Origin: Candidatus Eisenbacteria bacterium
Lineage (GTDB): Bacteria; Eisenbacteria; RBG-16-71-46; SZUA-252
Reading direction: 5' to 3'
DNA: 60,143 nt
Assembly (NCBI GenBank): GCA_005893275.1
Contig: VBOW01000070.1
Coordinates: 1 to 60,143, forward strand
Position numbers and translations under genes: made by a program. Of this stretch, positions 1-60,143 are shown one piece after another (positions within the stretch are counted from its first letter, which is position 1; every line of letters begins with the position of its first letter). The notes beneath the pieces were generated by a model, which was not told the DNA's origin, made no database searches, and was given only the letters and a program-made list of their open reading frames with translations.

Positions 1-113
1 ACATGTCGGTGGAGCTGATCACGCCGATCGCGATGGAGAAGGAGCTTCGGTTCGCGATCCGCGAGGGCGGTCGCACCGTCGGCGCCGGCGTCGTAACGGA
101 GATCCTCGAGTAA
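1..113 (+). CDS. tuf: Elongation factor Tu, 3' end (partial)
   Basis: Only the last 36 or so codons are present. They read [20 protein letters not shown], then [13 protein letters not shown] and a TAA stop, the end of beta-barrel domain 3 of EF-Tu, the GTPase that delivers aminoacyl-tRNA to the ribosome. Its stop overlaps the rpsJ start (TAATG), which places tuf at the head of the S10 operon, as in many bacteria. EF-G would not end with this motif. The start and the GTPase domain lie outside the window. Confidence 0.95.
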
Positions 114-436
114 TGCCAACGACCGCGCCGGCAGGACAGAGAATCCGCATTCGTTTGCGGTCGTACGACCACGCCGTGCTCGATCAGTCGGCGGGCGAGA
201 TCGTGCGCACCGCGAAGCGTACCGGCGCCCGCACCGCGGGGCCCATTCCGCTTCCGACGCAGCGTTCCGTGTACACCGTGCTTCGTTCGCCGCACGTGGA
301 CAAGAAATCGCGGGAGCAATTCGAGGTCCGCGTCCACAAGCGGCTCATCGATATCGTGAAGTCGACCCCGCAGACGATCGACGCCTTGATGAAGCTCGAT
401 CTCCCGGCGGGGGTCGACATTGAAATCAAGCTCTAA
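113..436 (+). CDS. rpsJ: 30S ribosomal protein S10
   Basis: 107 residues; S10 is usually 100-105. After about ten extra N-terminal residues the family core starts at [18 protein letters not shown] and continues through GPIPLPT and the loop [12 protein letters not shown]10 sits in the 30S head next to S3 and S14 and, as NusE, joins the transcription antitermination complex. The ATG overlaps the tuf stop by one base, so the two are probably translationally coupled. It is the first gene of the S10 block. Confidence 0.97.
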
Positions 437-448
437 CCGGGACCAACC

Positions 449-1069
449 ATGATCGGCTTGCTCGCGGAAAAAATCGGGATGACCCAGCTCTTCGACGAGC
501 AGGGGCGCGTCACGCCGGTGACGGTGCTGGCGGCCGGGCCGTGCCCGATCGTCCAGGTCAAGACGCCGGAAACGGACGGCTACGCCGCGCTCCAGATCGG
601 CTTCGGCCGGAAGCGCGAGTCATTGATCCCGAAGGGGCTGCAAGGGCATTTGAAGAAGCACAACGCGGCCGGCGTCCGCGCGCTCAAGGAAGTCCGCGTC
701 GAGGACACATCGGAGTTCCAAGTCGGCCAGGAGCTGACCGTCTCGCTCTTCGAGGTCGGCAGCAAGGTCGACGTCATCGGCGTTTCGAAAGGGCGCGGAT
801 TCGCGGGCGTGATCCGGCGGCACCACTTTACGTGCGGGAGGGAGACCCACGGGTGCGTGACGCACAAGCAGCCGGGCTCGATCGGCGCGAGCGCCTATCC
901 AAGCCGCGTGATCAAGGGGAAGCGACTGCCGGGCCGTATGGGCGGCGCGCGCGTGACGGTGAAGAACCTCCACGTGGTGGGCGTCGACCCCGAGCAGCAT
1001 CTGATCTGGGTCCGCGGCTCGATTCCGGGGCCGCCCAAAAGCACGGTCCTGATCCGGAAGAACGGGTAA
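449..1069 (+). CDS. rplC: 50S ribosomal protein L3
   Basis: 206 residues, the normal L3 length. It begins MIGLLAEKIGMTQLFDE and contains the conserved central region GRGFAGVIRRHHF, then GASAYPSRVIKGKRLPGRMG, whose loop reaches toward the peptidyl transferase centre and carries the Gln-containing segment near HKQPGSIGA. L3 is an early 23S rRNA-binding protein needed for 50S assembly. It follows rpsJ by 12 nt and precedes rplD by 4 nt in the usual order. Confidence 0.97.
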   Translation: MIGLLAEKIGMTQLFDEQGRVTPVTVLAAGPCPIVQVKTPETDGYAALQIGFGRKRESLIPKGLQGHLKKHNAAGVRALKEVRVEDTSEFQVGQELTVSLFEVGSKVDVIGVSKGRGFAGVIRRHHFTCGRETHGCVTHKQPGSIGASAYPSRVIKGKRLPGRMGGARVTVKNLHVVGVDPEQHLIWVRGSIPGPPKSTVLIRKNG

Positions 1070-1073
1070 GACG

Positions 1074-1703
1074 ATGGCGAAGGCGAAACGATACGGGAGC
1101 GACGGAAAAGAGCTTGGCTCGGTCGATCTTCCCAAAGAGCTTTTCGAGGCCCCGATCCACGAGCATTTGATCTGGGAGGCGGTGAAGAGCTACTTGGGAA
1201 ATCAGCGCCAGGGCACCGCGGCGGCGAAGAACCGCGCCAAGGTGAGCGGCGGCGGTCGGAAGCCCTGGAAGCAGAAGGGCACCGGGCGCGCGCGCGCGGG
1301 CTCCAACACGTCCCCGCTTTGGCCGGGCGGCGGGGTGGCGTTCCCGCCGCGGCCGCGGGACTACACGACCCGCTTGAACGCCAAGGCCAAGATGAAGGCG
1401 CTCTGCGGCGCGCTGACCGCCCGCGCGAAGGACGGCGGGGTCATCATCGTGAATCCGCCGTTGCTCGATCAGCCGAAGACCAAGACGATGGCGGAGCTGA
1501 TCCGGAAAATCGGCCTCGAGGACAAGAAGATCCTATGGGTCTTCGACCGGATCGACAACGCCGCGCTCCGGTCCACGCGGAACCTCGCGCGGGTCAGCAC
1601 CGCCGAGAGCCGCACGCTGCACACGTACGCGCTCATGAACTGCGATTGTCTCGTTCTCACGGAAGGCGGTCTCAAGAGCCTGGCGGAGCGGGTGAACGCA
1701 TGA
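1074..1703 (+). CDS. rplD: 50S ribosomal protein L4
   Basis: 209 residues. The loop that lines the nascent-peptide exit tunnel is recognisable as GGGRKPWKQKGTGRARAGSN followed by PLWPGGGVAFPP (about residues 59-90). The C-terminal globular part ends LVLTEGGLKSLAERVNA. In E. coli L4 also represses its own operon by acting on the S10 leader; that leader would lie upstream of this window, so its presence here cannot be judged. The stop overlaps the rplW start (ATGA). Confidence 0.97.
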   Translation: MAKAKRYGSDGKELGSVDLPKELFEAPIHEHLIWEAVKSYLGNQRQGTAAAKNRAKVSGGGRKPWKQKGTGRARAGSNTSPLWPGGGVAFPPRPRDYTTRLNAKAKMKALCGALTARAKDGGVIIVNPPLLDQPKTKTMAELIRKIGLEDKKILWVFDRIDNAALRSTRNLARVSTAESRTLHTYALMNCDCLVLTEGGLKSLAERVNA

Positions 1704-1993
1704 ACCGCGAACCCCGCACCATCGTGCGCCGGGCGATGATCTCCGAGAAGGGGACCCGCCTCCGCGAGAAACAGAACGGGTATCTCTTCGAGGTCTCGCG
1801 CGACGCGAACAAGATCGAGATCAAGCGCGCCATCGAATCGATCTTCAACGTGAAGGTGGATTCGGTGCGCACCATCCGCGTGCACGGCAAGCCGAAGCGC
1901 ATGGGCCGGTTCGCGGGCCATCGACCCGATTGGAAGAAGGCTCTCGTCACCCTCAAGAAGGGTCAGACGATCGAGCTCTTCGAGCAGGTATAG
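1700..1993 (+). CDS. rplW: 50S ribosomal protein L23
   Basis: 97 residues, a typical L23. I chose the ATG at 1700 because it overlaps the rplD stop and gives the family start MNREPRTIVRRAMISEKGT. The open frame extends further upstream only as a shadow of rplD. The core motif FEVSRDANKIEIKRAIESIF and the basic loop RVHGKPKRMGRFAG are clear. L23 surrounds the tunnel exit and is the docking site for trigger factor and SRP. Confidence 0.97.
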   Translation: MNREPRTIVRRAMISEKGTRLREKQNGYLFEVSRDANKIEIKRAIESIFNVKVDSVRTIRVHGKPKRMGRFAGHRPDWKKALVTLKKGQTIELFEQV

Positions 1994-1996
1994 CCG

Positions 1997-2824
1997 ATGC
2001 CGCTACGCAAATATCGACCGCTCACGCCGGCCACGCGGTTCAAGACCGTTCCGACGTTCGAGGAGATCACGCGCTCCCGCCCGGAGCGCCGGCTCGTCGA
2101 GCGGCTGAAGAAAACCGGGGGCCGCGACAACAAGGGGCATATCTCCTCCTGGCAGCGCGGAGGCGGTCACCGTCGCAATTACCGCCGGATCGATTTCAGG
2201 CGGGACAAGAAGGGGATCCTGGCGACGGTTGCCCATATCGAATACGACCCGAACCGGAGCGCCCGGATCGCGCTTCTCCATTATGTCGACGGCGAGAAGC
2301 GCTACATCGTCGCGCCCCAGCAGCTCCGGGTCGGGGACAGCGTGATCTCGGGGCCCGAGGCGGAGATCAAGCCCGGGAACGCCATGTCCCTGCGCGCGGT
2401 TCCGCTGGGCACGTTCGTATACAACGTGGAGATGACGCCCGGCAAGGGCGGGCAGATCTCGCGCAGCGCGGGCACCTTCTGCCAGGTGATGGCGAAGGAA
2501 GGAGAGGAAGCGGTGTTGAGGCTTCCCTCGGGCGAGACGCGGAAGGTTTCCGTCGAGTGCGCGTGCACGATCGGCCAGGTGGGGAACGAAGACCACCAGA
2601 ACGTCGTGATCGGAAAGGCGGGGAAGACGCGCTGGCTCGGGCGCAGGCCGAACGTCCGCGGCGTGGCGATGAATCCGGTGGATCATCCGATGGGCGGCGG
2701 TGAAGGCAAATCCTCGGGCGGCCGGCATCCGTGCTCGCCGTGGGGGCTATTGGCGAAGGGCAAGAAGACCCGCAAGCGGAAGCTCTCCGACCGGCTCATC
2801 ATACGCCGGCGGAAGCAGGGCTAG
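1997..2824 (+). CDS. rplB: 50S ribosomal protein L2
   Basis: 275 residues, full length. It shows the L2 signatures [20 protein letters not shown] near residue 45, [21 protein letters not shown] in the OB-like domain, and the C-terminal [18 protein letters not shown] (about residues 220-238), which contains the conserved His near the peptidyl transferase centre. L2 is among the most conserved 23S-binding proteins and is needed for subunit association. It starts 3 nt after rplW. Confidence 0.98.
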
Positions 2825-2848
2825 CGGGCCGGGAGCGACGAAAACGTC

Positions 2849-3163
2849 ATGAGCCGTTCGGTCAAAAAGGGTCCGTTCGTCGAGCCGAAGCTTCTCAAGA
2901 AGCTCGAGGCGCTGAACAAGGTGAACGAGCGCCGGGTGCTCAAGACATGGGCGCGGCGTTCCACGATCTCTCCGGAGTTCGTGGGACACACGCTCGCCGT
3001 GCACAACGGAAACAAGTTCATCCCGGTGTATATCACCGAGAACATGGTGGGGCACAAGCTCGGCGAGTTCGCGCCGACGCGGATCTTCCGCGGGCATGGC
3101 TCCCACGTGGAAAAGACGACGACTCCGGCTGGCGCACCCGTCGGCGCGCCGCCCGCGAAATAG
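2849..3163 (+). CDS. rpsS: 30S ribosomal protein S19
   Basis: 104 residues with the usual start [20 protein letters not shown] and the conserved core [20 protein letters not shown] then [18 protein letters not shown]19 sits in the 30S head and contacts the intersubunit bridge and S13. The C-terminus is about ten residues longer than in E. coli and is rich in Gly, Ala and Pro. It lies between rplB and rplV, as expected. Confidence 0.97.
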
Positions 3164-3167
3164 CGAC

Positions 3168-3575
3168 ATGGAAGCGAAAGCGATCGCCAAATACGTCCGG
3201 GTCACCCCGCGCAAGGCGGATCAGGTGCTCCAGCTGATCCGCGGCAAGCGGGTCGACCAGGTCACCGAGATCCTGGACTTCACGCCGAAGCATGTCGCGA
3301 AAGTGATCGGCAAGGTCTTGAAGTCCGCCGTGGCCAACGCGGTGGCGATCGAAGGGAAGATCAACGTCGAGCACCTCCGCGTGAAGGAGGCCGTGGCCGG
3401 CGCGGGGCCTTCGCTCAAGCGGTTTCTCCCGCGAGCGCAAGGACGGGCCACGCCGATCATCAAGCGGACGAGCCACATCACGATCATCGTCGAAGGGGAA
3501 GCACCGGTCGAAGAGCCGGCAGCCCCCGCGCGCCGCGGGCGGCGTCGTTCGCCCGCGCCGAAGGAGGCCAAGTAG
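3168..3575 (+). CDS. rplV: 50S ribosomal protein L22
   Basis: 135 residues from the ATG at 3168, which is 5 nt past the rpsS stop and gives [20 protein letters not shown]. The frame is open further upstream only as an rpsS shadow. The body has [19 protein letters not shown] and the tunnel hairpin near [19 protein letters not shown] basic Ala/Pro/Arg tail of about 20 residues extends past the usual end (about 110-115 residues). The stop overlaps the GTG of rpsC. Confidence 0.96.
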
Positions 3576-4264
3576 TGGGTCAGAAAACGAATCCGATCGG
3601 GATGCGGCTCGGGATCATCGCCACGTGGGATTCGCGTTGGTTCGCGCGCAAGGATTATCCGAAGCTCCTCGAAGAGGACATATTCATTCGGCGGTATTTG
3701 AAGCGGCGTCTCGCGCAGGCCGGGATCTCGAGGATCATCATCCAGCGGGCGATCGCCAAGGTGACGATCAATATTTCGACCGCGCGTCCCGGGCTCGTCA
3801 TCGGACGCCGGGGTCAGCAGGTGGATCAGCTTCGCGATGAGCTTCAGCACATCACGAAGAAGGAGATCTTCCTCAATATCGACGAAGTGAAGAAGCCGGA
3901 CCTCGACTCGATCCTGGTTTCGGAGCACGTCGCGCGCCAGCTCGAGCAGCGCGTCTCCTTCCGGCGCGCGATGAAGAAGGCGATCGCCTCGACGATGCGC
4001 TCGGGGGCGGGAGGCATACGCATCGTGTGCTCCGGCCGCCTGGGGGGCGCCGAGATGGCGCGGACCGAGGGATACCGCGAGGGACGCGTGCCGCTTCACA
4101 CGCTGCGCGCCGATATCGATTTCGCGCGCGCCACGGCCCGGACGATCTACGGGACGGTGGGCGTGAAGGTGTGGATCTTCAAGGGAGAGGTGCTGGACAA
4201 GAAGGAGGCACCACCGGTCCTTGCGCCCAGCCAGACCCGCTCCGCGGCGCCGGCCGCGGGATAA
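3575..4264 (+). CDS. rpsC: 30S ribosomal protein S3 (GTG start)
   Basis: 229 residues starting at a GTG that overlaps the rplV stop (TAGTG). The family start [13 protein letters not shown] follows directly. The KH domain is visible around [20 protein letters not shown] (residues 67-86), and the C-terminal half has [20 protein letters not shown] and [14 protein letters not shown]3 forms part of the mRNA entry site with S4 and S5. A short Ala/Pro-rich tail follows the core. Confidence 0.97.
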
Positions 4265-4270
4265 GGCGGC

Positions 4271-4693
4271 ATGCTCGTACCGAAGCGGGTCAAGCACAGG
4301 AAGCAGATGCGGGGGCGCCGGAAGGGCATGGCCTACCGCGGCTCGACCGTCTCCTTCGGCGAGTTCGGGCTTCAGGCGCTCGAGGCGGCGTGGGTCACGA
4401 ACCGCCAGATCGAGGCGGCGCGCGTCGCGATCACGCGCTTCATCAAGCGCGGCGGCAAGATGTGGATACGCATCTTTCCGGACAAGCCGGTGACGGTGAA
4501 GCCGGCGGAGACGCGAATGGGCAAGGGCAAGGGCTCGCCCGAGTACTGGGTGGCGGTCGTGAAGCCGGGGCGCGTCCTCTTCGAGCTCGAGGGAATCACC
4601 GCGGAGCTGGCGAAGAAGGCGATGAAATTGGGCGCGAGCAAGCTGCCGATGAGGACGAAGTTCGTCGAGCGGCAGGATCTGGCGGGGAGCTGA
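4271..4693 (+). CDS. rplP: 50S ribosomal protein L16
   Basis: 140 residues, the standard length. It begins [19 protein letters not shown] and carries [20 protein letters not shown], the [19 protein letters not shown] segment and [18 protein letters not shown]16 helps organise the A-site and central protuberance of the 50S subunit. The gene starts 6 nt after rpsC and ends one base before rpmC. Confidence 0.97.
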
Positions 4694-4694
4694 G

Positions 4695-4931
4695 ATGAGA
4701 GAGCTCAAGGCGGAGAAGATCCGCGACATGACCGAGGATGAGATCGGGCACAGGATCGGCGAGCTGCACGAGGAGATTTTCAACCTGCGCTTCCGGAACG
4801 GGATGCGGCAGCTCCAGAACCCCCTGTTGATTCGAGAGCGGCGGCGGGACATCGCGCGCCTCAAGACGATTTTGGCGGAGCACCGGACGGGCGTTCGCAA
4901 GCTCGGCGGTCAAGGGGAGCCCAAGGCGTGA
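4695..4931 (+). CDS. rpmC: 50S ribosomal protein L29
   Basis: 78 residues; L29 is usually 60-75. The two-helix core is recognisable in [20 protein letters not shown] and [20 protein letters not shown] followed by [15 protein letters not shown]29 lies near L23 at the exit-tunnel mouth. The last codons overlap the GTG start of rpsQ by 4 nt. Confidence 0.95.
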
Positions 4932-5200
4932 CACAGGAAGGGAAAGGTCGCGGCCGCAGGAAGGTGATGACCGGCACGGTCGTCAGCGCGGCCATGCAGA
5001 AGACCGTAGTGGCCAAGATCGAGCGCCTCGTCAAGGATCAGGACTACGGCAAGTACGTCCGTCGCCGGAGCCGCTTCAAGATCCACGACGAGAAAAACGA
5101 GTGCAAGGTGGGGGATGTGATCCGTTTCATGGAAACGCGCCCGCTGAGCAAGGATAAGTGCTGGCGCCTTCTCGATTTCGTCAAGCGCGTCGAACGCTGA
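4928..5200 (+). CDS. rpsQ: 30S ribosomal protein S17 (GTG start)
   Basis: 90 residues. The OB-fold core reads [20 protein letters not shown] and later [19 protein letters not shown] then [20 protein letters not shown]17 binds 16S rRNA helices 7 and 11 early in assembly. The GTG that overlaps the rpmC stop (GTGA) is the best start; no other start lies before the core. Confidence 0.96.
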
Positions 5201-5225
5201 GCGGACCGGGAGGGGGAGAGCGCGC

Positions 5226-5594
5226 ATGGTTCAGCCACGCAGCATCATCACGATATCGGATAACTCCGGAGCGCGGGTCGCCCGCGTGGTGAAAGTGCTC
5301 GGAGGCACCCGGAAGCGTTACGGACGATTGGGCGACGTGATCGTCGTTTCGATCCAGGACGCGCTCCCCGGCGCGCAGATCAAGAAAGGGGACGTCCACA
5401 AGGCGGTGCTCATCCGCACCGTCAAGGAAGTCCGCCGGAAGGACGGTTCCTACATCCGATTCGACCAGAATGCGGCGGTGCTGATCGACGACCAGAAGGA
5501 ACCGAAAGGGACGCGCATCTTCGGGCCCGTGGCCCGCGAGCTGCGCGAGCGGGAATTCATGAAGATCATCTCGTTGGCACCCGAGGTGATTTGA
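5226..5594 (+). CDS. rplN: 50S ribosomal protein L14
   Basis: 122 residues, exactly the usual length. It begins [20 protein letters not shown] and includes [26 protein letters not shown]-type strand [19 protein letters not shown], and the end [14 protein letters not shown]-like segment [19 protein letters not shown]14 forms an intersubunit bridge and is the docking site for the silencing factor RsfS. A purine-rich stretch (GGGAGGGGGAGA) just before the ATG can serve as ribosome-binding site. Confidence 0.98.
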
Positions 5595-5601
5595 GGGTTC
5601 G

Positions 5602-5925
5602 ATGGCTCATTTCGCGAAAAACGATCAGGTGGTGGTGATCGCCGGGGACGACCGCGGCAAGTCCGGCCGCGTGCTCAAGGTTCTTCTCGAGGAGGAACGG
5701 CTGATCGTCGAGAAGGTCAACTTCGTCAAGCGGCACACCAAGCCGCGAGGACAGAAGATTCAGGGGGGAATCCTCGAGCGCGAGGCCCCGATCCATATCT
5801 CCAACGTGATGCATCTCTGCCCCAAGTGCCAGATGGGCGTTCGCGTGACGATGAAGCGGACGTCGGACGGCAAGCGCGAGCGCTATTGCGCGCGGTGCGG
5901 CGAGACGATCCCGAGAGTGCGCTGA
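5602..5925 (+). CDS. rplX: 50S ribosomal protein L24, with C-terminal Cys4 motif
   Basis: 107 residues. The KOW motif is at the start ([20 protein letters not shown]), followed by [12 protein letters not shown] and [16 protein letters not shown]. The C-terminus has CPKC and CARCG pairs (about residues 71-99), a zinc-ribbon-like end found in the longer bacterial L24 type. L24 initiates 50S assembly. The stop overlaps the rplE start (TGATG). Confidence 0.96.
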
Positions 5926-6668
5926 TGGCGGACGAGAAAGAGCCCAAAGAAAAGAAGCAGGCGAAGCCCAAGCTCGAAGCCAAGCCCAAAGGGGACGCGA
6001 AACCGAAGGGCGAGGCGAAGGCGAAAGGCGGAGGCAAGGCCAAAGGGGATTCGAGGAGGAAGGGGGGGAAGGAAGCGCCCGCCGGGCCGGCGATCGGCGA
6101 GGCCGAGCCTCCGGCGCGGATTCCCCGGCTGAGGGAGCACTTCGAGAAGCGCGTCCTCCCCGAGCTGATGAAGCGTTTCCAGTACAGGAACCCCATGCAG
6201 GTGCCGCGGCTCAAGAAGATCGTGGTGAACATGGGCGTAGGGGACGCGCTCCAGAACATCAAGATGCTGGACGCGGCGGTGGCCGAGCTGGCCACGATCA
6301 CGGGTCAGAAGCCTTCGATTCGCAAGGCGAAGAAGTCGATCGCCAACTTCAAGCTGCGCGAGGGTCAGCCGATCGGCTGCATGGTGACGCTGCGCGGCCC
6401 GAGAATGTACGAGTTCTACGACCGGCTGATCAACGTGGCGCTGCCCCGGATCCGCGACTTCCGCGGCGTGCCCATGAAATCGTTCGACGGGCAGGGCAAC
6501 TACACGCTCGGGATCACCGAGCAAATCATCTTCCCGGAGATCAACTACGACAAGGTCGAGAAGATCCGGGGGATGGATATCACGTTCGTCACGTCGGCCG
6601 AGAACGACGAGGAAGGGCAGGAGCTTCTGAGGCTCATGAACATGCCCTTCCGCCTGCGTCAGGCCTGA
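5925..6668 (+). CDS. rplE: 50S ribosomal protein L5 with Lys/Ala-rich N-terminal extension
   Basis: 247 residues from the ATG overlapping the rplX stop; L5 is normally about 180. Residues 1-65 are low-complexity (Lys, Ala, Gly, Pro, Glu; repeats such as [20 protein letters not shown]). The L5 core starts near [20 protein letters not shown] and is intact through [40 protein letters not shown] and [21 protein letters not shown]5 binds 5S rRNA in the central protuberance. The extension is in frame with no stop. A later start is possible, but the overlapping ATG is the natural coupled start; no Met or GTG with a clear ribosome-binding site lies at the core boundary. Confidence 0.95.
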
Positions 6669-6684
6669 CGGCAAAGGAGCGAGG

Positions 6685-6870
6685 TTGGCCAAGAAATCGC
6701 TGATGGAGAAGTGGAGGCGGCCACCCAAGTTCAAGGTTCGCCGCTACAACCGATGCCACCGCTGCGGCCGGTCGCGCGCGTTCCTGCGCGACTTTGGAAT
6801 CTGCCGCATTTGCTTCCGGGAGCTCGCCCTCATGGGCCAGATCCCGGGCGTGGTCAAGGCGAGCTGGTAA
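6685..6870 (+). CDS. rpsN: 30S ribosomal protein S14, zinc-binding type (TTG start)
   Basis: 61 residues, the length of the short zinc-binding S14 (type Z, also called rpsZ). The four zinc ligands are in [20 protein letters not shown] (about residues 24-43), followed by [18 protein letters not shown]. It begins with TTG after the ribosome-binding site AAAGGAG (6673-6679). S14 completes the 30S head near S3 and S10. It lies between rplE and rpsH in spc-operon order. Confidence 0.97.
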
Positions 6871-6923
6871 TCCGGGCCGAGGGCCCGAAATCCGGGCCGA
6901 GCGCCCGCCGTTGAAAGGGGACT

Positions 6924-7322
6924 ATGTCGGTTAGCGATCCCGTGGCGGATCTCTTGACGTGCATCCGCAACGCGTGCAAGGCAAAACACAAGAAGGTGGA
7001 CGTTCCGGCTTCGAACTTGAAAACCGAGCTGGTGCGGGTGCTGCTCAAGGAGAAGTTCATCAATAACTACAAGGCGATCGACGACAAGAAGCAGGGAATT
7101 CTCCGCATCTATCTCAAGTATGACGCGAAGGAAAAAAGCGTCATCCAGGGGATCGAGCGCGTGAGCAAGCCCGGCCGCCGCGTGTACCTGCGCCGCCACG
7201 AGATTCCCAAAGTTCAGGGCGGGATGGGGACGGCGATCGTATCCACGCCGAGCGGCATCATGACCGATATCGAAGCGCGCGACGAGGGGCTCGGTGGCGA
7301 GTACCTCTTCCGCGTCTGGTAG
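6924..7322 (+). CDS. rpsH: 30S ribosomal protein S8
   Basis: 132 residues, normal length. It begins MSVSDPVADLLTCIRNACKA and ends with GGMGTAIVSTPSGIMTDIEA then GEYLFRVW. S8 binds the central domain of 16S rRNA and in E. coli represses the spc operon. The 53-nt gap before it contains two copies of TCCGGGCCGAG (6871-6881, 6891-6901), separated by 9 nt, a short direct repeat in front of a good AAAGGGG ribosome-binding site. Confidence 0.97.
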   Translation: MSVSDPVADLLTCIRNACKAKHKKVDVPASNLKTELVRVLLKEKFINNYKAIDDKKQGILRIYLKYDAKEKSVIQGIERVSKPGRRVYLRRHEIPKVQGGMGTAIVSTPSGIMTDIEARDEGLGGEYLFRVW

Positions 7323-7331
7323 GAGAGAGCC

Positions 7332-7886
7332 ATGCCGTCGCGAGTAGGAAAAGTACCGATCCAGATTCCCGCGGGCGTCCAGGTCAAGCGGGACCAGCTC
7401 GCGATCCACGTCAAAGGGCCGAAGGGGGAGATGGAATTCCGCCTCGCCCACGGCGTCGACGTGAAGGTCGAGCCGGGCGAGATCCGGGTCGCCCAGGTGG
7501 GAGGGGGCAAGCAGGCGCTTGCGCTGCACGGCACGACGCGCGCGGTTCTCGCGAACATGATCGAGGGCGTCACGAAGGGGTTTTCGAAGGCGCTCGAGAT
7601 CCAGGGCACGGGCTACCGCGCCCAGATGAGCGGCAAGAAGCTCACGATGCAGCTCGGCTATTCGCACCCGATCGAGTACGAGCCCCCCGCGGGCATTACG
7701 ATCGCGACCGAATCGCAGACCAAGGTCGTCGTGAGCGGATACAACAAGGAGCTGGTCGGGCAGGTGGCCGCGATCATTCGCGACTTCCGGCCGCCCGAGC
7801 CCTACAAGGGCAAGGGAATCCGCTACGTCGGCGAATACGTGCGGCGCAAGGCGGGCAAGGCCGCGGGCGGCAAGACGGCGGCGTAG
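7332..7886 (+). CDS. rplF: 50S ribosomal protein L6
   Basis: 184 residues. It starts MPSRVGKVPIQIPAGVQVKR and has KGPKGEMEF, the central IEGVTKGFSKALEIQGTGYR and the C-terminal signature RPPEPYKGKGIRYVGEYVRR. L6 lies near the sarcin-ricin loop, where translation factors bind. It follows rpsH by 9 nt and has a GGAGAGAG ribosome-binding site. Confidence 0.97.
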   Translation: MPSRVGKVPIQIPAGVQVKRDQLAIHVKGPKGEMEFRLAHGVDVKVEPGEIRVAQVGGGKQALALHGTTRAVLANMIEGVTKGFSKALEIQGTGYRAQMSGKKLTMQLGYSHPIEYEPPAGITIATESQTKVVVSGYNKELVGQVAAIIRDFRPPEPYKGKGIRYVGEYVRRKAGKAAGGKTAA

Positions 7887-7926
7887 CGCCCCGCGGCGCG
7901 GCGTCGCATGAGGTAGGGACGGAACG

Positions 7927-8301
7927 ATGAAATCGAAAGCGACACCCCGGCTCGAGGGTCGAGGCCGGCGACATATGAGAATCCGGAAGAAGATCATGGG
8001 GACGGCCGAGCGGCCGCGCCTCAGCGTGTTCCGGAGCCTGAATCATATCTACGCGCAGCTGGTCGATGATCTCACCGGCCGGACGATCCTCACCGTCTCC
8101 TCGATGGACAAAGAGGTGGCGCCGAAGCTCAAGTCGGCGAAGGGGAAGATCGAAGCCGGCAAGCTTGTCGGAAAGCAGATCGCGGCGAAGGCGAAGGAGA
8201 AGGGTATCGAACGTGTGTGTTTCGACCGCAGCGGCTATCTCTATCACGGCCGGGTCAAGGCGGTCGCCGAGGGCGCCCGCGAGGGCGGCCTGAACTTCTA
8301 G
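7927..8301 (+). CDS. rplR: 50S ribosomal protein L18
   Basis: 124 residues. Recognisable by [20 protein letters not shown], then [10 protein letters not shown] and the C-terminal [29 protein letters not shown]18 binds 5S rRNA with L5. The first about 12 residues ([14 protein letters not shown]) are basic and slightly longer than usual. The start at 7927 follows GGGACGGAACG, a weak ribosome-binding site. Confidence 0.96.
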
Positions 8302-8309
8302 GAGATTTC

Positions 8310-8870
8310 ATGGCCTATCCAGGAATGCGCGGACGCATGCAGTCCCAGCAGGACTCCGAGTTCATCGAGCGCGTGATCCACGTGAATCGCGTCGCCAAGG
8401 TGGTGAAGGGCGGACGCCGGTTCAGCTTCAACGCGATCGTCGCGGTCGGGGACGGCAAGGGGCGCGTCGGCGTGGGCCTCGGCAAGGCGAACGAAGTCTC
8501 GGACGCGATCCGCAAAGCGGGTGAAGCGGCGAAGAAGGGCATGTTCACGGTTCCGCTGAAGCGGGCCACGATTCCCCACCAGGTCGAAGGGCACTTCGGC
8601 GCGGGGGTCGTGATCCTGAAGCCCGCCACGCCGGGAACCGGCGTGATCGCCGGGGGAACGGTGCGCGCGGTCCTCGAGGCGGCGGGCATCCACGACGTGC
8701 TCACGAAATCGCTCGGCTCGGGGAATCCGCACAACGTGGTGAAGGCCACGGTCCAGGGTCTTCAGAGCCTGCGGCACGCAAGCGACGTCGCGGCGACGCG
8801 CGGAAAGACGGTGGATGAGCTTTTGGGAATCCGGCGGAAGAACGCGGTGCAGGGTGATGGCACTCGTTAA
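8310..8870 (+). CDS. rpsE: 30S ribosomal protein S5
   Basis: 186 residues from the ATG at 8310, which has GGAGA just upstream. The frame is open further upstream only as a shadow of rplR. The double-stranded RNA-binding domain has [20 protein letters not shown] and [20 protein letters not shown]. The C-terminal part contains [21 protein letters not shown]5 is a fidelity protein at the mRNA entrance. Its 3' end overlaps rpmD by 14 nt. Confidence 0.97.
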
Positions 8871-9063
8871 GATCACCCAGGAGCGGAGCAAGATCCGCTG
8901 CCTCAAGAAACACAAACGCACGCTCGCCGCGTTGGGGCTGCGCCGTATTAACCATTCAGTCGTTCACGAGGACACGCCTCAGATCCGAGGCATGGTTCAC
9001 CAGGTACGCTACCTGGTTCGAGTCGAGGCCGCGCAGGGCCGGAAGAAGGAACAGAACCCATGA
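8857..9063 (+). CDS. rpmD: 50S ribosomal protein L30
   Basis: 68 residues, slightly longer than the usual 58-60. The start at ATG 8857 gives [20 protein letters not shown], then [18 protein letters not shown] and [15 protein letters not shown], the full L30 fold. The gene overlaps the end of rpsE by 14 nt and the start of rplO by 4 nt (ATGA), so all three are probably coupled. Confidence 0.96.
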
Positions 9064-9557
9064 AGGTGGGACAGCTGAAGCCGGCGCGCGGAGCGACCCG
9101 CGCGAAGAAGCGCCGTGGATTGGGCCCGGCGTCGGGCCTGGGCGGAACCGCCGGGCGCGGCCACAAGGGTCAGAGAGCGCGCGCGGGCAAGGGCTCCAAG
9201 GTGCCGCGGTGGTTCGAAGGCGGACAGATGCCGATTCAGCGCCGGGTCCCCAAGCGTGGGTTCGTGAACCCGACGCGGGTGAGCTACCAGGCGGTGAACG
9301 TGGGGTCCCTGGAGCGCTTCGCCGCGGGCGAGGCTGTGAACCGCGAATCGCTGACGGCGAAACGCCTCATCGACCGCGGCGACCGGCCGGTCAAGCTCTT
9401 GGGGGAGGGGGAGGTCAAGGCGGCGTTTCAGATCACCGTCGACGCGGCGAGCGCCACGGCGCGGGCCAAGATCGAGGCCGCGGGCGGGACGATCACGCTT
9501 CCCGCGCCCAAGGCCCGTCGCGCGCGGGGCGAGCGTAAGACGAGAACCGGGGGCTGA
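9060..9557 (+). CDS. rplO: 50S ribosomal protein L15
   Basis: 165 residues. It starts with the glycine-rich extended part [20 protein letters not shown] and [20 protein letters not shown], then [14 protein letters not shown]. The C-terminal globular domain has [17 protein letters not shown] and ends in a short Arg-rich tail. L15 is a late assembly protein of the 50S. It is overlapped by rpmD and followed by secY after 8 nt. Confidence 0.96.
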
Positions 9558-9565
9558 TCGAGGCG

Positions 9566-10873
9566 ATGCTCGAGAGTTTCCAGAACGTATTTCGCATCCC
9601 GGAGCTGAAGCGCCGGGTTTTGTTCACGGTCGCGCTTCTTTGCGTCTACCGCCTGGGCGGGCACGTGCCCACGCCGGGCGTGAACAGCGAAGCGCTGGTC
9701 ACCGCGTTCGCGAGCCAGGCCAACTCGCTCTTCGGCCTCTACGACCTCTTCGTCGGCGGGAGCTTCGCCAAGGCGACGGTCTTCGCGCTCGGGATCATGC
9801 CGTACATCTCGGCTTCGATCATTCTCCAGCTCCTCGGAGCGGTCGTGCCGTACTTCGAGAAGCTCCAGAAGGAGGGGGAGGAAGGCCGGAAGAAGATCAC
9901 GCAGTACACGCGCGTCGGCACGGTGGGTCTCTCGGCGGTTCAGTCGATCGCGTTCGCGAAGTTCCTGGAATCCCTGGGCGCCCAGGGCGTGCCGGTCGTG
10001 CCGCACCCGGGTCCCGCGTTCGAGCTCATGACGATGATCACCCAGACCGCCGGGACGATCCTCATCATGTGGTTGGGCGAGCAGATCACCGAGCGCGGGA
10101 TCGGAAACGGGATCTCGCTGATCATCTTCATAGGGATTGTGGCGCGGTTCCCGGCCGACATCGTGAACAGCATCCGGGCGCTGCGGGTCGGGACGCTCTC
10201 GCCGATCGTGGCGATCCTCGTGGTGGCGATCATGGTGGCGGTGATCGCCGCGGTCGTCGCGATGACCCAGGCACAGCGCAAGATTCCGGTGCAATACGCG
10301 AAGCGGGTCGTGGGCCGGAAGATGTACGGCGGGCAGAGCACCCACATTCCGCTCCGGGTGAACACGGCGGGCGTGATTCCGATCATCTTTGCGCAGTCGG
10401 TGATCATGCTCCCGAGCACGCTCGCGCTCTATTTTCACGGGAACGCCGTGATCCAGGGGCTCTCGACCCTTTTCTCGGTCGGGAGCATCGTTCACGTCGT
10501 GGTCTACTCGGTCACGATCATCTTCTTCACGTATTTCTACACCGCCATCGTCCTCAATCCGACCGACATGGCGGACAACATGAAAAAGTACGGCGGCTTC
10601 ATCCCGGGGATCCGCCCCGGGCGGAAGACCTCCGAGTACATCGACCGGGTCCTCTCTCGCATCACGCTGCCGGGGGCCGTTTTCCTGGCGCTGATCGCGG
10701 TGCTCCCGGACATCCTGATCCGCCGATTCAACGTTCCGTTCTATTTCGGCGGGACCAGCGTCCTGATCGTGGTCGGCGTAGCGCTCGACACGTTACAGCA
10801 GATGGAATCCCATCTGCTGATGCGCCACTATGAAGGTTTCGTCAAGAGCGGCAAGCTCCGGGGCCGCCGATGA
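9566..10873 (+). CDS. secY: Protein translocase subunit SecY
   Basis: 435 residues, standard length, with the expected ten hydrophobic segments. Clear family features are the start FRIPELKRRVLFTVALL, the plug region FGLYDLFVGGSFAKATVFAL, GIMPYISASIILQLL, the cytoplasmic loop with AQRKIPVQYAKRVVGRKMYG, the segment IPLRVNTAGVIPIIFAQS, and the C-terminal loop RPGRKTSEYIDRVLSRITLP. SecY forms the inner-membrane channel for secreted and membrane proteins, with SecE and SecG encoded elsewhere. Its stop overlaps the adk start (ATGA). Confidence 0.98.
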   Translation: MLESFQNVFRIPELKRRVLFTVALLCVYRLGGHVPTPGVNSEALVTAFASQANSLFGLYDLFVGGSFAKATVFALGIMPYISASIILQLLGAVVPYFEKLQKEGEEGRKKITQYTRVGTVGLSAVQSIAFAKFLESLGAQGVPVVPHPGPAFELMTMITQTAGTILIMWLGEQITERGIGNGISLIIFIGIVARFPADIVNSIRALRVGTLSPIVAILVVAIMVAVIAAVVAMTQAQRKIPVQYAKRVVGRKMYGGQSTHIPLRVNTAGVIPIIFAQSVIMLPSTLALYFHGNAVIQGLSTLFSVGSIVHVVVYSVTIIFFTYFYTAIVLNPTDMADNMKKYGGFIPGIRPGRKTSEYIDRVLSRITLPGAVFLALIAVLPDILIRRFNVPFYFGGTSVLIVVGVALDTLQQMESHLLMRHYEGFVKSGKLRGRR

Positions 10874-11514
10874 GAGTGGTGCTCCTCGGACCGCCGGGGA
10901 GCGGCAAGGGCACACACGGCAAGCGGCTCTCGGAATCGCTCGGGGTGCCGCTGGTCGCGACCGGGGACATTCTGCGCCAGGCGATCGCGGAAGGCACCGC
11001 GCTCGGCAAGAGCGCGCAGGAGCAGGTCAAATCGGGGCGGCTCGTTCCCGACGAGACCGTGCTCGGCCTCATCGAGACGAGGCTCGGGCGCCGTGACGCG
11101 CAGCGCGGGTTTATCCTGGACGGATTCCCGCGCACCGTCGCCCAGGCCGAGGGGCTGAAGGGCCTCCTCGGGGAGGGGCCGCTCGACCGGGTCCTGAACC
11201 TCGTGGTCCCGACCGAGGTCGTCGTGAATCGTCTGAAGGACCGCTGGCTCTGCGCGAATTGCGGGGCCATCTACAATACGAGCACGGCTCGGCCCAAGGT
11301 CGCAGGACGCTGCGATGTGTGCGGAGGCGCGCTCACACAGAGGGCGGACGACGAGCCCGAGACGGTGCGGAAGCGCCTCGAAGTGTACGCGCGGGAGACC
11401 GCGCCCCTCGTGGCATACTACGAACGGGAAGGCGTCCTCCGAAACGTGGATGCGTCGGGACCCGCCGCGGATGTCTACGCGGCGATCCAGCGCATCATCG
11501 GGAAGGCCGCCTGA
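10870..11514 (+). CDS. adk: Adenylate kinase, zinc-lid type
   Basis: 214 residues. The P-loop GPPGSGKGTHGKRLSE is at residues 7-22. The AMP-binding region (GDILRQAI) and LDGFPRTVAQAEGL follow. The LID domain contains two Cys pairs, CANC and CDVC (about residues 129-152), so it should bind zinc, as in Gram-positive and many other enzymes. The end has RLEVYARETAPLVAYYEREG. It converts ATP and AMP to two ADP. The gene lies between secY and map, the common arrangement. Confidence 0.98.
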   Translation: MRVVLLGPPGSGKGTHGKRLSESLGVPLVATGDILRQAIAEGTALGKSAQEQVKSGRLVPDETVLGLIETRLGRRDAQRGFILDGFPRTVAQAEGLKGLLGEGPLDRVLNLVVPTEVVVNRLKDRWLCANCGAIYNTSTARPKVAGRCDVCGGALTQRADDEPETVRKRLEVYARETAPLVAYYEREGVLRNVDASGPAADVYAAIQRIIGKAA

Positions 11515-11537
11515 GCGGCGTCCGGGTCGAGGAAACG

Positions 11538-12296
11538 GTGATCCAGATCCACGAGCTGGACGAGGTGGAGTTCATCCGCGAGAGCGCCCAAATCGTGGGG
11601 CGATGTCTGTTGATGCTCTCGCGTGAGATCCGCCCCGGCGTGAGCACGTTGGATCTGGACCGTCGAGCCGAGGCGTTCATCCGGGACTCGGGAGGCGAGC
11701 CGGCGTTCAAGGGATATCGCGGGTTTCCCGCGAGCATCTGCGCCTCGATCAACGAGGAAGTGGTGCATGGCATTCCGAGCGCGAGCCGAATCCTCCGCGA
11801 GGGGGACATCATCTCGCTGGATATCGGCGTGAAGCGCGCGGGTTTCTTCGGGGACGCCGCGCACACGTACCCGGTCGGGCAGGTGAGCCCGACCGCGACG
11901 ATGCTCCTCGAGGCGACGAGGCGCGCTCTGGAGGCGGGGATCGAACAGGCAAGACCGGGAAACCGCGTTTCGGATATCTCGGCCGCGATCGAGCGGGAAG
12001 CGACGCGCCACCGATTCCGCGTGGTCCGCGCGCTCGTCGGGCACGGGATCGGACGGGAGCTTCACGAGGAGCCCCAGGTGCCCAATTACGGGCGCACGGG
12101 GGAGGGGCCAAAGCTCCAGGAAGGGATGGTGCTCGCGATCGAACCGATGGTGAACGCGGGCACCGCGGAAGTGCTGACCCTGCCGGACCAGTGGACGGTC
12201 GTGACGGCGGACCGGGGTCTTTCGGCCCACTTCGAGCACACCGTCGCGATCGGCGCCGCCGGGCCGGTGATCCTCTCCAGGGTCGAGGCCGACTAG
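11538..12296 (+). CDS. map: Type I methionine aminopeptidase
   Basis: 252 residues from a GTG at 11538, chosen because GAGGAAAC lies just upstream and [20 protein letters not shown] matches family starts; the frame is open upstream into adk, where it is a shadow. Metal ligands are visible as [19 protein letters not shown] (two Asp), the His of [20 protein letters not shown], the Glu of [11 protein letters not shown], and the late Glu of [11 protein letters not shown]. It removes the initiator Met from new proteins in the cytoplasm. Confidence 0.96.
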
Positions 12297-12300
12297 GGGA

Positions 12301-12519
12301 ATGGCGAAAGAAGAAGGGGTCCAGGTCGAAGGAACGGTCGTCGAGCCGCTCCCGAACGCCATGTTTCGTGTGGAGCTGGAAAACGGCCACAAGGTTCTGG
12401 CCCACATCTCGGGCAAGATGAGGATGAACTTCATCAAGATCCTGCCCGGGGACAAGGTCACGGTGGAGCTTTCGCCCTACGATCTGAATCGCGGGCGGAT
12501 CATCTACCGATACAAATAG
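12301..12519 (+). CDS. infA: Translation initiation factor IF-1
   Basis: 72 residues, exactly IF-1 size. It begins [20 protein letters not shown], followed by [40 protein letters not shown] and the end [11 protein letters not shown]. It is a single S1-type OB fold that binds the A site of the 30S subunit. It starts 4 nt after map; rpmJ follows. Confidence 0.98.
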
Positions 12520-12546
12520 ACGGGTAGCGCTCGGAGGAGAGCGGGC

Positions 12547-12660
12547 ATGAAAGTGAAAGCATCCGTTACGAGGATTTGCGAGCACTGCAAGGTCGTCCGG
12601 CGCAAGGGGGTCGTGCGCATCATCTGCAAGAACCCGCGCCACAAGCAGCGTCAGGGTTAG
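12547..12660 (+). CDS. rpmJ: 50S ribosomal protein L36, zinc-binding form
   Basis: 37 residues: [20 protein letters not shown], then [17 protein letters not shown] and TAG. The Cys/Cys/Cys/His zinc set (CEHC, CKNPRH) is complete, so this is the zinc-binding L36. GGAGAG lies 7-12 nt upstream of the ATG. Located between infA and rpsM, as in most bacteria. Confidence 0.97.
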
Positions 12661-12675
12661 GCAAGGAGGAGCGTC

Positions 12676-13086
12676 TTGGCTCGTATCGCCGGAGTCGATC
12701 TGCCGAACGAAAAGCGCATTGAAATCGCGCTGACGTACATCTTTGGGATCGGACGGCCGACGTCGCAGAAGATTCTCGCGATGACCGGCGTCAGCCCCGA
12801 CACGCGCGTGAAAGGTCTCACCGAAGAGGAAACCGGCCGCCTGCGCCAGGTGATCGAGTCGCAGCTCAAGGTCGAAGGAGCGCGGCGCAGCGAGGTCGCG
12901 ATGAACATCAAGCGCCTGATGGATATCGGCGCCTATCGGGGCCTCCGGCACCGGAAGAATCTTCCGGTCCGAGGGCAGCGCACCCGGACGAACGCGCGGA
13001 CCCGGAAGGGTCCCAAGAAGACCGCGGGCGCGATGAAGAGGATCGCGGCCGCTCCGAAGCGTCCGGCGCCGAAGCCGTCAGCCTGA
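12676..13086 (+). CDS. rpsM: 30S ribosomal protein S13 (TTG start)
   Basis: 136 residues starting at TTG, with AAGGAGG at 12662-12668 upstream. The start [20 protein letters not shown], the helix-two-turn-helix region and [29 protein letters not shown] are clear. The tail after residue 122 is a short Ala/Pro/Lys extension. S13 bridges the subunits at the head and touches P-site tRNA. First gene of the alpha block. Confidence 0.96.
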
Positions 13087-13102
13087 TCGAGAGGAGAACC
13101 GA

Positions 13103-13516
13103 GTGGCGGAAGCACCAGCAACAGCACCCGCGGTAGCACCGAAGCCAAAGAAGAAGCGCGAGCGGAAGGTGGGCATCAACGGAATCGCCCACGTCCAATC
13201 CACGTTCAACAACACGATCGTGACGATCACCGACATGGACGGGCACACCGTGGCCTGGGCCAGCGCCGGGAAGGTCGGGTTCAAGGGCTCGCGCAAGAGC
13301 ACGCCGTTCGCGGCGCAGATCTCCGCCGAGTCGGCCGCGAAAGAGGCGATCTCGCTGGGTTTGAAGAAAGTCGAAGTGTGGGTGAAGGGACCGGGCTCCG
13401 GCCGCGAGGCGGCGATCCGATCGTTGCAGGCGGCGGGGCTCGACATTTCCGCCATCAAGGACGTCACGCCCATTCCTCACAATGGTTGCCGCCCGCCCAA
13501 GAGGCGTCGCGTCTAG
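13103..13516 (+). CDS. rpsK: 30S ribosomal protein S11 (GTG start)
   Basis: 137 residues, starting at GTG after GAGAGGAGAA. About 20 N-terminal Ala/Pro/Lys residues precede the core, which reads [20 protein letters not shown], then [20 protein letters not shown] and the end [19 protein letters not shown]11 lies in the platform near the mRNA exit. Gap of 63 nt to rpsD. Confidence 0.97.
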
Positions 13517-13579
13517 TGGGCGAACGCCTCGTGACGAAGAGCGGCGAAGAGAGAAAGAAGGAGGTTTAAAGCACAACCT

Positions 13580-14209
13580 ATGGCGACGTATCGCGAAGCA
13601 AAGTGCCGGCTCTGCCGCCGGGAGGGAGAGAAGCTCTTCCTCAAAGGAACGCGCTGCTTCACGGAGAAGTGCGCGTTCGAACGCCGCGGCTACGCGCCCG
13701 GTGAGCACGGGAAGGACCGCCGCTCCAAGGAAACGAGCTACGGTCTCCAGCTCCGAATGAAGCAAAAGACGCGGCGTATCTACGGCGTTCTGGAGCGGCA
13801 GTTCCGGAATTACTTCGCGAAGGCGGAGGGTCAGAAGGGCGTCACCGGCGAAAACCTGCTTTTGAAGCTCGAGCGGCGCCTCGACAACATCGTGTTCCGG
13901 ATGGGGTTCGCCTCCTCCCGATCGGCGGCCCGGCAGCTCGTGCGGCACCGGCATTTTACGGTGAACGAGCGGATCGTGGATATCCCGAGCTTCGAGGTGA
14001 AGATTGGGGACGAGGTCCGCGTGCGCCCAAACAGCAAGAACGTGCCGTTCATCTTGGGATCGATCGAGCAGAGCAAGGGGCGCGAGATGATGAACTGGAT
14101 CTCGGTGGACTACGAAAAGTTCGCCGGCCGCATCCTCGAGTATCCGACGCGCGCCAATATTCCGACGAAAGTCTCGGAGCAGCTCATCGTCGAGCTTTAC
14201 TCGAAATAA
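13580..14209 (+). CDS. rpsD: 30S ribosomal protein S4, Cys-containing type
   Basis: 209 residues. The N-terminus carries CRLCRREGEKLFLKGTRC and a further Cys in FTEKCAFERRGYAPGEHG, so it is the zinc-binding (C+) form. The S4 RNA-binding fold follows: LERRLDNIVFRMGFASSRSA, ARQLVRHRHFTVNERIVDIP. S4 starts 16S assembly and in E. coli represses the alpha operon. Start ATG at 13580; the frame preceding it (13566) holds no ribosome-binding site closer than GGAGGTTTAAAG at 13560-13571. Confidence 0.97.
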   Translation: MATYREAKCRLCRREGEKLFLKGTRCFTEKCAFERRGYAPGEHGKDRRSKETSYGLQLRMKQKTRRIYGVLERQFRNYFAKAEGQKGVTGENLLLKLERRLDNIVFRMGFASSRSAARQLVRHRHFTVNERIVDIPSFEVKIGDEVRVRPNSKNVPFILGSIEQSKGREMMNWISVDYEKFAGRILEYPTRANIPTKVSEQLIVELYSK

Positions 14210-14238
14210 CCGGAGTCTCACGGAGGTAGGAGACCATT

Positions 14239-15231
14239 ATGAAGTGGAAGAATCTGCAAATGCCGAAGAACGTCGAGGTGGACGACAAGGCCTCGACGAA
14301 CCGTTACGGCAAGTTCACCGTCGAGCCGCTCGAGCGGGGATTCGGTGTCACGCTGGCGAACGCGTTGCGCCGGGCGCTTCTGTCTTCGCTTCCTGGCGCG
14401 GCGGTGACCGCCGTCAAGATCGACAGCGTCCAGCACGAGTTCTCGACCATGCCCGGCATCAAGGAAGACGTGCCCGAGATCCTGCTCAACTTGAAGCAGA
14501 TGCGCTTCAAGATCCACAGCGAGGGGCCGAAGACCGCGACGTTCGACGCGCGGGGCGCGGGGGAGGTGAAGGCGGGCGACTTGAAGGCGGATCCGGATAT
14601 CGAGCTGCTGAACCCCGAGCTTCACATCGCGACGCTGAACAAAGACGGCGAGTTCCGCGCCGAGGTCGAGATCGGCGCCGGGCGCGGCTACGTCGCCGCG
14701 GAGAATCAGCCCACGGTCGACCGCCCGATCGGGGTCGTCCCGGTGGATTCGCTCTTCTCGCCGGTCACGAAGGTCAACTTCGAGGTTGAGAACACCCGGA
14801 TCGGCCAGCGCATCGACTACGACAAGCTGACGCTCGAGATCTGGACCGACGGGAGCGTGCTCCCCTCGGACGCGCTCGCCTACGCGGCGAAAATTCTGAA
14901 GGACCACTTCGCCCTCTTCGTGCACTTCGAGGAGGAGATCGTCGAAGAGGTGGAAGAGGAAGTGGACGAGGAGTTCCTGCGCATCAAGACCCTGCTCGAG
15001 CGGAGCGTCGAGGAGCTGGAGCTTTCGGTGCGCTCGTCCAATTGCCTGAAGGCGGCCGACATCAAAACGATCGGCGATCTGGTGCAGAAGTCGGAGCCGG
15101 AGATGCTCAAGTACCGCAATTTCGGCCGGAAGTCGCTCAAGGAGATCGCGGACATCCTGGCCGGCATGGGCCTTCACTTCGGCATGGACGTTTCGAAGTA
15201 CAAACTCGGGGAGAAAATCGAGGCTGCCTGA
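14239..15231 (+). CDS. rpoA: DNA-directed RNA polymerase subunit alpha
   Basis: 330 residues. The N-terminal dimerisation domain shows [40 protein letters not shown] and [20 protein letters not shown]; the insert domain has [21 protein letters not shown] Glu-rich stretch ([18 protein letters not shown], about residues 231-248) leads into the C-terminal domain: [40 protein letters not shown], the part that binds UP elements and activators. The acidic linker is typical of some lineages. The stop overlaps rplQ (TGATG). Confidence 0.98.
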
Positions 15232-15872
15232 TGCGCCACCGCAAAGACCATCGTAAGCTCAGCCGCACCCACTCGCACCGCAGGGCTCTCCTCCGGAATC
15301 TCGTGACGAGCTTGATCCAGCACGAGCGGATCGAGACCACGCTCGCCAAGGCGAAGGAGGCGCGCCGTGTCGGCGAGCGCATGATCACCTTCGCAAAGCG
15401 GGGCGATCTCTCGGCGCGGCGCCAGGTGGCGCGATTCGTCCACGGCGGGGACAACGTCCGGAAGCTGTTCGAGACGGTCGCGCCCTGGTACGAGACCCGG
15501 AACGGCGGGTACACGCGCATCTTGAAGATCGGCCGCCGCCTCGGCGACGCGGGCGAAATGGCGCTCCTCGAGCTCGTGAAATCTCCCGAGCTGAAAGAGA
15601 AGCTCCGCAAGGAAGAGGAAGCCGCGGCGAAGGCCGCGAAGGCCGCGGGAAAATTGGCGCCGGCACGAGGCAAAGGGGCCAAGGAAGCGGCCGCGGAAGG
15701 CGCCGCGGCCGGTGGAGGGGTGGGCGGCGCGGCCGAAGAGAGGAAGGGCCGTGGCGCGAGGGAGAAGAAGGCGGCCCCCACGAAGCCCGACCGTCCCGGC
15801 AAGGGCGTGGCGCCTCCGAAGACCGGCAAGGCGCCGACCCGTGCGAGGCAGAAAGGGAAGTCGGGCGAGTAG
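15231..15872 (+). CDS. rplQ: 50S ribosomal protein L17 with low-complexity C-terminal tail
   Basis: 213 residues; L17 is normally 115-130. The family core is residues 1-120: [40 protein letters not shown], then [20 protein letters not shown] and MALLELV. The remaining about 90 residues are Ala/Lys/Gly/Pro-rich without clear fold. The ATG overlaps the rpoA stop. It is the last gene of the ribosomal operon; an intrinsic terminator starts 50 nt after its stop. Confidence 0.96.
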
Positions 15873-15890
15873 CGCCTGAATCGCAGCGCC

Positions 15891-17150
15891 GTGGCGCCGC
15901 AGAAAATCGGATCGATACGGACGGGCGGGAGGCTATCCCGCCCGATTTTTTTGGCGGCGATCGCCACGGCGGTCGTCCTGGCCGCGCTGGGCGTGCGTAC
16001 GACCGAGGCGGGTCGCCGCGATATCGCCGAGGAGACGCGCGCGATCTGGGTCGTGCGCTACTCGCTCAACACCATGGGGAGCGTGGACCGCGTGGTCGAG
16101 ATCGCGACCCAGATGAACGCGAACACGCTGCTCGTCCAGGTTCGCGGCCGCGGGGACGCCTACTACCAGTCGGATCTGGCGCCTCGGGGCGAGGAGCTCG
16201 AGGCGATGCCGCGCGATTACGATCCTTTCATGCGCATGATCGAGCGCGCCCACGCGCAGGGGCTCGAGGTGCAGGCCTGGATCAACGTGTATTTGGTGTG
16301 GTCGGCGGGCCGCCCGCCGCGGTCTCAGCTCCACGTCGTGAACGCGCATCCCGACTGGATCGCCGTGCGCTCCGACGGCAAGAAACTCGTCGAGATGGTC
16401 CCGGAGGAATTCGAGGAGGAGCGCGTCGAGGGGATGTATCTCGCGCCGGGAAACCCCGAGGTCCGCCGGCACCTGCGCGAGATCGTCCGCGAGATCGTCA
16501 CCCGCTATCCGGTCGACGGAATCCATCTCGATTACGTGCGGAATCCGGAGCCCGACGTAGGCTACGACACCGGTACCCGCACCGCGTTCATGCGCGAGTT
16601 CGGGGTCGATCCGGCCCAGATCGCCTCTCCCGATACCACCCTGCTTGCCGTGGTCGGCACGGAAGGCATCACGGACCTGAGGGCGCGCTGGATGCAGTGG
16701 CAGCGCGAGCAGGTGACGGCGCTCGTGCGCGACGTGAGGAACGACCTGGATCTGATCAACCCCAAGCTCAAGCTCACCGCCGCGGTGATCGCCGACCAGA
16801 CCGCGGCGCTGAACCGGTATCTGCAAGAGTGGCCGACCTGGCTCCGCACCGGGCTCCTGGATGCGGCGATCCCGATGGCCTACTCGACCAACACCACCAC
16901 GGTCGTGCGCCAGCTCTCGGCCGCGCGCTCGATCCCCACAGAGCATCATCTGTACGCCGGAATCGCGATCTATAACGAGGGGGCGCGAGATGCCGCGGAC
17001 AAGATCCGTCGCGCGCGGGAGCTCGGCGTGGACGGGATCGCGCTCTTCTCCTACGACGCGCTGGCCGCGCGCACCGGCTACGCGCGGGCGCTCAAGACGT
17101 GGTCGTTTCGCGAGCCGGCGGAGCCGAAGCCGATGGAGTGGAAAAAATGA
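15891..17150 (+). CDS. Secreted GHL10/DUF187-type glycosyl hydrolase-like protein
   Basis: Up to 419 residues. A hydrophobic segment (residues 19-40, IFLAAIATAVVLAALG) looks like a signal peptide. The body is a TIM-barrel of the glycoside-hydrolase-like 10 family (YngK type): EETRAIWVVRYSLNTM, ANTLLVQVRGRGDAYY, GLEVQAWINVYLVW, VDGIHLDYVRNPEPDVGYD, LDAAIPMAYSTN and GVDGIALFSYDAL. Such proteins act on cell-envelope or storage glycans; the substrate here is unknown. The GTG at 15891 has no ribosome-binding site and precedes the operon terminator; an in-frame TTG at 15951 would give a shorter protein still starting before the hydrophobic segment. Start therefore uncertain. Confidence 0.85.
   Translation: MAPQKIGSIRTGGRLSRPIFLAAIATAVVLAALGVRTTEAGRRDIAEETRAIWVVRYSLNTMGSVDRVVEIATQMNANTLLVQVRGRGDAYYQSDLAPRGEELEAMPRDYDPFMRMIERAHAQGLEVQAWINVYLVWSAGRPPRSQLHVVNAHPDWIAVRSDGKKLVEMVPEEFEEERVEGMYLAPGNPEVRRHLREIVREIVTRYPVDGIHLDYVRNPEPDVGYDTGTRTAFMREFGVDPAQIASPDTTLLAVVGTEGITDLRARWMQWQREQVTALVRDVRNDLDLINPKLKLTAAVIADQTAALNRYLQEWPTWLRTGLLDAAIPMAYSTNTTTVVRQLSAARSIPTEHHLYAGIAIYNEGARDAADKIRRARELGVDGIALFSYDALAARTGYARALKTWSFREPAEPKPMEWKK
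15922..15952 (+). terminator. Strong intrinsic terminator of the ribosomal operon
   Basis: CGGGCGGGA (15922-15930), loop GGCTA, TCCCGCCCG (15936-15944), then A and seven T (15946-15952). This is a perfect 9-bp GC-rich stem with a U-tract. It sits 50 nt after the rplQ stop. It also lies inside the first 20 codons of the next open frame (GTG at 15891), which matters for that gene's start and expression. Confidence 0.9.
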
Positions 17151-17153
17151 TGC

Positions 17154-17180
17154 GGCCCCGGTAGGCGGGCTACCGGGGCC
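17154..17180 (-). terminator. Bidirectional terminator between convergent genes
   Basis: Perfect 11-bp inverted repeat GGCCCCGGTAG / CTACCGGGGCC with loop GCGGG. On the minus strand the stem is followed by GCATCATTTTTT, a proper U-tract, so it should end transcription of the VOC gene at 17209-17682. On the plus strand no T-run follows, so termination of the GHL10 gene would rely on the stem alone. Confidence 0.8.
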
Positions 17181-17208
17181 GGCGTTCCAGTGCAGCGAGG
17201 GCGCTAGC

Positions 17209-17682
17209 TCACCTCGCTCCCGCCATCTGCTTCATGAACTCCTCCTGGCCCTTTTTCATCTCTTGCGGCGAGACATCTTTGACATGGGTCGCGATCGTCC
17301 ACTTGTGGCCGAAGGGATCCTCGAAGCTGCCCATGCGGTCCCCCCAGAACATGTCCGTGACGGGGTAGATCTGCTTGCCGCCCGCCTCGATCGCCTTCTT
17401 GAACGCTGAATCCACGTTCTCGACGTAGAGATAGAGGCTGATGGGACAGCCGCCGACAGTCTGCGCCGAACGTGAGCCCATTACCTCGTCGTTCATCATG
17501 ATGATGGAGTTTCCAATCTGGATCTCGGCGTGCATGATCTTGCCGTCGGGGCCCGGCATTCGCATTCGCTCCGTCGCGCCGAGCGCCTTCTTGTAGAACT
17601 CGATCACGCGCGGCGTGTCCTTCACGGTGATCGACGGCGTGACGCTGGTGTAGCCAGGTGGGATTGGTTTCACGTTGGCCAT
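17209..17682 (-). CDS. VOC-family (glyoxalase/PhnB-like) protein
   Basis: 157 residues from the ATG at 17682, chosen because GGAGGA lies 8 nt upstream; the frame is open far upstream but that part looks non-coding. The two beta-alpha-beta-beta-beta halves are visible: SVTPSITVKDTPRVIEFYKK with GKIMHAEIQIGNSIIMMNDE, then YLYVENVDSAFKKAIEAGGK and GDRMGSFEDPFGHKWTIATH. PhnB-like VOC proteins are common, mostly of unknown substrate. The C-terminus has an EEFMKQM helix, often seen in this subgroup. Convergent with the GHL10 gene. Confidence 0.85.
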   Translation of the reverse strand: MANVKPIPPGYTSVTPSITVKDTPRVIEFYKKALGATERMRMPGPDGKIMHAEIQIGNSIIMMNDEVMGSRSAQTVGGCPISLYLYVENVDSAFKKAIEAGGKQIYPVTDMFWGDRMGSFEDPFGHKWTIATHVKDVSPQEMKKGQEEFMKQMAGAR

Positions 17683-17970
17683 CGGCGGAATCCTCCATGA
17701 TTGAGTTGGGCGTATGTGCGGGGCGGTTGCGGCCGTCGAGAGACGGACGCTAATTATTACACCCTCCGAGATGAATTGCTCCATCGGGGAATCGCTTGTT
17801 TTGGAACCGCCGAAGCGGGCGGGGAAGTGCTTGCCCGGCGCAGGCGGCTTGGGGTAGAATTCGTGGCTCAAGTTCGGCGGCCGTAGGTCGATAAGCCGCT
17901 GAGCTTCAAGAGGTTGGGGGCCGCTTCCGAGATGTGTCGCGCCGGTCGCATTCGCCCCCTTCACTACCAT

Positions 17971-18045
17971 TCCTGAGTAGCTCAATGGCAGAGCATCCGG
18001 CTGTTAACCGGAGGGTTGTAGGTTCGAGTCCTACCTCAGGAGCCA
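17971..18045 (+). tRNA. tRNA-Asn (anticodon GTT)
   Basis: Full cloverleaf. Acceptor stem TCCTGAG (17971-17977) pairs with CTCAGGA (18035-18041); D arm TAGCTCAATGGCAGAGCA; anticodon stem CCGG/CCGG around loop CTGTTAA, giving anticodon GTT; T arm GTAGGTTCGAGTCCTAC. Discriminator G at 18042 and an encoded CCA (18043-18045). A 230-bp repeated element starts right at its 3' end. Confidence 0.96.
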
Positions 18046-18270
18046 GATCACGGAAACGCGAACTTTTGGGGTTCGCGGTGAAGATAGCGGCCCCGGTGGC
18101 GCGAGCTGCCGGGGCCTTCTTCTATCTGTGCACCAGGACACGGCTTGGCGCGACGCGGTGGCCCTAGTTGGGCAGTTGGCGGCCGGATGGCCTGTTGGTG
18201 CTCACCTCGAGCACTTGCGCCCGGCAGGGCCCGTCAGCCACAATGCGGCTCTCTTGATCTCTGGCTCTCT
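18040..18270 (+). repeat. Two-hairpin dispersed element, copy 1 (at tRNA-Asn 3' end)
   Basis: Shares its layout and many blocks with 46403-46632. Order: GAGCCAGATCAC; hairpin 1 CGCGAAC (18057-18063) / GTTCGCG (18071-18077); AGATAG; hairpin 2 GGCCCCGG (18089-18096) / CCGGGGCC (18109-18116) followed by TTCTTCTAT; a diverged middle; then the conserved block CCACAATGCGGCTCTCTTGA to CTCTGGCTCTCT. Hairpin 2 can act as tRNA-Asn terminator. The function of the far end is unknown. Confidence 0.75.
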
Positions 18271-18658
18271 GCCCAAACACACGAATCACCTGGTCGCCAG
18301 GAGTCCTAACGCTTAACGCTCCGGGTCATGCCCAACGACCTTGCCAAGGATATTCGGTACACGAATAAGGGGCGGCAAGGGGATGGGTTCCCATGTGAGA
18401 TCCGCCTCGATTTTCTCGACGCAACGAAGACCCCCCGGAGCCAACCTCACGAATCCATCCATGGGTGATATCCGGCACGGATTGGGATCCAGCGGCTGAG
18501 CGTGGCGAGGAGAACCAGCTCGAGAACGAGCGCCGCGAGAGGTACACCCAGCACATGCTTGGCAGAATTCAGGGTGAGCTCCACAAGTCCATCCTGGTGC
18601 GTGAGGGTCGTCTTGTGCGAAAGCCGGCCCCATAGTCAACCCTTTGACTGGACGAGGA
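18271..18658. other. Non-coding stretch
   Basis: No open frame in either strand resembles a protein. Short frames here have no ribosome-binding site and no recognisable domain. It separates the tRNA-linked repeat from an IS3-type remnant and looks like decayed insertion-target DNA. Confidence 0.5.
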
Positions 18659-18952
18659 TGAACCGCCCCGGGATTGCCGGAGGCTCCATTCCTTGAGAGA
18701 ATGGAGTCATGGCACGAACGAGCAGGTTTTCCCCGGAGGTCCGGGACCGTGCGGTGCGAATGGTCCTGGAGCATGCAGAGGAATACGGATCACAGTGGGC
18801 GGCGATCAAGTCGATCGCCGAGAAGATCGGCTGCGCGCCGGAGACGTTGCGCAGCTGGGTAAGGCAGGGAGAGCGTGCTGCTCATTCTCGCGCTCGAGCT
18901 GCTTCAATCGTGCCCGCTCGTCGGTGGTCAGGCCCGGCCCCTTGCCGGCGTC
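18659..18952 (+). mobile_element. IS3-family remnant: truncated orfA with inverted inner part
   Basis: The left side starts TGAACCGCCCCGGGATTGCC, typical of one IS3-family end. The orfA frame (ATG 18709) reads [20 protein letters not shown], then a HTH ending ETLRSWVRQ at about 18868. The expected continuation ([23 protein letters not shown]) is present on the opposite strand at 18952-18873. So the middle of orfA has been inverted in place and orfB is missing. Not functional. Confidence 0.75.
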
Positions 18953-19003
18953 AGAGGACCGTGAAGAAGGTCTCGCTCATCGCGTGAACACCAGTGGTGT
19001 GAG

Positions 19004-19624
19004 ATGAAGCGCAAGCGCGTTGGCATCCTCGTCTTCCCCAACGTCGAGGTGCTCGACTTCTGCGGCCCGTACGAGGTCTTCTCCGTAGCCCGTCTCGGTG
19101 AAGAGCGGCGCTGCGAGGAGTCCTCGCCCTTCGAGGTCCTTCTGCTTGCCGAGAGTGCTGACCCCGTGGTGGCAACCGGGGGGCTGCGCGTTATTCCCGA
19201 CGCGACGCTTGAGACCTGTCCGCCCCTCGACATCCTCGTCGTGCCGGGCGGATGGGGAACGCGCAAGGAGATCAGCAACCAGCGTGTGTTGACGTGGATC
19301 GCGAACCGCGCGAAGGAGGTCGAGACACTCACATCGGTCTGCACTGGCGCCATGCTGCTCGGGCAGGCAGGATTGCTCGATGGACGGCGGGCGACCACGC
19401 ACTGGCGCTCGCTCGACTGGATGCGACGGTCCTTCCCGGCTGTCACGGTGGAAGACAAGTTTCACGTCGTCGAGGACGGCCAGGTGCTAACGTCCGCTGG
19501 GATCTCAGCCGGTATCGACATGGCGCTGCTCGTGATCGCCCGCTACTTCGGCGATGTAGTCGGTCGAGCGACGGCGCGCCACATGGAATATCCGTTTCCG
19601 GACGACAATGGCCGGCGTGTCTGA
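19004..19624 (+). CDS. DJ-1/PfpI-family protein, isonitrile-hydratase-like
   Basis: 206 residues. It begins KRVGILVFPNVEVLDFCGPY and has the glutaminase-like Rossmann fold with the nucleophile elbow TLTSVCTGAMLLG (Cys near residue 113), followed by DGRRATTHW (His near 133) and SAGISAGIDMALLVIARY. This pattern is shared by InhA-type isonitrile hydratases and by N-terminal domains of AraC-type regulators; no DNA-binding domain follows here, so it is the stand-alone type. Substrate unknown. No good ribosome-binding site apart from GTGAGATG overlapping the start. Confidence 0.85.
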   Translation: MKRKRVGILVFPNVEVLDFCGPYEVFSVARLGEERRCEESSPFEVLLLAESADPVVATGGLRVIPDATLETCPPLDILVVPGGWGTRKEISNQRVLTWIANRAKEVETLTSVCTGAMLLGQAGLLDGRRATTHWRSLDWMRRSFPAVTVEDKFHVVEDGQVLTSAGISAGIDMALLVIARYFGDVVGRATARHMEYPFPDDNGRRV

Positions 19625-19855
19625 GGCCGCGCCGGTTGCTGATGCGGGCGGGTGCCGTCCAGATTCACGTCCGTGATTTCGAGCACGACCCCGACCGGTC
19701 GGCGCATCATCGATCTCACTTACGAGTCCCGAACCGACGCTGCGCCGAGCGCATGCCCGTTGTGCCGCGAGAGGAACTCCTCAGCGCGTTTCGCCGCCAG
19801 CATTTCCCCGATGGTCGCGGCGCCGAGCGTCGGGAGCGCGGATTGTAGGTTCACG

Positions 19856-20000
19856 CTAGTGTGATGTCCCAGCGACGGCTTTACAAAGTCGTTCGATCTT
19901 TTCGAGGATAGGGTCGGCCGTGGCGGTCCAGTCGAAGGGTCGGCCACGGCGGTTGTGGTGTTGTGCGAAGCGATCGATCTTGGCCACGAGGATCACGGCA
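19856..20000 (-). pseudogene. IS630-type transposase C-terminal remnant
   Basis: The minus strand reads AVILVAKIDRFAQHHNRRGR then PFDWTATADPILEKIERL before a stop, close to the conserved end of IS630-family transposases (…FIxxYNxxAKPFxWTxT…). No catalytic DDE part is seen nearby, in any frame. The sequence between 19625 and 19855 has no recognisable gene. Confidence 0.6.
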
Positions 20001-20113
20001 AGCCCGAAGTCTCCTCGGCACGGTATACCGTGAGCGCTGCGAATTACCGATTTCAACTGGAGGTGTGCGCCTAATGCACATCCGTTTGGGCGGCCATTCC
20101 GCGCGTCGCCGTT

Positions 20114-20506
20114 TCAATCTGTCCGTTGAACAAGTTGGATGGGATTGTCATCCGGATCAGCGATCCAAGCAGCGTGCAGCTTGCCGTCAAGAAAGTCATG
20201 GGCAGGAGAGAGAACAGGCGCGCCCTTAGCAACTAAGTCGTTCAATGCGGCATCAGTGTCGTCGGTCCAAAGGACGATTTCGATCCAGCGCCCTTCTCCC
20301 ACCGGTCGAAGGCCGTGGTGTTTTTTGGCGGCCTCCACTGTCGCGATTCCGAGGTTGAACCCATCCTTCGTGAGTTCGATATGGACCGGTTCGCCTGACG
20401 CCGGAGTGCGAAAAGACTCAACAAAGCCGAGTTCCGAATAGAATGCCACCGCCCGAGAAGGATCGCGCGAGTAGAGATTTATCATTGGAGCTCTAAAGGT
20501 GGGCAT
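20114..20506 (-). CDS. VOC-family (glyoxalase-like) protein
   Basis: 130 residues from the ATG at 20506, which has GGAAGG about 10 nt upstream. Motifs: INLYSRDPSRAVAFYSELGF, VHIELTKDGFNLGIATVEAA, RWIEIVLWTDDTDAALNDLV and HAAWIADPDDNPIQLVQ, ending with the typical DPDGNPIQL-like strand. Substrate unknown. The frame continues open upstream of 20506 but that part lies antisense to the neighbouring membrane-protein region and is not coding. Confidence 0.85.
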   Translation of the reverse strand: MPTFRAPMINLYSRDPSRAVAFYSELGFVESFRTPASGEPVHIELTKDGFNLGIATVEAAKKHHGLRPVGEGRWIEIVLWTDDTDAALNDLVAKGAPVLSPAHDFLDGKLHAAWIADPDDNPIQLVQRTD

Positions 20507-20559
20507 CGTTGCATCCTTCCTTTCCTGCCCCGCACGGCGGCGGGTATACGGATATGTAT

Positions 20560-21060
20560 TTAGGGTGCGTGCAGGTGACCGTCGTAATACCGGCCGACAA
20601 TAATGGTGAGCGGCAGGCCAATGGTGAAGATCAGAATCACCGTCGCCACGACGAGATGGGAGAGCGAGAACGGTCGCGACGGGACGTTGCTGAGCGGCAC
20701 GACCGCCAGGTTCATGACAAGCGACACGAAGATGCCGTAGAGGACCGCGGTGGCCCATTTGCGCTCGGTGACCCTCCCGATCCGCGGATAGACGACAAAG
20801 AAGAACAGCGTCCAGAGGAGCGCGATCGTATAGTGGCATGCGAGGCCGAGCGCGGCCGACGCGGGGCCTTCGTGGAAGGCCCGGACCCCCAAGATGCCGC
20901 TCGCGATTCCCTGCAGGATCCGGGTCGCCGGGACGCCGACGGTGACGCCGTAGTAGACGATCGCTACGAGAATGTCCAGGGTGCCGGCGACGAGCCAGGC
21001 CGCGGCGATCGATCGGAGTACACTGCGGGGCTTCGACGCGCGCTTCTTCGCCTCGCTCAT
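20560..21060 (-). CDS. Four-helix membrane protein of unknown function
   Basis: 166 residues. After a basic start (SEAKKRASKPRSVLRS) there are four hydrophobic segments: AAAWLVAGTLDILVAIVYYG, TIALLWTLFFFVVYP, KWATAVLYGIFVSLVMNLAVV and LVVATVILIFTIGLPLTIIV. The loop RILQGIASGILGVRAFHEGP is amphipathic. It resembles unnamed inner-membrane proteins; I do not assign a function. It is on the same strand as the VOC gene 53 nt downstream and may be cotranscribed. Confidence 0.75.
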   Translation of the reverse strand: MSEAKKRASKPRSVLRSIAAAWLVAGTLDILVAIVYYGVTVGVPATRILQGIASGILGVRAFHEGPASAALGLACHYTIALLWTLFFFVVYPRIGRVTERKWATAVLYGIFVSLVMNLAVVPLSNVPSRPFSLSHLVVATVILIFTIGLPLTIIVGRYYDGHLHAP

Positions 21061-21271
21061 TGCGCGACCGCGTAGCGGGTGGTCGCCGCGACCAAGGCGT
21101 GGTCGAACACCGCTGGTCGTTCGAATTTCGGACTAGTCCGTGCCGCGTACACCGCCACAGTCGGCCTCGTGACCGTGTATCGTAACATTAGTGCATTGGG
21201 CCGCAAGCGCGTTGATCTCGCGATGCCACCGCCACGTGTCGCAGAAGCGCAGCGTGCTGGGAGGGGAATCA

Positions 21272-21769
21272 ATGGAGAGATCAGACGCAATGTCGGTGAT
21301 TTTGTTGTGGCTGTTCGTCATGAATCTCGGTATCGCGTTCGGCGCAGGGCTGTACGAGCACCGAATCGTCGTGTCCAAGTGGATCAGTTTCTCCCGTGAA
21401 ACCGGCGCCCACTGGAATGCCGAAGCCGCCCGTCTGGATGACACCGGGCGAAGGTTCTGGGCGTTCGTCACGACGCTGCCGCTCACGCTGCTTACCCTGG
21501 CAAACCTGCTTGCTGCATGGCGAGCTTCGGGCGCCGTTCGAGGCTGGTGGCTTGCGGCGGGACTTGCTGCACTGCTCGACCGAGTGTTCACTTTCTCCTA
21601 TTTCATACCGACGATGGTCGGGCTGATGGGAGCGACGGATTCACCGAGGTCGGTCTCGGTCGCGACACAGTGGTGGAACCTCAACTTTCTGCGTCACGCG
21701 ATCGTGTTAGGAGCATGGCTGGCCGCTTTGAGGGCGTTCGCATTATTCTATCAACAGCGCGGATCGTGA
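21272..21769 (+). CDS. Small membrane protein, DUF1772-like layout
   Basis: 165 residues from the ATG at 21272 (GGGAGGGG upstream). Four hydrophobic segments: MSVILLWLFVMNLGIAFGAG, FVTTLPLTLLTLANLLAAW, WWLAAGLAALLDRVFTFSYF, FLRHAIVLGAWLAALRAFAL. The loops GLYEHRIVVSKW and WWNLNFLRH recall DUF1772-type membrane proteins, but this is a weak match by eye. Function unknown. Confidence 0.65.
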   Translation: MERSDAMSVILLWLFVMNLGIAFGAGLYEHRIVVSKWISFSRETGAHWNAEAARLDDTGRRFWAFVTTLPLTLLTLANLLAAWRASGAVRGWWLAAGLAALLDRVFTFSYFIPTMVGLMGATDSPRSVSVATQWWNLNFLRHAIVLGAWLAALRAFALFYQQRGS

Positions 21770-21968
21770 GTTGGCTGGCGCTGAGTACGCACTCCGAGAG
21801 AAGCTCGAGAACCGCTACCGAACCAGTCCGGTCTTCGCGGAATCGGGCAACGTGATGGCCCGAGCGCGACTCCCGCGGGCCGCGGATGGAGATGGTGGCG
21901 TAGTCATGGAAGCTCGGATCCTGCGCGTCGAGCGCGCAGTAGAACGATGGCGACGGAGAGCGGTTGTC

Positions 21969-22226
21969 ATGAATTCGAAGTCGCTGATCATGATCGGACT
22001 TGTGGTCGGATCCACCCTTGGAAGCTACGTCCCGACATTGTGGGGTGCCGGCTCGCGGCAAGCTCAAGCTATCTCCAGCCCGCCTCAAGGCCATGCGCCT
22101 CCAAGGCAGGTACCTTGGTTATATGCGCCACCTCAAGACGAGGGCGAAGGCGGAGGTGCGTGCCCTCCGCACGAAGAAGGGGTCAAGGCGGCGATCAAAC
22201 GGGCACGGAAGCTGGCAGGCGGGTAA
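21969..22226 (+). pseudogene. Decayed fusion of the small membrane protein and basic module, copy 1
   Basis: Starts MNSKSLIMIGLVVGSTLGSY, nearly the same as the intact gene at 24223. After WGAG it leaves the membrane protein and enters a copy of the basic module, read in another frame (KLKLSPARLKAMRLQGRYLG, YMRHLKTRAKAEVRALRTKK). A G-run of four at 22179-22182, where the other copies have five, shifts the frame so that the end GVKAAIKRARKLAGG is again in the first frame. A chimera of two genes with a 1-bp deletion; probably not functional. Confidence 0.65.
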
Positions 22227-22238
22227 GGTGAGGAACCA

Positions 22239-23117
22239 ATGGCCATAATCGATAAGCTGAAACTCTGGTGGGACGCGAAGCGGGCATCTGCCGTATCAGC
22301 GCTCGGCCTTGTGCTCACACTTGGGATTGCAGCGGCGGGCTGTGGTTCCAAGCAAGAAACCGCAAAGGGGCAGACCCTCATCGTTTCAAAGCAAGATACC
22401 ATCAAGGGGCAGGTCTTCATCGTCACCCAAGGGCGCGAGAATGTAAAGCTCGGGTTGGTCACGGTAGCCTTATTCTCAGAGGCAGCCGTCCGAGATCACA
22501 TAGCCGCGAGACAAGCAGTGGCGAATGCGAATCGAGCTGCCTTGCCGTCCAAAGTCTCTGAGGCGAAGGCTGCACTCGAGACAGCCCAGGCGAAGTATGA
22601 GAACGCTCTGCGGGTCGCAAATGCCCAAGAGGCAGCGTTCGACAAGAGGTTGGCGGAATATGAGTCAGTGCTCGAGGAGATTCAGGTTGGTAAGGCTGGG
22701 GCCCGAGAGTCTCTCGATAAGCCACCGTCACCGGAATCATTGAGAGTGAGAGCCCATTCAAGTCGGCTGGCCGAGGAGCGGAGCCTCAAAGAAGTGAGAA
22801 GGCGTGCGGGTGCGCTAGTCGCTCTTCAATCGGGCAGCGAGGTTTGGGATTCAGGGGCGTATTATTTCAGCGATCTGCCAATGCCACTTGCCACTGCGCA
22901 GACCGACGCGGACGGAGAATTCCTGATTAAAGTCCCGCCGCAGGGTCATTTCGTTCTAGCTGCCCGCGCACAGCGCCACGTATTCGGTGCCACCGAGGAC
23001 TACTTCTGGCTTGTCCGAATTCCTGAGAATGCAAGGCAAGGCACGAAGATTCTGCTCAGCAATAATACGCTGACGAGAGCAGATTCGCCCCTCTCGCTCA
23101 TCCATACCACGAAGTGA
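22239..23117 (+). CDS. Putative lipoprotein with coiled coil and carboxypeptidase-regulatory-like end
   Basis: 292 residues. Signal segment SALGLVLTLGIAAAGCG with a lipobox-like AAGC near residue 35. Then GQVFIVTQGRENVKLGLVTV, a conserved segment that recurs in several unnamed bacterial proteins, followed by a long Ala/Glu/Lys-rich helix (residues 90-165, coiled coil likely). The C-terminal part (PLATAQTDADGEFLIKVPPQ, GHFVLAARAQR) resembles carboxypeptidase regulatory-like beta domains. Likely periplasmic, anchored. Start with GTGAGGA 6 nt upstream. Function unknown. Confidence 0.7.
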   Translation: MAIIDKLKLWWDAKRASAVSALGLVLTLGIAAAGCGSKQETAKGQTLIVSKQDTIKGQVFIVTQGRENVKLGLVTVALFSEAAVRDHIAARQAVANANRAALPSKVSEAKAALETAQAKYENALRVANAQEAAFDKRLAEYESVLEEIQVGKAGARESLDKPPSPESLRVRAHSSRLAEERSLKEVRRRAGALVALQSGSEVWDSGAYYFSDLPMPLATAQTDADGEFLIKVPPQGHFVLAARAQRHVFGATEDYFWLVRIPENARQGTKILLSNNTLTRADSPLSLIHTTK

Positions 23118-23160
23118 CGTGTCTGACTCCCGGAGATCGGTCCAAAATAGGAGCAGATCT

Positions 23161-23271
23161 GCCTTCTCGATGCTCTGGACGGCGCGACGGGTGAGGGCGG
23201 GTGAGTCGATCTCGGTCCCCGAGCACGCGGAGTACTACGACCGCGGGCTGCACATGGAGATGGTGGCGTAG
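23161..23271 (+). pseudogene. Orphan C-terminal gene fragment
   Basis: An open stretch without a start: AFSMLWTARRVRAGESISVP, EHAEYYDRGLHMEMVA, stop. The ending RG--MEMVA-stop also occurs at about 21879-21906 (GGAGATGGTGGCGTAG), so two tails of one unidentified gene have been left behind. I do not recognise the parent gene. Confidence 0.35.
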
Positions 23272-23763
23272 ATGCCAGTGCTGCCAGACCTTCGAGATCC
23301 GTGCGACGCGTTAGACAAATTGGCAAGGGAGCGCCTTCGAGTACTAGGTGCTACCAATGATGTTGAAATCGTCGATCACTTTCTGAACTTTTGCATTACA
23401 GGCTGGGCTCTCGGTGACTATGTCAAACACGCCTTCCACCTCTTGGGCGCGGCAGAGCAGAACGCCTACTCCGTATGGCTTGGCAACCCCTTGATAGCAG
23501 CGTGTCGCGACATTGCGAATAGAACGAAGCACTTCCAGCTCGACAAGAAAGCTACAACCCGAGAGGTTCGTATTTCCAAGAGGGGCGTCGTAGACGTCTA
23601 TGCGAATGAGAAAGGGGATCTGTTCCCAGAGCTCCGCGAGAACGCTCCAGTCATTGAGGTCGTACTCGATAATGGAACGCATCATGACATGTGGGAGTTC
23701 CTACACGGTGTCATCACTTACTGGGAGAACGATCTGCGGACTCGTGGCTTGGAGTGCCCTTAG
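23272..23763 (+). CDS. Hypothetical protein, helical, unknown
   Basis: 163 residues, starting right after the stop of the fragment before it. The N-terminal half is helical (RDPCDALDKLARERLRVLGA, FHLLGAAEQNAY) and contains the motif PLIAACRDIANRTKHFQLDK, which resembles a conserved 'ADxxNxxKH' segment found in some HEPN-like toxin or hypothetical proteins. The HEPN RNase motif R-x4-6-H is not present in clear form. The C-terminal half is beta-rich. No ribosome-binding site; function unknown. Confidence 0.55.
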   Translation: MPVLPDLRDPCDALDKLARERLRVLGATNDVEIVDHFLNFCITGWALGDYVKHAFHLLGAAEQNAYSVWLGNPLIAACRDIANRTKHFQLDKKATTREVRISKRGVVDVYANEKGDLFPELRENAPVIEVVLDNGTHHDMWEFLHGVITYWENDLRTRGLECP

Positions 23764-23806
23764 GTTGAAGAGAGCTCCCAATTAGTCGTTCGTGAAAGGA
23801 GCCCGA

Positions 23807-24130
23807 ATGCCAAGGGGCGGGAAAAAGGTCTCGATCGGAGGAGAGCTCGTATCAGCGCGCCGGTCACTTCGTGCTTTGGAACAAACGCCGAAGCGGTTGG
23901 CGGCGCAGGTGCGCAACATCGGCCGGAACAATTCCGCCACGCCGAAGGGTAAGCCCTGCCGCAAGCTCAAGTTATTGCCCGCCCGCCTCAAAGCCCTCCG
24001 GCTCCACGGCAAGTACTTGGGCTACCTCCGGCACCTGAAGCCCAAGCAGAAGGCGAAGGTGCGGCGACTGCGTGAGGAGAAGGGGGTCATGGCGGCGATC
24101 AAGCAGGCACGCAAGCTGGCCGGCAGGTAG
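23807..24130 (+). CDS. Basic small protein with repeated 'KGVxAAIxxARKLA' module, copy 2 (intact)
   Basis: 107 residues from ATG 23807, preceded by AAAGGAG six nt upstream. The N-terminal part MPRGGKKVSIGGELVSARRS is basic. The C-terminal 57 residues form the module: RKLKLLPARLKALRLHGKYL, GYLRHLKPKQKAKVRRLREE, KGVMAAIKQARKLAGR. The same module appears in degraded form at 22075-22226, 24142-24212 and 24391-24470. Strongly positive; could bind nucleic acid or be a histone-like or toxin-like element, but I know no function. Confidence 0.6.
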   Translation: MPRGGKKVSIGGELVSARRSLRALEQTPKRLAAQVRNIGRNNSATPKGKPCRKLKLLPARLKALRLHGKYLGYLRHLKPKQKAKVRRLREEKGVMAAIKQARKLAGR

Positions 24131-24141
24131 GAGCGGCGGAG

Positions 24142-24212
24142 GTGCGTGCGTTGCGCCAGCGTCGCGGTGTTTAATGCAGCGATTGCCCACGCCAGTCGCA
24201 AGCTCAGGGGCC
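24142..24212 (+). repeat. Decayed basic module, copy 3
   Basis: Reads AEVRALRQRRGV, then after a frame change NAAIAHASRKLRG: the same ending as in the intact gene just upstream (KAKVRRLREEKGV-MAAIKQARKLAG). It begins only about 12 nt after the intact gene's stop. A short tandem leftover with a frameshift. Confidence 0.55.
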
Positions 24213-24222
24213 AATGATTGCC

Positions 24223-24390
24223 ATGAATTCGAAATCGCTGATCATGATCGGACTTGTGGTCGGATCCATCGTTGGAAGCTACGTTCCGGCTTTGTGGGGC
24301 GCTGGCTGGCTGTCGATCGCCTCCGTTCTAATTGGAGGAATCGGCGGGCTGCTCGGCATTTGGGCCGGCTACAAGGTCTCCCGGCTTTGA
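24223..24390 (+). CDS. Small two-helix membrane protein (55 residues)
   Basis: MNSKSLIMIGLVVGSIVGSY, VPALWGAGWLSIASVLIGGI, GGLLGIWAGYKVSRL, then TGA. Two Gly-rich hydrophobic segments with a short turn suggest a small inner-membrane protein; glycine-zipper spacing (GxxxG-like) is visible. A weak ribosome-binding site (CAGGGG) lies 13 nt upstream; an in-frame ATG at 24214 is an alternative start. A truncated near-copy is at 21969. Similar unnamed small proteins are common in diverse bacteria; function unknown. Confidence 0.65.
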   Translation: MNSKSLIMIGLVVGSIVGSYVPALWGAGWLSIASVLIGGIGGLLGIWAGYKVSRL

Positions 24391-24470
24391 GGAAGGCGGA
24401 GGTGCGGGCCCTCCGTGCGAAGAAGGGGGTCAGAGCAGCGATTGCGCGGGCACGCAAGCTCGCCACCTAG
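24391..24470 (+). repeat. Decayed basic module, copy 4
   Basis: Directly after the small membrane gene: KAEVRALRAKKGVRAAIARA, RKLAT, stop. It has the five-G run (24425-24429) that copy 1 lost. No start codon or N-terminal part is present. Confidence 0.6.
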
Positions 24471-24545
24471 TCACGGTCGCATTTCGTGAAGTTAGGCACC
24501 GGAGATTTCGACTGGCGTATTGCATCCTGGCGCTTCACGGAAGCG

Positions 24546-26591
24546 TTAGCACCCTGCCCAGTTTTCTCCACGAACTGCATTTGGAAGGTGCCCCACTAAT
24601 TCGCGAAGGAGCGTAGAGGCAAAGAGGCGGGGCCGCCGGCCAGAGCCCCGCTCCGAGGCCCGAATGAAGAGGCCGATTTGTTTGGCTTCTCCGAAGGTCG
24701 TTGATCTGGCGCGCGAGAATATGAGTGTCTTGCGCGCCCGCGTCAGGGAGACATACAAAAGCCTGCGCTGCTCCTCAATGAATTCTTCTCGCGTTCCCGG
24801 GTATCCATCGCGGTATTCCCCGGGGATCGCTTCATCGCACATTCCGAGAATATAGACGTGCTCCGCTGTTACGCCCTTCGCTCCCCAGAGCGTTGTGACT
24901 TGGAGCTGAACCCCCGTCTTAGGTACGAACGGCTCACGCGTTGCTACCAGGTAGCGCATTTGCCTAATTGCGTAGCGCATTAGGTCGGATACGTCGGACT
25001 CTGGATGGTCCGCTAAGCGCTCTTGAGCGAGGGCAATCGTCTTATCGGTCAACAATTCTAGGTCGGCCCGAGCTGTTTCCGCGTCTCCGGTGGCGGTGCC
25101 GATCCACAGGTCGGGGCTGAACAGTGCGCGAATTCTCTCCTCGAAACTCACATGCGGTTCCACGAAGCCAGCCCGCAGCTCTTTGAACCGCTGGCCGCGA
25201 TCGAGGAGATTTGCACCTCCCTGACCAGGCGGTCGTTGGTCCGCCATCTGCACAACTTTCCTTTCAGTAATCGTATCGTTGCATGCGCGAAGGAAGCGGA
25301 GGTATGCAGGGGCGTTTCGCTTTGGAGCCTTGAAGTGCTCTCCGTCCGTTGAGTTCGCATACGCCAGCCACATGCGCCAAGTCACGGGGTCCGCATCGTG
25401 GAGAAGGGACGCGAACAGGAATGCCTCTCGCGTGGGCCAACTCTCCAGAATGCTCTCGGAGAAACTGAGATCGATACCCAGATCTCCCTGGATTTCCAGC
25501 ATGCGATCCCTAAGCCAGTAGCCAAACCTGCGCCGGGTCACCATTGCCAAGTGCCGTTCCGCGGGACATCGGCGGATGTTATCCACGATCGCCTTTGCCA
25601 TGCCGCGTGCCTCGTCTTGCGGGGTGGCCCAGGTGACGACGTGAATGTTGGCGGCCTGTTCGGATCCACCCGTCATCGGGGGTGGATAGTGTGACATGAG
25701 ATAGTTCGCTGCCACCACCACAGGGACCGGGCATCTCTGGCAGTCGGGTAGGTGCACGTCGCGCACTACCTGGCCCGCCTGGGCGGCCATAGCACCCAGC
25801 TTTTGTAAGCCCTCGCGATCGTTGCCGCGAAAGGCGTAGATGGACTGTCGCGGATCACCGAGGGCCAGGAACTGGCCTCCATCGCGGCGCAACCGGAAGA
25901 AGAGATTCTGTTCTCCGGGTGTGAGGTCCTGGAATTCATCAACGATGATGTACTTGAACTGAAGATCGGAGTAGTCACCCTGGTTGATGCTATCAAGCAA
26001 CAGTCCGGGCAACTCGCTTATCAACCTGGCTTGATGGCGCGTCAGCCATCGGAAGACCGCCTGCCAAAGGGCTACATCCTCGACGTGCCTTGCTTCATGA
26101 TCGTGGAGCGCCTGATTGGCGGCGGGCTGCCGACGGAGTCGCGCCCGGAGCTCCGGATGCTCCTCTAGCACGTCGTAGAGCATGGCCTCACGCTCATGAT
26201 CCATGAGGAGGCGGAGGTCGCCGCCGATAACGCCGAGACAGAGCGCGTGAACTGTGCGGATTGCGGGGTTACCATCATGCGGAGAAGCGGCCAGCGCCTC
26301 GTTGATGCCTGTCTCGAGCTGTTTCGCGATGACTCGATTGAACGCCACCACGAGGACCTCCCGCCCTCGCGCCGCCAACCCATCCGGGTGGAGGAGCCGT
26401 TGGACCCGGCGGACTAGGCCAAAGGTCTTCCCGGTCCCCGGTCCCGCCTCCACTCGCATGACGGATACATCATCATTGATCAGCGGAAGGGCTTGCGTAC
26501 CTTGAACACCCTGATTCCAGGGGCGCTCAAGGTCGTACTCTAGCCGTGGCGGCGGCTGCGAATCGGGATGCACGCTGGGAAGGGTAGGCAT
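24546..26591 (-). CDS. UvrD/Rep-like superfamily 1 helicase
   Basis: 681 residues. Walker A is AGPGTGKT (residues 49-56), motif II is IIVDEFQDLTPGEQ (DEFQD near 218-222), motif III is LALGDPRQSIYAFRGND (245-258), and the C-terminal motif VI is LLYVSLTRARK (613-621). Motif V lies near TTLWGAKGVTAEHVYILG. It should be an active 3'-5' DNA helicase-like ATPase. It lacks the extra nuclease domain of AddA/RecB. It is smaller than UvrD (about 720) and unrelated in length to PcrA. Divergently transcribed from the AlbA_2 gene with a 156-bp gap, a layout typical of mobile or defence modules. Start ATG 26591. Confidence 0.88.
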   Translation of the reverse strand: MPTLPSVHPDSQPPPRLEYDLERPWNQGVQGTQALPLINDDVSVMRVEAGPGTGKTFGLVRRVQRLLHPDGLAARGREVLVVAFNRVIAKQLETGINEALAASPHDGNPAIRTVHALCLGVIGGDLRLLMDHEREAMLYDVLEEHPELRARLRRQPAANQALHDHEARHVEDVALWQAVFRWLTRHQARLISELPGLLLDSINQGDYSDLQFKYIIVDEFQDLTPGEQNLFFRLRRDGGQFLALGDPRQSIYAFRGNDREGLQKLGAMAAQAGQVVRDVHLPDCQRCPVPVVVAANYLMSHYPPPMTGGSEQAANIHVVTWATPQDEARGMAKAIVDNIRRCPAERHLAMVTRRRFGYWLRDRMLEIQGDLGIDLSFSESILESWPTREAFLFASLLHDADPVTWRMWLAYANSTDGEHFKAPKRNAPAYLRFLRACNDTITERKVVQMADQRPPGQGGANLLDRGQRFKELRAGFVEPHVSFEERIRALFSPDLWIGTATGDAETARADLELLTDKTIALAQERLADHPESDVSDLMRYAIRQMRYLVATREPFVPKTGVQLQVTTLWGAKGVTAEHVYILGMCDEAIPGEYRDGYPGTREEFIEEQRRLLYVSLTRARKTLIFSRARSTTFGEAKQIGLFIRASERGSGRRPRLFASTLLRELVGHLPNAVRGENWAGC

Positions 26592-26747
26592 GCAGGGGAT
26601 TCGCGGTCAAGGGACGTGGCTGGCGGTGAGCCGCAGTCCGATCCTTAACCTAGGTTCGAACGTCACCCGCAACCCTGTCCTGCCACCGCTGGTCCACCTT
26701 GCGCCGCATGGTTTCTCGGTCCGAGTAGTCGGTGTATCCTTCGCTTC

Positions 26748-28157
26748 ATGCTATCAATCGAGGAAGTCCAACGAATCGTCTCACAGGGGTCGTGGGAATT
26801 ACTAATCGGGCAGACCGAAGGGGACTTTTTCGACTGCAAGAGGACGGCTTACCGACTCGAAGAGAACCGGCAGCGCGAGGAGCTGGTGAAGGATGTCTCA
26901 TCCTTCGCAAATGCGCAGGGCGGATTTGTTCTCCTCGGCTTCGAAACAAAGCCCAGCGCCACCCATCCGGCGGATGAGGTCGAGTCCCTCCGACCGTTTG
27001 GCAGCGAGCATCTGGACGCCAGCCGGTACTACGCCATCCTACGCGACTGGGTCCTGCCCGACATCGACGGTTTGAGCATCCGCTGGGTTCCGAAGTCACC
27101 GGGAAGCATGGAAGGGTTCGGTATCATCGAGATTCCACCGCAGAGGGAGGTTCACAGGCCATTCGTGCTCGTGCACACTGTCCAGGAGGATGGACGTCGA
27201 CGGGGGCTGCTGGTCGGGTACGTTCAACGGAAGCGCGATGTGAGCCAGCCCGCGGCTCCGCACGAGGTCGCGCAGTGGCTCCGGGACGGACGGAACTACC
27301 AGGGCCGGGTTGGAACGGAACTCGCCGACATTAGGGCGAGGCTTGAGAAGATTCAGAGCGGAGGAACGAGCGGGGGCGAGGCGGGAGACGCGGCCATAGA
27401 TCCCGCGGTCGCCCAGGTCCGGCTTGACGACGCCCTTGGGGCCACGGGTCTCGTGAACCGACCCCACTACGTGCTCGCGGCGTGGCCCGCGCCCAAGTCC
27501 GAGCCCCGGACGATCCTCCAGACCGGTCCGGATACGATTACAGCGCTTCTCGAGAACCCCCCGAGCCTGCGCTACGCTGGGTGGAGTCTGGAAACGTTCG
27601 ATCATGCCATGGGCATCGTTGAGGGAAAGTACAGACAAGTAACGAACGGGGATCGAAAGGTACTCCGCCTCTATCGGGATGGGATGCTGCTCCATGCGGT
27701 ATCAGCGGGTGAGGACTTCCTGGGGTGGGGGAGTCCGGAGGAGTACCGCCAGAGCCCTCGAATCATTTCCCTGGCGATCATCGAGGTGACGTACCTCTTC
27801 TGTCTGTTCTACGCAGAGGTGATCAAGGACCTCGCTATTCCGCCGAAGACTATCACCTTCGCCATTCGGCTCGGAAAGATGCATTCAGCCACGGACAAGC
27901 CGATCCGGCTCAATCCGTATCCGGCGGCCTCCGCACTCCAGTTTCTAGAGCACCGTCAGTTTCCGGCGCCGGAAGAGTACTACGCTCCCGACATTCAAGT
28001 CCGAGCCGAAGGGTTTGATCCCGCGGCCGTCGCGTTCGGGATCGTGCGCGAAATCTATTTGTGGTTCCGGGTCGAGGCCAGCGATATCCCTTACACGGAC
28101 TGGGTTTCTGGCTCGCAGGTGATCAGCGCGGAAAAGATCAAGAGTAGCTCGAAGTAG
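26748..28157 (+). CDS. AlbA_2 / Schlafen-like domain protein
   Basis: 469 residues. The N-terminal 180 residues match the AlbA_2 (divergent Schlafen AAA_4-type) domain: TEGDFFDCKR (24-32) and DVSSFANAQGGFVLLGFE (49-66). Such domains are ATPase/nuclease-like or RNA-processing-related. The rest (about 200-469) is a mixed alpha/beta region with no domain I recognise. It lies next to the helicase on the opposite strand and before a broken DUF262 gene, which suggests a defence island. No ribosome-binding site directly before the ATG. Confidence 0.75.
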   Translation: MLSIEEVQRIVSQGSWELLIGQTEGDFFDCKRTAYRLEENRQREELVKDVSSFANAQGGFVLLGFETKPSATHPADEVESLRPFGSEHLDASRYYAILRDWVLPDIDGLSIRWVPKSPGSMEGFGIIEIPPQREVHRPFVLVHTVQEDGRRRGLLVGYVQRKRDVSQPAAPHEVAQWLRDGRNYQGRVGTELADIRARLEKIQSGGTSGGEAGDAAIDPAVAQVRLDDALGATGLVNRPHYVLAAWPAPKSEPRTILQTGPDTITALLENPPSLRYAGWSLETFDHAMGIVEGKYRQVTNGDRKVLRLYRDGMLLHAVSAGEDFLGWGSPEEYRQSPRIISLAIIEVTYLFCLFYAEVIKDLAIPPKTITFAIRLGKMHSATDKPIRLNPYPAASALQFLEHRQFPAPEEYYAPDIQVRAEGFDPAAVAFGIVREIYLWFRVEASDIPYTDWVSGSQVISAEKIKSSSK

Positions 28158-28370
28158 GACATACCGTGATAGGGAATGCCCGGCGAACCCCACTGCCGCC
28201 GCTGACGCGTGGGCCCGCACAAGCCTACCCCTGCAGCGTGAGTCGCCCCCTCGATGCTCCTCCGCAGGGACGAGGGGCTCCCCACACTGAATCGAAGGCC
28301 GAGTGCGCGGCTGCCGCCCCAACGAAGGCTAAGCGCGAGAGCCGCGACCTGGTATCCTGGGAACCCTCAC

Positions 28371-28612
28371 ATGGCCAAAGCCGAAGCTTCCGTCGAAGAA
28401 CTTGTTGGAATGATCGAACGCGGCGAGTTGCGTCTTCCGGAGATGCAGCGCCGCTACGTCTGGCGCTCCACCCGCGTGCGTGATCTGCTCGACTCGCTCT
28501 ATCGCGGGTACCCCTCGGGCGCGATCCTTCTCTGGGAGACCGACGAGGAGGTGCCGTTGCAGGAGATGGCCGTCACCCAACAGTCGAACCCCTACCAGAG
28601 CACGCGGCTCCT
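28371..28612 (+). pseudogene. Truncated DUF262 (GmrSD-like) gene
   Basis: From ATG 28371: MAKAEASVEELVGMIERGEL, RLPEMQRRYVWRSTRVRDLL, DSLYRGYPSGAILLWETDEE. This is the start of the DUF262 domain of GmrS-like restriction nucleases. The frame reaches LLLD at about 28610, where the conserved DGQQR catalytic motif should begin, but the sequence then turns into another gene. It is therefore cut exactly before the active site. No GmrD-like C-terminal part is seen. Confidence 0.7.
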
Positions 28613-28615
28613 ACT

Positions 28616-28717
28616 CGACTTGTGCAGGAAACGCTCGTTCGAGCCTTGAACCATATAGACACCTTCGAAGCAGACCGCCCTGGGGCGTTCCTCGCGTACC
28701 TGCGTCCCTTCTTATGA
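28616..28717 (+). pseudogene. ECF sigma-factor fragment
   Basis: In another frame from the DUF262 start: RLVQETLVRALNHIDTFEAD, RPGAFLAYLR, PFL, stop. It matches region 2 of ECF-type sigma factors (VQETLxRAL...FExxRxGAFLAYLR). No region 4 or start is present. The break with the DUF262 fragment is at about 28612-28616. Confidence 0.6.
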
Positions 28718-28823
28718 GGTCGCGGTTTGAGAGAACGTCGGGAAATTACGGAGAGAGCTCATCACTCAACACAGGAAGCAGAGATTGGCATCTCGAGGTG
28801 GTGGAAAGAAGGGGAGCAGGTCA

Positions 28824-28977
28824 ATTGGCTCGCCTCGGAGCAGGAGCGAAGGTCCTGCGGGGACCGCTTCATAGACGTTCTCGACGACGATGACGATTCC
28901 ATGCGGCCGATCATGTGGCCGTATATCCGCGCGATGCGGAACGAGGGCATCGAGTGGCCGCCGCGGTGGGACCGGGA
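28824..28977 (+). repeat. 154-bp duplicated fragment, copy A
   Basis: Nearly the same as 47674-47827. One frame reads WLASEQERRSCGDRFIDVLD, DDDDSMRPIMWPYIRAMRNE, GIEWPPRWDR. The copy at 47674 has the same words with small changes. In copy A the left neighbour is unrelated, so this is the end of a decayed gene; its identity is unknown. Confidence 0.7.
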
Positions 28978-29275
28978 CAGGGTTTCGCTACGCTGACCCT
29001 ACGAGCCCTTAACTGGCACTATTCGGTTGGTGTCAGTATTCATTGCGTACGTCAAGAAACAAGAACGATCACCGCTAGCGCGGTGCCTTCGGTGTAGGCA
29101 GTCGTCCTTGAGCTGGAGCACCTGTCTATCCGCGCACATAGGTTGATCCACCGAAATATCTATCCTCGATGAGACCCCATCTGAAAATACGCCGGGCTGA
29201 CCTTGACAAGAAGCGGAGCCTGAAGAACCGTGTGTGATACAACGCGGGAGGATCCTGCGGTGCCGGCGAGCACGC
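28978..29275. other. Non-coding stretch
   Basis: No coding sequence recognised. It contains only short frames without domain or ribosome-binding site. It separates two fragment blocks. Confidence 0.5.
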
Positions 29276-29512
29276 GAGATTCAATTCTCACTCTCATTCG
29301 ACGCCCGAGTCTCACTCGCTGTACACGATGTATCCGGACGTCTGGTCGTTCGCCTTCTGACAAGTCGAGCGTACCCAGCTGGTAGGCACTCCGTCAGGTT
29401 TCCCTCTATTAGGTTTTCGAGCGGGGTCTATTTCGTGAAGCTGGATACAGAGAGTCTCCGCTTCCCGAACCAAAAAGTCACCCGCACTCGGAAGATGGTT
29501 GTCGTTCGGTAA
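29276..29512 (+). pseudogene. FlgD-like/Por-type C-terminal tail fragment
   Basis: Reads IQFSLSFDARVSLAVHDVSG, RLVVRLLTSRAYPAGRHSVR, SSGVYFVKLDTESL and ends RKMVVVR with a stop. This is the beta-sandwich C-terminal tail that other secreted proteins in this window carry, but the preceding domain and start are missing. Leftover of a deleted gene. Confidence 0.65.
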
Positions 29513-29558
29513 ATAAAGCGCCTGCACCCAATAGGAGCGTCGAAACGGGGAAGGGGAG

Positions 29559-29665
29559 CTAGCCCCGCAGTCGCCGAATCCCCTCATAGAGCTCCTCATC
29601 GGATACATGGGTATAGATCGTGGTCGTCAGCGGGCTCGAATGCCACCTTCGCCGGGACAGCGCCT
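29559..29665 (-). pseudogene. Tyrosine recombinase C-terminal remnant
   Basis: Minus strand: RRRWHSSPLTTTIYTHVSDE, ELYEGIRRLRG, stop. This holds the last His and the catalytic Tyr (IYTH) of a XerC/D-like integrase and is homologous to the end of the gene at 49437-49880. All upstream parts are gone; the break lies near 29665, where a plus-strand fragment starts. Confidence 0.7.
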
Positions 29666-29677
29666 GGCGTTCCAGGC

Positions 29678-29981
29678 GTGGCCGTGCGTGATCCCGCCCG
29701 AAAGTGGGGGCACTACGACTCGGAACTTCCCGTGGCCGTGATCGGCGTGACGTTGTCGGGGTGTCTAACAACCACGTCGGCCCTCGGGTCCTATGTGTTG
29801 CGGATCAAGAATCTCGATCTCGTGGACGGGCTCGAGGCGACGCAGGACGCGGGCGAGTATGTGTCATTTCGAGACCTAAACGTCCTTAATCAGGAAGCGT
29901 TGGGCCGCCTCTGGCGTCTACTTCCTGCGCTTACAGTTCGAGGGGCAAGTCAGAAGCGCAAAGGTCGTGGTGGCGCAGTAG
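29678..29981 (+). pseudogene. Fragment of a subtilase-type C-terminal region plus sorting tail
   Basis: First part: RDPARKWGHYDSELPVAVIG, VTLSGCLTTTSALGSYVLRI, matching the end of the subtilase at 42808-45291 (RDPQRKWGHYDSEIPVYVRG). In a second frame from about 29906: AASGVYFLRLQFEGQVRSAK, VVVAQ, stop at 29979-29981, a FlgD-like tail. So it carries pieces of a secreted protein with a frame change. No start. Confidence 0.65.
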
Positions 29982-30273
29982 TGGTCTAGCTCAAAGCTCC
30001 GGGGCGCAGACCGAACAGGGAGGCATGGTCAATGCGCTTCATCCTGCTGAGTTCATTCCGCAGTCGCGCAACATCTAGTCATCCACGTTCAGTCAGTCTC
30101 TTCAGCCGTTCTGATTTCCTCCAGCACGCTTGCCTTGTTGCCGGCGTCTGGGTGGGGAGAATTCAAGCGGCGCTGATTCTCGGCGGCGTCGCGACACTTG
30201 AGGGCTCGCGCCTGCGCGGTCCTGAGAATTGACGCGCACAGTGGCGTGATGCCGCTGCGCATTGGAGGGGGTC
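29982..30273. other. Intergenic region before the FG-GAP gene
   Basis: No gene recognised. The last 11 bases (GGAGGGGGTC) give the ribosome-binding site of the next gene. No clear sigma-70 promoter could be assigned by eye. Confidence 0.45.
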
Positions 30274-33200
30274 ATGCAAGCCGATCTTCGGACCCGGATT
30301 GCTATCACCGCAGTAGTTCTGGCTTCTTCGGCTGTCCTTGCGGGCAATGCTCTCGCCATCTCGAGTCGGACGCTGATCGCGCCGACGGGCGCGGCGGCGG
30401 GTGATCGCTTCGGCTCTTCGGTGTCCTCAGCTGGGGACGTGAACGGGGACGGGTACGCCGACGTGATCGTGGGGGCCTACTTCAACGATGCCGGGGGCCC
30501 GGACGCGGGCCGGGCGTACGTGTACTACGGAGGTCCTGGAGCGGACGCGGTGACGGACCTGACGCTGACGGGCGCCGCGGCGTTTGACCGTTTCGGCACT
30601 TCGGTGTCCTCGGCGGGAGACGTGAACGGGGACGGGTACGCCGATGTGATCGTGGGGGCGCCTTTTAACGACACCGGGGGGGCAGAGGCGGGCCGTGCTT
30701 ACGTGTACTACGGGGGTCCTGGGGCGGACGCGGTGGCGGACCTGATCCTGACGGGCACCGCGGCGGGGGACAATTTCGGTGGTCGAGTGTCGTCAGCGGG
30801 GGACGTGACCGGGGACGGGTACGCCGATGCACTTCGTAACGACGCCGGGGGGACTGACGCGGGCCGGGCGTACGTGTACTACGGGGGTCCGGGTGCGGAC
30901 GCGGTGGCGGACCTGACGCTAACGGGCGCCGCGGCGGGTGATCTCTTCGGCAATTCGGTGTCCTCGGCGGGAGACGTAAATGGGGACGGGTACGCTGATG
31001 TGATCGTGGGGGCAGACTTCAACAATGCCGGGGGGTCCCACGCGGGCCGGGCGTACGTGTACTACGGGGGTCCGGGTGCGGACGCGGTGGCGGACCTGAC
31101 GCTGACCGGCGCTGCGGCGAATGATCTCTTCGGCGTTTCGGTGTCCTCGGCGGGGGACGTGAACGGGGATGAGTACGCCGATGTGATCGTGGGAGCAACC
31201 GGGGGGTTGGGCGCGGGCTGGGCGCAAGTCACAGCCATTTATCCCTACCAGGTTCTCTCCCCCAACGGAGGAGAGCAGTGGGTCGCGGGGCATCCGTCTA
31301 CGGTGCGCTGGCTCGGACATGACCCTGCCGATCTCGCCGTCTCCTCCGATGGAGGCTCAACGTGGAGCACAATGGCGAGCGGCGTCGGCGGGCTCGAGGA
31401 GAACGAGTTCACGCTGACCGCTCCCGGGCCTGCGACAGACCTGGCGAAGGTGAGGCTGACATACTCTGGTCTGGCTTCGAAGCGCTCGAATTCCGATTTG
31501 AGCGACGGGGTGTTCCGGATCGTGCTCCCGGTGGTGCCTCCGGCGGCGGCATATCGCCTTCAGCGGACATTCGTAGGCGCCGCGGGGTCTGACTGGTTCG
31601 GCTGGTCGGTGTCCTCGGCGGGGGACATGAACGGGGACGGGTACGCGGATGTGATCGTCGGGGCGTACTTTAACGATGCCGGAGGAGCGAACGCGGGCCG
31701 AGCATACGTGTACTACGGGGGCCCGGGGGCAGACGCCGTGGCGGACCTGACGCTGACGGGCGCCGCGGCGGGTGATGAGTTCGGCATTTCGGTGTCCTCG
31801 GCTGGGGACGTGAACGGGGACGGGTACGCCGACGTGATCGTGGGGGCGGACTTGAACGCTGCCGGGGGGCCGGGCGCGGGCCGGGCGTACGTGTTCTACG
31901 GGGGTCCGGGGGCGGACGCGGTGGCGGACCTGACGCTGACGGGCGCCGCGGCGGGTGATGCCTTCGGCAATTCGGTGTCCTCGGCCGGGGACGTGAACGG
32001 GGACGGGTACGCCGACGTGATCGTAGGAGCGTACCTAAATGATGCCGGGGGGACGGACGCGGGCCGGGCATACGTCTACTACGGGGGCCCGGGGGCGGAC
32101 GCGGTGGCGGACCTGACGCTGACGGGCGCCGCGGCGGGCGATAGCTTCGGCTATTCGGTGTCCTCGGCGGGAGATGTGAACGGGGACAGTTACGCCGATG
32201 TGATCGTAGGAGCGTACCTAAATGATGCCGGAGGGGCGGACGCGGGCCGGGCGTACGTGTACTACGGGGGGCCTGGGGCGGACGCGGTGGCGGACCTGAC
32301 GCTGACGGGCGCCGTGGCTAATGATCGCTTCAGCTGGGCGGTGTCCTCGGCGGGGGACGTGAACGGGGATGGCTACGCCGACGTGATCGTGGGAGCGTTC
32401 GGGAACTCTGCCGGGGGGGCGCAGGCCGGCCGCGCCTACGTGTACTACGGGGGTCCGGGGGCGGACGCGGTGGCGGACCTGACGCTGACTGGCGCCGCGG
32501 CGTTTGACTGGTTCGGCTATCGGGTGTCCTCGGCGGGGGACGTGAATGGGGACGGGTACGCCGATGTGATCGTAGGGGCGAACGCGAACGACGCTGGGGG
32601 GGCGAACGCGGGCCGGGCGTACGTGTACTACGGGGGTCCGGGGGCGGACGCAGTAGCGGACCTGACGCTGACAGGCGCCGCTGCCGGTGATGCCTTCGGC
32701 ATTTCGGTGTCCTCGGCTGGGGACGTGAACGGGGACGGGTATGCCGATGTGATCGTGGGGGCGTACCAGAACGATGCCGGGGGGGGCGACGCGGGCGCAG
32801 CGTACCTCTACGACCTCAACCGCTACTTCGTGCTCTCCCCCAATGGGGGCGAGACGTGGAACGTGGGCGCCGCGAAGAGCATTTCGTGGCTCGGGGCCGA
32901 GCCGGCGGATGTCCTGCTCTCCACGGACGGCGGTAAGACCTATGATCTTCTCCGCTCCGGCGTGGGCGGTGCGCCTCAAAACACAATCCCGCTTCGCGTC
33001 CCCCACTCACCGACCAAATTCGCGCGCGTCAGAATCCTACCGAGTCTCTCGACCGTGGGCGGCCAGGACGAGTCCGACTCGACCTTCACGATTCAGACTT
33101 CGGTGGCGTTGTTGGCGCTCTTGGCGGCACCCGCGCCGAACGGCGCCCGCGGCGCAGTAATCTCCTGGCAGACCGACCCAGGGCCGGAGGATCTAGCGGG

Positions 33201-33660
33201 CTACAGACTCGAGCACGCGTTGGGCGGCGCCGAGTGGCGGACGCTCGTCACGCTGACGCGCGAGACGAGCTATTTGGATCCCTCCTCAGGCCCCGCGACC
33301 CGATATCGTCTCTTCGCGGTGAACGGGTTCGGCGAGGAGCTCTTACTAGGCGAAACCTTTTTCCGCCCTGCAGCCCCGCTCGCCGCTTGGCCGTTGCCGT
33401 ATCGCGGTGGGAATCTCTCGATCGCGTTTGCGACGCACGGCGCGCTTGGCGGCGGACCGGGCTCCGCGGAGGTATCGCTCTACGATGTCTCGGGCCGACT
33501 GGTGCGTACGATCGCGAGAGGGCAGTACCCCGCGGGTTATCAATCCGCGATTTGGGATGGCCGCGACCTACAGGGGAGGAGGGCGGCCTCAGGCATTTAC
33601 TTCCTGCGCTCTACGACAGCGGGTGAGGATCGGGCGATCAAGTTTGTCGTTGTTCGTTGA
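30274..33660 (+). CDS. Large secreted FG-GAP (integrin-alpha-like) repeat protein
   Basis: 1128 residues from ATG 30274 (GGAGGGGG upstream). Signal peptide RIAITAVVLASSAVLAGNALA. It has about twelve FG-GAP repeats of about 63 residues: GDxFGxSVSSAGDVNGDGYA, DVIVGAYxNDAGG, AGRAYVYYGGPGADAVADLT. Each has a DVNGDG calcium-binding loop. Five repeats, then a beta domain (VLSPNGGEQW), seven repeats, a second such domain (VLSPNGGETW), an FN3-like part and a C-terminal FlgD-like sorting tail (VSLYDVSGRLVRTIARGQYP, SGIYFLRSTTAG). Repeat 3 lacks its middle (DVTGDGYADALRNDAGG) and repeat 5 is cut. Likely a surface-exposed adhesin-like protein. DNA repeats of about 189 bp are nearly identical. Confidence 0.9.
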   Translation: MQADLRTRIAITAVVLASSAVLAGNALAISSRTLIAPTGAAAGDRFGSSVSSAGDVNGDGYADVIVGAYFNDAGGPDAGRAYVYYGGPGADAVTDLTLTGAAAFDRFGTSVSSAGDVNGDGYADVIVGAPFNDTGGAEAGRAYVYYGGPGADAVADLILTGTAAGDNFGGRVSSAGDVTGDGYADALRNDAGGTDAGRAYVYYGGPGADAVADLTLTGAAAGDLFGNSVSSAGDVNGDGYADVIVGADFNNAGGSHAGRAYVYYGGPGADAVADLTLTGAAANDLFGVSVSSAGDVNGDEYADVIVGATGGLGAGWAQVTAIYPYQVLSPNGGEQWVAGHPSTVRWLGHDPADLAVSSDGGSTWSTMASGVGGLEENEFTLTAPGPATDLAKVRLTYSGLASKRSNSDLSDGVFRIVLPVVPPAAAYRLQRTFVGAAGSDWFGWSVSSAGDMNGDGYADVIVGAYFNDAGGANAGRAYVYYGGPGADAVADLTLTGAAAGDEFGISVSSAGDVNGDGYADVIVGADLNAAGGPGAGRAYVFYGGPGADAVADLTLTGAAAGDAFGNSVSSAGDVNGDGYADVIVGAYLNDAGGTDAGRAYVYYGGPGADAVADLTLTGAAAGDSFGYSVSSAGDVNGDSYADVIVGAYLNDAGGADAGRAYVYYGGPGADAVADLTLTGAVANDRFSWAVSSAGDVNGDGYADVIVGAFGNSAGGAQAGRAYVYYGGPGADAVADLTLTGAAAFDWFGYRVSSAGDVNGDGYADVIVGANANDAGGANAGRAYVYYGGPGADAVADLTLTGAAAGDAFGISVSSAGDVNGDGYADVIVGAYQNDAGGGDAGAAYLYDLNRYFVLSPNGGETWNVGAAKSISWLGAEPADVLLSTDGGKTYDLLRSGVGGAPQNTIPLRVPHSPTKFARVRILPSLSTVGGQDESDSTFTIQTSVALLALLAAPAPNGARGAVISWQTDPGPEDLAGYRLEHALGGAEWRTLVTLTRETSYLDPSSGPATRYRLFAVNGFGEELLLGETFFRPAAPLAAWPLPYRGGNLSIAFATHGALGGGPGSAEVSLYDVSGRLVRTIARGQYPAGYQSAIWDGRDLQGRRAASGIYFLRSTTAGEDRAIKFVVVR

Positions 33661-33673
33661 GGTAGCCCCGCCC

Positions 33674-34795
33674 ATGCTACGCCTGACTCGTTTCATCACG
33701 GCACTTGTTCTGAGCGGTGGATTTCTCGTTACAATCGCCGCACCGCTTGGAGCGACGAATCTCTTCGGCCTCATTGATACTGGGGAGCTCTACAAGTCTA
33801 CGAACAACGGCGCGACGTGGTCGGCCGTCGCTGCGATCCCGGTCCGGGACGCCGTCGGGTTCGCAGCTGGCTCCAGTAGCTCGGAGCTTTATCTCGCGTC
33901 ACGGTCAGGGACCGTTTATCGCTCAAGCGACGGGGGGTCGAACTGGACCGCCGTGGGCGCGGTCGTCGCTTCGGGCGTCGTAGGGTTCACCCTCTCCCCG
34001 TTCGGCAACGTGCTGGTCCTGACCCGCACGGGGACGCTCTATTCCTCAAGTAACCAGGGGACTACGTTCACGGCGATCGCCGCACTCGTCGGGTCGGATT
34101 GGGTGGGCTTGGCGCGGGGTCCGTTGGGAAGGCTCTATGCCGTGACCAAAACGGGTCAAGTCGCGGAGAGTCAGAATCAGGGCTCGACTTGGACCACGGT
34201 TGGAGTGATCAGGACGTCCGACGCGGTATCGATTAGGCGGCTCGGCGCTCAGCTCTTTGTGCTCGCCTCGACCGGGGAGATTTATCGAAGCATCAACTAC
34301 GGGGTGAGCTGGACTCCCGTGGGGGCACTTTCGCAGGGGAACATGAGCGCGCTTGTCGACCTCGACGCCCAGCTCATGGCGGCCACGAGGGAGGGCGAAG
34401 TCGCCGCCTCTTCGAACGGTGCCTCGTGGACATGGGTAGGCGCGATCAATCAGCTCAATGTCGTGGCCCTCGGGACCGATTCGCCGCAAGTGACCGGCAT
34501 CGCGGACGGGCAGTCGCCCCCGAAGTTCGCGGCGGCGGCACCGTACCCCAATCCGCGCGTAGGCGCGGGGGGAGCAACCTTCGGGTTCACCCTCTCGCGG
34601 GCGGGCGGCGTGCGCGTGGAGATCTTCGACGCTCAGGGACGTCTGCGGTCGGCGCGCGCGTTCGAGTCGTTCGCGACGGGCGGATATCACGCGATCCGAT
34701 GGGACCCCGCTTCGATAGGTCCAGGGACGTATGTGGTCCGCCTGGTGACCGACTCAGGCCAAGCGGCGCGCGTCAAGTGGACCTTCGTGCGGTAG
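33674..34795 (+). CDS. Secreted beta-propeller (BNR/sortilin-like) protein with sorting tail
   Basis: 373 residues from ATG 33674 (the open frame upstream is a shadow of the FG-GAP gene). Signal peptide [20 protein letters not shown]. The body repeats [20 protein letters not shown]-like blocks (SSxxGxxWxxVG), i.e. BNR/Asp-box-like blades. C-terminus: [53 protein letters not shown], a Por-type/FlgD-like tail. It follows the FG-GAP gene closely (13 nt) and may share its transcript. Probable outer-membrane or extracellular protein. Confidence 0.85.
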
Positions 34796-34799
34796 AAGC

Positions 34800-35150
34800 G
34801 CGATCCGGCTGCGCTTCCATCCTTCTCCAGGCACCACGTAACGACGCGATCCACAACCGGATCGACGTCGGGCACGAGTGTTCGCAATGACGGGACTTTC
34901 GATTCCTGGCGAAGGATCGCGAGGCTTCGGGGGTCTTGGCATCGAACGCGGGGCGTCCAGAAAACAGCTCGTAGAGCAAGAGTCCGAGGGAATACAAGTC
35001 GCTGCGCTTCGTGACCTCCGTGCCGAGGAATTGCTCCGGTGCCAATGTAGGCAGGGGTCCCCGCCCGGACCTCCGCACTGCGGATGTTCTTCGCGAGCCC
35101 GGCGAGGCCGAAGTCTGCGATGCGCGCTTGGAAGCGGTTAGATCTCCGGC
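34800..35150 (-). pseudogene. Ser/Thr protein kinase fragment, frameshifted
   Basis: The minus strand carries [26 protein letters not shown], then in another frame [40 protein letters not shown], and back [19 protein letters not shown]. These are the DFG, APE, SDxYSLG and CLEKD motifs of a Hanks-type kinase in three frames, with the N-lobe missing. A decayed gene, not a working kinase. Confidence 0.75.
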
Positions 35151-35240
35151 GTCGTTGTCGGCCCTTGCAGAGCACCGAGGACATCTAGTGTTAGACCGGA
35201 ACCACGGTTCGGTTTCGGGACCCAAAAAGGAGGGACTTGA

Positions 35241-35615
35241 ATGAAAATCAACGCAAGCAGACTTAGCCTCCCGCTGGTCGTAACCCTGGTTTTCCTCTGC
35301 GGTGCGACCTCGGCCTTGGCTGCAAGAGCCCAATTGAATCCGGCGAAACACTCAATCACCGATCTGACCAAGGTTGCGGAGAAAACGACGCTAAAGGAGG
35401 GTGAGAACACGGTCTTCACTGCTCCAGATGGCTACACGGTCACGGCTTTAGTCAAGTCGGGGAAGGTCTCGAGTTGGATCGTGAGAAATGAGAATGGCGC
35501 ACTGGTAAAGACGAAACTCTACAGGCGGACTGTCGCTCGGCGAATCCGTTGCTGGCACTGCTATAAGAGCAAGGATGGAACCATCAATTGCTTCGAGATC
35601 AAGTGCCCGTTCTGA
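35241..35615 (+). CDS. Small secreted protein with Cys-rich end
   Basis: 124 residues. Signal peptide [20 protein letters not shown]. The mature part begins about [20 protein letters not shown] and has an extended beta-like core; the C-terminus has four Cys in [24 protein letters not shown], so probably two disulphides or a metal site. The start follows AAGGAGGG six nt upstream. No family recognised. Confidence 0.65.
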
Positions 35616-35959
35616 GGTCTCCGATGTGATAGCTCCCCTAGGTCAAACCCATCGGCAGCGTCGAATTCTGACGGCGTCGGACGTCCGACGCGCTCGCGTC
35701 TCGGGGGCGATCGGTCACAAGGAGACACCCGAACGGCTTGGGCATTCCAGAATCGAAAAAGACGGTTCTGCAGACGGCTGTGAGACGGCCCCCTGCTAGG
35801 CTCCAATGGTTGACGTCCGACCGCGGAGGAGGTGCGCGACGAGATCCCTTTCGTCAGCGTCGGACTCTGACGGCTCGGACACTGGACGCGAATCGGGATG
35901 CCGGCCAGCATGATGCAGGCGTAGAATGGCCAGCGTCCCCCAAGACTGAGGTCTCGCGC
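35616..35959. other. Intergenic region with an 18-bp palindrome
   Basis: No gene is recognised. It contains the perfect 18-bp palindrome GCGTCGGACGTCCGACGC at 35674-35691. The palindrome could be an operator or a hairpin. No good promoter or ribosome-binding site noted for the gene that follows. Confidence 0.5.
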
Positions 35960-36910
35960 ATGTCGAAGCTGAACCTCCTAGGGCACGATTTTGACGCCGA
36001 TCATCAGCGCATAGAACGTCCTTCCGGGTCCCTCAAGAGCACCTCCTCCATCCCGCACCAAGCAGGCGAGAGAACAAGAGCCCGTGGTCTTCTGGGCTGG
36101 CCCGTAATACTCGCAGTGCTGTGCCTCTACACCTCGGCCCCGGCACACGCTTCGCTGGTGATCCCTCTTGATTTGGAGCAAACCGTGAGGCTCGCAGATA
36201 TCGTCTTTGCGGGCACCGTGACTGAAGTAACTTCTAAGATGATTCCGAAGTATGGAATTGTCTCGCGCTATACATTTTCCAATCTGAATTTCGCAAAGGG
36301 GATGGGAGCGGACCGGCAGTTGTTCCTCACTATGCTCGGCGGGACAGTAGGGTCGCTAACCAGTGTTCCGGACGGAGAGCCGAGATTTGAAATTAACCAC
36401 CGGTATATCGTGTTAACCACGGAAGGCCTCGGTTCCCCATCCGACTATTACCTGCCGGTGATCGGCGCATCACAAGGGGTATTTCCGGTTCGCGTTGACA
36501 AGAAAGTATCTAGGCCCGTTGTGCATGATGCCGAAGGACGTCCGGTCGCCTTCGTACGTGACAACCACGTGGGTGTTGTCACGGAGCCGCCGTCCGCCAG
36601 ACAACTCAGAGCTCCCACGATCGTAACCACGTTCGATGCAGCAACAGGGTCGTCCCGCAAAGATACTTTGTGGAGCCCGAGGAACGATGAGGCAGCTTCC
36701 ACCGAGCCGACTCCTCGTCCGAAGCGCACGATCACGGGAATGCTTCCACCTCCTCCTAGCGGGGCGGATCCCAAAGCTGTGTTACTCCGTCAAATCATGC
36801 AAGAAGGTCGCATTCCAAGGGAACTAGTTCGGCATGACAAGGACCCAGGTACGCGGATGTCGGAGGAGGAGTTTCTCGATGTCATTCGCGCTTTTGCGAG
36901 ACAGAAGTAA
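35960..36910 (+). CDS. Secreted protein of unknown function, paired with a metalloprotease-like gene
   Basis: 316 residues if ATG 35960 is used; a long N-terminal part (about 45 residues) precedes the signal segment LLGWPVILAVLCLYTSAPAH, so the true start may differ. The mature start SLVIPLDLEQTVRLADIVFA, GTVTEVTSKM is typical of unnamed proteins often found beside matrixin-like proteases. The C-terminus has a charged helix near the end (SEEEFLDVIRAFARQK). The next gene overlaps it by 32 nt. Function unknown. Confidence 0.6.
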   Translation: MSKLNLLGHDFDADHQRIERPSGSLKSTSSIPHQAGERTRARGLLGWPVILAVLCLYTSAPAHASLVIPLDLEQTVRLADIVFAGTVTEVTSKMIPKYGIVSRYTFSNLNFAKGMGADRQLFLTMLGGTVGSLTSVPDGEPRFEINHRYIVLTTEGLGSPSDYYLPVIGASQGVFPVRVDKKVSRPVVHDAEGRPVAFVRDNHVGVVTEPPSARQLRAPTIVTTFDAATGSSRKDTLWSPRNDEAASTEPTPRPKRTITGMLPPPPSGADPKAVLLRQIMQEGRIPRELVRHDKDPGTRMSEEEFLDVIRAFARQK

Positions 36911-37380
36911 CCGCACGTTGAGAGAAGACCATTCGCTCGTAATACGAGGAATGGTCTCCGGTCTCCTTGCTCTACTCGTTACCAGCAGTTGCTCAGATCA
37001 AGCTGCGGGCTACGTTGACGGGTATTCCGATAAGCGATGGCCCACCAAATCGATCGCCTTCAAGATCGACTCCAATGTCTTCTCAAACGCATCAACGCAG
37101 TCAGGGATAGGTAGCGGTATCGTCTCCTGGGACAAGACGAACGTACCAGTTAGTAATTTCAGCTTCTCGTGGACGACTAGTACCGAGGCGCCGGGTGGCG
37201 GTAACCTTGTAAACAATATTACGGAGGGCACGGTCACAAAAGGGAGGTACGCGGAAACCGTTGCCTATTTGCGCGCAGCTGAGTGGGTGGAAGCCGATAT
37301 CATATTCTCCGATTTGTCCATCAACTGGGTCGACTCGGACAACATAGCAACTAAGGTCCCAGATTCAGAGGGGCAGTGGA
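36879..37380 (+). pseudogene. Matrixin-like metalloprotease precursor, cut by an IS element
   Basis: From ATG 36879, with GGAGGAGGAG 7 nt upstream and overlapping the preceding gene. It has a signal-like segment (GMVSGLLALLVTSSC) and the N-terminal domain DGYSDKRWPTKSIAFKIDSN, then VEADIIFSDLSINWVDSDN. The ADIIF strand normally precedes the HExxH zinc motif of matrixin-like proteases, but here the gene stops at 37380 where the IS3 element begins. The protease active site is missing and does not reappear on the other side. Confidence 0.65.
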
Positions 37381-37406
37381 GTGCCCCCCGTTCTTCGGAC
37401 CAGCGG

Positions 37407-38339
37407 TTATGACAGGCTCCCCGTCGTGTTGGGGTGAACTTCTGCCTCGCTTCGCTTGAACTCGACCTCGTGGGAAGCCCTCAGAGCCACGATCGCTCCT
37501 CGGCCCATCCGGGATATCCCATGGCGGGACTCGGCGCCGATCTCCGCTGGCGTCCAGTAGCCCAGACTGCTGTGCGGCCGCTGCTCATTGTACTCGCGCC
37601 GCCACTGCTCGATCACGATCTTTGCCTCTCGGAGATTCGAGAACCACTCCGCATCCAGCTTCTCCCCTCGGAACGTCCCGTTGAAGCTCTCGACGCTCCC
37701 GTTCTGCCACGGTTTCCCCGGCGCGATCGTCGCCGTCTCGCTGTGATTCATCATCACCCAGATCTTCAGCGCCCGAGCGATGAACTCCGGCCCATTGTCG
37801 CTCCTCAAGACCGAAGGCGCACCGTGCTTCTCGAACAGTCCCTCGAGCACCGCGATCACCCGCGACGCATTCAGGGAACTCGCCACCTCGATCGCCAGGC
37901 ACTCCCGCGTCCACTCATCCACCACCGTCAGCGCCTTCAGCGTCTGCCCGTTCGCGCAGGTGTCGTGCACAAAATCATAGGCCCATACCTGGTTCGGCCC
38001 CGTCGGCGTCAAGACCCTCGGGATCCCCGTGCGGATCTTCCGACGCTTCCTTCTCCGAACGCAAAGCCCCAACGCTCTCCACACCCGCCGCACTCGCTTA
38101 CGGTTTACCCGCCGACCCTCGCGACGCAGAAGCGCCCACGCGAACCGGTGCCCGTACCGAGGATGGCGTTCCGAGATCTTCTCTAACACCGACCCCAACT
38201 CCGCGTCTCGATCCGGCATCCGGCTCTCGTAGCGAAGGGCCGACCGGCTCACCTGAAGCAGCGCACAGGCCCGGCGGACCGACGCCCCAAATCCCACGGC
38301 GTAGTCCACCTGATCGCGGCGAGCCCGTGCGCTCACCAT
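37407..38339 (-). CDS. IS3-family transposase OrfB (DDE domain)
   Basis: 310 residues in the second frame of the element. The catalytic triad is seen as VWAYDFVHD (Asp near 122), LRSDNGPEF (Asp near 181) and GSVESFNGTFR (Glu near 217), with 35 residues between the last two (DD35E). An N-terminal helix-turn-helix-like part (HPRYGHRFAWALLRREGRRV) precedes it. It is made as a fusion after a frameshift; the ATG at 38339 lies just at the slippery run. Confidence 0.9.
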   Translation of the reverse strand: MVSARARRDQVDYAVGFGASVRRACALLQVSRSALRYESRMPDRDAELGSVLEKISERHPRYGHRFAWALLRREGRRVNRKRVRRVWRALGLCVRRRKRRKIRTGIPRVLTPTGPNQVWAYDFVHDTCANGQTLKALTVVDEWTRECLAIEVASSLNASRVIAVLEGLFEKHGAPSVLRSDNGPEFIARALKIWVMMNHSETATIAPGKPWQNGSVESFNGTFRGEKLDAEWFSNLREAKIVIEQWRREYNEQRPHSSLGYWTPAEIGAESRHGISRMGRGAIVALRASHEVEFKRSEAEVHPNTTGSLS

Positions 38340-38602
38340 TTTTTTGCGTTGATGTCCTTCAGGATATCGATGTCCAGCGCCTGCTGGGCCACTAACTTCT
38401 TCAGGCGGGCGTTCTCGTGCTGCAGCTGCCGCAGCTCCGCGGCCTGGCTCGGCGTCAGACCCCCGAACCGCTTCCTCCAGCGAAACAGCGTCGTCTCCGT
38501 GATCCCGTGCTTCTTCGCCACCTGGGCGACCGTCGCCCCCTCCCGCTCGCTCTCACGCACGATGGCAACGATCTGCTCCTCGCTGAACCGGCTCTTTCGC
38601 AT
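38333..38602 (-). CDS. IS3-family transposase OrfA (DNA-binding)
   Basis: 89 residues: MRKSRFSEEQIVAIVRESER, AKKHGITETTLFRWRKRFGG and a leucine-zipper-like helix (LRQLQHENARLKKLVAQQAL). The HTH binds the IS ends; the coiled coil gives dimerisation. The last codons contain seven A (complement of 38339-38345), the expected place for -1 programmed frameshifting into orfB. Confidence 0.9.
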   Translation of the reverse strand: MRKSRFSEEQIVAIVRESEREGATVAQVAKKHGITETTLFRWRKRFGGLTPSQAAELRQLQHENARLKKLVAQQALDIDILKDINAKKW

Positions 38603-38678
38603 GCAGGACCCTCCTCGGACCGGAGTATCCTGCCATAATTCGTGGCCCTAAGAACGGGGGGCACTCAAGGAGGCGTTC

Positions 38679-39893
38679 GTGGCCCGGATCCTTCTTCTCA
38701 TTGCGATACTGCCGATTGCCCTCATCGGGACGCGGTCCGAGGCACAATTCGGCTTCACCGCAGCTCAGTCTACCGGCATCGATCCATCTGTTCGTCTCTC
38801 CGGGATGGGGCGTACTGGAACGGCGGTATTGTGGGGTAGCGATCTGAATGACTGGGCAAATCCGGCCCTTCTACCCTATAACCGCGGACTCCGATACGAG
38901 CGAAGCAAGACTCAGCTCGTGCCCGATCTGGCGAAGGACGTCTTCTTCACGACCAATCGAATGCTTTGGGGCCGCTGGGGAATCGGCCTAGCTATGGCAG
39001 GGTGGCCGATCGACGCGGTCGGAGGGAACGAGGTCGACTACGGGATCACGGTCGTGACTGATGCCAATGGGAACGACGTGGGGAAAGTCCATACGACCGA
39101 AGACGACAATACGATTGGCGTCGGCATGAACGTGGCTCAGGCTCTGGAAAACGCGGGGCTCGCACTTGGGCACCATCTGCCGCCAATTGGCCGCTTCGGG
39201 GACGTGTCGCTTGGCCATACCTGGAAGCGGGTCAAGTACCACGAAGAGGGAACAGCAGCATTCTTCGGCTCGGCAAGCGTGAACGAGAGAGACCGCGGCT
39301 ACCTACTCCGCGTGACGCCGTATGATGCGATCGGTTACCCGGGAATGATTCCGGGGCTCGAATCAATCCTCCGCGTGAAAATCGAGGCGAGCTACGGCGC
39401 GGCCGAGCAGAACGACGGGGACAGGGTCGTGACGTACAGCACCGGCACCACTCTCCCCGTCATCCAGGATCACCGCCAGGGTAGGGCGTTTCGCGTCGGA
39501 ATTGCGCTCCCGCTGTCCGTCGAGAATAGCTGGCATAGAGCGGGGAGGACCTGGATCTACGAGCTCCTGACCCCTCTCGTTTCCTATGGCAGCACGTCCG
39601 AGCGCTCACAGCGTTACCTGAGGGGCACCGTTGCCGGTGACGAGGTGAACAGGCGTGGTTGGGAAATCACGGTCGCCAACATATTCTCCTATCGGGAAGG
39701 CCATGTTGATGATCCGACTAGTACCGTCATAGGGCAAACGTTCGGCTGGGGCATCGGCCTCCACCTTGGGGATCTCGCCGGGGTGCAGTACGACCATGCG
39801 ACCGTTCCGCAGTCCGTCTACCTGGCTGACGTGAAGCGGAATGGGTTCTCGCTTCACATCGACCCCGTGAGAGTGATCAGTGGGCTCCGTTGA
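38679..39893 (+). CDS. PorV/PorQ-like outer-membrane beta-barrel protein
   Basis: 404 residues with a GTG start at 38679 after AAGGAGG at 38668-38674. Signal peptide RILLLIAILPIALIGTRSEA. The N-terminal DPSVRLSGMGRTGTAVLWGS, DLNDWANPALL matches the PorV/PorQ start (SGMGxAxTAV...NPA). The rest is strand-rich. In type IX secretion PorV carries cargo at the outer membrane; sorting-tail proteins in this window fit that. Lies just after the IS right end, so its promoter may be affected by the insertion. Confidence 0.75.
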   Translation: MARILLLIAILPIALIGTRSEAQFGFTAAQSTGIDPSVRLSGMGRTGTAVLWGSDLNDWANPALLPYNRGLRYERSKTQLVPDLAKDVFFTTNRMLWGRWGIGLAMAGWPIDAVGGNEVDYGITVVTDANGNDVGKVHTTEDDNTIGVGMNVAQALENAGLALGHHLPPIGRFGDVSLGHTWKRVKYHEEGTAAFFGSASVNERDRGYLLRVTPYDAIGYPGMIPGLESILRVKIEASYGAAEQNDGDRVVTYSTGTTLPVIQDHRQGRAFRVGIALPLSVENSWHRAGRTWIYELLTPLVSYGSTSERSQRYLRGTVAGDEVNRRGWEITVANIFSYREGHVDDPTSTVIGQTFGWGIGLHLGDLAGVQYDHATVPQSVYLADVKRNGFSLHIDPVRVISGLR

Positions 39894-39944
39894 GAATCGG
39901 CGAGACCGGGAGGGCTCGAGACGCCAAAGCTCCGACGCTCGCCG

Positions 39945-40023
39945 CCGGTGCAGAAATACTGGTGTTTTGGGAGGCTCCGGGGCAGAAATACCCCCCGTCT
40001 GCCGCTCTCCGGTGCAGAAATGC
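39945..40023 (+). repeat. Three 15-bp repeats at exact 32-bp spacing
   Basis: CCGGTGCAGAAATAC (39945-39959), CCGGGGCAGAAATAC (39977-39991), CCGGTGCAGAAATGC (40009-40023). Starts differ by exactly 32. The spacers of units 1 and 3 share GTTTTGGG. A weak fourth unit may be at 40041. It is non-coding, between the PorV-like gene and the LuxR-type gene. Confidence 0.7.
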
Positions 40024-40581
40024 CGCACGTTTTGGGCGCCTGGGGGCGTTTATGTGGCACTTTTCTCCCCTGCGGGGAGGTCTATGCCGTGTCCGCCGGA
40101 CTGGCGCAATTCCTAGTTCCGTCGCGTACTAGGCGCGACCGCGTTTTCGCACCGATCCAGGATGCCCGTGTTTTAGCCGCCAAAACTGCCGCTGGGATGC
40201 CGGTTCCTTAGCTTGACTGTTCCCAAGAACGCTGGATGGATGCCCAACGCTCGTCTTTTATACGAAAGACGAATGTCGGCTCCGGGCAGCAACTCCATGC
40301 ACGGACTGGGCGATTCTACCTTGATTCTCGAGCCGCGAAGAGTTACACTGTTAGTCACGTTCTCTCGGGAAGCGCCCCTGCCCGGGGCTGCGGAGATCAG
40401 GGTTGTGCGCTCGGGAGTGTTAGCTGCCGCTCTCGCGATCGCAGCTGGCTCAGGATGTGCGCATAAGCCGCCGAACTTCCCACTTGTACACCTTAAAAAC
40501 CTCTAGTTCGGGAACTTTGGCTTGGTCCCCTCTTGCTATTGGAACGCCGTCCACCATGTGACATGACCAGCAGGGGGTTCC
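40024..40581. other. Intergenic region, no clear gene
   Basis: One frame (40213-40506) has a short hydrophobic part (GVLAAALAIAAGSGCAHKPP), but I see no ribosome-binding site, no domain and no homolog in the window, so I do not call it. The remainder is non-coding. It lies before the LuxR-type gene. Confidence 0.4.
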
Positions 40582-41253
40582 ATGGGCGCCAAGAGTCCCC
40601 ACGGGGCGACGCTCGGAGTCATTTCACCCGTTCGTGCGTACCGCGAGATTCTGCTCTCGGCCATATCCCACAAATTAAATATCGACTGTGCCGACCTTTC
40701 GAACCAACAAAGCGCTTCAAAAGACTTCTTTGCCCGAAAGCCGCCCGACGTGATCATCATTGATACGGGTCTTGCAGAACTTCCCGGGATTACACGCAAG
40801 ATTCGATGCCGGGCCCCTTCAACCCGGATCGTTGCGTTGGGCTTAGAGGGAAGTGATGAACAGATTGTGGCACTTGCTGAGATTGGCGTCGCGGCGTTCG
40901 TTCCGCGTCATGCAACCTTCAATGAGTTAATAGCTGTGATTAGGCACACGCTAGATGGGGAGCTGCAGTGTTCCCCAAAGGTAGCGGCAGAATTGGCGCA
41001 TCGGGTTTCGTTACTATCACGGGGACGCCCGAGGGGATCAGTTCTAGGCCATCTCACCCGACGCGAGCAGCAGGTGCTGAGCTTAATAAGCGAGGGGCTC
41101 TCGAACAAGGAGATCGCCAACAGGCTCTTCATCCAAACTGCGACTGTCAAGAATCATGTCCACCACGTTCTTGCGAAACTGAAGGTCCCGAGCCGGTCGG
41201 AAGCCGCGGCCATGCATCCCGGCACTCCATTGCGTGATAACCGGAAGGGGTAA
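40582..41253 (+). CDS. LuxR/NarL-type response regulator with atypical receiver
   Basis: 223 residues. The receiver-like domain has the phosphoacceptor position DVIIIDTGLAELPG (Asp near 61), but the usual acidic pair at the N-terminus (here GVISPVR) and the Lys before the last helix (here FVPRHA) are not present, so it may not be phosphorylated normally. The C-terminal HTH (LTRREQQVLSLISEGLSNKE, IANRLFIQTATVKNHVHHVL, about residues 158-205) is complete. A regulator, perhaps of the nearby secreted genes; target unknown. Start uncertain; AGGGGG 4-6 nt upstream fits. Confidence 0.8.
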   Translation: MGAKSPHGATLGVISPVRAYREILLSAISHKLNIDCADLSNQQSASKDFFARKPPDVIIIDTGLAELPGITRKIRCRAPSTRIVALGLEGSDEQIVALAEIGVAAFVPRHATFNELIAVIRHTLDGELQCSPKVAAELAHRVSLLSRGRPRGSVLGHLTRREQQVLSLISEGLSNKEIANRLFIQTATVKNHVHHVLAKLKVPSRSEAAAMHPGTPLRDNRKG

Positions 41254-41364
41254 GTGGAAGGCGCCGGGTTCGTTCCATCACTCGACTACGTGGACCGCAC
41301 GGTTCGTTCGTGTGTATATTGCTACTATCAGCGTTAACAGACGTGTGACTCCACAGGCCCATCG

Positions 41365-42348
41365 ATGGGAGCAAACCCGATGAGGTTACGATGGTTACCT
41401 CCGCTCTCTCTCATTCTGGCCCTTGGATGTGATCAGACGTCCCGCTTCCGGCAGCACGATTTCCCCATCGTCGTAGTAGAGTCGTTTGCTCCCTACGGCA
41501 GCGTCATTTGGGCAGCAGACGGCCAGCATCTACTTTTTAACCATCGTCCGCTCGCACGGATCCAGGAGATTCCTCCTGGTTCTCACCTGTACTACTACAT
41601 CGGAGATTCGACAGGCGCTGGAATCGGTGCTCTCGATTTGGCTTCAGAGACAATGCGGCGCGTCTATCCCGCCCAGCTGGGCGGGCTTGAACTCAGCCAC
41701 GATGGGCAATTCCTCTATTACGAAGCTCAAGGGCAGGTATGGAGAATCACGGTCCAGGCAGACTCTTTAATTGTTGGTTCGGAAATGCAGGTGACGAATT
41801 CATCCGAGGGGGCGTTCGGACCGTCGGTCAGCAATTCCGGAACCCGACTCCTCTACTATGTTGGCACTGGGCGAGGAGGCATACGCATCAGCGCTGCATC
41901 GGGCGGAGGAGACCATTTCGTCGGTCCGTCGGAAGGATGGATCTCACCAGATTGGCAGCCGAATGACAGTTCTTTCGCATTCGTACGATTCGGCTCGAGC
42001 GCGACGAGCATTGCTGTCGTCGACACATTCGGCGTTCAACCTGTGAGTATTCAGGCCAATGCTAATTCACCGAAGTGGTCACCGGACGGCACCCACATCG
42101 CATTCCTCTCACGAGGCAGTGACCTCAATACTCGTGACAAGCTCTGGCTAATGAATCGTGACGGATCAGGAGTTCGCCAACTGACTACCGAAAGCGTAGC
42201 CCCCGAGTTCAACTGGAGCCCGGACGGCACTCGCATTGCCTACGTACGATTCATCGACAACGATACGTCCTACGTCAACGGAACCATTTGGCTCATCGAT
42301 CCTATGACCCTTGATCGCTACCAAGTAACATTCAATCGTAGGCCCTAA
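41365..42348 (+). CDS. Lipoprotein with WD40-like/TolB-type beta-propeller (PD40)
   Basis: 327 residues. Signal with lipobox LSLILALGCDQ (Cys near 23-25), so it should be anchored to a membrane. Repeated blades: SPDGTHIAFLSRGSD, NWSPDGTRIAYVRFID, GSVIWAADGQHLLFNH. These WxPDGxxIA blocks are PD40/TolB-like. Possibly periplasmic surface sensing; function unknown. ATG 41365 or 41380 can be the start; both keep the signal. Confidence 0.75.
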   Translation: MGANPMRLRWLPPLSLILALGCDQTSRFRQHDFPIVVVESFAPYGSVIWAADGQHLLFNHRPLARIQEIPPGSHLYYYIGDSTGAGIGALDLASETMRRVYPAQLGGLELSHDGQFLYYEAQGQVWRITVQADSLIVGSEMQVTNSSEGAFGPSVSNSGTRLLYYVGTGRGGIRISAASGGGDHFVGPSEGWISPDWQPNDSSFAFVRFGSSATSIAVVDTFGVQPVSIQANANSPKWSPDGTHIAFLSRGSDLNTRDKLWLMNRDGSGVRQLTTESVAPEFNWSPDGTRIAYVRFIDNDTSYVNGTIWLIDPMTLDRYQVTFNRRP

Positions 42349-42807
42349 TCAGCTTCGTTTCCTCCGCGTCGGCCCCTCTCTCGGCTTTCCTCTAGCTCAG
42401 TTCAATAGCAGGCGCGGACGTGAGTATTTTGGCTGCAACTACGGTCTAGACCGGTCTAGAAGGGAATCACCGGCCATCATAGATCCAAATTGCATCTGTC
42501 GGACTATTTCCCCCCCCACCGTCCCGGGCGTTAAGCTTCCCCTCTCATCTGTGAAGGACAGTTCAGTCCACATGCCGACGAAGTCATGCGCGCCGCGCAT
42601 TCGGAGAATGCTAGCCGTGCCAAGAGAGTCACATTGCATGAAACGTTCGACAATTCAACACAGCGCAAGGGAACCACCGTGCGATCTCCATCCGACCGCG
42701 ATATCAGCACCTTGGCTCGGCTGAATCCTGGCGCAGTCACTGCAGGACGCCCAATTCCTTCGGGACGGTTCGGGATTGTTCGTTTCAAAAAGAGGAGAGG
42801 TGTTCCA
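42349..42807. other. Intergenic region with a palindrome
   Basis: No gene seen. The frame that continues upstream of 42808 on the plus strand has no signal or domain. A perfect 16-bp palindrome TCTAGACCGGTCTAGA lies at 42445-42460, preceded by an overlapping GGTCTAGACC. It could be an operator for the subtilase gene, 350 bp downstream. Confidence 0.5.
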
Positions 42808-45291
42808 ATGTTCTCGCGATCAGCCTTGATCAGTGTGACGGTCGCAGTACTAGGAGTACTTGCGGGCGCGGCTGCGGCGGCCGAACGTGATCCCAACTTG
42901 GAAATCATAATACAGGTCCGGGATGGTGCCGTAGGTCTTCCGAGCCCGCATGCCGCGGTAGCACCGCAACTTGCAAGTCTCAGAAGTGATTTGCGCGACG
43001 TGTTGGCGCATCCGAACGTGCTGCAGATCGAGCGAGTAAGCCCGGATGCAAAGAGGTCGGAATCATACCATGTAACACGCGACGGCCGGGCAGTGCGGAC
43101 GATCGACATGTCTAATGTCTATCGGATACGAGTTGCGACGTCAGCCATGCGCGAACGGCTCATTGAGCAGCTCCGGGTTACTGAGGACGTTGTCTTCGCT
43201 GACCCGAACCAGAGTATCGAACTGCGAAGCCTCCCCAACGACCCCGATCTCAAGCTCCAATGGGCTGTAAAGAATACGGGTCAGGCGTCCGGAAGACCTG
43301 GAGCGGATATCGGTGTCGAGCAGGCTTGGGCCTACTCGACTGGCTCACCGCTCGTCCGGATTGGAGTCGTCGACTTGGGCGTCGACCCTCTCCATCCGGA
43401 GTTCGGAGGCCGTGTAACTGGCACCACGGGCTCCGATATCCACGCGACCGGTGTAGCCAGTATTGCTGCCGCTGCCGGGTCCAACGCTCAGGGTATGGCT
43501 GGTATCGTGTGGAATAATCCCATTATCTCCGAAGTCATAACCCTCTCTGATGCCGCTACGGTTCATGATGCAATAGTCAATGCTGTCGACTTGGGATGCC
43601 AGGTGATTGACGTCAGCTGGGGAATGACGAACTATTACACGCTACTTGGGGATGCGATTGCGTACGCATACATGAACCACGTGCTCGTAGTTTGTGCGAT
43701 GCCGGAGCCTCATCGTGACGGTGAATGGCCGAACAAGTTCCAGGAGATGGGGGTATTGAACGTCGGCGCCCTCGGCAACGATGGAAACGCTGCGACATAT
43801 TCAAACCAGGCACCCTACGTTGACCTCATGGCACCTGGCGGTAATCGAATTGCCGGGTTGGAAGCCGCCGACATCTATCACGCAATTCCAGTGCAATCGG
43901 GGTCCTATGCTTTTGGAAATGGAACTTCGTATGCGGCCCCGCATGTGGCGGGGGCAGCAGCGCTTCTGATTGGGCGTGCCTATCAACAGGGCTGGGCCCC
44001 AGGTGATATCTACGGCACCGATGTCCGAGCGTATCTTAGGATCAGCGGAGCTGATGACATCGGGGCGTCTGGATTTGACCAAGCGACCGGGTACGGCAGG
44101 CTGAACGCGCGTCGGCTGCTGAAGGAGTTCACGAATGCGTATTTTCAACGATACGAAGCTGTGGGCGGTACTGACCTAGGTGGCCCGCCGAGTCCCTACA
44201 CCTGCGTGATCCATAATGTCCCCGGTCTCGCTCCTGGAACCTACGCAGTCCGACGGCACGAGGTACAGAAGACAGTCAACATGGGTCAAGCGCACGTTTG
44301 GGGTCTGGAGACAACGCAAGGGTGGCCGATTGCCGACCAGGTGCTTCCGGCTTCGCAGCGGGCCCTGTACAACACCGGGTGGTGTGAGCCGGCCGCCTAT
44401 GGTCCGACCACCGTCACGTTGCGTACATACGTCTATGAGGTGTACACAACCCTGCTAGAGTGGATTGGCTGGTATCCTTGTCAGCCGTCACAGGTTGTGT
44501 TCCGGTGGGGCGGGTATTCCCCAGTTGTGGCAGCGCCCACCCTGACCGCGCCGAACGCCTCTCAGTCCTTCTTTGTTCCGGAGGCCGATGCCGTAGCCAA
44601 CCCGACAGTGGGCACCAATGCTCTTAAGTATTTCTATACATGCCCCAACGTGGACGTCTCTAATCACAGCGCCCGTCTCCACATCGTCGTGCGCGATTCG
44701 CTGGGTGCCGGAATCGCGGGGATCGATCCTGCAGAGATATTTGCTCTCCTTAATGGCGGGACGGCGGCTCAGGGGTTTTCGGGCGCCGGGTCCGACTCCG
44801 TGATAGCCAATTCCCAGTACAATCCCCTGGCCGCTTGCCCGGACCTGCGAACAATCAGCGCAGATGCCGCAACAGACGCGAGCGGGAACGCATACATCAC
44901 CCTGATCGGTAGCGCCCCCGGAAGCCCTGGCGTTGGCTTGCGCGACCCCCAGCGCAAGTGGGGCCACTACGATTCTGAGATTCCGGTATATGTGCGCGGT
45001 GTGAAGCTCCAGGGAAGGCTCACGAGCGGCTCTGCAAACGGGTCTTACAAACTGTCGATGAAGAACGCAGACCTCGTCGCCGGGCTTACAACCCTTGCAA
45101 ATCAAGGTGAAGTCGTTAATAGCCTGGATTACAACGATGTCGCCTCCCATGCTATTTATAATGAGCCAGATTCTGCAGACCCATTAAACTGGTGGCGCGA
45201 CTTTGACAATAGTGGGTTTGTAAACTCAATCGACCTCAATTTCGTGAACGCGCACGCGAATCACAAGTGTGACGTTCCGAACAACCCATGA
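42808..45291 (+). CDS. Secreted subtilisin-like protease (S8) with dockerin-like end
   Basis: 827 residues from ATG 42808, with AGAGGAGAGG upstream. Signal LISVTVAVLGVLAGAAAAAE. A pro-domain-like part (residues 30-140) is followed by the S8 domain: IGVVDLGVDPLHPEF (Asp near 189), DIHATGVASIAAAAGSN (His near 212), GNGTSYAAPHVAGAAALL (Ser near 374). The oxyanion Asn motif (AGN) is not obvious in VVCAMPEPHRDGEW. The end contains a calcium-like/dockerin-like repeat (DFDNSGFVNSIDLNFVNAHA). It is secreted, likely a surface protease. Its C-terminal part is copied at 29678. Confidence 0.85.
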   Translation: MFSRSALISVTVAVLGVLAGAAAAAERDPNLEIIIQVRDGAVGLPSPHAAVAPQLASLRSDLRDVLAHPNVLQIERVSPDAKRSESYHVTRDGRAVRTIDMSNVYRIRVATSAMRERLIEQLRVTEDVVFADPNQSIELRSLPNDPDLKLQWAVKNTGQASGRPGADIGVEQAWAYSTGSPLVRIGVVDLGVDPLHPEFGGRVTGTTGSDIHATGVASIAAAAGSNAQGMAGIVWNNPIISEVITLSDAATVHDAIVNAVDLGCQVIDVSWGMTNYYTLLGDAIAYAYMNHVLVVCAMPEPHRDGEWPNKFQEMGVLNVGALGNDGNAATYSNQAPYVDLMAPGGNRIAGLEAADIYHAIPVQSGSYAFGNGTSYAAPHVAGAAALLIGRAYQQGWAPGDIYGTDVRAYLRISGADDIGASGFDQATGYGRLNARRLLKEFTNAYFQRYEAVGGTDLGGPPSPYTCVIHNVPGLAPGTYAVRRHEVQKTVNMGQAHVWGLETTQGWPIADQVLPASQRALYNTGWCEPAAYGPTTVTLRTYVYEVYTTLLEWIGWYPCQPSQVVFRWGGYSPVVAAPTLTAPNASQSFFVPEADAVANPTVGTNALKYFYTCPNVDVSNHSARLHIVVRDSLGAGIAGIDPAEIFALLNGGTAAQGFSGAGSDSVIANSQYNPLAACPDLRTISADAATDASGNAYITLIGSAPGSPGVGLRDPQRKWGHYDSEIPVYVRGVKLQGRLTSGSANGSYKLSMKNADLVAGLTTLANQGEVVNSLDYNDVASHAIYNEPDSADPLNWWRDFDNSGFVNSIDLNFVNAHANHKCDVPNNP

Positions 45292-45337
45292 ACGAACGAA
45301 TCGCGACTGGAACGATGTTTGCGGGAGGTAACCTACT

Positions 45338-46285
45338 ATGAGGAAGACATCGGTGTTATTCCTAGCTTGTGCGGTGATCGTCATGGTCACTGCGCAGAAC
45401 CCAGCCAAAGCGCAGTATCTGTACGTCGATAGCAACGGCGATGGCCTCTCTACGGCGAGCGACCGGCTAAACGCGACCGGCCCGACAAGGGTCTCGATTT
45501 GGCTTAGAACCGATACGAACAAGGACGGATCCAAAGCCGTGTACGCGCGTTCCCCATCTCAACCGCTGACGATGTTCTCCTATGAATTCATCCTTCATGC
45601 GGCCGGCGGGACGGTCAAATGGGGCGCGTATACCAATCTCATCGCCACCATGGGGGACGGATTTGGAGAATTCAGCAACGCCACCGATTTCTACACCGGG
45701 CACGGGGGCCTGACACCGCTGCCGCCCGGGAAGCACCAGCTCGGGACCCTAACAGTGACGGCCGCCTCAGGTGACCCCCGCCTCTCGTTTGCATCAACGA
45801 CGTCGATCCGCCCCGACCTCCACACCTCATTCGGATCGTTGTGCATCGGGAAGGACGGCGACCACACGCTCAAGTATACGGATGATCCGTCACAGGTGGG
45901 CGTTGCTCCCCAGGAGGTCGCTGGCGACTGGACCGGGGCTGACGGCACGAACGCTCCTGCCGGCGCGGCACTCGCGTCCGGCTTGGAATCGAGTTCCCAA
46001 AGCCAAGCACCGCACCCCGATGGAGTCTCGCCAAACCCACTAAACCCGCAAGGGTGGATCACATTTACGATGAAGCTCCCTGGATTCGCACGTGTTACTC
46101 TCTTCGACACGAACGGACGTCTCGTGAGGACACTTCTGGACAGGCAGGATCTCGGCCAGGGTACTCAATCGGTGCGCATCGACGGGCTGAATAGACAAGG
46201 AAAGCGTCTTGGTTCCGGCGTGTACTTCTACAGGATCGAGACCTCGGAGGGGATGAAACAAGGGAGGTGTGTAGTTCTGAAATAG
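45338..46285 (+). CDS. Secreted protein with FlgD-like/Por-type tail
   Basis: 315 residues. Signal VLFLACAVIVMVTAQNPAKA. The mature part starts YLYVDSNGDGLSTASDRLNA, then a beta-sandwich cohesin-like domain (VSIWLRTDTNKDGSKAVYAR, FSYEFILHAAGGTVKWG). Low-complexity linker, then the sorting tail GFARVTLFDTNGRLVRTLLD, GSGVYFYRIETSEGMKQGRC. Follows the subtilase by 46 nt, with the good ribosome-binding site GGGAGG 9-14 nt upstream of the ATG; the two may be cotranscribed. A possible dockerin-cohesin-like pairing with the subtilase is only a hypothesis. Confidence 0.75.
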   Translation: MRKTSVLFLACAVIVMVTAQNPAKAQYLYVDSNGDGLSTASDRLNATGPTRVSIWLRTDTNKDGSKAVYARSPSQPLTMFSYEFILHAAGGTVKWGAYTNLIATMGDGFGEFSNATDFYTGHGGLTPLPPGKHQLGTLTVTAASGDPRLSFASTTSIRPDLHTSFGSLCIGKDGDHTLKYTDDPSQVGVAPQEVAGDWTGADGTNAPAGAALASGLESSSQSQAPHPDGVSPNPLNPQGWITFTMKLPGFARVTLFDTNGRLVRTLLDRQDLGQGTQSVRIDGLNRQGKRLGSGVYFYRIETSEGMKQGRCVVLK

Positions 46286-46402
46286 CGCAATACCTGCCCC
46301 TCAATCCGATGGGGTCCGATCTGTGGATGGTCCCTCAAGGAAAGTCGGCGGACGGCAGAGCCTCAAGCCCGAGTAAGCGAGTTTGAAGAGGGTTACGTTC
46401 GG

Positions 46403-46632
46403 GGAGCCAGATCACTGAAACGCGAACTCTTGGGTTCGCGGTGGAGATAGGGGCCCCGGCGCGGGAACGCATCGGGGCCTTCACGTATCTACGCGTCAGG
46501 GCGCGGCTTGGCGCAGTGTAGCGGCACGAGTGGGTTTGTTGGCCGCGAAACGGCGTTCCGATGCAGCCTCGGGGACTTGCTACCGGAAGGGCCCATCCGC
46601 CACAATGCGGCTCTCTTGATCTCTGGCTCTCT
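46403..46632 (+). repeat. Two-hairpin dispersed element, copy 2
   Basis: Same order as copy 1 at 18040: GAGCCAGATCACTGAAACG; hairpin 1 CGCGAAC (46421-46427) / GTTCGCG (46434-46440); AGATAG; hairpin 2 GGCCCCG (46452-46458) / CGGGGCC (46473-46479); middle; conserved CCACAATGCGGCTCTCTTGA...CTCTGGCTCTCT end. The stems are kept while the loops differ. Preceded by GTTACGTTCGGG, which is shared with copy 4 at 53.09 kb. Not next to a tRNA here. Confidence 0.75.
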
Positions 46633-46681
46633 CGTCACCTGAGTGGGTGGGTGCGCGGACCGGAGCGCGATCGGAGGTAGG

Positions 46682-47356
46682 GTGAATAGACTCGCACTCT
46701 TGGTCATCGGGTTGACCCTGGCGCCGACTCATGCCAGCGCCCAGCCGATAGCCGTACCCGACGTGGGTTCGGCCGGGGTCGGTGTCTTCGCCCACCGGAC
46801 TTATCGGGATTTCAAGCTGTCGAATGGAGACCGGTGGAGTGCACGCTGGACCCGTAATGGCCTACTCGTTCATGCGACGGTTGCGCACCGTGTCGTATTC
46901 ATGGCGACGGGCAGTTATGAACGCCCGTATACGGATTCGCGCTATCCCGGCAGGATCTACCAAGGGCTAGGGATCGGTGGAGGTGCTACCTTCTACCCCG
47001 TCATCGCGGGCGCTTATCGCATCGGGGCCAGCTTCAGGTGGTATCGGCACACCTGGCTCGATCAGTCCATACAGCACTTCGACAAGGCGGCCGAGGGCAC
47101 CTCAGTTGCCCTGCAGGTCGAACGAGGATTCAAGAGGAGATTACTGAATGCACTCGTTTGGGTCGCGCCTGCATACCTGAGGGACCGCACATCCGAACAT
47201 CGCGGCATCTATCCTGAATCCGCACTCGCGTCCAGTAACAACCTCGGCGCTATATGCGGGGCGAGCCTCGCCCTGTGGGGGCACCTGGACCCGTACGTGC
47301 AGCTTGGAGTCGTGGAACATCTGCAGACTCAGGTTGGGGTCAGCTACATCTACTGA
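46682..47356 (+). CDS. Outer-membrane beta-barrel-like secreted protein
   Basis: 224 residues from the GTG at 46682 with GGAGGTAG just upstream. Signal LALLVIGLTLAPTHASAQ. The rest alternates polar and hydrophobic residues in strand-like blocks (VGVFAHRTYRDFKLSNGDRW, GLGIGGGATFYPVIAGAYRI) and ends VQLGVVEHLQTQVGVSYIY, with a final aromatic residue, as is usual in outer-membrane barrels. No family recognised. Confidence 0.65.
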   Translation: MNRLALLVIGLTLAPTHASAQPIAVPDVGSAGVGVFAHRTYRDFKLSNGDRWSARWTRNGLLVHATVAHRVVFMATGSYERPYTDSRYPGRIYQGLGIGGGATFYPVIAGAYRIGASFRWYRHTWLDQSIQHFDKAAEGTSVALQVERGFKRRLLNALVWVAPAYLRDRTSEHRGIYPESALASSNNLGAICGASLALWGHLDPYVQLGVVEHLQTQVGVSYIY

Positions 47357-47360
47357 GAGA

Positions 47361-47443
47361 ACCCCAGATCACTGAAACGGGAACTTTCCGGTTCGCGGTC
47401 GAGATAGGTGGCCCCGGTGCCGAGAGCTGCCGGGGTCCAGTGC
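47361..47443 (+). repeat. Two-hairpin dispersed element, copy 3 (short)
   Basis: CCCCAGATCACTGAAAC, hairpin 1 CGGGAAC (47378-47384) / GTTCGCG (47391-47397) with one mismatch, GAGATAG, hairpin 2 GGCCCCGG (47410-47417) / CCGGGGTC (47430-47437), with one G-U pair. It lacks the conserved distal block of copies 1 and 2. Located directly after the barrel gene's stop, where it can act as terminator. Confidence 0.7.
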
Positions 47444-47536
47444 TTTGGCCCTTGGTATGCGATATTGAGGCCCTAGGCGGCCCCGCGGCGGTCGTGGTGG
47501 GGGTCACGCTGCCCTGGCAGAACGCCGGCGAGGTGG

Positions 47537-47835
47537 GTGCCGCTCCTCGATACCTTCGCAGAGCACCTGGCCTCCGACGCGAAGAAGCTGATCGAGGACG
47601 AGGAGACCGGGGCGAAGTCCTATCGGTACATCCCGTACGGGTACGAATCACTATTCCCTAGCATTCACCTACGATTGGCTCGCCTCGGAGCAGGAGCGAA
47701 GATCATGCGGGGACTGCTTCATCAACGTCTTCGACGAGGATGATGATTCCATGCGGCCCATTATGTGGCCGTATATCCGCGCGATGCGGAACGAGGGCAT
47801 TGAGTGGCCGCCGCGGCGGGACCGGGAGTTCTAGC
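47537..47835 (+). pseudogene. Frameshifted gene remnant containing 154-bp repeat copy B
   Basis: One frame reads PLLDTFAEHLASDAKKLIED, EETGAKSYRYIPYG; then another frame: NHYSLAFTYDWLASEQERRS, CGDCFINVFDEDDDSMRPIM, WPYIRAMRNEGIEWPPRRDR. So a former gene of unknown function, with a frameshift near 47645 and a stop at about 47834. Copy A of its end is at 28824-28977. Perhaps a component of a mobile or defence gene set; I cannot say which. Confidence 0.6.
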
Positions 47836-47848
47836 GGGACAAGGATAC

Positions 47849-48496
47849 CTAGGGGACAAGAGGTTGGCGGCTCTTGACGGCCTCATACAGGCGCAGGAAC
47901 CAGTCGTACTTCGGGGTGTGCTCTGGATATTTCTCGCGTAGTTGTGTGACTCTGGTGGCGGCAGAGAATCCCCACATGATGTTGAATGGTTTGACAATCC
48001 AGCGTCCCTCGTAGAATAGCAATGGGCGAAGGAAGACATCGGCAGCCAAGAGCTCCTTACAGTCTACCTCGGGCAGAGCAGATGAATCGATGGCGACACA
48101 TGGGTGCCGTATGGTTTTCTCAAGGCGCGCCGCGACAATCAGCGGCTCACTCACAATGCGGCTCTCGGGGAGCTGTCCAAGCTCGGCATGACGTCCGAAG
48201 GCAATACCGCCCCGCAATAGGCAATCGTTAATCAAAGTAGCGTGGTGCAGGACATTCACCGCGCGCAGCAAAGGCCAGGGCTTTGGTGCAACGACGAGGA
48301 TGGAGTCAGAGACGATCCTCACCGCATCCACCCCTGCGAAGCTATCTGTGCCGAGCCGAAAGAATTCGAGCATGGAATCGTAAGTGCCGCGAGCCGATTC
48401 GAAATCACTCAGAACGTGGCTTGACCATCCAAGAATGTCTAGAAAAGCCACGTAGCGTCTTGGCGTTTCGTTGGCGGCCAGGTCGAATGAACTCAA
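47849..48496 (-). CDS. Class III nucleotidyl-cyclase-like domain protein
   Basis: 215 residues, TTG start at 48496. Has YVAFLDILGWSSHV near the N-terminus, VRIVSDSILVVAPKPW and LRGGIAFGRHAE: the pattern of unnamed 'FLDILGF...SDS...RGGIAxG' proteins, a diverged cyclase-like fold. The usual catalytic metal Asp positions are only partly visible (FLDIL, SDS). It could be inactive. Similar proteins are sometimes found among defence or signalling genes. No partner effector (membrane or TIR type) was seen next to it. Confidence 0.55.
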   Translation of the reverse strand: MSSFDLAANETPRRYVAFLDILGWSSHVLSDFESARGTYDSMLEFFRLGTDSFAGVDAVRIVSDSILVVAPKPWPLLRAVNVLHHATLINDCLLRGGIAFGRHAELGQLPESRIVSEPLIVAARLEKTIRHPCVAIDSSALPEVDCKELLAADVFLRPLLFYEGRWIVKPFNIMWGFSAATRVTQLREKYPEHTPKYDWFLRLYEAVKSRQPLVP

Positions 48497-48562
48497 GAGA
48501 GCTTTCTCGAGATGAAGAGGGAGATCCTTTCCAGCGGGCCTAACGTACCTCTGCGAACCGGG

Positions 48563-49171
48563 TCATTCGGCAAGGACCCCGGTGCGCGAGCCGACCGGTT
48601 CCAGCACGATCCCGTCGGCGTGTTCTGCTCGAGCCACCCTTACCCGACCCGCCAAGATAACCTCGACGCTCTCTTTATCGCCTAGTCCGTATTGCCAAGA
48701 AATGCTGGTGACGATCAGATAGGATCCACCTGCAAGCCGCGAAAACTTGAATCGCCCTTCAGCGTCAGCTGTAGTAAGCAAGCTGTAGTGGAGAACACGA
48801 GGTCCCAGCAGATCCAAATCGAATCCACCCTCAGCAATTGACTCGAGCCAGGCCTGAGAAGTGGACGTCAATGGCGTTAAGAGGACTTTGCATCCCGCCG
48901 CGCTTTTGATGTCGCCACCCTTGGTTCTCGCGAATCCTTGGCCCGATATGCGGGCCGTACCTCGAGACACATACGGTGCATAAGCCTTGGGGTCAAACGG
49001 AGCATGTCGAATTCCTCCATAGGCATCAAGACTGGCCAGGGAAAGGAGCGTCACAAGGGTTGCGAGAGTATTGAGGTGGCTCCGAATTGGAGCGCTAGGA
49101 AAAGTGGGACGCCCACCCCATTGCGGGATGGGCGCCTTCCGGTTGTTCAACTCGTTTCCACGCCAGTCCAT
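48563..49171 (-). CDS. Secreted carboxypeptidase-regulatory-like domain protein
   Basis: 202 residues from the ATG at 49171, preceded by CTGAGGCCC. A hydrophobic segment (NTLATLVTLLSLASLDAYGG) is near the start. The core has GCKVLLTPLTSTSQAWLESI, a strand-rich region, and ADAEGRFKFSRLAGGSYLIV, a typical CarboxypepD_reg-like end. Similar end to the lipoprotein at 22239. Probably periplasmic or surface; function unknown. Same strand as the cyclase-like gene 66 nt downstream. Confidence 0.6.
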   Translation of the reverse strand: MDWRGNELNNRKAPIPQWGGRPTFPSAPIRSHLNTLATLVTLLSLASLDAYGGIRHAPFDPKAYAPYVSRGTARISGQGFARTKGGDIKSAAGCKVLLTPLTSTSQAWLESIAEGGFDLDLLGPRVLHYSLLTTADAEGRFKFSRLAGGSYLIVTSISWQYGLGDKESVEVILAGRVRVARAEHADGIVLEPVGSRTGVLAE

Positions 49172-49436
49172 GTCATGGGCCTCAGATCCTTGGATCTGAT
49201 GCTGCCGCCTCGGTGACCGGTCCGAGCCTCGCAATTCCCAACCCCGCGCGAAGTGCTCGTACGCACGACAACCGAAAAACGTGGCCGGTCAGGATTGCAG
49301 CGTCGGGGATGGATCTACCAGCGCGGAAATGATCCGCGTCACGGCTACCACCCCCTCCCTGGCTCAGAATCAAGCGGCAACGATCGTACGTCTCGCGAGC
49401 CTCAGGCACAAGCGCGCATCGGCTCCCAGCGACGGA

Positions 49437-49880
49437 TCACGTCTTGATCCCGCGGAGCGCCGCGTAGAGCTCCTCGTCAGAAGGATGAGTGTAAATGGTG
49501 GTCGTGAGCGGACTAGAGTGGCGAGCGAAGCGCTGGGTCAGATAAAGGTCACGCGTGGCCCGGTAGACGTTCGTGATCGCCGAATGCCGGAGCGCATGGA
49601 AGGGATAGACGGACTCGAATCTCGCCGCTGCCTGCCACTCCCGAAACACGAACTGGATCCTCCAAGCGGTCCCCGCCTTCCCGACGCTGACGTCGCCCAC
49701 ATTGAGGCCTGCGAGCTCACGGAGCCTGAGCCCGGTGCTGAGGGCCAGCGACAGGAGCGCCCGGTCTCTAGGGGAGCCGTGGGCACGAACTGCGCGTAGA
49801 AGGCGCCGCTGCTCGGCCTTGGTGAGCGTCTTGGGTGTGGCGAACTTCGGGTACATGCGGCCCCTTTTCGGCAGGCCCAT
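49437..49880 (-). pseudogene. Tyrosine recombinase (integrase) with internal deletion
   Basis: 147 residues. Family parts: STGLRLRELAGL (catalytic Arg I near 52), FHALRHSAITNVYRATRD (His near 95, Arg near 98), RFARHSSPLTTTIYTHPSDE (His near 121, Tyr near 130). The spacing of the last four residues equals that of XerD (R-23-H, H-9-Y). However, Arg I to the HxxR His is only 43 residues versus about 96 in XerD, so about 50 residues, including the beta-hairpin Lys, are missing (GKAGTAWRI directly joins QFVFREWQ). No core-binding N-terminal domain. Likely inactive. Homologue of the remnant at 29559. Confidence 0.8.
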
Positions 49881-50003
49881 GTTCCCTCTGTGTTCGGGGG
49901 AGTCAAGGGAATGAATGAGAGTTCGGTCCCAGGCTCTATACCCCAGCAGGTGGTCTCGATGCGGGCTCTGGGCCTGATATCCGCGGCGACGGCCCGCGTG
50001 CGA

Positions 50004-50957
50004 TCAGTATGTTTCCGCGACGAGGATACCGACGGCGATTCCGACGGTTTCGCCAAGTATGGCCTGCCGCCAGGCACGCCCCGACGGCAGCGCGGTCCGT
50101 CGGTCCGCGGGACCGATGTAATAATGCACGAGTGGTACCGCCACGCCCGTAGCGGTGCCGATGAGCCCGCCGGCGATCGTGTCGGAGGGGAAGTGCTGCC
50201 CTGCCTCAATGCGCAAGCCCGCCGTCGTGCCCGCCAGGAAGCCACCGACAAATGCACTCCCGACACGCTCTTTCCAACTCGCATCTGGCCGTGAGATGAG
50301 GTGATCGGCCATCGCGAAGCCGGCCGAGCAGAACGTACTGATTGCATGCCCCGAAGGCATCGATTGGAAGGCATGATCGGCGCTGACATCGTACGCGGGA
50401 TTGTTCGGCCGCTGATTGGCGGGTAGATAAGTGAAGGGCCGCGGGCGATCGATGGCCCCTTTCATGACCTTGGATAATCCCTCCGCGACGAAGAGCGCCT
50501 CCGCGTACAGGAGCGAACGCCGCAGAGTACTGATCACGCGCGTCCCGGAAGGCTGGGAGGCGAACGCAAGCGCCATGGGATAGGCCAGGGCCGCGTCGCG
50601 GAAATAGTCGCTCTGTGTATCGGCGCGCGTGCTGCGCTCGCCGATGACCCCCCGGTCGAAAGACCAGCGGATGTCGCTGGGATCGAGGCCCCCGGGCGGG
50701 ACGGACCTGCGGGCGATGCTCAAATTCTTCCCTACAACGAGGAGCGTCGCGCCGGCCGCGAGGAGCGGCGCTTCGACCCGCAACCGAAGTTCGGGATGCA
50801 CCGATTGCATCGGGGCATCGCTTTGGCCTCGGGCTCTGCAGGGGACGCCGAGGAGTGCGAGGCAGATGACCGCACGGGCCACAGCAGCGTACAACACCGA
50901 AAGGCCAGGTCTCATCCCAGCCACGCCCACGTGCGGCCTCGAAGATTGGTCTCGCAT
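50004..50957 (-). CDS. PAP2-family acid phosphatase, membrane-associated
   Basis: 317 residues. All three motifs are present: KGAIDRPRP (residues 166-174), PSGH (201-204) and R-x5-H-x3-D in GLRIEAGQHFPSDT (249-259). Several hydrophobic segments, including VLYAAVARAVICLALLGVPC at the N-terminus, which may be a signal or first helix. PAP2 enzymes act on lipid or undecaprenyl phosphates at the membrane; the exact substrate is not clear. Start at 50957 has GGAGGAG just upstream; Met at 50915 is an alternative. Confidence 0.88.
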   Translation of the reverse strand: MRDQSSRPHVGVAGMRPGLSVLYAAVARAVICLALLGVPCRARGQSDAPMQSVHPELRLRVEAPLLAAGATLLVVGKNLSIARRSVPPGGLDPSDIRWSFDRGVIGERSTRADTQSDYFRDAALAYPMALAFASQPSGTRVISTLRRSLLYAEALFVAEGLSKVMKGAIDRPRPFTYLPANQRPNNPAYDVSADHAFQSMPSGHAISTFCSAGFAMADHLISRPDASWKERVGSAFVGGFLAGTTAGLRIEAGQHFPSDTIAGGLIGTATGVAVPLVHYYIGPADRRTALPSGRAWRQAILGETVGIAVGILVAETY

Positions 50958-51045
50958 CTCTCCTCCAGTTCGTAGAAATCACTCGACCTCGCCGCGGGCC
51001 GGCTTCAGACGTCCGACGCGGTTTCGGCGCTCCGACACGTCCGAC

Positions 51046-51756
51046 CTACAATTCGATCTCGGCCACGGCCCGCGCCACCCAACGGTCGGTCCGGGGCGTG
51101 AGGCCGATTCCGGTGCCGAACTTGAGCGTCAGCTCTTTGGGAAGGGCGAACCAGACTTGAGGAAACACGATGGCGGTGTGCTCGGATGGATCGCCCTTGA
51201 GCTCGGTGCCCACGCGCACGACGGTCTCGGCCGGGTAGCGGACGCCCAGAGCGTAGGCGAATGTGATATCCCGCTCGCCTGAGAGCCTGACGGGGAAATC
51301 GAGGTTCAGGGTGGTGTTGAGATCGCGCGAGACATCGCGTGAGAGTACGAGGCGAGGGGTGAGCACGTCCTCGTTCTCTACCCCCGTGGAAGCCCGCGTC
51401 TCGTGCTCGTACTCCGTGGATGCGGCGACGTCCAGCGGCCACCTTCCCTCCTCGGCGAATCGAGCGCGGGTTTCGATGCGCAGCCGTCCGAACTGGAGAC
51501 CGTCACCCCGGTGGAAGATCTGTGCGGCCCCATCCGCCATCCAGTGGGATGAGATCCCGTACTCGAATGCGCCCGTATACCAGCCGGCCGTCCGGTGGTC
51601 CGTGTCGCGGCGAGCTTCTGCCCATCCCTCGATTTCGACCTCGTGGCGGCCGAGGGTGAGGTAGACGAAGGTCTCGTCCAGATAGTCGTCCCGATGAGCG
51701 AAGGTCACGGACGGGAACAACAGGAGAGTTACCACTACCGCAAACGCGCCCTTCAT
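51046..51756 (-). CDS. Paralogue A: secreted beta-rich protein of unknown function
   Basis: 236 residues. Signal GAFAVVVTLLLFPSVTFAHR. Mature part starts DDYLDETFVYLTLGRHEVEI, EGWAEARRDTDHRT and is strand-rich, ending FGTGIGLTPRTDRWVARAVA, EIEL. It is like an outer-membrane barrel or a periplasmic protein. Paralogue B (53214-53924) differs at 26 of 236 positions by my count. Both flank the metzincin-like gene on the same strand. Function unknown. Confidence 0.75.
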   Translation of the reverse strand: MKGAFAVVVTLLLFPSVTFAHRDDYLDETFVYLTLGRHEVEIEGWAEARRDTDHRTAGWYTGAFEYGISSHWMADGAAQIFHRGDGLQFGRLRIETRARFAEEGRWPLDVAASTEYEHETRASTGVENEDVLTPRLVLSRDVSRDLNTTLNLDFPVRLSGERDITFAYALGVRYPAETVVRVGTELKGDPSEHTAIVFPQVWFALPKELTLKFGTGIGLTPRTDRWVARAVAEIEL

Positions 51757-51803
51757 CTGAACCTCGCCGGGATGAAGTGCCGAATACGCTCGAAGACACG
51801 GAA

Positions 51804-51827
51804 GGCTCCGACTTTTGAATCGGAGCC
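51804..51827 (-). terminator. Hairpin after the metzincin-like gene
   Basis: Perfect 8-bp stem GGCTCCGA (51804-51811) / TCGGAGCC (51820-51827), loop CTTTTGAA. It lies between the metzincin stop (51862) and the start of paralogue A (51756), so it may end transcription of the former. There is no clear T-run on either side, so its strength is uncertain. Confidence 0.55.
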
Positions 51828-51861
51828 CCCCGAACGCGAGCCAAATTTGATTCTACTTGCG

Positions 51862-52674
51862 CTACTGCGCCCAAATCACGCGCGTGAGCACCTTGTTTCC
51901 ACTGCCGAGATCTCGCTCGTAAACATCCGCACGACCGTTCTCAAAATGGACGGGGTTCCCCCAGGCATTGGGACCTCCCATGTCCTCATCCAGATCCTGG
52001 CCCGACGAGACGGGGGCGCTGGCGACGGCGGCGGCACCGTCCGAGTGACTGTAGATAATTACTAGCTCGTCGTAGTCGTGCTGGTTCGGCATGGTGTTGT
52101 TGCTGGGGTCCGCCGAATAGTCCATGCACGAGCCTCTACCGCAGGCGTCAAGCAAATCGGCGTTGTTGAAGTCCTCGTCCTGGTGGGCGAGACCGAACTC
52201 GTGCCCGACTTCCTGGTCCATCACGAAGCTGTGCCAGGCGGGTGTATTGTACTGAGGCGTGTCGAAATAAGTGTCGTTCACTCTGACCGTGCCCTGCGTG
52301 ATGTGAACACCACTGATCCAGATCTGGGCGATGCCGAGCCATCCGTTGTTGCCGTAGCTCCCGTTGCACACCTCAACCCGTCCCGCGGTAGGCCTACACC
52401 TCTTGCCATGACTGCCGCCCGCCGCGACGGTGCACCGTATTGGATTCTGTGGGTTATTGCAGGCCCCGGACGTGATGCTCCAATCCGACGCCGCCGTGGC
52501 CAGATAGGGGGTCCAGTTGGCTGAGAGGTTATCGCCAAGCGTGACGGTGAACGGGTTGCTGGCCCGACTCCAGTGATAGCCGTTCCAAGAGTGGGTGGCG
52601 TTCGCAGGGCCTGCAGCGATGAAAAGCGTTCCAGAGAGAGCCGCAAACGTGAACAGTCCGAGCATTCTCGACAT
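51862..52674 (-). CDS. Metzincin (matrixin)-like secreted protease with Gln zinc-site variant
   Basis: 270 residues from ATG 52674, with GAGGAGG 6 nt upstream. Signal GLFTFAALSGTLFIAAGPAN. Domain: ATAASDWSITSGACNNP, IAQIWISGVHITQGTVRVND, then the zinc-site-like sequence MDQEVGHEFGLAHQDEDF (about residues 152-169). The normal HExxHxxGxxH has Gln at the first position (QEVGHEFGLAH). A Met-turn-like GSCMDYSADPSNN follows. So it is metzincin-fold-like; activity is uncertain. I believe that other bacterial proteins with QExxHxxGLxHQ exist, but could not check. It lies between two paralogues. Confidence 0.8.
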   Translation of the reverse strand: MSRMLGLFTFAALSGTLFIAAGPANATHSWNGYHWSRASNPFTVTLGDNLSANWTPYLATAASDWSITSGACNNPQNPIRCTVAAGGSHGKRCRPTAGRVEVCNGSYGNNGWLGIAQIWISGVHITQGTVRVNDTYFDTPQYNTPAWHSFVMDQEVGHEFGLAHQDEDFNNADLLDACGRGSCMDYSADPSNNTMPNQHDYDELVIIYSHSDGAAAVASAPVSSGQDLDEDMGGPNAWGNPVHFENGRADVYERDLGSGNKVLTRVIWAQ

Positions 52675-53098
52675 GGGGAACCTCCTCACGGTAATCTGTC
52701 AGCGTCACAGGTCGACCTTTCGAGGTGTCGTGGCTCGCGTTGTGACAACGGCCCGATGCGCTCTTGCGCATCACTTCACACGGGTGCCCTCCTTGTTCAC
52801 CTCCTTTCCAGTACGCCATAAATGCGCGAGCTGGAGAGATGTTTCCGCCGGGGTGCGTTACCAACTTCCAGCGCGCAACCAACGAGAACCGCTCGCGGGG
52901 CGTTGTGGAACGTCAAGGTGTCTGGACCGCCGCCTGGCCACCGCCCGGGTTCCCGATGAAGTCGGCGACCACCATGCCGAATTCCGGAAGCATGACCGAG
53001 ATCTGGGCGAGAATCCTACGAAGGAGTGCCTGCGGAGTCACATCGGCGCATATCGGAATTTTGTGTCAGGCAACGTCTGACAGCGACAGGGGTACGTT
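52675..53098. other. Non-coding stretch upstream of the metzincin-like gene
   Basis: No gene recognised. It includes the ribosome-binding site of the metzincin-like gene, and ends with GTACGTTCGGGGAGCCAG at about 53091, shared with copy 2 of the dispersed element. Confidence 0.45.
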
Positions 53099-53170
53099 CG
53101 GGGAGCCAGCAAGAGAGAGCCTTCGCCAAGCGAAGGCTGTAGATAGCGGCCGGGGCTTTGGAGCGCTTCT
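53099..53170 (+). repeat. Dispersed element copy 4, with a different first hairpin
   Basis: GGGAGCCAG, then a perfect 9-bp hairpin AGCCTTCGC (53118-53126), loop CAA, GCGAAGGCT (53130-53138), then GTAGATAGCGGCCGGGGC. It keeps the overall layout (GAGCCAG, hairpin 1, AGATAG, GC-rich part) but hairpin 1 has a wholly different sequence. The second hairpin is short. It lies downstream of the paralogue B stop on the same side. Confidence 0.55.
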
Positions 53171-53213
53171 ATACCCTCAAGTCCGACACGGTCGGCGCTC
53201 CGACACGTCCGAC

Positions 53214-53924
53214 CTACAATTCGATCTCGGCCACGGCGCGCGCGACCCAACGGTCGGTCCGGGACGTGAGGCCGATCCCAGTGCCGAACTTCAGCGTCAG
53301 CCCCTTAGGAAGAGCGAACCAGGCCTGAGGGAAGACCGTTGCCCTGTGCTCGGAGGGATCACCCTTGAGCTCGGTGCCGACGCGCACGACGGTCTCCGCC
53401 GGGTAGCGAACGCCCAGGGCGTAGGCGAACGTGGCTTCTCGGGCGCCTGAGAGCCTGACGGGAAAATCGAGGTTCAGGGTAGTGTTGAGTTCACGCGACA
53501 CGTCGCGCGAGAGTACGAGGCGGGGGGTGAGGACATCTTCGCTCTCTCCCCCTGTGGAAGCACGCGTCTCGTGCTCAAACTCCGTGGATGCGGCGACGTC
53601 CAGTGGCCACCTTCCCTCCTCGGCGAATCGAGCGCGGGTTTCGAGGCGCAGCCGCCCGAACTGAAACTCGTCACCCCGGTGGAGGATCTGTGCGGCCCCA
53701 TCCGCCATCCAGTGCGATGAGATCCCATACTCGAATGCGCCCGTATACCAGCCGACCGTCCGGTGGTCCGTGTCGCGGCGGGCCTCTGCCCACCCCTCGA
53801 TTTCGACCTCGTGGCGGCCGAGGGTGACGTAAACAAAAGTCTCGTCCAGATAATCGTCCCGATGAGCGCACGCCACGGATGGCAGCAACAGCAGGATCAC
53901 CAATGTCGCAAACGCGACCCGCAT
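53214..53924 (-). CDS. Paralogue B: secreted beta-rich protein of unknown function
   Basis: 236 residues from ATG 53924. Signal RVAFATLVILLLLPSVACAH. The same domain as paralogue A (DDYLDETFVYVTLGRHEVEI, GIGLTSRTDRWVARAVAEIE). The open frame continues upstream without signal, and is not used. A hairpin (53954-53981) lies in the leader. The near-identity with A also covers flanking DNA (CGGCGCTCCGACACGTCCGA at 51026 and 53193), so the copy is a recent duplication. Function unknown. Confidence 0.75.
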   Translation of the reverse strand: MRVAFATLVILLLLPSVACAHRDDYLDETFVYVTLGRHEVEIEGWAEARRDTDHRTVGWYTGAFEYGISSHWMADGAAQILHRGDEFQFGRLRLETRARFAEEGRWPLDVAASTEFEHETRASTGGESEDVLTPRLVLSRDVSRELNTTLNLDFPVRLSGAREATFAYALGVRYPAETVVRVGTELKGDPSEHRATVFPQAWFALPKGLTLKFGTGIGLTSRTDRWVARAVAEIEL

Positions 53925-53953
53925 ATCGGTCCTCGCCGGGAGGAACTTGCGAG

Positions 53954-53981
53954 AAGGGTGGCCGATGTTTGGGCCACCCTT
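53954..53981 (-). promoter_or_regulatory. Leader hairpin before paralogue B
   Basis: Perfect 10-bp stem AAGGGTGGCC (53954-53963) / GGCCACCCTT (53972-53981), loop GATGTTTG, about 30 nt before the ATG at 53924 on the minus strand. It may be the terminator of an upstream transcript or an attenuator-like leader. No ORF runs through it on the minus strand in a coding way. Confidence 0.45.
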
Positions 53982-54140
53982 CCATTTCGCCCGCGGGGTC
54001 CGCGCCCCTTCCATGGGGGAGGCATGGCGGGTTTCTGAGCTGCAAGGAGCGAACCCCGGAGGGACAGGGCCAGGATACTCCGGTTCCCAGGCCTGTGGGG
54101 CGGTCCTCTTTCCGGGCGTCGGATCGCCGACGGTTGTCGG

Positions 54141-54422
54141 ATGACGGACGCGCCGGGGCCGGGAAAGAAGTCGCAAGCGGCGGCGCAGACAGCAGGCCTC
54201 GACCGCTCGTCCATTCCAACGCTGCTGGCTATGGGAGATGATCGGCCGGGGCTCGGGAGCGAGATCGCGGAGGCGATTGCGGGGGCCGGGATCAACATCA
54301 GCTTCATGGTCGCCCAGGTCGTTGGACGGAGGTATTCAGCCGTCTTCGGGTTCGAGACGGAGGAGGAAGCCCAGATCGCGACCAACTTGATCAAGAAGGC
54401 GAGCAAACCGAGGAGGCGGTGA
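54141..54422 (+). CDS. ACT-domain protein
   Basis: 93 residues. Charged start, then LDRSSIPTLLAMGDDRPGLG, SEIAEAIAGAGINISFMVAQ and GRRYSAVFGFETEEEAQIAT, the ACT fold with the ligand-binding turn DRPGLG. A basic tail (KKASKPRRR) ends it. Such stand-alone ACT proteins bind small ligands, often amino acids; the partner is unknown. There is no good ribosome-binding site; a start further upstream is not seen. Confidence 0.8.
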   Translation: MTDAPGPGKKSQAAAQTAGLDRSSIPTLLAMGDDRPGLGSEIAEAIAGAGINISFMVAQVVGRRYSAVFGFETEEEAQIATNLIKKASKPRRR

Positions 54423-54508
54423 GGGAGGGCCGCACGGGCGCCCGCGGTACGTCGACCCCGCTCGGCAGCGAACTATCTACGCGAATCTCGATGCATTAGG
54501 AGGAACCT

Positions 54509-54748
54509 GTGTCGGACGAAAAGGGCGTGCTTCGGTCAAGCAACATCCCCAACAAGTACGAGCTGATCGTCGTGGCCGCCAAGGAGGCGCGCCGCCTCAA
54601 TGAGCTCAGCCGCCAGACGGGGCTCAGCCTCGGCGCCAAGGTGACGAACGTCGCGCTCGAGGAAGCGCTCAAGGGCAACGTGCTGTACCGGTACCGCGCC
54701 GAAACGGAAGAATTGAATCCGGAGACTCCGGAGAGCACCGAGGAGTAG
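54509..54748 (+). CDS. rpoZ: RNA polymerase omega-like protein, copy 1 (GTG start)
   Basis: 79 residues, GTG at 54509 with AGGAGG 8 nt upstream. It contains the omega core NIPNKYELIVVAAKEARRLN, ELSRQTGLSLGAKVTNVALE, EALKGNVLYRYRAE, with the conserved IPNxxELVxxAAxRARxL and VTxVALEE blocks. Omega helps RNA polymerase assembly. A second copy (58598-58837) differs at 8 of 79 residues by my count; this is unusual because omega is normally a single gene. Confidence 0.85.
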   Translation: MSDEKGVLRSSNIPNKYELIVVAAKEARRLNELSRQTGLSLGAKVTNVALEEALKGNVLYRYRAETEELNPETPESTEE

Positions 54749-54768
54749 CGGGAGCGGTCAAACGGAGA

Positions 54769-54792
54769 GGGGCCGGCGCTTTGGCCGGCCCC
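54769..54792. terminator. Bidirectional hairpin after omega copy 1
   Basis: Perfect 9-bp stem GGGGCCGGC (54769-54777) / GCCGGCCCC (54784-54792), loop GCTTTG. No T-run on either side. It lies between the convergent omega gene and the small gene at 54803-54937, so it can serve both. Confidence 0.6.
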
Positions 54793-54802
54793 GCGCTGCG
54801 AG

Positions 54803-54937
54803 TTACGACTGCTTCGGTGCTGCCGGATTCTTCGGATCCCGCTTCTTCCCGGGCGTCTGTGGGGCCTCGGGCTTCTTCCAGGGTGTCTTGGATGCTCCCG
54901 GCTTCTCCCACTTAGTTGCTGGCCTCTTCTCCGGCAC
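54803..54937 (-). CDS. Small Lys/Pro-rich protein (44 residues)
   Basis: GTG at 54937 with AGGAGG six nt upstream, a strong ribosome-binding site. Reads MPEKRPATKWEKPGASKTPW, KKPEAPQTPGKKRDPKNPAA, PKQS, stop. Low complexity with repeated K-P steps, no fold expected. Convergent with omega copy 1. It may be a nucleic-acid-binding small protein, but no function is known to me; the strong ribosome-binding site is the main support. Confidence 0.5.
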   Translation of the reverse strand: MPEKRPATKWEKPGASKTPWKKPEAPQTPGKKRDPKNPAAPKQS

Positions 54938-54949
54938 GTTTTACCTCCT

Positions 54950-55289
54950 GTGATTAGGGTGTGGTTGGGGCTCGCTGCGACCCTAACGGAGAGGGTGCGC
55001 TCGCCGTCAACATAAAGGGGGCTCGGATCCCGAACGGTTCGGTTCCTAGTCGTTAGGGTAGGGGATTGGTGGAGGGCGTCAATGGACTATTCGGCCAAAC
55101 ACTCCTCGTAGGTCTGGGTCTACCTAACTCGGATATTCGTAGACGTACTTTAAGACTTGGTCTGACGATGCCGAAGTCAGCTCGAGCTTCCTTCTCTGAA
55201 GGATCCTTACCAAGGGTGGGCGCCCGCGTTTGTACACCTTCTCGTTCCCCGTGCCATCTTGGCCGTGAGAGCGGCCGCACCCAGAACGC
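54950..55289. other. Non-coding stretch
   Basis: No gene recognised. Possible frames on either strand have no ribosome-binding site and are made of low-complexity residues. It separates the small gene from the XRE regulator. Confidence 0.45.
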
Positions 55290-56171
55290 TCAGCCTCCTT
55301 GTTTTCTCGCGCCCGCGGATCTGCGAAAATGGAGCGGATCTCTGAGGTTCTGCAATTCCCGATAATAATAGAGTGGGGTTGGCCGTTTCCCCTTGAACCT
55401 CAGCTTCTTTAGGAACTCGATTTCGTCCTCGGCAGCATCGCCGCTGAGGGAACGGTCCCGAAGGAATTCTTTGAGCCCCGCCTCTTGCTCGAAGGGTTGG
55501 TCTGGCTCTCTTTCAACAAACTCAAATTTGTGAGGGTACCCTGGCGCTAGTCGCCGGTTTAGGACAACTTCCATTCCGAAGCTGGCGAGGTCGATATCCC
55601 AGGACTCAATCAGAGGATCCAGAAAGGAGACGCAATTGTCAGCCGACACGGTGAGAATATCGCTGTCCAAGAACTCGAGGACGAAGACTCGTATCTGTTC
55701 GTAGCTGCGGCCGCTGAGTCTAGCTACCAGGTGGAGCCAGTTTTCGCTCTCTAATTCTTCCTTGGCAACTCTCTTAACCACGTCCAAGAGCTTTTGTGTA
55801 ACGAGGCGTTCGACCTCGCCGAAGGGTTCCTTCTCGAAAATTGCGCGTATCTGTCTTTCTTTGAGCGGCGAGCACTTGCGAAGAATCAGCTCGCGAACTT
55901 CTTTCAGGAGGGGCGCCGGTCGATCGGTCCATATCCTCTTCAATTCCTCCTTCCTCTGGAGGTCCGCAAGCTTCGAAAGCGTGCCGCCTGGGATTTTCAG
56001 GAACCGCTCCATCTTTTCATAGATATCCGTTCGGTCAGGAGCGGGGGGCATCTTCTTTCGAGTCAGGAGCTGGGAAACGTAGGATTCCGTAACTTCGGCG
56101 GCAGCCGCCAGGTCTCTCTGATCAAGCTTCAATTCTACGAGTCGCTGGCGGACCGCTAAGGAAACGTCCAT
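55290..56171 (-). CDS. XRE-family (HTH) transcriptional regulator
   Basis: 293 residues from ATG 56171. The N-terminal HTH reads VRQRLVELKLDQRDLAAAAE, VTESYVSQLLTRKKMPPAPD, a Cro/C1-type domain; the next segment (ERFLKIPGGTLSKLADLQRK) is typical of Xre-like regulators with a downstream sensor part. The rest is helical with no domain I recognise. Divergent from the ABM-like gene; the inverted repeat AACTAAGATAG...CTATCTTAGTT in the intergenic gap is a good candidate operator. The exact start is uncertain (a Met 8 residues upstream is in frame). Confidence 0.75.
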   Translation of the reverse strand: MDVSLAVRQRLVELKLDQRDLAAAAEVTESYVSQLLTRKKMPPAPDRTDIYEKMERFLKIPGGTLSKLADLQRKEELKRIWTDRPAPLLKEVRELILRKCSPLKERQIRAIFEKEPFGEVERLVTQKLLDVVKRVAKEELESENWLHLVARLSGRSYEQIRVFVLEFLDSDILTVSADNCVSFLDPLIESWDIDLASFGMEVVLNRRLAPGYPHKFEFVEREPDQPFEQEAGLKEFLRDRSLSGDAAEDEIEFLKKLRFKGKRPTPLYYYRELQNLRDPLHFRRSAGARKQGG

Positions 56172-56279
56172 TAGGGCCGGTCTCCACTGCGTCAAGTTCT
56201 AGGTGCCCAGAACCTTGGGGGGCCTTGACCGTCGGGCCCCGTTCTAAGTCCCCGCTAGGTTAACCTGGAATGATTAAGC

Positions 56280-56336
56280 AACTAAGATAGTCCCATACTG
56301 GACTTGACAAGTAAAGAGAATTCACCTATCTTAGTT
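56280..56336 (+). promoter_or_regulatory. Sigma-70 promoter with 11-bp inverted-repeat operator
   Basis: AACTAAGATAG (56280-56290) and CTATCTTAGTT (56326-56336) are exact inverted repeats. Between them is TTGACA (56304-56309) and, 17 nt later, TATCTT (56327-56332), a near-consensus sigma-70 promoter reading toward the ABM-like gene at 56427. The -10 lies within the right repeat arm. On the minus strand TATCTT is also in the left arm, with TTGTCA 15 nt away, so a weaker divergent promoter toward the XRE gene is possible. The likely binder is the XRE protein. Confidence 0.7.
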
Positions 56337-56426
56337 AATGGACAGAGGGAGTCTTCAGAGGCGGGCTAGACTAGCTTGGGTAATCTGAAATAACCCCCTT
56401 GGCCGCGACAACCTAAGGAGGTTGCC

Positions 56427-56747
56427 ATGTTTGCACGCAGGGTCTCCATGCAATTGAAGCCCAATATCAGCGCGGAGTTGACCCAGAAGCTGGAGAAGGA
56501 AGTCATCCCGATGCTTCGGAAGCAAAAGGGTTTCCAGGACGAGATTTCCTTCGTGGCCACAGGCGGCGCGAAGGCATTCGGGATCAGTCTGTGGGACAAG
56601 TCCGAGAGCGCGGATACCTACAACCGCGAAACCTATCCGGAGGTCGCGAAGATCCTGGCGAAGTTTGTTGAGGGGACTCCTCTGGTTGAAACGTATGAGG
56701 TTTCCACCTCGACCTTCCACAAGATCGCCGCTCCACTGCCGGTCTAA
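56427..56747 (+). CDS. ABM-fold (dimeric alpha/beta barrel) protein
   Basis: 106 residues with AAGGAGG just upstream. It begins MFARRVSMQLKPNISAELTQ, then KLEKEVIPMLRKQKGFQDEI, GISLWDKSESADTYNRETYP, and ends TPLVETYEVSTSTFHKIA. The single ferredoxin-like fold of the antibiotic-biosynthesis-monooxygenase-like (ABM) group fits well. Such proteins are often stress- or redox-associated; no substrate is known. Driven by the promoter at 56304-56332. Confidence 0.75.
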   Translation: MFARRVSMQLKPNISAELTQKLEKEVIPMLRKQKGFQDEISFVATGGAKAFGISLWDKSESADTYNRETYPEVAKILAKFVEGTPLVETYEVSTSTFHKIAAPLPV

Positions 56748-56762
56748 GGTTCATTCGTTCTT

Positions 56763-56790
56763 GAGGGGGCGGATCGGTGTCCGCCCCCTC
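56763..56790 (+). terminator. Terminator after the ABM-like gene
   Basis: Perfect 10-bp stem GAGGGGGCGG (56763-56772) / CCGCCCCCTC (56781-56790), loop ATCGGTGT, followed by GCACTTTCCC. Ends the ABM-like transcript 16 nt after its stop. Confidence 0.75.
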
Positions 56791-56898
56791 GCACTTTCCC
56801 GAGAAAAGACTGAACGTGGTCCCCCGAGACGGACGGGAGTACGCAGCTCACAATCGCGATCACGGGGTCACGTGGGAGACGCGAAAGGAGATTCGAGT

Positions 56899-57636
56899 AT
56901 GAAGTCGAAGCTGATCTGGTCCATCGTAACTGCATGGGCGCTGACGATGGCGGGGTTCGCGGTCGCACAGACGGGCACCGCAACGCCGCCCGAGGTGACG
57001 CCACCTTCGAGCACGCCGGGGGTGGGTACGGGTTCGGAGAACAAGGGTCTCAACACGGCGGAAACCAAGGCCGGGGATCATGCGAAACCTGAGCTCGAAG
57101 CGATCCGCACGCGCGCAAGGATGCTCTCCGCGAAGCAGATCGAAGCAACCGAGCCCAAAGTCGATGCCGAGATCAAGAACGTGAATACCGAGGCATCGAA
57201 GGAAGGCTCAAAGGTACCCGATCGCCTGGCGAAGCAGCTCGGCATGACCTCCGATGCTCTCGCGGCGGAGAAGGCGCAGTTCAACGCCGGGTTCGGCGAG
57301 CTCATGATCGCGCATCTGCTCCTATCGAACGAGAAGAGCACGTCCACTGTGACGCTCGCGGATCTGTTCAAGATGCACGAGGACGGCACGGGCTGGGGCC
57401 AGATCGCGCACGGGATGGGACTCAAGCTGGGCGATCTCGTGAGCGCTGCGAAGAGTGAGGGCCGCGTCGCAACCGGGAAGGGCAAGGTGGACACCAAGAC
57501 ACCAAGGATTGGTCCCGAGGGCCAGCACGGCGCGATGGCTTCGAAAGGCGCTGCCGGTACGATGGAACACGGTCAATCGGCTACGACCCCGAGCCATGAG
57601 ATGGGCGGAGCCTCCGCGGCGGGTCATGGCAAGTAG
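56899..57636 (+). CDS. Secreted protein with helical repeats, unknown function
   Basis: 245 residues from ATG 56899, with AAAGGAG upstream. Signal LIWSIVTAWALTMAGFAVAQ. A linker (PPEVTPPSSTPGVG) and a helical body: DRLAKQLGMTSDALAAEKAQ, FNAGFGELMIAHLLLSNEKS, DLFKMHEDGTGWGQIAHGMG, LKLGDLVSAAKSEGR. The last block resembles a segment of some unnamed stress or envelope proteins. The end is Gly/His/Met-rich (GTMEHGQSATTPSHEMGG), which may bind metal. No enzyme motif. Confidence 0.65.
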   Translation: MKSKLIWSIVTAWALTMAGFAVAQTGTATPPEVTPPSSTPGVGTGSENKGLNTAETKAGDHAKPELEAIRTRARMLSAKQIEATEPKVDAEIKNVNTEASKEGSKVPDRLAKQLGMTSDALAAEKAQFNAGFGELMIAHLLLSNEKSTSTVTLADLFKMHEDGTGWGQIAHGMGLKLGDLVSAAKSEGRVATGKGKVDTKTPRIGPEGQHGAMASKGAAGTMEHGQSATTPSHEMGGASAAGHGK

Positions 57637-57694
57637 CGGAATCCTCCCACCAATCCGGTCGCGGCTGCCTATGCGCGGAGCTGCCGGTTCTCCA

Positions 57695-57733
57695 ATGGGC
57701 CCGCTGGAGCGCTCTCCGGCGGCCCATCTTTAT
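57695..57733 (+). terminator. Imperfect terminator hairpin
   Basis: ATGGGC (57695-57700) ... GGCCCAT (57721-57727) with inner pairing of GGAG and CTCC around CGCT; one bulge and one mismatch; followed by CTTTATC. Ends the transcript of the secreted-protein gene. Confidence 0.6.
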
Positions 57734-58013
57734 CGCGGGGTCAACTCCGCAATCGTCTTCTCACCGCTCGGGATCCGCGGCGCGACGCAGAGTCCTCCTG
57801 TAGCGGTGTTCTTGGCGCGGCACAAGCGACTCTGCCGCATAAGTTATCGGGCGTGCGACGGAGTGCGATGAGATTACCGAGGTCGTTGCGGCTCTGGGTG
57901 AGACAAGTGAGGCCCGCCGCCATTCACCCCAGGAAGCTAGCCTTGGATGCTGTGCATGGCGAGGCGGTCGCATGCACTGCCGTGTTGAGGTCCGCCGAAC
58001 AGGAGGAAAGACA
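57734..58013. other. Intergenic region before Hsp20
   Basis: No gene recognised. The AGGAGGAAAG ribosome-binding site of the Hsp20 gene lies at its right end. I could not assign a clear heat-shock promoter by eye. Confidence 0.45.
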
Positions 58014-58469
58014 ATGACCCTCGTACGTTGGGACCAACTCCGGGAGATCGAGGAGATGAATGAGCGGCTAAGCCGCGCCTACGGTCGTCAAGTGCTCGGT
58101 CGCCCCGCCGAGGGAGGCAAAGAGGCTCTCACGGTGCCGGATTGGGCGCCAGCCGTGGATATCGCCGAGACACCCGAGGAGTTCTTGATCAAGGCTGAAC
58201 TGCCGGAGGTCAAGAAAGAGGACGTCAAGGTCACTGTGGAGAATGGCGTGCTCCGAATCGAGGGCGAACGCAGGCAGGAGAAGGAGGAGAAGACCAAGAA
58301 GTTCCACCGAATCGAGCGGGCCTACGGCTCCTTCCTGCGCACCTTCGTGGTGCCGGACAACATCGACGAGGCGAAGGTCTCGGCGGAGTTTAAGGACGGC
58401 GTGCTGAATGTTCACCTACCTAAAACGGAGAAGGCGAAGCACAAGGCCATCGAGGTCAGGGTGGGGTAG
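58014..58469 (+). CDS. Hsp20/alpha-crystallin small heat-shock protein
   Basis: 151 residues from ATG 58014 (AGGAGGAAAG upstream; a longer frame exists upstream but lacks a ribosome-binding site). It has VDIAETPEEFLIKAELPEVK, KEDVKVTVENGVLRIEGERR, RAYGSFLRTFVVPDNIDEAK and the A-x-x-x-(n)-GVLxVxLPK end: FKDGVLNVHLPKTEKAKHKA. An ATP-independent holdase chaperone. It lies 5' of omega copy 2 and GroES/GroEL, so this end is a stress/chaperone cluster. Confidence 0.93.
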   Translation: MTLVRWDQLREIEEMNERLSRAYGRQVLGRPAEGGKEALTVPDWAPAVDIAETPEEFLIKAELPEVKKEDVKVTVENGVLRIEGERRQEKEEKTKKFHRIERAYGSFLRTFVVPDNIDEAKVSAEFKDGVLNVHLPKTEKAKHKAIEVRVG

Positions 58470-58597
58470 GCCATGCCCGCGGCGGCAAAAGGTCTCGCGT
58501 CCTCCGCCGCGGAAGTTCCGGAGCGCGCGTCTGTCATGCAAAGGGGGTGGCACGCCAGACCTGCGTTGGATGCGAATCTCATACATCGGGAGGAATC

Positions 58598-58837
58598 GTG
58601 TTGGACGAAAAGGGCGTGCTTCGGTCGAGCAACATCCCCAACAAGTACGAGTTGATCGTCGTAGCCGCCAAGGAGGCGCGCCGCCTTAACGAGCTGAGCC
58701 GCCAGACGGGACTCCATCCGGGCGGCAAGGTGACGAACGTCGCCCTCGAGGAAGCGCTCAAGGGCAATGTGCTCTACCGGTACCGGGCCGAATCGGAGGA
58801 GTTGCGGGCGGAGACACCGGAGAGCGTCGAGGAGTAG
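58598..58837 (+). CDS. rpoZ: RNA polymerase omega-like protein, copy 2
   Basis: 79 residues from the GTG at 58598 with GGGAGGA 4 nt upstream (a TTG follows immediately). The sequence is almost the same as copy 1 (54509): NIPNKYELIVVAAKEARRLN, ELSRQTGLHPGGKVTNVALE. The DNA just upstream also matches (GCGAATCTC...GAGGA). Differences are at S/L, S/H, L/P, A/G, T/S, N/R, P/A and T/V. It lies between Hsp20 and GroES. Confidence 0.85.
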   Translation: MLDEKGVLRSSNIPNKYELIVVAAKEARRLNELSRQTGLHPGGKVTNVALEEALKGNVLYRYRAESEELRAETPESVEE

Positions 58838-59197
58838 CGGTACCGCGGCGGGTGCGCTTCTGGCAGTGGGTTGCCCCGTTTGGGCCGTTTTGGGGCGGGC
58901 CGCCTGTTGGACATGGGTGGGCTGGAAGCCTGCGTGAGTATAGGTTTTAGGTCCCACTGCCTACAAGCCGCATGCCGTTTGGGCAACCTCCGGCGAAGGC
59001 GGCCGGGATGGGCGCGGTGGGCGCGACGTGCCGTGATCCCCCAAGCCGGGGTCACGCCTCGGCTTCGCGGAGGGGCGATTCTCGGCGCCCGGCGGGGGCA
59101 CGGGCCGTGCATCTCCTAGGGATAGGAAGCGGGAGGGACAGGCCCGCTTTGCCCAATTGTCACAGCGAGATTCCATCACACGAAGGAGTGTCTGACG
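58838..59197. other. Intergenic region before groES
   Basis: No gene recognised in this GC-rich stretch. I looked for the CIRCE element (TTAGCACTC-N9-GAGTGCTAA) upstream of groES and did not see it, so HrcA control is not supported. The end GAAGGAG (about 59181) may serve groES. Confidence 0.5.

Positions 59198-60143
<946 letters not shown>

Follow-up and report, generated by a model that had tools for sequence, protein, structure and literature searches.

The locus downstream of the tRNA-Asn gene in the 60,143-nucleotide stretch of DNA analysed here (hereafter the window; contig C70 of the 2.88-Mb genome, G000, of a little-studied soil bacterium of Candidatus Eisenbacteria) is probably a decayed tandem array of genomic islands which targeted the 3' end of this tRNA gene, the copies of its repeat being attachment-site junctions. 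The right end of each island would be a conserved arm, GGGTTACGTTCGGGGAGCCA, and the left end a core, hairpin 1, a linker, hairpin 2 and, in some copies, a promoter-like block. Strand exchange within the core, GGAGCCA, would have joined a left end either to the tRNA gene (site w1) or to the right arm of a neighbouring island (w2), and w4 would be the join between the arm and the sequence beyond the array. The left end of an island would keep tRNA-Asn intact, with hairpin 2 probably providing it with a new terminator, and the promoter-like block may serve the first gene of the island. The islands of this genus would have decayed, lost their integration genes and become immobile; in related lineages, the ends accompany genes for a large serine recombinase and a DUF2924 protein, the proposed integrase.

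The tRNA-Asn gene (anticodon GTT, CCA encoded), the putative target and left anchor of the array, was located at 17971-18045 on the forward strand (ARAGORN; Rfam RF00005, 71.9 bits), in agreement with the preliminary description, made from the letters of the window, that the first copy of the repeat starts at a tRNA 3' end. The 10 kb upstream of tRNA-Asn were syntenic in sister genomes, and genes 7.9-18 kb upstream were kept in G000, G001, G003 and G006, with variable sequence downstream. As in a genomic island, conserved upstream sequence was combined with broken synteny downstream of tRNA-Asn in four genomes of the family, and w1 abutted the 3' end of the intact tRNA gene at GGAGCCA, likewise in G001 and G003. 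An empty site was not seen in sister genomes of the same genus.

Four sites, all on the forward strand, were named w1 (18039), w2 (46390), w3 (47359) and w4 (53089). Sites w1, w2 and w3 were homologous far beyond chance, whereas w4 was only half homologous. Of the four copies originally counted, the one placed at 53099 resembles the others in its arm and core (53089-53108) and in AGATAG alone. The block behind tRNA-Asn recurred at 46403-46632 (77 % identity over 234 nt) and at 47364-47435 (85 % over 73 nt), and CCAGATCACTGAAACGCGAAC had three matches in the window and none in 100 shuffles. Of the elements described as common, the copy at 47361 had lost the GGAGC part; it also lacked the distal block, of which 33 nt were identical between 18238 and 46600, a match that did not occur in shuffles. 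A conserved arm to the left of GAGCCA, common to copies 2 and 4 (GGGTTACGTTCGG), had been missed. Elsewhere in the same genome the hairpin part occurred in full once more, on contig C56 (C56:1860-1938), and sister genomes had more copies.

The left part of a junction took one of two forms. In one it was the tRNA-Asn gene, ending in CTCAGGAGCCA, with the 7-bp core as its last bases (18039-18045); in the other it was the arm, which the core likewise closes. The core was followed, in order, by GATCAC and hairpin 1, the linker AGATAG, the GC-rich hairpin 2 and about 100 bases; distal to these, at w1 and w2, was a promoter-like block, TTGCNN-N18-CACAAT, with a CU-rich leader. At w1, the core at 18039-18045 is the proposed crossover region of attL, with hairpin 1 (CGCGAAC/GTTCGCG) at 18057-18077, hairpin 2, a terminator-type stem followed by TTCTTCT, at 18089-18116, and the promoter-like block (TTGCGC-N18-CACAAT and leader, identified by inspection) at 18215-18270. 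At w2, arm and core occupied 46390-46409 (0 matches in 100 shuffles) and would be the right end of the preceding island; folding placed the two hairpins in 46421-46479 (46421-46440 and 46452-46479), and the promoter-like block (TTGCTA-N18-CACAAT and leader) was found at 46577-46632. The part of this block at 46600 lay 43 bases before a single ORF (46643-47356, forward strand, 237 aa, no Pfam match), which fills the space between w2 and w3 as a one-gene unit. Similar blocks were found 72-76 bases before ORFs in sister genomes (L038:3350, L121:13571); a sigma-70 scan did not call the block at w1 or w2. Site w3 (47359-47446; model R1, 82.7 bits) was a degenerate copy which starts 3 bp past the stop codon of the ORF and has its hairpin 2 at 47410-47437. 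At w4, arm and core (53089-53108) had one mismatch and were followed by an unrelated perfect hairpin, AGCCTTCGC-CAA-GCGAAGGCT, with AGATAG (53118-53146), which may be a native terminator that was displaced or the end of a further island.

The flanks of the copies were exchanged at the core. The left sides of w1 and w2 differed up to GGAGCCA and their right sides matched, and the same was seen in sister genomes. At w4 the reverse was found: positions 52401-53109 of the window were 94 % identical over 710 nt to a locus of G003 (L038), through GGGGAGCCAG, and the right sides were unrelated. The same left flank was present in G006, where homology stopped 20 bases earlier, at CAGCGACAG, directly in front of the arm. 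That both flanks are swapped at one and the same short core favours site-specific recombination, since duplications should not repeatedly end at a single position. The sequence common to target and sites was short, 7-8 bp (GGAGCCA) recurring in the genus, the arm not being tRNA-like, and about 30 nt in G010.

Related Ca. Eisenbacteria had further copies downstream of the same tRNA-Asn, in a single orientation. In G006, in which tRNA-Asn is at C9:146104-146030, three arms were found 9 to 28 kb behind it (137384, 126708 and 118413), all in the orientation of the tRNA, and contig C71 of G003 had two arms in one orientation. G010, which belongs to another family, contained about 30 nt of the tRNA-Asn 3' end without the 5' half, followed by a diverged hairpin pair; such a displaced 3' fragment is the usual trace of integration into a tRNA gene. 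The preliminary description had left the choice between a mobile repeat targeting tRNA ends, an attachment site and an RNA element. An attachment site fits best because of the exchange point at GGAGCCA on both sides, the single orientation downstream of tRNA-Asn and the displaced tRNA-Asn fragment; the copies are composite junctions, not one RNA element.

When one genome per species was scanned, the exact arm with its core turned up in seven: those of the Eisenbacteria sister and of two Latescibacterota, and single genomes labelled Hebobacterum, Brocadiia, Gemmatimonadota and Armatimonadota; by a rough estimate about four chance matches were expected, and the seven are nevertheless regarded as related because all share further bases leftward. 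In the Gemmatimonadota, Armatimonadota and Hebobacterum genomes the part left of the core was a 57-base hairpin repeat, and the sequence preceding the core in G063, G064 and G060 folded as CCCCAAA-TGC-AACCCTCC...GGAGGGTT-ACG-TTYGGGG. A Gemmatimonadota locus had, within 11 kb, three occurrences of a repeat, up to 138 bases long, with arm and core at its end (L125:6931-7012, 9221-9357 and 17575-17712); an Armatimonadota genome had it as well, with 86 % identity. The arm was not near a located tRNA-Asn in the Gemmatimonadota, Armatimonadota, Hebobacterum and Brocadiia genomes or in one of the Latescibacterota, so either the tRNA is not the sole setting or arrays have moved. That genomes attributed to several phyla have the arm points to an exchange of blocks across a wide taxonomic distance, or to binning errors; the genomes used were mostly fragmented draft assemblies, whose contigs may be misbinned. 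Among plasmids and phages no similarity to the element was found, and the matches of the 33-nt arm were confined to phages and did not exceed chance level.

Both hairpins were predicted to be stable (z -4.5 and -4.2), with the exception of hairpin 2 of w4, which was unconvincing (z -1.6). In the genus set of eight copies the stems paired in 96.7 % of cells, and three pairs had double changes. For hairpin 2, an alignment of 17 copies from several families and one other phylum, hand-cut around the hairpin in a way that favours pairing, gave 92.6 % of cells paired and six pairs with double changes. These double changes amounted to 29 cells against 11.5 in shuffles, with 0 of 500 shuffles reaching 29, and pairing dropped to 29-56 % in slid controls. 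Hairpin 1 had one double change within the genus (CG to AU) and differed freely in sequence between families. Selection for structure, as had been put forward on the basis of conserved stems, was thus borne out for hairpin 2 across families and only weakly for hairpin 1. The example chosen for it, the different but perfect hairpin of copy 4, was not valid: homology ends at the core, so this hairpin was rejected as a homologue of hairpin 1, is unalignable with the others and has to be kept out of the covariation analysis. The covariation of hairpin 2 is real and consistent with a terminator. Hairpin 2 of w1 was called terminator-like by a scan, model matches elsewhere in the class mostly resembled generic terminators, and stems of this type also end ordinary genes, as at 17153-17181, 3 bp past the stop codon of the gene at 15891-17150.

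Such stems at ordinary genes would also be expected if the copies were a terminator-promoter module spread by homologous recombination or segmental duplication, the copy at tRNA-Asn being incidental and site-specific integration playing no part. Two-hairpin copies at gene ends without arm or core (G003:C92 and G008:C250) and promoter-like blocks found alone are in line with this explanation. It is nevertheless unlikely, as one 7-bp position is the swap point for left and right flanks alike, the arms found behind this tRNA in several genomes all point the same way, and G010 carries the tRNA 3' fragment. Even less probable is a structured small RNA or tRNA-linked RNA element selected for its fold, with mobility secondary, to which the two stable hairpins, the covariation of hairpin 2 and a linker similar across families (AGATAG or GTTAACG) might point. 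Such an element would leave both the swap point and the arm unexplained, hairpin 2 is in keeping with a terminator, and hairpin 1 is free between families, with its one double change within the genus. An Rfam 15 scan of the window and seven related loci placed only the tRNA above gathering score; the statement that no named family has this form therefore holds with respect to Rfam, but tandem tRNA-anchored islands are a known type of locus.

The least credible alternative, to which we assign a very low probability, is an integron-like cassette array with the arm region as an attC-like folded site after each gene. In its favour, most of the arm copies listed stand behind a gene of the same strand, and the region left of the core folds in G063, G064 and G060. 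However, the integron integrase model TIGR02249 was not above cut-off in G000, G001, G003, G006 and G007, GTTRRRY/RYYYAAC boxes were absent by inspection (the outer box reads GTTYGGG), units were up to 28 kb long and the array begins at a tRNA. A dif-like reading of the arm was also dropped, as the spacer, compared by eye, does not fit.

For the array of tRNA-targeting islands, an integrase gene beside the sites was sought and none was found in the genus, where serine recombinases were looked for in the loci analysed. The ORFs scanned in the w1-w2 and w2-w3 units, a selection made by a simple coding-bias rule, contained no site-specific recombinase, only an IS3-type transposase. Tyrosine recombinases were rejected as the integrase: an Xer-like pair common to the family, pseudogenes and isolated matches were found, none of them linked to the sites. 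One such pseudogene, a catalytic domain with an internal deletion (PF00589), lies at 49437-49880 on the reverse strand and has broken relatives in G003:C96. An IS110/IS1111 element was likewise discarded, as a PF02371 transposase beside one arm copy (L130) did not generalise; in the 11 genomes searched this transposase was absent except from G059.

The best candidate was found outside the genus. An IMG/VR contig (L142) carried an arm-plus-left-end junction followed by genes for a DUF2924 protein and a large serine recombinase, and this recombinase was 71 % identical to one located 1.06 kb behind tRNA-Asn in G017. DUF2924 and serine recombinase genes were found 0.6-6.3 kb behind tRNA-Asn in G017 and G014 (the G014 relative at 6.3 kb), and on the other strand 3.7-5.7 kb behind tRNA-Asn in G059, a Latescibacterota genome in which the relative lies at 3.7-5.4 kb. 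The presence of the same module behind tRNA-Asn in G017, G014 and G059 led us to drop the idea that the L142 recombinase belongs to a provirus module unrelated to the sites. A second IMG/VR contig (L193) had a junction 3.3 kb before such a recombinase gene, and no such recombinase was found behind tRNA-Asn in stretches of 3-15 kb from 11 genomes with an ordinary terminator there. The large serine recombinase with DUF2924 is thus a putative integrase, and its link to the sites is suggestive rather than proven, since members of the same recombinase family also occur on contigs that lack both arm and tRNA, and plasmids and phages commonly encode similar proteins.

A wider interpretation, speculative and with the balance against it, is that of an element family across candidate phyla, in which a DUF2924-linked large serine recombinase would enter tRNA-Asn with a left end composed of a half-site, a conserved terminator and a promoter. 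Stacked units would then insulate the tRNA and bring their own transcription unit, forming an integron-like array without an integron integrase.

The tandem ssrA islands of Dehalococcoides are stacked downstream of one structural RNA gene and bounded by direct repeats of its 3' end, with a conserved non-matching motif upstream of each repeat; many lack an integration module, and where one exists the serine recombinase is by attL (PMC3146451). The layout described here is the same, including the non-target motif beside the repeat and a serine recombinase near attL (here a candidate, from related lineages). The two differ in the target (tRNA-Asn instead of tmRNA), in the length of the target-shared repeat (7-8 bp instead of 20), in the association of the candidate recombinase with DUF2924 and in the left end, where the present sites carry two hairpins and, in some copies, a promoter-like block. 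Cis-mobilizable elements (CIMEs), which arise by accretion, are att-flanked tandem units that have lost integration and transfer genes (PMC5704250), a description that may also apply to the units here; CIMEs, however, are defined from ICE or IME relatives which keep the genes, whereas no functional partner was found in this genus. As in fGI-2 of the Methylophilaceae, in which the tRNA-Lys 3' end is both target and recurring tag of the units (PMC10872708), and in the islands of the Islander resource, a tRNA 3' end would serve as target and recurring tag. According to the latter, integration at tRNA and tmRNA genes is usually catalysed by tyrosine integrases (PMC4383910), whereas the candidate here is a serine recombinase. 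Integron cassette arrays similarly have repeated sites between genes, in one orientation and some folding into hairpins, but the genus lacks IntI and attC boxes and its array is anchored on a tRNA. No description of this junction family and its likely integrase was found in the literature among open-licence papers; the type of arrangement is known, while this particular family and integrase appear not to have been described.

With the junctions recognised, an anonymous repeat becomes a marker which delimits blocks of accessory genes in Ca. Eisenbacteria, a phylum for which metagenomes are the main source of knowledge, and the candidate integrase offered is testable. If a serine recombinase does use tRNA-Asn, it would add to a target class in which tyrosine integrases are the usual catalysts, and arm and core would be a usable attachment pair.

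The IS3-type transposase (rve, HTH_21) is encoded at 37407-38339 on the reverse strand, within the first island. The product of 24546-26591 (reverse strand) is a UvrD-like helicase similar to GajB from the Gabija defence system (PADLOC, E 8e-32), and a 131-aa ORF at 28254-28649 (forward strand), probably a fragment, matched the N-terminal part of the PADLOC candidates PDC-M55C and HEC-05 (E 8e-19). Site w4 is flanked by two paralogues on the reverse strand (51046-51756 and 53214-54176), 89 % identical over 236 aa, with similarity running beyond the gene ends. The forward-strand genes at 30262-33660 and 45338-46285 encode proteins of a secreted type that have FG-GAP repeats and C-terminal domains similar to FlgD; such proteins recur in the islands of several genomes.
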